A stretch of DNA of 35,469 nt from Acidobacteriaceae bacterium (lineage in GTDB: Bacteria; Acidobacteriota; Terriglobia; Terriglobales; Acidobacteriaceae), in assembly GCA_003156495.1 (NCBI GenBank), contig PMHC01000018.1, positions 1 to 35,469 of the forward strand, written 5' to 3'. The notes below the pieces were generated by a model. It saw only the letters and a program-made list of their open reading frames with translations. It was not told where the DNA came from and did no database searches. Both the position numbers and the translations under genes were made by a program. Every line of letters starts with the position of its first letter. Position 1 is the stretch's first letter. This document shows positions 1 to 35,469 of the stretch, in pieces.

Positions 1-2559
1 CGGATTGATCTGGGTCATGCTGAGCACGAGGGGAGCGCCGCCCTCCAGCGAACCGGTGTTTGCTTCGTCCGCTGTCCCATGTTCGAAGAAGATTCCATAT
101 CCGCCACGCAGAACTGTCTTGCCGCTGCCGGTCGGATCCCAGGCAAAGCCCACGCGAGGAGCGGGATTGAGGAGGTGGCTGGACATGCAGCCCGAAGGTA
201 TGCCGTTCTTACCGCATTGAACGATACCGTTGGTAACTTGCGGGTTGACGCTGCCGTCGCTTTCGTAAATTGGGATAACACCGTTGCTGCTGGCAACTCT
301 CAGTCCACCCTGGCTATCGACTGTAACCCCGCTTGCTGTTGTTGAACTGAATGCGGTCGGTTCCCAGTTATAGGCGTTGTTATTAAGTTCGTGAAAGGTT
401 CCGAACAGGCTCATGCGCAGGCCCAGATTAACCGTGAGCCGTGGCGTCATCTTCCAGTCGTCTTGAAAATACGGTTCGACGATCTGGTAACGCTGGCGGT
501 ATCGGCCCTGCCCGCTATCCTGCTGGAAGGTTGCAACCTTTCCCTGTCCGCCCGGAGTGTATGCATCGCGATAGTCATAGAGGAAATCGGCGAATGAATT
601 TCCGGTTCCACCCCTTAGATTGCTGAAGGTCAGCAGCCCTTGCGTATCGCCGGTAGCAGCCCCGATCGGCCCATTGGTCTGGTTCCGCTGGAAGATCACC
701 CACTGCGCGCCGAATTGGAAGTTGTGCCGTCTCCAGGTTTTGGTCAGATTATCGGCAAAGCTGTAGGTCGGGTTGCTATGCTCCCACGGCATGTAGCCGG
801 GATCGGTTGCAAAGCCGTAACCGCCGTACTCGGCATTGTTGCCAGCAATAGAAATTCCCGGCATCTTCGTGCTGCCATTGTTGAAGATGGTCCTCATGCC
901 GCATTGCGTAGAGGTGGAAGCTGACGTGCAAGATTCGTCGAGAGCCATGGGACGGGCCAAGCTCACTCCCGAACCGGCTACATCCGCAAGCGTGATATGC
1001 GAATTGGTGTAACTAGCGATGAATTCATTCAGAAAAGTGGGCGAGATCGCTCCGGTCAGGCGTGCCACGTAGCTGGTACCCGGCGCATAAAATCTGTTCT
1101 GGATGGTTGGGAAGCTGTTTTGCGTGCTGGCATACTGCGGAACCGGCGTGGTCTCGTTCCATTCATCGTGAATGTATCGGAAACCCGCCTGCCACTTGGC
1201 ATTGATGACGTGATCGATACGGAAGAGTTCCTCACGCCAGTAGGTCGGAAGCGAGACTTCACCATTGAAGCAAGCGGTGCCCGTGGAGTTGCATCCGCTG
1301 GTGGCGTTTGGGAGCGGGAAGATGCCGTTGCCCAAAAGAGCGGTCGCGTTCTGGTTGAGGAATACTGTTTCCGTTTGACCAGAAGCAGTGTAGGTTAACT
1401 GATTATTCGCAAAAGTGTAGGGTGTGCCGTTGAGTTCCGTTCCCGATTCTGGGCAGTCGGGATATGTCGTTCGATTGAAATCGACGCTGGAGTTCTCATT
1501 CAACGCCGCCGGGCAAACATCGCTAAAATCTCCGTTGCGCTCTGCGAGAGAGGGAACCGCCTGCCGATAGGCATACGGATCTTTTTCAATGCGCGCCTCC
1601 TCCGAGAAGAAAAAGTGTGTTTTATCCTTGGCGTCGTAAAGATGCGGAATCGACAGCGGTCCGCCGATGGTTCCGCCAAAATCGTTGCGGCGATAGAGAG
1701 GCGCGCTGTTGCCAACATCGAAGTATCCCTTGGCATTGAAATTTTCATTGCGGAAGAATTCGTAAACGCTACCGTGATACTGGTCCGTGCCGGACTTGGT
1801 GGTTACGATGGTCGTACCGTTGCCGGTGCTGGGGTACTGTGCTCCGTAGTTCGAGGTCAGCACCTTGATTTCTTGAATGGCGTCGATGCTGGGCGTCACG
1901 ATCAGAGAAGTATGGTCTTTGTTGATGCCAACGTTGAGCGTCTCCGAACCATCCACCTGAAAGCTGTTGTATTCCGTGCGCCCACCGTTGACCGAGTAAG
2001 ACACACTGCCCGCCATGCCGACACGGGCTTCATCCTGCTGCGTCTGGTTGCTGACGCCCGGAGCCATCGCTATCAGTTGCGAGAAGTTGCGGCCGTTGAG
2101 CTGAATGCCTGCAACTTCTTTGCCGGTGATCGTACCGCTGACCTCGGCATTCTCGGTGTTCAACTCCGTGACCGATGCGGAACCACCCTCGACAGTGACA
2201 GTAGATTGTGCTCCGCCCACCGCGAGTTGCACATTAAATACAAATGCTTGCCCCATGCCAAGTGAAACATCATGAGCGGAGACGTTGAACCCCGGTGCTT
2301 CCACAACGATCCGGTAGTGACCTGCCGTGAGGTAGGGAACGGTATACGATCCGGATGCGTCGGTTTCGGTGTGCAGTTGCACTCCGGTGTCCTGGTTGGT
2401 GATTTCAATTATGGCGTGACCTATGGCCGCGTTCTGCTGATCGGTCACTTGGCCGACGAATCTAGCATTCTGCGCGTGACTGGGAATGGCGACAAGAATG
2501 ACGAGAAATATAGGCAAAACTACGTCGAGGCGCTTCCTGAACAGTGCATACATTGTCAT
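1..2559 (-). CDS. Oar-like TonB-dependent receptor with N-terminal carboxypeptidase-regulatory-like domain (3' part truncated by window start)
   Basis: Manual reverse-strand translation from ATG at 2559: MTMYALFRKRLDVVLPIFLVILVAIPSHAQNARFVGQVTDQQNAAIGHAIIEITNQDTGVQLHTETDASGSYTVPYLTAGHYRIVVEAPGF...LNGRNFSQLIAMAPGVSNQ...VNGGRTEYNSFQVDGSE...IDAIQEIKVLTSNYGAQYPSTGNGTTIVTTKSGTDQYHGSVYEFFRN. Signal peptide, CarboxypepD_reg-like fold and plug-domain motifs. Not in the ORF track, presumably because no stop occurs before the window edge. Confidence 0.93.
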   Translation of the reverse strand, partial: MTMYALFRKRLDVVLPIFLVILVAIPSHAQNARFVGQVTDQQNAAIGHAIIEITNQDTGVQLHTETDASGSYTVPYLTAGHYRIVVEAPGFNVSAHDVSLGMGQAFVFNVQLAVGGAQSTVTVEGGSASVTELNTENAEVSGTITGKEVAGIQLNGRNFSQLIAMAPGVSNQTQQDEARVGMAGSVSYSVNGGRTEYNSFQVDGSETLNVGINKDHTSLIVTPSIDAIQEIKVLTSNYGAQYPSTGNGTTIVTTKSGTDQYHGSVYEFFRNENFNAKGYFDVGNSAPLYRRNDFGGTIGGPLSIPHLYDAKDKTHFFFSEEARIEKDPYAYRQAVPSLAERNGDFSDVCPAALNENSSVDFNRTTYPDCPESGTELNGTPYTFANNQLTYTASGQTETVFLNQNATALLGNGIFPLPNATSGCNSTGTACFNGEVSLPTYWREELFRIDHVINAKWQAGFRYIHDEWNETTPVPQYASTQNSFPTIQNRFYAPGTSYVARLTGAISPTFLNEFIASYTNSHITLADVAGSGVSLARPMALDESCTSASTSTQCGMRTIFNNGSTKMPGISIAGNNAEYGGYGFATDPGYMPWEHSNPTYSFADNLTKTWRRHNFQFGAQWVIFQRNQTNGPIGAATGDTQGLLTFSNLRGGTGNSFADFLYDYRDAYTPGGQGKVATFQQDSGQGRYRQRYQIVEPYFQDDWKMTPRLTVNLGLRMSLFGTFHELNNNAYNWEPTAFSSTTASGVTVDSQGGLRVASSNGVIPIYESDGSVNPQVTNGIVQCGKNGIPSGCMSSHLLNPAPRVGFAWDPTGSGKTVLRGGYGIFFEHGTADEANTGSLEGGAPLVLSMTQINP

Positions 2560-2567
2560 GTCCCTGC

Positions 2568-5432
2568 CTAGTCGTGATGGGGCGTTAAAGTGCTGGATGA
2601 AATTACTGCATGATCCGTAGTAGATACAGGTATGCGGGAGACAGCAGTGCGCACCTCAGTGGCAGACACTGCCAGGTCGTGAAGGATAAGAGGCGCGGCT
2701 CTTGAGTGTTCATCTCCCGCATAAACAAGTTCTTTTGCAAGAAGTAGGTTATGTTGCACAACATCATTTATGGTCGCTGGATTGCTTACGATAGTGTCCG
2801 CGCCGCGCAAGCGTCCTATGCCCAATGCTGGGAATATTTCTTCCTGCTCCCTGACTGCGATTGCGAGATGATTGATATGTTGGCGTACGAGTTCGTTCAA
2901 CAGAGTACGCGCTGCCGGTGTCAAAGGTTTGGAGGAAGGATATTGATGCTGTAGATCGCCAAGACGGCTATTTTCACGGACTAAGGTCGCCGACGAATTC
3001 AGGAGCAGAAAGGCAAGTTGCTGACAGCGGTCTCGTAACACACGCTGAGTTTCGCAGTAGCTATCCAGCGGGCTTTCTCCCGCCACAACCGACATTGCCT
3101 TGAGTTGATACCCTGAAGCATTTCCCGACTTTGATTCAAAGTCCCGGTAACTGAGAATATTCGAGGTGACATTCGGTATCATCCTCAACCGATCGGCAAT
3201 TTCCCGCTTGCGGCTTTCGCTCTCGACAATGCCTGTTACGGAGATTCCTCTGGCAGCTTGAGATACCTGCAATCTTTCGGTATCCGCATTCAGCTCTTGC
3301 AACGCCAGCAATACACCTAATCTCGCAATATCAATGTCGGATTCGCTTGGGCGCACCGAGCCCGGTAATAACGGCAGCGAGGATGAGCGGGAACCTATAG
3401 AACTGAGCGGGCTAGCCGCCGGTTCGAACCTGCCCTCACTTGCCGGTCCCCATGGAACCACGTCATAGGAGAGTTCTGCGATTTCAATATTGTCCTGGTC
3501 TCGAAAGCGCAAGGTTCTCGCTACAGGATGAAGATCGCTCAGTCTCACTGTTAACGATTCGCTGAGTACTGGACCTACAGCTGCCGTTGTGGTAACGGTC
3601 AGCAGGTTGCTTCCTACTTTCTCAACGTGATCGCGTTCGCCAATGACACGATCACGCCAAGACTGGAAGCCCGCAGACGACATTGGGTCATTCCAATCGA
3701 GGCCTGCTTTTTCCATCTTCGCTTTCAATACGCGCTCATCATGATCGATGGGCTGTACTTTCGGACGACGGCGGCCATCGATATCGCGGTAGATGTCACG
3801 TTGCAATGCGCGCCCTGCAACATGAATCGCAACTCTCTGGTGGACAACACCCGGACCATGTGCAATGCGTTGGTTTCTTTCCGAACTTACGCTTTCGTTG
3901 ATAAGAGTTGAAGCGCTGAGCTGCTCTCTTTGATGATTTGCTGCAACCCACAACAGAGTGCTGCAAACCAGGACCAAAGCCGCAGCAGTGATCGGTACAA
4001 GCGGCCTGGCTCGCAGTAACGAGGCTATTCTCTTAGTTAGACAATTCCACGCTCGCACCGCAATTGGCTGTACGGTTCCAGCAACAATGCCATTATTCGT
4101 CCCTTCGCGCTCTGCTTCGACGCCATTCGCTTCAAGCATTGTGACAAGGTGCAGATCATCAAATTCTTCGTCTTCATTGGAAACGGCGACGAAGTGAGGA
4201 TCGATGTATGTTGCCTCAATCGAGGCTCCATCAACCGTAAAGCTGACAGCCACTGTCAACGTTCTGTCGTCGCTCAATGCAATCTCACGCTTCAGCTCCG
4301 GCGGAGCTTGTGGCGGTCGCTGGAGAATTTCAAGCGAGAGCATCAACATCCCTTGTTCGCTGAATACCTCAATCATGTCGAGCGTTTCGATCGAACGGGT
4401 TTCCACCTTGAGAATCGCGCATGGGGAACCGATGTTTCGCACCGCGACAACCTCGGCGTTCAGCGCGATGACCAGTCCCGAGGGGCGATGCTCGAATATC
4501 TCGCGCACTCTTTCTTGCGCGCCGGCGAAGATTCGAGCAAATGCTTCTTTCTCCGACAAGTCTGGCCGCTTTGATTTTCCCGTATGGCGGGTTGGTTTCA
4601 AAGATTCCTCCATCGAACGAGTGGGTGGCGGCGGTGTCCCACAGAACCTCATGACTTTGTAGAGACAAACTTTACAGCTCACGATATGCGCCAGCAGATC
4701 GCTTTCCAAGGGGCGCAGATTGAGAGTGTGATAGTGGCGTTCAAGAGTTGCGTTGCTCGGGCAAGGGCCGCACGAAGAGTTGAAAATACTTTGCAAAAGG
4801 TCATTTGCAAAATCGCAAGAAGGAACTGCGGCTTTGAGAGGTTTGTACTCTGGCGCTGGACCGCGACGCAGTACGTGTAGCTTGGAAGGGTTCACAAGAT
4901 ATGTTTTCAATTCTTCCCTGGCATACCCCAAGGCAAGATCTACAGAGTGTCTGGAGATCAAACAAATGGAGGCAATTTCCTCGGGAGATAATCCATGAAA
5001 GAAGCGGAGAAGAAAGATGCTTGCAAATTTTGCAGAACGCCTTCTCCATAAAAGGAAGACAAGAATCTTGCGTATTTCATTCTGCGCTTCAATTTGATCG
5101 AATGACGTTGACACTGACGTGCGCAAACGGATCGAGAACGTATCGAAATCGACTGCACCCAGCCCCAGAAATGTTTGGCTCAAGCCACATCTGCGCTCTG
5201 TCAAATAGGCAAATCGCAGGTGTGTGTAGAGAAGAGGTTCAATGTCATCCAGATTCGATACTTCATCGCGAAGGCTAAGAATCCGCAAAAAGGTATCTTG
5301 GACCAGATCCTCTGCGGCGGCGCGATCATTTTGCACAAAGTGCATCGCCCATCGCAGTAACCATGGGTATTTGGCGGCAAACAGACTATCAAGTGTCGCC
5401 TTGGAATTTTCACGTGGATTGACCAGATGCAT
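2568..5432 (-). CDS. ECF-type RNA polymerase sigma factor fused to zinc-finger-like motif, TM helix and large periplasmic C-terminal region (BON-like segment)
   Basis: 954-aa ORF. Sigma region 2-like FAAKYPWLLRWAMHFVQNDRAAAEDLVQDTFLRIL; region 4-like HGLSPEEIASICLISRHSVDLALGYAREELKTYL; HIVSCKVC (HxxxCxxC); TM PLVPITAAALVLVCSTLLWVAA around residue 480; later LGVLLALQELNADTERLQVSQAARGISVTGIVESESRKREIADRLRMIPNVTSNI resembles a BON domain. Confidence 0.85.
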   Translation of the reverse strand: MHLVNPRENSKATLDSLFAAKYPWLLRWAMHFVQNDRAAAEDLVQDTFLRILSLRDEVSNLDDIEPLLYTHLRFAYLTERRCGLSQTFLGLGAVDFDTFSIRLRTSVSTSFDQIEAQNEIRKILVFLLWRRRSAKFASIFLLRFFHGLSPEEIASICLISRHSVDLALGYAREELKTYLVNPSKLHVLRRGPAPEYKPLKAAVPSCDFANDLLQSIFNSSCGPCPSNATLERHYHTLNLRPLESDLLAHIVSCKVCLYKVMRFCGTPPPPTRSMEESLKPTRHTGKSKRPDLSEKEAFARIFAGAQERVREIFEHRPSGLVIALNAEVVAVRNIGSPCAILKVETRSIETLDMIEVFSEQGMLMLSLEILQRPPQAPPELKREIALSDDRTLTVAVSFTVDGASIEATYIDPHFVAVSNEDEEFDDLHLVTMLEANGVEAEREGTNNGIVAGTVQPIAVRAWNCLTKRIASLLRARPLVPITAAALVLVCSTLLWVAANHQREQLSASTLINESVSSERNQRIAHGPGVVHQRVAIHVAGRALQRDIYRDIDGRRRPKVQPIDHDERVLKAKMEKAGLDWNDPMSSAGFQSWRDRVIGERDHVEKVGSNLLTVTTTAAVGPVLSESLTVRLSDLHPVARTLRFRDQDNIEIAELSYDVVPWGPASEGRFEPAASPLSSIGSRSSSLPLLPGSVRPSESDIDIARLGVLLALQELNADTERLQVSQAARGISVTGIVESESRKREIADRLRMIPNVTSNILSYRDFESKSGNASGYQLKAMSVVAGESPLDSYCETQRVLRDRCQQLAFLLLNSSATLVRENSRLGDLQHQYPSSKPLTPAARTLLNELVRQHINHLAIAVREQEEIFPALGIGRLRGADTIVSNPATINDVVQHNLLLAKELVYAGDEHSRAAPLILHDLAVSATEVRTAVSRIPVSTTDHAVISSSTLTPHHD

Positions 5433-5808
5433 CGCGCCTCTTTTATATACCCGTCAGAAAAAGGCTTCATCTCTCTTAGATTAACCAACTGTTTACCTTT
5501 AATTATTTCAACCGTAATTGATACAAAGTTTATCCATATTTAATGATTCCGTGGTTTGTCTGGGGATACTTTCTCACTCAGCACAAAGAAACCACCGTGG
5601 CGAGGCGCATAGTCAGGTTTCAGAACATTTCTAACAGCCTCAATACGACAACTGCTTATCTCGCATACATGGAATATGCGTTGTTAGCTTCCAACATTCA
5701 CCGAGCAGCGAAGCGGCCAAAACAGACTGTGACGCCGTTGCGTGAATTCACTCCCCTCTTCAAATGGGAGCAACCTCAACGCTGTTACACCGCAATGGAG
5801 ATGTCATT

Positions 5809-7584
5809 ATGAAATTTACGAAAGTAATCCCCGGAATCCTGGCGCTCGTAGCAACAGCCGCGTTTGCGTCAGTTCTGTCCGCGCAAACTCTTGAGGTGCT
5901 AACTGCGGGATCGTCCGCGCAGTTCGGTCCATTCGCAGTTGCAGCTTGGGCGCTTGCCACAAATGGGGGCGTCACGGCCTATCACTACACCGTCAAGAGC
6001 GGCAGCACCTGCCCCCTCCCCGGCGCCACTTTTCCCTCAGCCTCAACCTGCTACGCATACCTCAATGATTCCCGCAGCTCGAGCATCCCCTACGAACCCG
6101 GCAACCTCTGGGTGGTGTGGAACACCAATAACCAAGTTTGGGCGTACCTGAGCGTCGACTCGACCGTAGGCGTGCGGGCGTTCCAAGCTACACCACGCGC
6201 TACTTTGGGCCTTGCTAATCTGCCAAGCAGCGGGCAGTCTGCCTATAACTCCTATTTTGACGGAAATGCTGACACGGCAATCACCACCACTGTCACTAAC
6301 GCGCTGAACGGCCAAGCTCTTACGGCTGCCAACACCGACATCCGTCCCGAGGACGCGCTGTTCGCCACAAACCGCACGCTCAACACGCTTGAGTATGCAA
6401 CGTCGGCAGGCAGTCTAATCGGCAACGCCATCCAGAGCGCATTCGGCTCCTCCCCCGCCGTAGCTCACCCGGTCTCCTTTGCTCTCTCCGGCGGTACCGA
6501 TCCCTTCTCCGGCGAGACGATTCCCACCATTTACACCATTCCCGTTGGCGCGGCTCCGGTCGTCTTCCTGGCCAACACCACCAATCTCTCCAGCGCAACC
6601 AACATCACCTCCGCCAATGCCGCCTCACTGTTCAGTGGCACGGGCAACTGCGCCGGTAACCTGCTCGATGGAATCGCCTCTTCCGTCGCGCTCAGCCCCG
6701 TCCTGCGTGAACCGCTCTCCGGAACCATGAATACGGTGGAGTACTCCGTCTTCACGCTCAACGGCAGCTCCCAGGAAACCGGCATTAACGACGACTATCA
6801 GGCGCCTACTTACAGCGACATCAACCCGCTGAAACTGCCCTGCGGCAGCGGCTATCGCTATCGCGCTGTTGGTACCGGCGATGAAGTCAAGGCCGTCCAG
6901 GCCACCGCATCGGGCTATACGGGAACGACAAACACTATCGGTTATGCCTTCTACAGCGTCGAATCGGTGGCTCCAAGCAACAGTTACAAGTACCTCACCC
7001 TCAACGGTATCGACCCAATCAATTCGAGCTACTCCGCGGGCTCGCTTCCAACCTGCGCCACGAGCGGGGGTATTTATGATTGCCCGGTCGCTGGCGGCAG
7101 TTCCTTCCCCAACCTGCGCAATGGCACCTACCCCGCATGGTCCGTCTATCGCCTCATCACCGACAGCACCGGCCTGACAAACGCACAAGCGCTGGTCGAA
7201 AAGTCGGATGCCTTGGTCGACAACTACATTCCAGACTACGTTCCCATCACTCCGGTCTGCGCAAGTTTACTTACAACAGGAACAACCGATGAACCCGGCC
7301 TGGCTGCCTACCGCGAGCACTTCGTGCCCAACTTTTTGGCCAGCACCATCACAGCCAACGACGGCCCGATTGCCCTCACCAGCATCGAATACAACGCTAG
7401 CGACACAAGCGTTAGCTGTGGCAGTGGCCATTCTGCCTACACGCTTCCTTCCCTCACCCTGGGCGGCTCGGATCCCGCAGGCGAGTACAACGAAGCTGGT
7501 GGCGACGTGGGCGGCACCATTGTCGTTAACACCACTGGTGCCTCGCTGACACCTCCAGGCTCCATTCAGGCCTCAACTCATTGA
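5809..7584 (+). CDS. Secreted hypothetical protein, possibly PstS-like periplasmic substrate-binding fold
   Basis: Start placed at ATG 5809 (in frame with ORF 5764..7584): MKFTKVIPGILALVATAAFASVLSAQ signal peptide. Segments such as TIPTIYTIPVGAAPVVFLANTTNLSSATNITSANAASLFSG and NTIGYAFYSVE/YPAWSVYRLI are reminiscent of phosphate-binding-protein-like domains; family assignment is weak. Confidence 0.75.
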   Translation: MKFTKVIPGILALVATAAFASVLSAQTLEVLTAGSSAQFGPFAVAAWALATNGGVTAYHYTVKSGSTCPLPGATFPSASTCYAYLNDSRSSSIPYEPGNLWVVWNTNNQVWAYLSVDSTVGVRAFQATPRATLGLANLPSSGQSAYNSYFDGNADTAITTTVTNALNGQALTAANTDIRPEDALFATNRTLNTLEYATSAGSLIGNAIQSAFGSSPAVAHPVSFALSGGTDPFSGETIPTIYTIPVGAAPVVFLANTTNLSSATNITSANAASLFSGTGNCAGNLLDGIASSVALSPVLREPLSGTMNTVEYSVFTLNGSSQETGINDDYQAPTYSDINPLKLPCGSGYRYRAVGTGDEVKAVQATASGYTGTTNTIGYAFYSVESVAPSNSYKYLTLNGIDPINSSYSAGSLPTCATSGGIYDCPVAGGSSFPNLRNGTYPAWSVYRLITDSTGLTNAQALVEKSDALVDNYIPDYVPITPVCASLLTTGTTDEPGLAAYREHFVPNFLASTITANDGPIALTSIEYNASDTSVSCGSGHSAYTLPSLTLGGSDPAGEYNEAGGDVGGTIVVNTTGASLTPPGSIQASTH

Positions 7585-7626
7585 GATCTGTGTAAGAAGG
7601 GGCAAGGACAGGAAACGACAGCACAC

Positions 7627-7662
7627 TTTCCATCAGGGGACCTTCGAGTTCCCTGATGGAAA
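7627..7662. terminator. Strong stem-loop in the intergenic gap (terminator or attenuator candidate)
   Basis: TTTCCATCAGGG / CCCTGATGGAAA perfect 12-bp arms (7627-7638 and 7651-7662), extendable inward by a G-U, A-U and C-G pair around a TTCG-containing loop. No U-tract follows on the + strand. Confidence 0.6.
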
Positions 7663-7710
7663 TCTTGATTAAAAACAACTGATCTTTGATTCCAACTCCA
7701 GGAAGGCTCC

Positions 7711-10700
7711 ATGAAATCAACTTACGAAGCTTTGATCGATCTTCGGCGTTTCACAATCTGCCGTGTCTGGTGGTCCTATGTGTTGTTATTGCTCGGATTG
7801 GCTAGCTATGCTGTTGCCCAAACCGATGTTTCTTCTGGTTTCTTTCCCGGAGCCATCAATATCTATGCAGGAACCGGCGGGGCTACGGCCAGCGTCACCA
7901 ACGGCGACTCGCCCACAAACGACCCTATCGGCCGCCCTACAGCCGTGGCTGTAGACAGTGAGGGAGACGTATTTTTTGCGAATAGCACCTACCAGATTTA
8001 CATGGTCTATGCAGGTGGGTCAGTGCCTCCGATACTGGCCGCGGTCACCACGAAAGCCAGTACACCTGTGACACCCGTCGAGGGCGGCATTTATAACGTT
8101 GCTAATACCAATAGCGGTCCTTACAACTCGGGCTGTTCCAGTTCCGGTGTCACCGCGGCTAAGGCATACTTCACGAGTATCTCCGCGATCTGGCTCGACG
8201 CAAATGACAATCTCTATATCGCAGACTCGGGTTGCTATACCGTAAGCGAAATTGACCACGCGACCGCGGCCGCTCATATCATCGCTGGACAGGTCGGCAA
8301 AGAAGGCACCTCTTCTACAAACGCCAAGACCAACGGACAATCTCCAACCAGCATCAATCTGGGTCAGATCACCGACGTCAAGACCGACGCCTACGGCAAT
8401 GTCTACATTGTCGACGGCAATACAAACGCGGTGGTCTATGCCATCTACATGACCAGCGCCACGGCTCCTCCCCCGGTGCTAACTGCGGAAGGAGTAACTC
8501 CAGTACAAGGCGACATCTATATCATTGCCGGTAGCATGGATAATTACTGCGGCCCTTCACCCTCAAGCCCTTGCTACCAAGATGCTCCGGCGAAGAGCAC
8601 AATCCTTTCTGAGCCACAGTCTGTTTTTGTTGACACCGCAGGGAATGTTTATATTACAGACAATTGGGAGGATGTTCTCGACATCATCTACGTGGGTGAG
8701 GTAAACGGAGCCGTTCCTCCGGTATTGGTTAACGCAGGATATAACAGTCCCACAGTGAGCGACATCTACATAGTTGCGGGTACATACAACAAGACAGCGG
8801 TTAAAGCTTGCACAGTAAAACCCTGCGGCGATGGTGGACTCGCGACCGCAGCCTATTTCAAGACGCCCTATGATGTTCTTGTAGATTCGGCTGGCAATGT
8901 GTACATAGCCGATTACGGGGACAACGCCGTTCGCAAGATCGACACTTCGGGTTATATCTCGACTATTGCTGGAATCGACAATCCCTCTTCTCCAACCGCC
9001 AAACCAGCCACCTTGACCGCCGACGGAACAGCAGCTACGCGCGCGATCCTCTATCATCCGAGCGCGATTGCCTTCGATTCCACGCAGAGCAATCTCTACA
9101 TCGCAGACTACAACGACGTGGTCTGGCAGGTGGCGGCCGCAACGCCGCAGACCATTACTTTTCCCACGCTCACCAGTCCGGTCACTTACAGTGCAACCCC
9201 CATCACGCTGGATGCGACTGTACCGAGCGGCTTGCCCGTAACCTACACGGTCTCCTCCACCAGTCCCGCCACCGTCTCCGGTACCAGCGCAAGCGGCGCT
9301 TTGAATATGACCGGCGCCGGAACCATCGCCGTCACCGCCGCGCAAGCCGGGGGCACGGTCACATCTTCCGGCACAACCACCTATTACGCTCCCGCTACCT
9401 CCCTCACCCAGGACGTAACGGTAAACAAAGCGTCGCTGACGGTGACCGCCGACAGCCTTCACATGATCTATGAGTCCTCCGTTCCCACGCTGACCTACAC
9501 CACCAGCGGTTGGATCAGCAGCTCGGATCAGTCCAGCAGCACGGTGGTCACGGGCACGCCAACCCTTTCGACCACGGCCTCCAGCACCAAAGATTCCGGT
9601 ACTTATCCCATCACGATTGACTGCTCGTCCATGGTCTCAAGCGACTACACATTCAACTGCGCCAACGGCACGATGACCATCACCGGTGCTACCAAGCAGG
9701 CGATCACCTTTCCGGCACTCTCTTCTCTGGCCACCTATGGCCAGACCAAGACCGTTGCACTGTCGGCGGCGTCCTACTCCGGTACGACCCCCACCGGGCT
9801 GGCTATTACCTACACGGTGATCAGCGGACCGGGAGCGATCTCCGGCTCCACGCTGACCATTACCGGCGCGGGAACCATCGTCGTCCAGGCCAGCCAGAAC
9901 GGCAACGACATCTATGCGGGCGCCACGCCGGTGCAGCAAAGCCTTGTCGTCAATCCCGCGCCGCTGACGGTGGTTGCGCCCTCGCTCTCGCTCCCCTACG
10001 GGACCAACATCACGACGGAGCTGGCCGCCACCGCGCCGACTATTACCGGCTGGGTAGGCACTGACAGATCGTCACTAGTAAGCGGCAGTCCCAAATACGC
10101 CACCAGCGCCAGCAGCACCTCGGACCCAGGCAGCTTTACTCTTTCGGTGGCGCAAGGAACGCTGGCCGTGGCCTCGGCGGAAGCCTCAAATTACACCTTC
10201 ACAAACTTCGTTTCCGGAACCATTACCATCACCAAGGCCAGCCAGACGATCAGCTATGTTGCGCCAACGTCGATCACATACGGCGACTACCCAACCGTCA
10301 CAGCATCCGCCAATTCGAACACAACATCCGCCACGTCTGGCCTGGCGGTCACTGTAACCGCCACCGGGGCACTGACATTAACCTCCTCCAGCGGCACTAC
10401 GTTTGATTTCAACGCCAGCGGTGCCGGCACGGCCACTATCACGCTGACCCAGGCAGGCAACGCGGATTATGCCGCCACTACGCCAGTAGTGCTGAACTAC
10501 ACGATCAAGCAGGCCCCCCTCGATATAACAGCCACCAGTTACACACGAGAGCAGGGCGCAGCGAACCCGACCTTCGCGTACACGATTGGCACAACTACCG
10601 CGGGTGCGGTCGGTGGTTTCATGAACAGCGATACCGACATTCCTTCGGTGGTCTCCGGTGTGCCTGTGCTGACTACGACAGCAACTCAGGCTTCGCCGCA

Positions 10701-11355
10701 GGGGACGTACACCATTGCGGTCGACACAAGCACGATGACTTCGACGAACTATACCTTCGTCCCCATCAACGGAAAGCTGACTGTCACGCAGTCAGGCACT
10801 TATGCAATTACCGCCAATCCCTCTTCGCTCACCATTCAACGAGGATTGAGCGCCCAATCGACGATTACGATCACCCCATCGAATGAATACCAGGGAACGA
10901 TTACGCTGACTTGCGGCACATTGCCCGCGAACGTTACTTGCACCGTCAGCCCATCTACTTACACGTTTACCGGGGAGTATGTCTCGAACGGCTACACATA
11001 TGCGGAAAACCCGCAAACGGGGACCATCACCATCAATACCACGTCCGCCACGGTGGCCGGCGCTCTGCCTGCGCATGATTCCAACCTGCGCTTGGCTGGC
11101 TTCTTCATCCCAGGTGCGCTTGCCGGCTTGTTTCTTGTCTTCGCGCGCAAGCGGATAGCCAAGCGCAGCGCCATCTGGAGCCTGTGTGCTCTGTTCATGC
11201 TTGGCGCGGGAGCGCTAGCGATTACGTCGTGCAGCGGGTCGGTTAATACTGTGGCCGCACCAGGCACCCAAACCATCACTCTCACCGGAACCGGAACCAC
11301 GCCATCAGGCGGCACGGTAACCGCGACGATTCCGCTGAGCATAACCATTCAGTAA
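7711..11355 (+). CDS. Large cell-surface/secreted NHL-repeat protein with MBG-type repeats and C-terminal hydrophobic segment
   Basis: 1214-aa ORF with NHL-type repeats (DAYGNVYIVDGNTNAV, DTAGNVYITDNW, DSAGNVYIADYGDNAVRKIDTSGYISTIAG) followed by MBG-like modules (ASLTVTADSLHMIYESSVPTLTYTTSGW..., APLTVVAPSLSLPYGTN..., APLDITATSYTREQGAANPTFAYTI...) and C-terminal TM LAGFFIPGALAGLFLVFARKR... Confidence 0.85.
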   Translation: MKSTYEALIDLRRFTICRVWWSYVLLLLGLASYAVAQTDVSSGFFPGAINIYAGTGGATASVTNGDSPTNDPIGRPTAVAVDSEGDVFFANSTYQIYMVYAGGSVPPILAAVTTKASTPVTPVEGGIYNVANTNSGPYNSGCSSSGVTAAKAYFTSISAIWLDANDNLYIADSGCYTVSEIDHATAAAHIIAGQVGKEGTSSTNAKTNGQSPTSINLGQITDVKTDAYGNVYIVDGNTNAVVYAIYMTSATAPPPVLTAEGVTPVQGDIYIIAGSMDNYCGPSPSSPCYQDAPAKSTILSEPQSVFVDTAGNVYITDNWEDVLDIIYVGEVNGAVPPVLVNAGYNSPTVSDIYIVAGTYNKTAVKACTVKPCGDGGLATAAYFKTPYDVLVDSAGNVYIADYGDNAVRKIDTSGYISTIAGIDNPSSPTAKPATLTADGTAATRAILYHPSAIAFDSTQSNLYIADYNDVVWQVAAATPQTITFPTLTSPVTYSATPITLDATVPSGLPVTYTVSSTSPATVSGTSASGALNMTGAGTIAVTAAQAGGTVTSSGTTTYYAPATSLTQDVTVNKASLTVTADSLHMIYESSVPTLTYTTSGWISSSDQSSSTVVTGTPTLSTTASSTKDSGTYPITIDCSSMVSSDYTFNCANGTMTITGATKQAITFPALSSLATYGQTKTVALSAASYSGTTPTGLAITYTVISGPGAISGSTLTITGAGTIVVQASQNGNDIYAGATPVQQSLVVNPAPLTVVAPSLSLPYGTNITTELAATAPTITGWVGTDRSSLVSGSPKYATSASSTSDPGSFTLSVAQGTLAVASAEASNYTFTNFVSGTITITKASQTISYVAPTSITYGDYPTVTASANSNTTSATSGLAVTVTATGALTLTSSSGTTFDFNASGAGTATITLTQAGNADYAATTPVVLNYTIKQAPLDITATSYTREQGAANPTFAYTIGTTTAGAVGGFMNSDTDIPSVVSGVPVLTTTATQASPQGTYTIAVDTSTMTSTNYTFVPINGKLTVTQSGTYAITANPSSLTIQRGLSAQSTITITPSNEYQGTITLTCGTLPANVTCTVSPSTYTFTGEYVSNGYTYAENPQTGTITINTTSATVAGALPAHDSNLRLAGFFIPGALAGLFLVFARKRIAKRSAIWSLCALFMLGAGALAITSCSGSVNTVAAPGTQTITLTGTGTTPSGGTVTATIPLSITIQ

Positions 11356-11362
11356 TGGACGA

Positions 11363-11396
11363 TTGTGCAAGCGGCGCTGCTTTGCCGCTTGCACAA
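11363..11396 (+). terminator. Hairpin downstream of the NHL/MBG gene (terminator candidate)
   Basis: Perfect 13-bp inverted repeat TTGTGCAAGCGGC - gctgcttt - GCCGCTTGCACAA starting 7 nt after the stop; ATTTTCTT follows about 10 nt later. Confidence 0.65.
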
Positions 11397-11480
11397 CCGC
11401 AACAGATTTTCTTCGATGGCATGATAAATTTTCATGCTGCACTATTCGATTCAATGAGCATGAATTACCGAGGTTTGATG

Positions 11481-12566
11481 ATGAACAAACAGCAGAAGGA
11501 TGCTTTTAAGGCTACGGTTGTCACGATATCAGCTTTGCTGTTTTTGTCCTGCATTCCATCGTTAGCACGAGGCCAACAAGCATCTACGTCTGTGTCGAGC
11601 ACGTCGTTCGCACCCAAAGCTGCGCCTGCGTTAAACCCATCAGAAACCACCGAGCACTGGGGCATTCTTCCGCTTGCAGGAAACCATCTTCATGCGCTTC
11701 CACCGTTAGCGGGCGAGAAGGACATGTTGTCCAGTTTTACTCGTGAATTGATTCAAGTTCAGTGGCGACCGAACGACCCAATCGATCTCTACGTGATCCG
11801 GCCGAAGGGTATTGTTAAACCTCCCGTGGTTCTCTTTCTCTATGGCTACCCAACCGACAGCGACAAATTCCGCAACGACGCCTTTTGCCAGAACGTCGTC
11901 AAGCACGGCTTCGCCGCGGTTGGCTTCGTTTCCGCGCTTACGGGACAGCGTTACCACGACCGCCCGATGAAGGAATGGTTCGTTAGCGAACTACAGGAAT
12001 CTCTCGCTACATCGGTTCATGACGTACAGATGGTACTCAATTATCTTGCAACTCGCGGCGACCTCGACATGAACCGCGTTGGCATCTTCGGCCAGGGTTC
12101 CGGGGGGACGATTGCCATTCTTGCGGCGGAAGTTGATCCGCGGATCAAATCTGTAGACGTGATGGACCCTTGGGGAGACTGGCCCGACTGGCTGGTCAAA
12201 TCGCCGCAGATCCCCGAAGCGGAAAGAGCCAATTATCTGAAACCTGAATTTCTGGCCAAAGTTGCGTCGCTTGATCCAATGCATTCTCTACAGCAGTTGA
12301 AAGGCCGGCCGTTCCGCTTGCAGGAAAACCTCTTTAATCTGGCGATACCTGAGACGGTTCGCAAGCAGATTGAAACTGCCGCGTCGGGAACCGCACAGAT
12401 TGTCGAGTATCACGACACCAAAGAGTATGGCGAAAAGGTCAGCGCCAATGGCAAGATGCTCGAATGGATGCAGTCGCAACTTCAGGATGCTTCACAGACA
12501 ATCACACCAAAGGAGTTTCTTGAAAAAGCTGTTGCCAACGAAAACAAGAACAGGCAGAGACAATAG
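11481..12566 (+). CDS. Secreted alpha/beta hydrolase family protein
   Basis: ORF 11355..12566. Start chosen at MNKQQKDAFKATVVTISALLFLSCIPSLARGQQ (signal-like). Contains VVLFLYGYPTDS and nucleophile elbow RVGIFGQGSGGTIAILAA, typical of alpha/beta hydrolases. Confidence 0.8.
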   Translation: MNKQQKDAFKATVVTISALLFLSCIPSLARGQQASTSVSSTSFAPKAAPALNPSETTEHWGILPLAGNHLHALPPLAGEKDMLSSFTRELIQVQWRPNDPIDLYVIRPKGIVKPPVVLFLYGYPTDSDKFRNDAFCQNVVKHGFAAVGFVSALTGQRYHDRPMKEWFVSELQESLATSVHDVQMVLNYLATRGDLDMNRVGIFGQGSGGTIAILAAEVDPRIKSVDVMDPWGDWPDWLVKSPQIPEAERANYLKPEFLAKVASLDPMHSLQQLKGRPFRLQENLFNLAIPETVRKQIETAASGTAQIVEYHDTKEYGEKVSANGKMLEWMQSQLQDASQTITPKEFLEKAVANENKNRQRQ

Positions 12567-12701
12567 AAGACACCGACGCAGGCACTCCTCGCTGTACAAC
12601 ACAAGCAGTAGCAACGCCGGAGGTCATCGTGTATCTGGCAGAACTAAAATTCGCGGTGAGCCTGATAACAGGGGTATTTGCCGTACGTGGAGTCGTCGTG
12701 G

Positions 12702-13529
12702 GCCTAGGTCTCTGAGCGGATGAAGTCAGTTTTTTCATAGCAGAACTTCCGTCGAGCTTTTCGGCGTGTAAACTGCCAGTTGATTTTCACTTGTTCTTGG
12801 TTCATTCTTCTGTTCCAGGTTCTGGCTTGACGTCGCAGTTCTGTCAACGTAGGGATCGAGCGGCGCCCCAAGCATTGTCGGCTGAACAGGCGGATCTCGA
12901 TCTCGGCTTGATTCAGCCAACTGCCGTGTTTTGGGGTGTAGTGAACCGTAAACCGATCTCAGAGCAAACCGCCGACTTTTTCTCCGTAACGATCGACCAG
13001 TGCTTTACGCCGGTGCGAGTTCAGATTGTCCATCACCAAGTGGATCGTGTCAGCCTACGGGGAGGCGGCAACGATCTCTACCAAGTAGTCGGCGAACTGC
13101 GCGGCGGAGCGGCTGGCCGTAATCCTGGTGAAGTTGCGGCCGGCCTTGGGCTCGACACCGCAAAAGGCGTTGGTTGTGCCGCAGCGCTCATAGCTTACCT
13201 GGACGCGGCCTCTCGTACAGTGCCGCATCCAATATCCCTGTTTCTTGCAGCGCCTGGCGATGGCGCGTACCGTCGTCACTCCCGCGCCCGAACTGGCCGC
13301 TGTCTGGACCGCGCTCTGGCTCTGGTCCAGTTGACGCAAAATCCATGCGCGTCGCAGCACACGCGCTGACTTCCGACCTTTGCGCAGCATCTCGGCAATA
13401 CGCCGACGGTTCTTCCTACTCAACGCAACATGCACTCGATGGTAGACAGACATACTACCAATTTGCTGTCTTTACACGGACAGACTAGTACTCGATAAGA
13501 TTCATCTTCATCCGGTCAGAGACCTAGGC
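12702..13529 (-). mobile_element. IS630-family insertion sequence remnant (defective)
   Basis: Terminal inverted repeats GCCTAGGTCTCTGAGCGGATGAAG (12702-12725) and CTTCATCCGGTCAGAGACCTAGGC (13506-13529) match over 24 bp with one mismatch; TA within CTAG at both boundaries fits the IS630 TA target duplication; encodes a degenerate IS630-type transposase. Confidence 0.88.
12704..13453 (-). pseudogene. IS630-family transposase pseudogene
   Basis: Same-frame translation: MSVYHRVHVALSRKNRRRIAEMLRKGRKSARVLRRAWILRQLDQSQS...SYERCGTTNAFCGVEPKAGRNFT...AQFADYLVEIVAASP*ADTIHLVMDNLNSHRRKALVDRYGEKVGGLL*DRFTVHYTPKHGSWLNQAEIEIRLFSRQCLGRRSIPTLTELRRQARTWNRRMNQEQVKINWQFTRRKARRKF. Stops at 13055-13057 (TAG) and 12959-12961 (TGA). 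Confidence 0.88.
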
Positions 13530-13645
13530 ACGCTTAGGCGCTAAGCTACAACGCATTCCCGCCAACACCGTCAGATGATGCTTGCAGAACTTGGTCAGCG
13601 GGGCGTGATCGGGATGCTGATTGCCTGCCAGATAGCGGGAGGGCG
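13524..13645 (-). pseudogene. Possible fragment of a second transposase (IS1182/DUF772-like), abutting the IS630 end
   Basis: Reverse-strand translation RYLAGNQHPDHAPLTKFCKHHLTVLAGMRCSLAPKRA* resembles the RYLxGNxxPDH motif region of IS1182/IS5-like transposases. Confidence 0.4.
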
Positions 13646-13652
13646 TCTCTTG

Positions 13653-15794
13653 TTATCTGTCTAAATCTGTCCGATAGATATTCACCTCTGGCGTGCGGGC
13701 GGTGACGATCGGCAGATCGCCTGGCGCCAGGCCGATCAACCGGTAATCTGCCGCCGAAATCGGCAGCAGGTTGTTGATTGTAGCGATGCGCTCCGGCTGT
13801 CCATGCGGAATGGCGATGCGGTAAATCGGACGTCCTGGCTCAAGAAAATCCTGGAAATAGAGATAGTCGCCATCATGAGAAAAGGTCGGGTCGCCGACGC
13901 CATGCGTAGTTAGCGTGCTCCAGCGCTGTGTAACCCGATCATAGAGCTTCAAGGATTTCTGGTCGAGCGGCATGGCGGCGATATAGCGGCCGTCGGATGA
14001 AAGTCTCGGACTAAACAGGCCCGCGGAACCAGGAATCTCCACCACCTTGTGGCTTTCCAAATCCAGTTGATAGATTGCTTTTGGTTGCACGTTATCCATG
14101 CGGTCCGGTGGACGGCCAAAAACAATGGAGTGCCCATCCGCGGACCAGGCCGGGTCGGCTTCATTACGATTTTCGTTGAGCACTGCAATCGGTTGCCCGC
14201 CATCCGTATCAATCAGATAAATCTTCCACGGCTTTCCGGGCTCGATTCCCATTACTGCCAACCGCTGGTTGTCGGGCGACCATTTCATGCTGAAGATCCG
14301 TAGCGGTGGCATGGTCAATTCGATGCGGTCCGAGCCATCAACGCGGCTACGCCAGAGCGAGTTGTCGGCCATATTTAGCCAAGCCACCCAACCACCATCC
14401 GGAGAAAACTCAGCTAGAACAGCCGCGCTTAAATTTTGATCGAAGACCGTAAAGGCGCTCGAATGCGGCAAGGCATGCAGGAGCTGAACTTCGGAGGTCG
14501 CGCCGAGAAAAGAGACGCGGCTGTTTCCAGGCGTCGTACTCGGAGCCTGATAGTCTAGCGGTCCGCCGGTTATCTGAAAGGGGTTGCGGCTGCCCCATTG
14601 CCACCAATGCAATTCCCGTTGCGCCCAAATCTCGTGATGGCCGTTATGCGAAGACTGAAAAACGAAATAGCGGCCGTTGCCGGTCCAGTTCCCGCAGCAC
14701 TCCGAGGCGGGCTGGCTCCAGCCGTCGAAGAGGGGATGGGCATTGGCGCCGTCGGCGTCCACTTCCCAAAGCGCCGAGGTCTGCCGTACGGCGTCGCGTA
14801 GCGTAAAACGCAGCTTGCGCCCGTCTGGTGACCAGCGTAGCCAAAAGGCCCAGCCCTGCGTTGTGAGCAGGTGGCGGGGATTGCTGCCGTTGCTGTTGAC
14901 GACTGTGAGCTCATTGCCGCTAGCCACGACGAGATGCTGCCCATCGGGCATCCAGGTTGCATCGTGCGCAAGAACGTTAGGAACCCGGCGCGCGTTTCCA
15001 CCCAGTGTTGGCACAATCCATATAGACTGTTCCGGTTCGGCTTGCAGATGACTCCGTACCAGCAGATTGGAGCCGTCCATCGAAAGTCCGCAGATCAGTG
15101 GTTCGCCAATTTCCGATGGCAGGTGAAAATAACTGATTTCGCCGTTGGCGATCAACGCGACAGCCAGAACCGGATTGCCATTATCGATAAGCGAAAAGTA
15201 AAGACGCGTTCCATCGCTGACCGAGCTTGAAAAACTTTCGACATCCAAGTCGTTTGTCAGCACGTGGCCGGAATATGTTACCTGCGCGATATTATAGGGC
15301 GCGCGAACCGGAGACCAAAGAAGCAACATTGCGCCTAGAGCTAGGCAAATCGCGGCCAATCCGGCGATCACCCATCGCGAAAGCTGGTTGAATTGAGGAA
15401 CGGTAGCTGGTGTGACTGAAACTGTAGCCGGTTCGGTCGTGGCAGGTTCAACCGGACTTACGGGAGCGATAAAGCGATAGCCGCGCTTGGCCAGGGTCTC
15501 TACAAAGCGTGGATTGTCGGCCGAATCGCCTAATGCCTCTCGCAGTTTATTGATAGCGATGCCGAGGCTGTGGTCGAAATCGACCGTGGTATCGGTGCCC
15601 CATAGCTCATGCTGTAAGGTTTCCCGAGGAACGACTTCGCCGGCGTGCTCGAGTAAGACCGCCAGCAACTTGAAAGGTTGGCTCTGCAGCCGTATACGAA
15701 TTCCGGAGCGATACAACTCGCCTGTTTCCAGATTGACTTCAAATACGCCGAATCGTACCTGGTCGATGACAGTTTTTTGCGGCTTATCTTGCAC
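13653..15794 (-). CDS. CadC/ToxR-like winged-helix regulator with TM segment and C-terminal PD40/TolB-like beta-propeller
   Basis: N-terminal VRFGVFEVNLETGELYRSGIRIRLQSQPFKLLAVLLEHAGEVVPRETLQHELWGTDTTVDFDHSLGIAINKLREALGDSADNPRFVETLAKRGYRFIAPV (Trans_reg_C); TM WVIAGLAAICLALGAMLLLW; repeated SPDG/SSDG/SADG propeller motifs. Confidence 0.93.
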   Translation of the reverse strand: MQDKPQKTVIDQVRFGVFEVNLETGELYRSGIRIRLQSQPFKLLAVLLEHAGEVVPRETLQHELWGTDTTVDFDHSLGIAINKLREALGDSADNPRFVETLAKRGYRFIAPVSPVEPATTEPATVSVTPATVPQFNQLSRWVIAGLAAICLALGAMLLLWSPVRAPYNIAQVTYSGHVLTNDLDVESFSSSVSDGTRLYFSLIDNGNPVLAVALIANGEISYFHLPSEIGEPLICGLSMDGSNLLVRSHLQAEPEQSIWIVPTLGGNARRVPNVLAHDATWMPDGQHLVVASGNELTVVNSNGSNPRHLLTTQGWAFWLRWSPDGRKLRFTLRDAVRQTSALWEVDADGANAHPLFDGWSQPASECCGNWTGNGRYFVFQSSHNGHHEIWAQRELHWWQWGSRNPFQITGGPLDYQAPSTTPGNSRVSFLGATSEVQLLHALPHSSAFTVFDQNLSAAVLAEFSPDGGWVAWLNMADNSLWRSRVDGSDRIELTMPPLRIFSMKWSPDNQRLAVMGIEPGKPWKIYLIDTDGGQPIAVLNENRNEADPAWSADGHSIVFGRPPDRMDNVQPKAIYQLDLESHKVVEIPGSAGLFSPRLSSDGRYIAAMPLDQKSLKLYDRVTQRWSTLTTHGVGDPTFSHDGDYLYFQDFLEPGRPIYRIAIPHGQPERIATINNLLPISAADYRLIGLAPGDLPIVTARTPEVNIYRTDLDR

Positions 15795-15948
15795 GATTTA
15801 AAAGCATACGCCGTATCGGTCGCAAAAGAGAAGCAATTTTCCACACGGAGTCTGCAGAAAATCTCGCGGATATGGGAGCCGAAAAGCGAGAGATAAAATT
15901 CCGTAAAGCGCTGTAAATAATTATGTTATTAGGAGAAGTCCGATTTAG

Positions 15949-15972
15949 GCGCAATTGATGGCAAATTGGCGC
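15949..15972. promoter_or_regulatory. Imperfect palindrome in divergent promoter region (operator candidate)
   Basis: GGCGCAATT-gatggc-AAATTGGCGC, imperfect dyad between the divergently transcribed regulator (ATG near 15794) and TonB receptor (ATG 16099). Confidence 0.3.
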
Positions 15973-16098
15973 GGTATAGATTGACCAATCTTCTTCTAGG
16001 GGCGTTTCCTCATCCGTGGTTGCGAAATGGCGCGCTACAATTCCATGAATTTGCGGATGAGTAGCCGACTAGATCGTGATTTTTGGGAGGACTTTGTG

Positions 16099-19000
16099 AT
16101 GTCTATTATCAAAAGCAGCAAGTTTGAGCGGTTGAGTCGGGCCACAAGGAATTTCCTGGCTGTGACTCTCCTGTTGTTAAGCGCCGCTGTTCCTGCACTG
16201 TTTGCACAAACAGATACGGGCGCGATCTCCGGCACGGTTACCGATCCTACGGGAGCCGTTATTCCCGGGGCTGCAATTACAGCTACAAGCACAGAAAACG
16301 GCCTGAAGCTCTCGGCGGCCTCCAATGGAGCTGGCTCGTTTGTTATCCTGGCTGTTCCACGCGGTAACTATAGGGTTGTCGCTACGGCTTCGGGATTTGC
16401 TACCGCGGCCGCAACGGTGACCATTACCGTCACGACAACGCAGAACATTCCATTTTTGTTGAAACCCGCAGGGGCCTCAACAACCGTCGAAGTGAGCGAA
16501 TCCGTTCCCCTCGTGGATGTTTCCGACGCCACGATCGGCGCTACTATTCAGGGCGAGCAGGTTACCGAGCTGCCTTTGAACGGGCGGAACTTCTCAAACC
16601 TGGCGTTGCTGACTCCGGGCGTGACCCGCGGCGCCTATGGGGACATGTCTTCAGGCGGCGGCAGCAGCAATAATACTGAAACCGTGCGCAACAACGAAAG
16701 CGGCAACGCTTCGTTGGCTATCAACGGTCTTCGCCCCCAGGCCAATAACTACCTTCTCGACGGTGTCGACAACAACGATGGCCTGATCGGCACCATTCTC
16801 ATTTTTCCCAACATTGACGCCACGCAAGAATTCCAGGTCAATACCAACATCGCGCCGGCCGAGTATGGTCGCGCCGGTGGCGCAATCGTTCTCAGCTCCA
16901 TCAAAAGCGGTGCGAATAAGTATCACGGCTCGATCTTCGAGTTTTATCGCGACCGCAGTTTCGACTCGAACCCAAATTACCGCTTCAACGGAGCCCCGGT
17001 GACGCCCGCCGGTGGTTTTCTGCGCAATCAACCCGGTTTCTCCATCGGCGGACCGATTATCAAGAACAAGCTCTTCGGCTTTGGCGATTATCAGGCGCTT
17101 CGCGAGAAGATCGGCGTTTCCTCGCAATATCTGACAGTACCTACTACGTTGATGCGCCAGGGCATCTTCACCGAGCTTGAAGATTCCGGGCAGAATGCCA
17201 ATTCTAACAACGGCAGCTACAAGACGACCTATCCCTTGTGCGTGACCGGAGGTTTGGCTGGCAAAACCAGCCCGGGCCTGATCTACGATCCCACCACGTG
17301 CACGCCTTTTGCCGGCAACACCATTCCTTTGGACCGCCGTAATTCGGCCGCGATCAATTACCTCAACGCTTTCCCGACGCCCACGCGTACGGACCGCTAC
17401 CTGGATAACTACTATCTCACTACGCAGTCGGAAAAGAACAACTACAACACCTTCGATCTTCGCTTCGATTGGAACGCCACGGCGCGCGACGTTGCTTTTG
17501 TGCGTTTCAGCTACGACAACTCGGTCAACTCGAAGACCAGCGAGTTTCCCAAGCTTCCTGCCGGTAGTGGCACGGGCACTAACCCGACGCACGCTCGCAG
17601 CTATGCTCTCGGTTACACGCATATCTTCACGCCGACCATCGTCAATGAGGCGCGCATCGCCTATAACCGCGACAATTATGGCTATATGCCGCCCATGTAC
17701 GGTCAATACGTTTCAAAAGACCTTGGCATCGTCAACGCCAACATCAACCAGCAAACTACTGGTGGCGCGCTGATCGGCGGCTGGGCGGGCGAACTTACAT
17801 ACACGGGCGACTATGGCCTTTACGCCGTGCCGCAGAATACCTATGAAGTGAATGACTCGGTAAGCTGGAGCCGCGGCAAACATTCACTCAAGTTTGGTGG
17901 AACCTTTATCCGTCGCGAGGTGGCCTTCTTCAATCCGCAGGAAGGCAAAGGTTACTTCTGGATCGACAACGGTACGGTGATCTATACCGGCTACGAAGTT
18001 TCCGAGCTGCTGGCCGGTGGCCTGTATAACTACCAGATCGGTTCGCAATCGGGCTACTTCGCCAACGAAGGCCAGGAGGACGGTATCTTCGGACAGGACA
18101 CTTGGCATGTCAACCGGCGGTTGACGCTGAATCTCGGCTTCCGCTGGGATCTGCTAACCCGGCCCTACGAAAAACATGATCAGCAATCGGCCTTTAACAT
18201 CGCGGCGGGAACCGTATGGATTGCCAACAAAAACGGCATTTCGCGCGCGATCCGCGATCAGGATTATCACAACTTCGGGCCGCGCGTCGGCTTTACCTAC
18301 GATCTGTACGGCACCGGCAAGGCGATTCTCCGCGGCGGTTATGGAATCTTCTACTTCCAGGACTACGGCGGCATCGATAACCAGCTTGGCGAGCAGGCGC
18401 CTTTCGGCGGCAGCAACAGTTACCTGGCTTCAAACGGTTATTGCACGACCCTTACCGGCCAGCTTCCCACGCATACGGGATCATACAACTGCTCCGGATA
18501 TACCAGCTCGGGCGCGGTCACCACGGCGCTGCCCGCGCGCGGTTATACGAACTTTGACGCTTCCAATCCACCCGAAGGCACCAGCATGATTGCCGTCAAC
18601 CGCGGCAATTCGAACAGCATGGTGCAGGAGTGGAATTTGCAAATCGAGCAGCAGCTCGGCTCGAATAACGTGGTCAACCTCGCCTACGTCGGTACGCACG
18701 GTTCAAATCTGAGCACGTACTATCCGTATAACATCTACCAGTTAAATACCGGGGTGAAGAACTTTGCTACGCTTGGCGATATCACCTACAACAACTACAA
18801 CGGCATTTCGAACTATAATGGCCTGCAGCTCCACGCTGAACATCGCACCAACAACGGCTTGATCGCAACGGCTTCCTACGCCTGGTCGCACACGCTTGAT
18901 GATTCACCCAGTGCGTTCCTTAGTCAGACCGCCGCGCTTTACTACGATCCGATGGCCGGCTACGGAAACTCAAGCCAGGACCAGCGCCAAGTCTTCAGCT

Positions 19001-19539
19001 CCTCGATCCTTTATCAACTTCCCTTTGGTCGTGGCCAGCGTTTTGGCGGCGCGGTTTCACAGCCTATGGACTGGCTGATTGGTGGTTGGCAGGCCAGCTT
19101 CATTGGTCTGCTGCAATCCGGCACGCCGGTCGATCTCTCTGTTGGTTCGAACAACCCCAGCAATCGTCCTGACCAGGTCGGTAACATCAACTATCCGAAG
19201 AGCGTTCTCGGTTATTGGTTCAATCCGAAAGCCTTCTCTTCTAGCATTCCGACCATCACCGCTTCCGACGGCACTACGGTTTTTACGCGCCTCGGAACCT
19301 TGCGCCGCAACCAGGTTAGCGGTCCTAGTTATCGCGTAGTTAATCTCAGCCTTCAAAAAAATCTCCACCTGACCGACAAGTACACGTTGGAGTTGCACGG
19401 CGACGCATTCAACCTTTTGAATACGGCTGAATTCGCCAACCCGACCTCTAGCATGAGCGACTCAAACTTCGGCAAGATCGAAGCGATCCAGGTTTACAGC
19501 AACCGCCAGATTCAGTTGGCGGCGCGGTTTACCTTCTAG
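16099..19539 (+). CDS. Oar-like TonB-dependent receptor with carboxypeptidase-regulatory-like domain
   Basis: Start placed at ATG 16099 (TTGGGAGGA upstream). AQTDTGAISGTVTDPTGAVIPGAAITATSTENGLKLSAASNGAGSFVILAVPRGNYRVVATASGF; ELPLNGRNFSNLALLTPGVTRG; DGVDNNDG; C-terminal NRQIQLAARFTF ends in Phe. Confidence 0.95.
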   Translation: MSIIKSSKFERLSRATRNFLAVTLLLLSAAVPALFAQTDTGAISGTVTDPTGAVIPGAAITATSTENGLKLSAASNGAGSFVILAVPRGNYRVVATASGFATAAATVTITVTTTQNIPFLLKPAGASTTVEVSESVPLVDVSDATIGATIQGEQVTELPLNGRNFSNLALLTPGVTRGAYGDMSSGGGSSNNTETVRNNESGNASLAINGLRPQANNYLLDGVDNNDGLIGTILIFPNIDATQEFQVNTNIAPAEYGRAGGAIVLSSIKSGANKYHGSIFEFYRDRSFDSNPNYRFNGAPVTPAGGFLRNQPGFSIGGPIIKNKLFGFGDYQALREKIGVSSQYLTVPTTLMRQGIFTELEDSGQNANSNNGSYKTTYPLCVTGGLAGKTSPGLIYDPTTCTPFAGNTIPLDRRNSAAINYLNAFPTPTRTDRYLDNYYLTTQSEKNNYNTFDLRFDWNATARDVAFVRFSYDNSVNSKTSEFPKLPAGSGTGTNPTHARSYALGYTHIFTPTIVNEARIAYNRDNYGYMPPMYGQYVSKDLGIVNANINQQTTGGALIGGWAGELTYTGDYGLYAVPQNTYEVNDSVSWSRGKHSLKFGGTFIRREVAFFNPQEGKGYFWIDNGTVIYTGYEVSELLAGGLYNYQIGSQSGYFANEGQEDGIFGQDTWHVNRRLTLNLGFRWDLLTRPYEKHDQQSAFNIAAGTVWIANKNGISRAIRDQDYHNFGPRVGFTYDLYGTGKAILRGGYGIFYFQDYGGIDNQLGEQAPFGGSNSYLASNGYCTTLTGQLPTHTGSYNCSGYTSSGAVTTALPARGYTNFDASNPPEGTSMIAVNRGNSNSMVQEWNLQIEQQLGSNNVVNLAYVGTHGSNLSTYYPYNIYQLNTGVKNFATLGDITYNNYNGISNYNGLQLHAEHRTNNGLIATASYAWSHTLDDSPSAFLSQTAALYYDPMAGYGNSSQDQRQVFSSSILYQLPFGRGQRFGGAVSQPMDWLIGGWQASFIGLLQSGTPVDLSVGSNNPSNRPDQVGNINYPKSVLGYWFNPKAFSSSIPTITASDGTTVFTRLGTLRRNQVSGPSYRVVNLSLQKNLHLTDKYTLELHGDAFNLLNTAEFANPTSSMSDSNFGKIEAIQVYSNRQIQLAARFTF

Positions 19540-19650
19540 ACCACTGAAACGCTGGCCGCGGCGATAACCAAGCCGCTGCTGCGCAGCCTGAAATCGGATA
19601 GATGGCGTATGCGCGCACTAGCTCCGTGACCGCTTAAATTTGTGCCATCG

Positions 19651-19687
19651 AGGTACCCCAGCTTTCGATTTTGAGAGCTGGGAACCT
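19651..19687. terminator. Intercistronic hairpin between TonB receptor and GH13 gene
   Basis: AGGT-ac-CCCAGCTTTC-gatttt-GAGAGCTGGG-a-ACCT: 10-bp stem with one G-U plus outer 4-bp extension. No long U-tract, so it could be attenuator/processing rather than terminator. Confidence 0.5.
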
Positions 19688-19779
19688 CAACACTAAGGGG
19701 CGAAATGATCAGGTCATGGTACTGGCGCGCTTGTGGCCTGCGTCTGCTCATTCATGTTGTCTTGTTGGGAGAGATTCTT

Positions 19780-21690
19780 ATGCGTACTTTGCCTAAATTG
19801 TTTTTGGCTGTCTGTTTTACTGTCAGTATGTTTCCCGCGGCTGCGCAAATCACCTCTCGCGCCACCGCCGTGGTTGCCGGAGAAACTTCCGGAAGCGATC
19901 TGTCCGCCCCTGAAAAACCAATGATTGACAAAATCGATCCGCCTGATTGGTGGGCGCGGTTCCCATCTCCCATGCTGCTTGTGCATGGGCGTGGCCTGCA
20001 CGGCGCGCAATTCACCGTCTCCGGCAAGGGCGTAACGTTGGTGCGCACGCAGAGTTCGGTAAACGGGCATTGGGCTTTTCTTTGGCTTGACACAAAAAAC
20101 GCTCCGGCGCAGAAACTCGCGATCGTCGTTCGCCGTGGAAGCGCTCAAGCGAGCGCTTCGTTTCCATTGGCTTGCCGCAATCCAACTGCGCATGGGTATG
20201 CGGGGGTCAGCCCCGCCGACATCCTTTATCTCATCATGCCCGATCGCTTTGCCGATGGCACGCCTGATCATTCCGGTAACGATCGCACCGCAGCGCGCGG
20301 ATGGCACGGCGGCGACCTAGCCGGCATCGAGCAGCATCTGGATTATCTGAGCAAGCTGGGCGTCACGACGGTCTGGACTACGCCGGTCGTTTCCAACGGC
20401 GCTATGCCGGAGTCCTACCACGGTTATGCGGCCGTTGATCTTTACGCGATCGATTCGCACTTGGGCACGCTTGCCGCTTACCGCCATCTTTCCGATGCGC
20501 TCCATGCGCGCGGCATGAAGCTAGTGATTGATTTTGTACCCAACCATGTTGGCGCGGCGCATCCATGGCTTGACGATCCTCCTGCGTCCGATTGGTTTCA
20601 CGGTACGCGCGCCTCTCATCTATCTGTCGGTTCCGATTTCTATCAACTTGTCGATCCTCATGCGGCGCTACGAGATTCGCTCCACATTACCACCGGTTGG
20701 TTCACGGAGAGCATGCCCGATTTGAACCAGGAGAATCCTCTCGTTGAGCAATATCTGATTCAGAATGCGCTTTGGTGGGTTGAAACAGCCCATCTCGACG
20801 GAATTCGGCTTGATACTTTTCCCTATGTCGGTCGCAAATTCTGGCATGATTTTAATGCCGCTTTGCATAACGAGTATCCACACCTGACCACGGTCGGCGA
20901 AATCTTTCATTCCGATCCCCTGATCACGTCATATTTTGCTGGAGGTGCAACGCATGAAGGCATCGATACAGAACTCGACACGCCCTTTGACTTTCCCGTC
21001 TACTCGACCTTGCGCGGTGTACTTATCGGTGGCAAACCGATGACGGAGTTAAGCAACATATTGCGCCAAGATGCGCTATACCCGCATCCGGAGCGTCTGG
21101 TCACCTTCATCGGCAACCATGACACGACGCGTTTTTTGACGGAAGCGCATGGCTCAATGGCGAAGCTCAAACTCGCGCTCGGTCTCGCGATTACGCTACG
21201 TGGAACGCCGCTTATCTATTCCGGCGATGAAATCGGTATGACGGGTGGAGACGATCCGGACAATCGGCGGGATTTTCCCGGAGGATTTCCTGGCGACAAG
21301 CAGAATGCTTTTGTGTCGGAAGAACGCACGAGCGCCCAAGCAGAGGCGTTTGCTTGGACCTCCGGATTGCTGACGTTACGCAAAACTCATTCCGAATTGC
21401 GTGGCGGTATCGAGCAGAATTTGCTTGCTACAGACGCGTTGTTCGTCTATGCGCGCGCATACGATTCGTCAGGATGCAAACCGGATCGCTCGCAAGAACG
21501 TATCCTGGTGATTGTGAATCAAGCCGGAGTCGCCAAGACGGCGGAAATTGCTTCCGGCCATACCGTATTGGCTGGTTGCACTGAGTTTCAAACGCTTGTT
21601 CCCACGCCAAGCGTTGCTATTGAAATCAGCGGCGGTGGGTTGAAAATTACGGCGCCGGCGGAAAGTCTGACAGTGTTGAGCGTGCGATAA
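19780..21690 (+). CDS. Secreted GH13 alpha-amylase/cyclomaltodextrinase-like enzyme
   Basis: Start at ATG 19780 gives signal peptide MRTLPKLFLAVCFTVSMFPAAAQ. N-terminal Ig-like region, then GH13 regions DFVPNHVG, GIRLDTFPYV, TVGEIFHS, FIGNHDTTRF. Confidence 0.93.
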   Translation: MRTLPKLFLAVCFTVSMFPAAAQITSRATAVVAGETSGSDLSAPEKPMIDKIDPPDWWARFPSPMLLVHGRGLHGAQFTVSGKGVTLVRTQSSVNGHWAFLWLDTKNAPAQKLAIVVRRGSAQASASFPLACRNPTAHGYAGVSPADILYLIMPDRFADGTPDHSGNDRTAARGWHGGDLAGIEQHLDYLSKLGVTTVWTTPVVSNGAMPESYHGYAAVDLYAIDSHLGTLAAYRHLSDALHARGMKLVIDFVPNHVGAAHPWLDDPPASDWFHGTRASHLSVGSDFYQLVDPHAALRDSLHITTGWFTESMPDLNQENPLVEQYLIQNALWWVETAHLDGIRLDTFPYVGRKFWHDFNAALHNEYPHLTTVGEIFHSDPLITSYFAGGATHEGIDTELDTPFDFPVYSTLRGVLIGGKPMTELSNILRQDALYPHPERLVTFIGNHDTTRFLTEAHGSMAKLKLALGLAITLRGTPLIYSGDEIGMTGGDDPDNRRDFPGGFPGDKQNAFVSEERTSAQAEAFAWTSGLLTLRKTHSELRGGIEQNLLATDALFVYARAYDSSGCKPDRSQERILVIVNQAGVAKTAEIASGHTVLAGCTEFQTLVPTPSVAIEISGGGLKITAPAESLTVLSVR

Positions 21691-21759
21691 GTACGCCAGA
21701 AGAAAAGGCCACGGCAACCGCGCGATGATTATTCCGGTTGCGGCTGCAGGAGGTGTGGA

Positions 21760-24303
21760 GTGTTAAAGGCATGGCGCTTGTCGCTTGTCATACTTGCAAT
21801 TTTATTTTTTAGCGTTGTTGCAACGGCGACCGAGGTTCATCTCCAGCCGGATTTCGTCCGTCTGGATCGTGTAACCGCTGTTCAGCCGCTGGCAAATGGC
21901 ATTACAATTCGCGCGGGCGCCGCAGTGCTGCATATCACCGCGCTGCGCGACGATCTGCTGCGCGTGCGTGTCGCTCCCGACGGTCGGTTTCCGGAGGATG
22001 CCTCCTGGACCGTATTGACGGCGTCGCGAGTTGACGCGGTCAATGTGATTGCGGAAAATACTAACGCGGATGTTGGCTTCAAAACCGCTAAGCTGCGCGT
22101 GACGATTCATCGCGATCCTATGTCGTTGCGGGTTACTGATCTAGAAGGTCGCGTGATCGTCGAAAATTTTTCGCCGCGGCCGATCGAGTACCATGAGCAC
22201 GCGTTCCGCGTTTACCTGCGCTCGCCCGAGGACGAACATTACTTCGGACTAGGTGACAAGCCTGGTCCTCTTGATCGTCGCAATGCATCCTTTGCGAATT
22301 GGAATACGGATTCTTTCGGTTGGCAGGAATCGACCGATCCGATTTACAAATCCATTCCGTTTCTGATTACTTATCGCGGAGGAATTTCGACCGGCATTTT
22401 TCTCGACAATACCTGGCGTACGAGTTTCGACTTCAATAAGGAATATCGCGATGCTTATTCCTTTGGCGCCGAGGATGGGCCGCTTGATTTCTATCTTCTG
22501 TACGGTCCAGACGCTAAGGCCGTGCTTGCGTCGTGGGCGTGGCTAACCGGACACACGCCGCTGCCTCCCTTGTGGGCGCTGGGGTTTCAGCAATCGCGTT
22601 ATAGCTACTATCCGGAGTCGGAGGTTAGGCGCATCGCCGATCGCTTGCGCAGCGAGCACATTCCGACCGACGTGATCTGGCTCGACATCGATTATCAGTT
22701 AAAAAACCGTCCTTTCACGGTCGATCCGGAACGCTTTCCGCACTTCGATCAGATGATTCAGGATTTGAAGGCACAGCATCTGAAGACGGTGCTCATTACC
22801 GATCTGCACATCGCCGATCTTCCCGGAGCGAACTACAAACCCTATGACGAAGGCCAGACGAAGGACTACTTCGTGAAAAATCCCGATGGCTCGACCTTTG
22901 TTGGTACGGTCTGGCCCGGCAAAGCGGTTTTCCCGGACTTTACGCGGCAGGCCGCACGCGATTGGTGGGGAACGCTCTACGCTGATTTTGTTCACAAAGG
23001 CGTCGCCGGTTTTTGGAATGACATGAACGAACCTTCGGTCTTCGACGTTCCCTCAAAAACCATGCCGGACGATGTGCAGCATCACATCGAGGAACCAGGC
23101 TTTGCTTCGCGCATAGCTTCGCATCTTGAAGTACATAACATCTTCGGTATGGAAAACAGTCGCGGCACTTACGAGGGGCTGCTTAATCTCGCGCCGAATC
23201 TGCGGCCCTTTGTAATGACACGCGCCAGCTTTGCCGGCGGGCAGCGCTATGCCGTCACCTGGACTGGAGACAATGCCAGTACGTGGAATCATTTGCGTCA
23301 AAGCATTCCACAACTGCTCAATCTGGGGTTGAGCGGTTTTGCATTAAGCGGAGCCGATGTTGGCGGATTTGCCGGCTCGCCGCAGCCGGATTTACTTACA
23401 CGCTGGCTCGAGGTCGGCGCATTTGAGCCGATCGATCGCGATCACTCCGCTTCTGGCACGCATCCGCAAGAGCCGTGGGAAAACGGGACTCCCGAAGATG
23501 TGAATCTACGCCGCCGTTATATTGAAGAGCGCTATCGACTGCTGCCCTATCTCTACACGACGACAGAAGAAATGAGCCGTACCGGAGTACCGATGATGCG
23601 ACCGTTATTTCTGGAATTTCCCTGGCCGGACGCTAATGGCAGTCCGCTCGATTTCGGCGCGGGCAATGCGTTTCTGCTCGGTGCTGACCTGCTGATTGCG
23701 GAAGCTCCGTTTCCCGACGAGTTGGACGACTACATGATCGCCTTGCCGCCCGTCGGCTGGTATGACTATTGGACCGGCGCGCGAATCGAACCGGCAAAGG
23801 GTGGCGCTGACGGCAAGCATCCAACAGAAGTTCGCCTTCACCGCGAGCTTGATACGCTGCCGATTTTTGTGCGCGCGGGCGCGATCATTCCCGAGCAACC
23901 GCTCGTCCAAAGCACTGACGAAAGGCCCAACGGTCCGCTGATCTTGCGCGTGTATCCGCCCACAAACTCTGGTGAGAAGTGTAGCGGCAGCCTCTATCTC
24001 GACGATGGCGTGAGCTTCGCTTACAAGCAGGGCGTATTTTTTCGCGCTGCATTTACCTGCCAACTGATGCCTGATGGAATTTCAGTTCGTGTTGCGCCGG
24101 CATCCGGGAGCTTCGCTCCATGGTGGAAGCAAGTGTCTGTAGAAATTTACGGCGCAACAAAGGCTGCAAGCCATGCAACTGTTACCCACCTGGATGGTAA
24201 AGGCGGTGCTTTGCTGCCAACTGCTTTCGATGTCAAGCAGCATCGTATTACGGCATCCATGCAAGATGAGGGCAAAGGATTTGAGATGAAGCTAATGTAT
24301 TAG
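21760..24303 (+). CDS. Secreted GH31 alpha-glucosidase family protein
   Basis: GTG start at 21760 after GCAGGAGG; VLKAWRLSLVILAILFFSVVATATE signal-like; GH31 motifs VIWLDIDY, GFWNDMNEPSVF, VTWTGDN, LSGADVGGFAG. Confidence 0.94.
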   Translation: MLKAWRLSLVILAILFFSVVATATEVHLQPDFVRLDRVTAVQPLANGITIRAGAAVLHITALRDDLLRVRVAPDGRFPEDASWTVLTASRVDAVNVIAENTNADVGFKTAKLRVTIHRDPMSLRVTDLEGRVIVENFSPRPIEYHEHAFRVYLRSPEDEHYFGLGDKPGPLDRRNASFANWNTDSFGWQESTDPIYKSIPFLITYRGGISTGIFLDNTWRTSFDFNKEYRDAYSFGAEDGPLDFYLLYGPDAKAVLASWAWLTGHTPLPPLWALGFQQSRYSYYPESEVRRIADRLRSEHIPTDVIWLDIDYQLKNRPFTVDPERFPHFDQMIQDLKAQHLKTVLITDLHIADLPGANYKPYDEGQTKDYFVKNPDGSTFVGTVWPGKAVFPDFTRQAARDWWGTLYADFVHKGVAGFWNDMNEPSVFDVPSKTMPDDVQHHIEEPGFASRIASHLEVHNIFGMENSRGTYEGLLNLAPNLRPFVMTRASFAGGQRYAVTWTGDNASTWNHLRQSIPQLLNLGLSGFALSGADVGGFAGSPQPDLLTRWLEVGAFEPIDRDHSASGTHPQEPWENGTPEDVNLRRRYIEERYRLLPYLYTTTEEMSRTGVPMMRPLFLEFPWPDANGSPLDFGAGNAFLLGADLLIAEAPFPDELDDYMIALPPVGWYDYWTGARIEPAKGGADGKHPTEVRLHRELDTLPIFVRAGAIIPEQPLVQSTDERPNGPLILRVYPPTNSGEKCSGSLYLDDGVSFAYKQGVFFRAAFTCQLMPDGISVRVAPASGSFAPWWKQVSVEIYGATKAASHATVTHLDGKGGALLPTAFDVKQHRITASMQDEGKGFEMKLMY

Positions 24304-24564
24304 TTACAACTGTAGTACTAATGCCGCCGGCTCCAATCGTTGTACCCATAAAGTGTCTGGCAGAATATTTTTTGTGCTACGCGTAATCGCCTGTGTTTAT
24401 GATCTTCGGAGTAACTGCGGAGAGGAGTCCAACTTTTCGATGTTATGCCTGTTGGGTTCTGGCTATGCCGGGTTACGAACGGGAAGTTGCCATGGCGACG
24501 GGATCTCGTGGCCTTCCGCCAGGCCGGGGTCTGAGGCGTCTCCTGGAGCCTGCGGCGTTTTCCT

Positions 24565-24740
24565 GGCGTGGTGCAGGTAGATATTGGCCAGAAGCGGGCT
24601 AATTGGCTGGCCCTGGCCGGTTCCTGTCTTGCTCACAATCAGCTTGCCGCCGTCGAGGCACCCACACTGATCCACTTGCCGATCAGCCGGAGCATGCTGC
24701 CGTCCGTTACACGTCTACCCATCATCTCGACGAGGTTTTC
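24565..24740 (-). pseudogene. Group II intron reverse transcriptase/maturase fragment (frameshifted)
   Basis: Two minus frames together give ENLVEMMGRRVTDGSMLRLIGKWISVG then LDGGKLIVSKTGTGQGQPISPLLANIYLHHA, matching the group II intron RT region before the YADD motif. Confidence 0.75.
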
Positions 24741-24762
24741 CCAAACAATCGAGTGGTGGGTA

Positions 24763-24801
24763 GGGACAGGTCTCGCGATTGAGGTCGCTTGTGCCTGTCC
24801 C
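24763..24801. repeat. Short inverted repeat at the edge of the RT fragment
   Basis: GGGACAGG (24763-24770) and CCTGTCCC (24794-24801), 8-bp perfect arms. Confidence 0.45.
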
Positions 24802-24927
24802 CCCCTTGTAGAACCCGCCGAGCGGATTTCCCGCAACGGGCTCCACAGGTTGCACTCATGAAGTGCGAGTCATACCGTCGCATGAAGAGCCGACGCCGCA
24901 TAAGGTAGTTCGAACCATGGTTATGAG

Positions 24928-24948
24928 GAGCCTTGCAAGTGGCTCTTT
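24928..24948 (+). terminator. Small stem-loop adjacent to the DUF885 stop codon
   Basis: GAGCC-ttgcaagt-GGCTC followed by TTTCT on the + strand. Confidence 0.35.
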
Positions 24949-26778
24949 CTATCGCGCCTGATTCACCGGCGCATCGAGAAAGCGCCAGCTCTGCTTATAT
25001 TCCGGCGTGAGCGGTTGGTTTTCCATAAGCGCGCGCAGCAACTCGACCGGCATTTCGCTTTCTTGAAGAACCCGGTCGTTAAACTGCTTGTCGGTCATCT
25101 TGCCGCTGTCGACCATCTCTTCGCGCAGAGCGCGGAACTGCATGCCGCCGAGCAGATAGGCGCACTGGTAGAGCGGATTGTAGCTTCCGTTGAAGGAGCG
25201 GCGCACCTCGGCGGCGGCGTTGTCGCGCTCGTGGCCAACTTCGTTTACCAGATAATCGGTGGCCTGCTCGGGGGTCATCTTGCCCAGGTGGAAGCTGAGC
25301 GAGAAGACGATACGCGCGCAACGGTGCATGCGCCAGAATAGCGCGCCGATACGTTCCTCGGGCGTGGTGTTGAAACCGCGATCCCACAAGGTTAGCTCCC
25401 AGTAGAGCGCGTTACCCTCAACCCAGAAGGGCGTGTCGAACAACTGGCGATAGGGGCGGTTGCGGGCGATCGAGTACATCTGCAGCCAGTGGCCGGGGAT
25501 GAGCTCATGGAAGACGGTCGCATGTGCGAAGCCGTAGTTGTTGCCGCGCATGCTCATCAGCCGCTGGGCATAGGTCATCGAGTCGGTCGGATAGCTGATG
25601 TTGATGGTGTCGCCACCGGTGAAAAACGGGTTGACCAACTGCTGCTCGGAGGTCATCATGTCGGTCCGCCAGCCTTCACTGGCCAGGGCCGGCACCGTGA
25701 CCAGATTGTTTTTGACGACGTACTCCTCGCCCTGCTTGGCCAGCTTGTAGATCATCTGCGGCTGCTCGCCGGGGGCGACGTAGTGGTCCTTCACTTTTTC
25801 AAGCGCCTTGTGCCAGTCATCACCGTAACCCATTTCGCGGCTGGCTCGGATCATCTCGCGCTGGCACCAGGCCATTTGCTGGCGGGCCATCGCAATCAGT
25901 TCTTCCGGGGTGTAGGGAATCATTTCGTCGGAGAGTTGATCGAGCAGAGCCTGGCGGCCAATGGGGGTGCCAATGATGGTGGTCTTATCGCCGGCGGGGA
26001 CGCCAGCGACTTTTTCGCGCAGGAAGAGGACGTAGCTTTTGGCGACCTCATCGAAGTGCCTATAAGGAGTGGCGACCCACCAGGTGAACTCGGGATCGTA
26101 ACCGTTATAGAAGTCGAACCAGCGATGGAGCTGTTCGCGGAGCTGATCGAGATCGTCGGCGGCGCGCCAAGCGTCGATGCGGCTGGGGCGGCTGACGGAG
26201 GAGTCGAGTGTCTTTTCGATCGCGGCGCGTCGAGCGTCGAGCGCGGTTGCCATGGCGGCGAGACGGGCGGCGGTTTTTTCACCATCTGGGCGCAAAACGG
26301 CGCGGCGGTCGTCTTCGAGGGCAAAAACATCGGCGGCGATGGGCAGGAAGGTAGAGACCTGTTTCCACTGCGTGGCGGCTAAGGTTTGCGCGTGGCTGTC
26401 GCGGGCGAGAAAGTTTTTAAGCAGCAGGTAATCGACTTTGCCTTCCTGGTTGAGGGCGGCGAAATCGACGGCGTCGAGATCGTGCTTGGCGTCGGCGTCG
26501 AGGCGTGCAAAGCGGGACTGGGTGGTCGGGGAAAGCGGGTCAGTATAAACGTTGAAGAGGAGATTGCGGTCGGTATTGTAGCGCTCGATGAGCGTTTGCA
26601 CGGAATGGGCCGGGGCGGGCGTGATGGGGGCTGCCGAGGCAAGGACCGGAGAGAAGACCGGAGCGCAAAGTACACAAAGGACAAGACTACGAAGATGAGG
26701 CACCGCGAACCTCCTAGAAAGCTGCGCGTAAGCATGAAATAAGATTGCTGGGCCTATGATATACAAAAATGAATGCAA
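24949..26778 (-). CDS. DUF885 family protein (putative secreted zinc peptidase)
   Basis: 609-aa ORF with VFHELIPGHWLQM (HExxPGH), YNPLYQCAYLLGGMQFRALREEMVDSG and hydrophobic N-terminus. Exact start uncertain; an internal Met may be the true start. Confidence 0.88.
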   Translation of the reverse strand: MHSFLYIIGPAILFHAYAQLSRRFAVPHLRSLVLCVLCAPVFSPVLASAAPITPAPAHSVQTLIERYNTDRNLLFNVYTDPLSPTTQSRFARLDADAKHDLDAVDFAALNQEGKVDYLLLKNFLARDSHAQTLAATQWKQVSTFLPIAADVFALEDDRRAVLRPDGEKTAARLAAMATALDARRAAIEKTLDSSVSRPSRIDAWRAADDLDQLREQLHRWFDFYNGYDPEFTWWVATPYRHFDEVAKSYVLFLREKVAGVPAGDKTTIIGTPIGRQALLDQLSDEMIPYTPEELIAMARQQMAWCQREMIRASREMGYGDDWHKALEKVKDHYVAPGEQPQMIYKLAKQGEEYVVKNNLVTVPALASEGWRTDMMTSEQQLVNPFFTGGDTINISYPTDSMTYAQRLMSMRGNNYGFAHATVFHELIPGHWLQMYSIARNRPYRQLFDTPFWVEGNALYWELTLWDRGFNTTPEERIGALFWRMHRCARIVFSLSFHLGKMTPEQATDYLVNEVGHERDNAAAEVRRSFNGSYNPLYQCAYLLGGMQFRALREEMVDSGKMTDKQFNDRVLQESEMPVELLRALMENQPLTPEYKQSWRFLDAPVNQAR

Positions 26779-26843
26779 TATGGAACTACGAGTGTGCTTG
26801 ATTCACGCGCAGAAGAAAGCCGGATACAGGAGATGAAGTAGAG

Positions 26844-27086
26844 ATGGCGGAAGAGATCAGCTTAACCATCGACGGAGAGACGGTACGCGTGGCGCGGGGT
26901 ACGAGTGTGGCGGCGGCGATTTTGAAAACGGGCAAGCTGTCGCGTACCTCGGTGAGCGGCGAGCCGAGAGGGCCGTTTTGCGGTATGGGCATCTGCATGG
27001 AGTGTCGGGCGACGATTGACGGCGTGGCGCAGCAGACAACCTGCCGGCGGCAGTGCGAGCCGGGCATGGAGGTCGTGACGGGATGA
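26844..27086 (+). CDS. (2Fe-2S)-binding small subunit of an amino-acid/opine-type dehydrogenase (HcnA/LhpF-like)
   Basis: 80 aa; ISLTIDGETVRVARGTSVAAAIL...PFCGMGICMECRATIDGVAQQTTCRRQCEPGMEV, a plant-ferredoxin-like 2Fe-2S cysteine pattern. Confidence 0.85.
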   Translation: MAEEISLTIDGETVRVARGTSVAAAILKTGKLSRTSVSGEPRGPFCGMGICMECRATIDGVAQQTTCRRQCEPGMEVVTG

Positions 27087-28339
27087 CGGCGCAATTTGAT
27101 GTGGTGGTGGTGGGCGCGGGGCCGGGCGGCCTCGCCGCGGCGACGGTATCGGCCGAGGCCGGCCTGCGGGTGTGCGTGGTGGACGACAATCCGGCGGCGG
27201 GCGGACAAATTTGGCGCGGGCAAACGGAGAGCAACGGCCGGGCGCGAAGCTGGCTGGCACGTTTGCAGGCGACGCAGGCCACGGTGTGGAACGGCCTGCG
27301 GGTGGTGGATCTTGCGGCGGAGAAGCGGCTGCGGCTGGAAGGCGCGTCGGGCGGATGCGATCTCCTCTTTGACAAATTGATTGTGGCGACGGGGGCGCGC
27401 GAGCGTTTTTTGCCGTTTCCGGGCTGGACGCTGCCGGGCGTGATGGGCGCGGGCGGCGCGCAGGCACTGCTGAAAGCTGGGCTGAAGGTGCAGGGACGGC
27501 GGGCGGTGGTGGCCGGAAGCGGTCCGCTGCTGCTGGCGGTGGCCGCGAGCTTGCGCACGCACGGCGCGCAGGTGGCTGCGGTATGCGAACAGGCTCCACT
27601 GCGCCGGTTGGTGCGCTTTGGTGCGGGATTGTGGCGGCATGCCGGAAAGCTGGCGGAGGGCGTGCAGTATCAACTGCAGTCGCGGTTTGCGCCGTACCGT
27701 ACGAACTGCTGGGTGGCGCGGGCCGAGGGCGCCGGAAAGCTGGAACGCGTGGTATTGACGAACGGGCGGCGGCAGTGGACGGTGGCATGCGATCTGCTGG
27801 CTTGCGGCTTCAATCTGGTGCCGAATCTGGAGCTGCCGCTACTGCTGGGATGTCGCGTGGAAGAGGGCCTGATACAGGTGGATGCGCGGCAGCAAAGCTC
27901 GTGTGAGAACGTGTTTTGCGTTGGCGAGCTGACGGGCGTGGGCGGTTTAGACAAGGCTCTGTTGGAAGGCCAGATTGCCGGATGGGCCGCGGCGAGAGAC
28001 GCGCAACGGGTGCAAGCCCTGCAGCGCGGCCTTAAAAAACAGAAACAGTTTGCGCGGCGGTTGGAAGAGGCGTTTGCGCTGCGGCCGGAGCTGCGCTTGC
28101 TACCCGAGGCTGATACGCTGGTCTGCCGCTGCGAGGATGTTCCGTATGTGGCGTTATGCGGACGCAGCGGATGGCGCGATGCGAAGCTGCGCTCGCGCGT
28201 CGGAATGGGCGCCTGCCAGGGCCGGGTGTGCGGCGCGGCGGCGGAGTTTCTGTTTGGTTGGCAAAAACGCGACCGGCGTCCACCAGTGTTTCCAGCTACG
28301 GTGGCGACGATGGCGGGAGAAGAAAACAACAGGAACTAG
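27083..28339 (+). CDS. FAD-dependent oxidoreductase subunit with C-terminal BFD-like 2Fe-2S motif (HcnB/LhpE-like)
   Basis: Start ATG 27083 overlaps the upstream TGA (ATGA). MTAQFDVVVVGAGPGGLAAATVSAEAGLRVCVVDDNPAAGGQIWRG dinucleotide fold; ADTLVCRCEDV and CQGRVCG near the C-terminus. Confidence 0.88.
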   Translation: MTAQFDVVVVGAGPGGLAAATVSAEAGLRVCVVDDNPAAGGQIWRGQTESNGRARSWLARLQATQATVWNGLRVVDLAAEKRLRLEGASGGCDLLFDKLIVATGARERFLPFPGWTLPGVMGAGGAQALLKAGLKVQGRRAVVAGSGPLLLAVAASLRTHGAQVAAVCEQAPLRRLVRFGAGLWRHAGKLAEGVQYQLQSRFAPYRTNCWVARAEGAGKLERVVLTNGRRQWTVACDLLACGFNLVPNLELPLLLGCRVEEGLIQVDARQQSSCENVFCVGELTGVGGLDKALLEGQIAGWAAARDAQRVQALQRGLKKQKQFARRLEEAFALRPELRLLPEADTLVCRCEDVPYVALCGRSGWRDAKLRSRVGMGACQGRVCGAAAEFLFGWQKRDRRPPVFPATVATMAGEENNRN

Positions 28340-28856
28340 GTGTTTGTGCGTGGATTTGGGAGAAGGCCAGCCGATTGTGTCGGCGTCGGAGCAAGATGAG
28401 GGGAGCATCTATCTATACATCTCTACGACGGGCAGAGGTGTGCGGTGCAACGGTAGATTACGCGTGGCGTCTGGGAGGTGCGTGCGGCGGACACGGCGCG
28501 AGCGGGGCGCATAGTGAGCGCAAGCTGCTGAATTTTTTTTTGTCGAACCTGCGGGAGGTGCGGTAGCCGGTGTGGAACAAGAAAGGCGCAACTGCAACAA
28601 ACCAAAAGTGATTTTTCAGAGTGGCCGAAAAGGTGCTGTTTTGGGCGTGTATTTTTGTGAAGCACGCAAAAAAAAACAGTAAAAATCTCTTGCGTCGGAT
28701 GCAGATAAAAATACATAATCGTATCCACTTGATGTAGACAACGGTGCATACGTTCAATAAGCACGAGTAAACGTTTGCCCATCTGTTGATAAAAGTCAAT
28801 CAAACGCATCCTTAGCGCAGCGCTATTTACCAAATTTTGGAGGGGGGACAAAGACG

Positions 28857-31800
28857 ATGCAACGATATAGAAACTTAACGCTTTGGTTGAGCATGTTTCT
28901 GGTCTTGATAGGGATTGCAACGCTCTGCAGGGCGCAGTCCGGATCTCAAGGCACAGTTTCGGTCACGGTGGAAGATGTGACCGGTGGTGTGGTTCCTGAC
29001 GCCGATCTAACTTTGGTGGCATTGGCGACCAACGATACGCATTATGCAAAAACGAAGTCTGTCGGCAATGCCGTTTTTCCATATCTGGCGATTGGACATT
29101 ACAAGCTGTCGGTTTCCAGAGCGGGCTACGAATCGACGGTATTGCAGGATATCACCGTGCAGGCGGCGCAGACCACGGATTTGCATGTGAAGTTAAAGGT
29201 TGGCGCATCATCGGAAGTGGTGACGGTAACCTCCTCGGCGACGCCGCTGATTGAGACGACGCAGAATTCACTGGTTACAGTTATCGATCCGGGATTCATC
29301 CAGAATCTACCGATGGTAGGGCGCGATGTTTCGATTTTTGCGACGCTGGTGCCCGGATACGCAGGCATACCTGGAGAATCTTCTTCCGGCGGCAATGGAA
29401 GCTGGAATGGCAAGGTTTCGATGGATGGCGGTTCTGATGTTGATGGCGTGCCGCAGTCGGCTACGCGCAGCAAGGGCAATGGCATTGTAGGCGCCGGAGT
29501 TTCGGCGCGCATCGAAAATATTTCCGAAATGTCGGTGCAGACCGATCAGATCGATGTGGATCAGGGCTTCGGACAGAACAGCATGCAGGTCAGCTTTGTG
29601 ACGAAGAGCGGTACCAACAAGTTTCACGGAGAAGCTTTTGGCGATCTGCAAAACGACGGTTTGAATGCCAATAGCTGGGCGAACAACGCCTCCGGTATCC
29701 GCAAGGACAAGCTGATCTATACCGACTGGGGCGTGAGTGTGGGTGGTCCGGTGCTCAAGAACAAACTGTTCTTCTATGGTACGTTCGCCAAGCGCACGAT
29801 TCCGGGTTCTTACACGTCATCGGCCACGACGCTATCGTCGGCGGCGCAGGCTGGAAATTTCAGCTATATCTGGACGGACGCGAACGGCAACACGCAAACG
29901 AGCACGGCAAACGTGTACACGCTGGCCCAGGGGCAAGGCGTGACGGACGCGGCAGACTCCGCGGTCACGTCGGAGATCTCACTGATCAACAGCAATGCGA
30001 TTCCGGCGGGCAAGCTAACGACGAGCAATAGCGACTCTAACGTAAACTCGCTGAGCTGGAAGGTAGACAGCCCGACGCACCGCTATTATCCGCTGGTTCG
30101 CTTGGACTACAACATGTCACCGACGGTGCGCATGGGACTGTCGTGGATGATGTCGTCAGTTTCAGAGCCGCATGTTTACGGACCCTATATGCCCGGTTCT
30201 TCATTCGCGGGACAGAACACCGGCTATACCGCTTCGAACTACATCATGAGCTACCGGCTGGACTGGAACGCAACGCCGAACCTGATTAACGAATTTCGCG
30301 CCGGATTCAACTACAACAAGGCATGCTTCAGTTGCTCAGCGACAAAGGCTTACGCATCAAACCCCTACATCTACTGGGCGTTGGGCAGCTCGGGCCAGCA
30401 GTATTACACGCCGCAGAGCAGAGAGTATCCGATGGTCGTGCTATCCGACACGGTCAGCTGGCAGAAGAAGTCGCATACGATCAAATTCGGCGTTTCGGGC
30501 TATCACGAACAGGATCACTACTGGAATCCGCCGCTCGGATACTGGAACATCGATCTGGGCATGGCATCGGCCGATCCGGCGCAGAACGCATTTACGTCGG
30601 CGACGCTGCCGAATTCGACCTCGAGCCAGCAGAGCGAAGCGGCGAATCTTTACGCAACGCTGACCGGCCGAGTAACGTCCATCACCACCCAGCACGCGTA
30701 TTCGCAGGCGACTAAGACGTATAACACGGGTGTGGGCGGTTACAACCTGGATGAAGTCTCGTTGGCGTGGGGTTTATTCGCGCAGGATTCGTGGCGCGTG
30801 ACTCCGCACCTGACAATCAACTACGGACTACGCTGGGACTTCACGGGCGACAATCACGACTTGACCGGCGCTTATCACAACGTGGCTCCAGACTCGATCT
30901 ATGGACCGACGGCGGTGGGGCAGCTTTTCCAGCCGGGCGTAATGAATGGCAACATGGACCCGGTGTACAAGCTGAATCCGCATGCGTACGCGCCGTGGCG
31001 TGTGACGCCGCAGCCGCAACTGGGCTTGGCCTGGAATCCATTGGTTGAAGACGGTTTTCTGGGCAGGCTGCTGGGCGGATCGAAGACGACGATCCGGAGC
31101 GGCATTTCGCTGAAGCGTTTTACCGAACCCTACCAGACGTATTGGGATTACGCGTCGGACTGGGGCTCGTTCTTCTACAACAGCTCCAGCTACACAGCGA
31201 GTTCGGCCTCGACAAAGGGCTACTTCAAGGCAGGCAGTGTGAAGTTGTCGAGCGTGACGGGAAGCAATTATCTGAGCACGGCGGTGAGCGACAACTTTGT
31301 TACTTCTCCGACGAGCTGGGTAACGGAAGCTCCCGAGTCGTCCTATACGTATCTGAGCCAGCCGGCGATCAATGGCATGGACCCGCATATTCCGGAGCCT
31401 GACATTATCTCGTGGAACCTCGGGTTCCAGCGCCAGTTGGGCAACACGCGGGCGATCGAAGTCCGCTATGTGGCAAACCGTTCTTATCACCAGTGGCTGG
31501 CCATCAATCCGAACGAAGTCAACATTTTCGAGAATGGTTTTTCGTCGGAGTTTCAGAAAGCGCAGCAGAACCAGAAGATCAACTACGCGAACTTGAAGTC
31601 CGCCAATCCTACGATGACGCTGGCGAGTGCGCCGTTTGGTAATCTGGGTTACTCGGGCGACGTGGCGCTGCCGATTTTGACGCAAGCGTTCTCGAACGAA
31701 GGCACGGACGGCTATGGCGAGTCACCGGACTTTTCAAACAACTATTACACCAACCTGGTAGCGAATGGCGCGGCGGGAACGACGGCATATTCTCTGGTGA

Positions 31801-32772
31801 ACAACGATGGATACGGCTATCCGTTGTGCAACCTGCTGGGCTCGGCCTTTACGCCTTGCACCTCGGTCTTCGGTTATACGGGGTCAGGAAACTATCCACT
31901 GAACTTCTTCCAGGCGAATCCTTATTCCGGCGGCAATTCGACGGGATATTTGACGGGCATGGGGTACTCGACTTACCAGTCGATGCAGGTGGACTTCCGC
32001 CAGCAGCAGTGGCATGGGTTGCAGGTGGAAGCCAACTACGTCTGGTCGCACACTCTGGGCAATGGCGGCGGCAGCAGCGCCGGCGGCGGAGTTGGTCACA
32101 GTCCGCTGATGACACTGCATAACCTGCACATGAATTATCGTCCGGCGAACTTCGATATCCGGCATGTAATCCACATCAACGGTACGTACGCGCTGCCGAT
32201 TGGGCGTGGCAAGCAGTGGCTGAATAGCGACAATATATTGAGCCGCGTGGCAGGCAACTGGACGGTCGGCACTATTGTGACCATACAGACCGGCACACCG
32301 ACGCAAATGACGGGCGGATGGGACACCTACAACGAGTATTCGGATGGCGGTGCGCAAGCTGCAGAAAGCGGTAGGCGTTCACCGCCTGTCGAAGTCGCAG
32401 CAAGCAAACTTGAATGGTTCAAGCTCCTATGTGCTAATGGTTGATCCGAAGTATCTGACATCGTCAACGATCGGCGGCGCCAACAGTAACTACATCAACT
32501 CCAACACCACGGCGGGCACTTATGGCGCGATTCCGTACCTGTATGGTCCGCATGGGTTCTATCAGGATGTTTCGTTGACCAAGGAATTTCCGCTATACCG
32601 GGAAGCCCGGGTCAAGTTCCAGGGGGTAGCGCAAAATGCGTGGAACCACCCGGTATTTGGCAACACGGGTACGCTGATGGACGTTTCGGCGCAGAGCACG
32701 ACCTTCGGCGAGCAGAGCGGTCCTAGCAACAGTCCTCGTTCGATGGATGTTCGACTCACGGTCGAATTCTAA
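28857..32772 (+). CDS. Oar-like TonB-dependent receptor, C-terminus in a shifted frame
   Basis: ORF 28857..32444 (GSQGTVSVTVEDVTGGVVPDADLTLVALATNDTHY...LPMVGRDVSIFATLVPGYAG) ends out of family context; overlapping ORF 32344..32772 supplies the expected C-terminus (NLNGSSSYVLMVDPKYL...GFYQDVSLTKEFPLYREARVKFQGVAQNAWNHPVFG...MDVRLTVEF). Confidence 0.85.
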
Positions 32773-32778
32773 AAGATA

Positions 32779-32809
32779 CAGCGGGCCTCCAGATGATGGG
32801 GGCCTGCTG
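32779..32809 (+). terminator. Hairpin 3' of the TonB receptor
   Basis: CAGCGGGCCTCC-agatgat-GGGGGCCTGCTG, 12-bp stem with two G-U pairs, 7 nt after the stop. Confidence 0.5.
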
Positions 32810-32831
32810 TTGAACACTGAATACTGAATGC

Positions 32832-32866
32832 GAGCCGTATTTCCTCCCGGAGTACGGCTCTTTTTT
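32832..32866 (+). terminator. Rho-independent terminator
   Basis: GAGCCGTA - tttcctcccggag - TACGGCTC followed by TTTTTT. Confidence 0.85.
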
Positions 32867-33009
32867 GTCTTTAAAGCATTTTCACCGATGGTGTAGTGGA
32901 AATATGGGTTGGAAAAGACTTTACAGCGACTGTGAAAATGCCCCGACCGGCGTCATCGACATTTTTGGCGAGCGCGGAAGCTGGTAGCGTGCGACCGGTA
33001 TGAAAGATG

Positions 33010-33037
33010 AAGGGGAGCCCAGGCGGCTCCCCTTTTT
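33010..33037. terminator. Rho-independent terminator between convergent genes
   Basis: AAGGGGAGCC-caggc-GGCTCCCCTT(TTT); U-tract on +, A-tract on the other side; lies 3' of the minus-strand aldehyde dehydrogenase. Confidence 0.8.
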
Positions 33038-33057
33038 ATTGCGCAAACGCTGCCAGT

Positions 33058-34647
33058 TTAGCCAATGGCCGCGCGGGTTTCTTTGCCGTCGACGAGGCGA
33101 AGGATGCCAAGCGGATTGGCGTCTTGCAGCTCGGCCGGCAGCAGCGCATCGGGCAGGCTCTGGTAGCAGACCGGGCGCACGAAGCGGTCAATGGCCCGCG
33201 TGCCGACGGAGGTAAAGCGCGCGTCGGAGGCCGCCGGATAGGGGCCGCCATGCACCATTGCGTGCGAGACTTCGACGCCGGTCGGAAAGGCGTTGGCGAT
33301 GACGCGGCCGGCTTTGGTGGCGAGCACGTCAATCAACTCGCGTTGCGCGGCCAGGTCGGCTTCAGTGCCGAAGAGGGTTGCGGTCAACTGGCCGTCAAGC
33401 GCGCCGGCCGCGCGCACATAGCTGGCCAGATCGGGGCACTCGATCAGCAGCGTCGTCGGGCCGAAGATTTCTTCAGCCAGCGCGGGCCGCGCTTGAAAAT
33501 CAGCCAGCGTTGTGCTGTAGAGATGCGGCGCGGCGTGGCAGAACGGCGCTTCGCCAGAATTTTTGGCCTCAGCCACGCGCGCGGCTTGCTTGGCTCGCTC
33601 GCCGGTGAGCTGTGTATAGGCTTGGGCGATGCCTGGCGTTAGCAGCGGTAGCGGCGCGGCGTTGGCAACCAGTTTTTTCAGATGCGCGACAAAGGCTTCG
33701 GCTCCAGTCATCTTCGTCCAGAAGATCAGGCCCGGCTTGGTGCAGAACTGGCCCGAGCCGAGGGTGAAGGAGGCGAAGAGATTTTGCGCGAAGCCTTCCG
33801 GATCGGCGGCGAGCAGTTCGGGCAACACGAAGAGCGGATTAACGCTCGACATTTCGGTAAAACACGGGATAGGCTGTGGCCGGCTGGCGGCCAGATCCAT
33901 CAGCGCGCGGCCGCCGCGCTGCGAGCCGGTAAAGGCCACGGCCTGCACGGCCGGATGCAGCACGAGCGTCAGTCCCAGCTTATTGCCAAGGCCGTAGAGC
34001 AAGGAAAAGACACCTTCGGGAAGTTGCTCGGCGGCTATGGCCTGCTGAATCGCGACGGCTACGATTTCGCCGGTCGCGGGATGGGCGGGATGGGCTTTGA
34101 AGATCACCGGGCAACCGGCGGCCAGTGCGGCGGCGGTGTCACCGCCAGCGGTTGAAAAGGCCAGCGGGAAGTTGCTGGCGCCGAAGACGACGACGGGACC
34201 AAGCGGACGGAGCAGCGAGCGCAGCGCCGGGCGCGGCATCGGTTTGCGGTCGGGCAGGGCAGTGTCGATGCGCGCGCGCACCCAAGAACCGTCTTCGAGA
34301 ATCGAAGCGAAGAGACGTAACTGGCCGGTGATGCGCGCCGTTTCGCCCTGCAGTCGTTGGAGGGAGAGGCCGCTTTCAGCGTGGGCGCGCTCGACGAGCG
34401 GTTCTGCAACGGCGTCAAGATTGGCGGCGATGCGGCGCAGCAACGCCGCGCGCTGCTTACCCGAGGCTGCGGCAAAAGGCGCGGCGGCCTGAGCGGCCAA
34501 CTGCACGGCCCGCTCGATTTCATCGTCGCCGGCTTCGGCGTAGCCCGGCTCAAGTCGCGCTCCGGTCAAAGGATTGATTCCATAAAAAGCCGCGCTCTCG
34601 CCCGCGCCGCGTTGTCTGCCGATGAACGAACGTCCTGTCAGTTCCAT
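33058..34647 (-). CDS. Aldehyde dehydrogenase, alpha-ketoglutaric semialdehyde (2,5-dioxovalerate) dehydrogenase-like
   Basis: Start at MELTGRSFIGRQRG (34647) preceded by AGAGGAGTGGC. DRKPMPRPALRSLLRPLGPVVVFGASNFPLAFSTAGGDTAAALAAGCPVIFKAHPAHPATGE, FTEMSSVNP, LGSGQFCTKPGL are characteristic of KGSADH-type enzymes. Confidence 0.88.
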   Translation of the reverse strand: MELTGRSFIGRQRGAGESAAFYGINPLTGARLEPGYAEAGDDEIERAVQLAAQAAAPFAAASGKQRAALLRRIAANLDAVAEPLVERAHAESGLSLQRLQGETARITGQLRLFASILEDGSWVRARIDTALPDRKPMPRPALRSLLRPLGPVVVFGASNFPLAFSTAGGDTAAALAAGCPVIFKAHPAHPATGEIVAVAIQQAIAAEQLPEGVFSLLYGLGNKLGLTLVLHPAVQAVAFTGSQRGGRALMDLAASRPQPIPCFTEMSSVNPLFVLPELLAADPEGFAQNLFASFTLGSGQFCTKPGLIFWTKMTGAEAFVAHLKKLVANAAPLPLLTPGIAQAYTQLTGERAKQAARVAEAKNSGEAPFCHAAPHLYSTTLADFQARPALAEEIFGPTTLLIECPDLASYVRAAGALDGQLTATLFGTEADLAAQRELIDVLATKAGRVIANAFPTGVEVSHAMVHGGPYPAASDARFTSVGTRAIDRFVRPVCYQSLPDALLPAELQDANPLGILRLVDGKETRAAIG

Positions 34648-34760
34648 GCCACTCCTCTTTTTTTTGCGTACCAAGAAACACTATTGCAACGAACGGGATT
34701 CGCCGTCGAGAGAGAAAGCGGTGCGAATCCCGTGTCGATTTCAGTTTGCCTGTGCGAAGC

Positions 34761-35469
34761 CTACCGGTTCAGCGGCGTGCTGGCGACGGCGGTTTTCGAG
34801 CGATTGGCCTGCGCATAGGCGACAATCTTGCGCATCGCGTCCAGCTCGGCGCCCACCAGCGCCAGACGCGGCGCGCGCACGCGAGCCGAACCGACGCCGA
34901 TTTCCTGCTGCACCTGCTTGATCAACTGCACAAATTTGGGCACCGTGTCCATGCGCAGCAAGGGCAGGAACCAGCGATAGAGCTCGAAGGCCTCCTGCTT
35001 TTTGCCGGCGCTGACCAGCTTGAAGAGCTCAACCGACTCGCGCGGGAAGGCGTTAACCAAACCGGCGACCCATCCGGTGGCGCCGGCGCTGACGCCCTCA
35101 ACGATGCTGTCGTCGACGCCGACGAAGATCGCCAGACGATTGCCGATCAGGGCGCGAATGGCCGTCACGCGGCGCACGTCGGTCGATGATTCCTTAACCG
35201 CGGCCAGATTCGGAAATTCGGCGGCGAGCTCGGCGATCTGCGCGGGCAAAAAGTCCGTACCGTAAGCGACCGGGTTGTTATAGAGCAGCCCTTCGAGCTT
35301 GGTGGTCTTCAGAATCGCGCCGACGTGTGCCTTGGTTTCGCGCCAGTCGCCCAGGTAGACATAGGGCGGCAGCACCATCAGGCCCGAGCAGCCCACGCCC
35401 TCGGCCATCTTGGCCAGCTCGGCGGCTTCGGTCGTAGACAGCGCGGAGATGGCGGCCACCACCGGCGCC
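34761..35469 (-). CDS. DapA-family (dihydrodipicolinate synthase-like) lyase/deaminase, 5' end truncated by window edge
   Basis: GLMVLPPYVYLGD, GLLYNNPVAYGTD, LAAVKESSTDVRRV (Schiff-base Lys region), DDSIVEGVSAGATGWVAGLVNAFP. ORF is open at the right edge, so Met at 35462 is probably not the start. Confidence 0.88.
   Translation of the reverse strand, partial: APVVAAISALSTTEAAELAKMAEGVGCSGLMVLPPYVYLGDWRETKAHVGAILKTTKLEGLLYNNPVAYGTDFLPAQIAELAAEFPNLAAVKESSTDVRRVTAIRALIGNRLAIFVGVDDSIVEGVSAGATGWVAGLVNAFPRESVELFKLVSAGKKQEAFELYRWFLPLLRMDTVPKFVQLIKQVQQEIGVGSARVRAPRLALVGAELDAMRKIVAYAQANRSKTAVASTPLNR

Follow-up and report, generated by a model that had tools for sequence, protein, structure and literature searches.

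The window, the whole 35,469-nucleotide stretch of DNA that was analysed, carries on its minus strand a 954-aa ORF at 2568–5432 with a complete reading frame. An ORF of this length had been annotated initially; its existence stands, with the strand corrected to minus, the plus strand of 2568–5432 having stops throughout. From N to C terminus, the layout is an ECF sigma factor (regions 2 and 4), an HxxxCxxC motif, a cytoplasmic beta domain, one transmembrane helix, and a periplasmic sensor with LolA/RseB-like and BON-like parts. A TonB-dependent receptor gene starts 8 bp past the stop codon, on the same strand. The features are as follows.

2568..5432, minus strand: fused sigma/anti-sigma/sensor gene, complete, 954 aa (51 loci share the layout)
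5211..5384, minus strand: Sigma-70 region 2, residues 17–74 (Pfam PF04542, E 1.7e-6, above cut-off)
4911..5021, minus strand: Sigma-70 region 4 helix-turn-helix, residues 138–174 (Pfam PF08281, Sigma70_r4_2, E 2.2e-5)
4644..4817, minus strand: zinc anti-sigma-like (ZAS) region, residues 206–263 (HxxxCxxC at 4665–4688)
4200..4481, minus strand: cytoplasmic beta-sandwich domain, residues 318–411 (structure model; without Pfam match)
3945..4001, minus strand: single transmembrane helix, residues 478–496 (hydropathy maximum 2.29; same place in 15/15 fusions)
3453..3851, minus strand: periplasmic domain 1, LolA/RseB-like fold, residues 528–660 (AF2 model and Foldseek)
3150..3344, minus strand: periplasmic domain 2, BON-like, residues 697–761 (model and fold comparison)
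2637..3071, minus strand: helical C-terminal periplasmic region, residues 788–932 (model, low to moderate confidence)
1..2559, minus strand: Oar-type TonB-dependent receptor, cut by the contig end (CarboxypepD_reg E 2e-16, OMP_b-brl_4 E 1e-94)
2224..2457, minus strand: CarboxypepD_reg domain of the receptor, at the site that an STN signalling domain would occupy (Pfam)

The N-terminal part contains regions 2 and 4 and no region 3, as defines an ECF sigma factor, with the Sigma70_r4_2 score (24.4 bits) falling just under the 25.7 cut-off. In addition, residues 15–179 match whole-domain ECF/FecI-like NCBIfam models, the best at an E of about 2e-12 and none passing its curated cut-off. Among 15 aligned fusions, Pfam matches Sigma70_r2 in 13 and region 4 in only four of the relatives. 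Mean identity is highest in the sigma part (0.36, versus 0.31 and 0.22 for other parts of the protein). The matches bear out the sigma regions 2 and 4 recognised by the initial annotation and strongly support placing this part among the FecI-like ECF sigma factors.

The sigma part is followed by the segment HIVSCKVC (residues 249–256), which conforms to the HxxxCxxC pattern noted there earlier. Specifically, H249, C253 and C256 are invariant across the 15 aligned fusions, and predicted helices 244–252 and 254–263 flank the motif in a low-confidence cytoplasmic model. The motif lies near residue 250, and the transmembrane helix near residue 470, in all 15 fusions measured; Pfam zf-HC2 has no match in the window protein. 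The stretch described initially as a cytoplasmic linker of about 200 aa is not a plain linker, as it holds at 318–411 a conserved domain of ~95 aa, predicted to fold into an eight-stranded sandwich and marked by the motifs EHRP...IEVFSEQ...LSD.R. The cytoplasmic model has a mean pLDDT of 52, is poor outside this sandwich, and gives no significant match in Foldseek. The single helix expected near residue 480 is located at about 478–496 and is the sole strong hydrophobic segment. Together, these features strongly support reading the middle part as an anti-sigma region of the zinc type (HxxxCxxC) followed by a putative new cytoplasmic beta domain.

The predicted periplasm is present, with a LolA-fold domain at its start that had been overlooked. 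In Foldseek, domain 1 matches LolA (7z6w, E 9e-6) and MucB (6in9, E 0.02), with the best TM-score, 0.56 to the target, obtained for 4mxt. Domain 2 is predicted to have an alpha-beta-beta-alpha-beta order (pLDDT mostly 74–88), and the BON-like character proposed for residues 697–761 is upheld by fold comparison (OsmY, E 0.007; YscD, E 0.035), not by Pfam, which gives no significant match for this stretch. The mean pLDDT of the periplasmic model is 61, with the folded parts mostly at 75–88 on thin alignments; structure models were made for proteins from the window and from loci L117 and L118, all with thin input alignments. Pfam scans of 15 fusions detected neither a FecR domain, even at E values as high as 1, nor a carbohydrate-binding domain. 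A sequence search of the whole window protein against solved structures gave no match.

Four of the receptors were scanned with Pfam. All four combine CarboxypepD_reg with an outer-membrane barrel, which is the definition of the Oar type (PMC6434023), and none of them has an STN domain, from which CarboxypepD_reg is reported to be distinct (PMC6434023). In known cell-surface signalling, the STN domain of the receptor makes contact with an STN-like counterpart in the anti-sigma factor (PMC11637429). At all 51 fusion loci, a gene for an Oar-type receptor directly follows on the same strand, usually across a gap of no more than 70 bp; at a few of the 51 the contig ends within the receptor, one receptor (L145) is frameshifted, and those of L138 and L140 are full-length by tblastn. 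The neighbouring TonB receptor pointed out in the initial annotation is thus a constant companion. At a further locus, L093, fusion and receptor are both broken, suggesting that they were lost as a pair.

Further Oar-type receptors lie in the window at 16027–19539 and 28857–32444. The latter belongs to a plus-strand receptor at 28857–32772 whose last ~100 barrel residues lie in another frame, 32344–32772 matching the end of OMP_b-brl_4; this frameshift would be either real or due to assembly. Divergent from the receptor at 16027–19539 is a minus-strand gene (13653–15794) for a 713-aa protein that joins an OmpR-type DNA-binding domain to WD40/PD40 beta-propeller repeats. By eye, a hydrophobic stretch separates the two, and the protein is likely another one-chain membrane regulator. 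Downstream of an Oar receptor, an alpha-amylase-like gene and then an alpha-glucosidase-like gene (19705–24303, plus strand, by reading) form a possible starch/maltodextrin uptake locus. Genes for a pyridine-nucleotide-disulphide type FAD oxidoreductase (27053–28339, plus strand), an aldehyde dehydrogenase (33058–34674, minus strand) and a DHDPS-family protein (34761–35462, minus strand) resemble a hydroxyproline breakdown cluster. Divergent from the fusion gene are a 606-aa ORF that has no Pfam match (5764–7584, plus strand) and, after it, a gene for a secreted protein of 1214 aa containing NHL and MBG repeats (7711–11355, plus strand).

We read 51 different fusion loci, 17 in a first set and 34 in a second, with the broken locus L093 counted apart and with L118 and L165, which have identical upstream sequence, being one locus. 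The 51 come from one family and, as full fusions in two genomes (G645 and G708), from two further families of the phylum. Two loci from the same genus as the window, L032 (1003 aa) and L033, have the same layout. With the zinc/beta region as a probe, 14 of 399 class genomes were positive, as were 33 of 398 family genomes, covering 15 of 79 genera, one or two of the matches being weak. The genome-contig scan used five closer sequences, the broad alignment having no sufficiently conserved stretch. The highest number of copies per genome is six (G802), and no plasmid-borne copies were found when looked for. The claim of a single ORF joining sigma, zinc-type region, transmembrane helix and periplasmic part is therefore confirmed, 51 loci sharing the layout, and there is good support for a one-chain membrane-tethered ECF sigma factor that has a zinc-type anti-sigma region, transmembrane helix and sensor and is encoded next to a TonB receptor. 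In the papers searched, no fusion of sigma to anti-sigma adjoining an Oar receptor has been described before for Acidobacteria; it may already be grouped within the 2021 ECF classification.

Upstream of the fusions, the 5-mer AGATT occurs in 10 of 16 regions, exceeding the best 5-mer of any of 500 shuffles. In 36 further upstream regions it was observed in 6 against 5.1 expected, which is no replication, and on these counts AGATT was rejected as a general autoregulatory promoter motif; it is at most a sub-lineage feature.

The same parts also occur as separate proteins. At L031, the gene of a 244-aa ECF sigma factor overlaps that of a 601-aa protein with HxxxCxxC, one transmembrane helix and a periplasmic part, followed by an Oar receptor; the periplasm of this anti-sigma factor and that of the window protein share 31% identity across 248 aa (E 2e-26). 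We read 20 more sigma/anti-sigma pairs of this kind. All 21 stand-alone anti-sigma factors examined carry HxxxCxxC, as does an unfused relative, L137, and the homologous sensor occurs in 58 of 399 class genomes, making the split form more widespread than the fusion. Six stand-alone pairs with the sensor type of the window (L099, L101, L103, L104, L105 and L108) have no receptor found next to them, and in five of these, L105 excepted, a large secreted lipoprotein-like protein comes after the sigma/zinc anti-sigma pair. L137, from another family of the phylum, has a gene for a 458-aa zinc/beta/transmembrane protein and then a gene for a 195-aa sigma factor (6239–8232). Its sigma factor scores 122 bits against the fusion sigma model, versus 25 at most for ordinary split sigmas; its periplasmic part differs, and no receptor adjoins. 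The beta domain is seen only in the fusions and in L137 and was not detected in stand-alone anti-sigma factors. Since split versions exist and L137 has the module as two genes, the non-sigma half of the fusion can be read as an anti-sigma factor, a reading that these comparisons support. Homology strongly supports, in addition, that the transmembrane helix links to a predicted LolA-like plus BON-like sensor of the kind found in stand-alone acidobacterial zinc anti-sigma factors.

The two halves of the fusion have different histories. A tree of the sigma parts, built from 16 fusions together with 21 split pairs, places every fusion in a single clade (support 100/100) on a very long branch. In the periplasmic tree, the fusions are not one clade (AU p 0.001): six, including that of the window, lie among stand-alone anti-sigma factors and ten lie elsewhere. 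For the sensor half, inheritance of the fusion as one protein throughout is rejected by the same test. As the sigma halves form one clade and the sensor halves do not, the trees show a sensor half that has been exchanged with stand-alone regulators as a module.

Furthermore, the sensor tracks the receptor. Over 44 fusions, receptor distance correlates with sensor distance given sigma (partial r 0.58; 0.64 for the N-terminal 250 residues of the receptor; p 5e-4), versus −0.06 and −0.03, respectively, for receptor against sigma given sensor, and the first set of 16 fusions alone shows the same direction. Long receptors accompany one sensor class in 12 of 15 cases and the other in 0 of 28. These patterns strongly support the view that sensor and receptor evolve or move together, although the genes are DNA neighbours and joint transfer alone could yield the correlation, without protein contact.

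The layout was flagged initially as unusual in comparison with the split FecI/FecR arrangement. The combination does differ, but one-chain precedents exist. IutY of Pseudomonas putida (ECF243-type) is a sigma/transmembrane/anti-sigma hybrid beside the TonB receptor IutA (PMC5411451, PMC9249621) and is alike in having a cytosolic ECF sigma factor, one transmembrane helix and a periplasmic anti-sigma/sensor part in one chain. Unlike the 954-aa window protein, with its zinc region, beta domain and LolA plus BON sensor, IutY has 374 aa and a FecR-like periplasm, and IutA is described with all typical characteristics of a cell-surface-signalling receptor, whereas the window receptor is of the Oar type, with CarboxypepD_reg and no STN. 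ECF52 (SCO4117 of Streptomyces coelicolor; PMC5826349; review PMC8999054), and likewise ECF48 and ECF53, join an ECF sigma factor, zinc finger, transmembrane helix and outside domain in one chain. ECF52, however, is reported to be exclusive to Actinobacteria and has a proline-rich region and a carbohydrate-binding domain where the window protein has LolA/BON, and its descriptions mention neither the TonB receptor nor the cytoplasmic beta domain present here.

Among split systems, FecI/FecR/FecA also encodes a sigma factor, membrane anti-sigma factor and TonB receptor together, but as three proteins with FecR and STN domains, both absent from the fusions and receptors scanned. Because no FecR or STN domain was found, the fusion is neither FecIRA nor IutY by family. 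RpoE/RseA/RseB (AlgU/MucA/MucB) shares the ECF sigma factor, one-helix anti-sigma factor and LolA-fold periplasmic sensor; those proteins are separate and report envelope stress, whereas in the window they form a single chain, linked to a receptor gene and supplemented by a BON-like domain. The stand-alone acidobacterial operons (for example L031, with an anti-sigma factor of ~600 aa) share the homologous sensor, HxxxCxxC, one transmembrane helix and Oar receptor, and differ in their separate sigma and anti-sigma genes, a sigma factor of the ordinary ECF clade and no detected beta domain. The principle is thus known from IutY and ECF52, and the combination of a zinc brake, a LolA/BON sensor, an Oar receptor lacking STN and sensor exchange looks new.

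We propose that the gene probably encodes a one-chain cell-surface-signalling regulator of the adjoining Oar-type receptor, held by a zinc brake and released by proteolysis. In the resting state, the zinc domain would hold regions 2 and 4 of the sigma factor clamped within the same chain. The LolA/BON sensor would detect a change arising either at the receptor or within the periplasm, which would expose the chain to a site-1 protease and next to a site-2 (RseP-type) protease; the freed sigma/zinc/beta fragment would then be trimmed, join RNA polymerase and switch on the operon including the receptor. Cis clamping, sensor reading and two-step release are inferred here. The genome encodes a homologue of the site-2 protease family. 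For the IutY hybrid, which Prc and RseP activate, proteolytic release is established (PMC5411451, PMC9249621), and for ECF52 it has been proposed (PMC5826349, PMC8999054). Counting against this explanation are the absence from the receptor of STN, through which known systems pass the signal, the failure of AGATT to replicate as an upstream motif, and the joint transfer that could by itself account for the sensor–receptor correlation.

The missing STN domain also fits a different source of signal, in which the sensor reads the state of envelope lipids or lipoproteins as RseB does and the receptor is a co-regulated target. The LolA/RseB fold of the first periplasmic domain agrees with this, as do the stand-alone sensor relatives that precede a large secreted protein and not a receptor (L099, L101, L103, L104 and L108). 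We nevertheless consider it unlikely, given that a receptor adjoins every one of the 51 fusions and that sensor type tracks receptor type over the 44 compared. Quite improbable is a sigma factor active while tethered, in which a conformational change passed along the transmembrane helix would open the zinc clamp and the membrane would be where RNA polymerase is recruited, no proteolysis being needed. Among the known one-chain relatives, IutY is freed proteolytically and ECF52 is proposed to be (PMC5411451, PMC5826349, PMC8999054), and the genome has site-2 protease genes, even though the extra beta domain, undetected in stand-alone anti-sigma factors, could relay such a signal. We give very little credence to a sigma part devoid of promoter activity and kept as a regulatory or structural domain: region 4 stays under the cut-off in the window protein, only four of 15 relatives match it, and the fusion sigma clade has a very long branch, but no other part of the protein is as well conserved as sigma, and region 2 is matched in 13 of 15. 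Finally, the window contig belongs to a fragmented, 63% complete assembly, yet sequencing or assembly having joined two genes, like the frameshift considered initially, has practically no chance of being the explanation and a chance or frameshift origin is excluded, because 51 loci, including some from genomes in one or a few contigs, share the layout, and H249, C253 and C256 are invariant in 15 fusions.

The proposed regulator, with its zinc brake and proteolytic release, would be a sigma switch in a single protein, with the ratio of sigma to brake fixed at one to one. The same sensor occurs in both a one-chain and a two-chain form of the regulator–receptor pair, which makes it possible to test each form against the other. 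The natural chimeras, in which one sigma module is joined to varied sensors and receptors, allow signalling across the envelope to be dissected. More tentatively, cell-surface signalling in Acidobacteria may include a class of its own, in which Oar receptors lacking STN would signal via CarboxypepD_reg to zinc anti-sigma factors with LolA and BON domains, and in which one lineage would have fused sigma, brake and sensor, with the sensor half exchanged as a cassette together with the receptor gene. If true, one sigma module would have been rewired to new receptors through the exchange of sensor and receptor cassettes.
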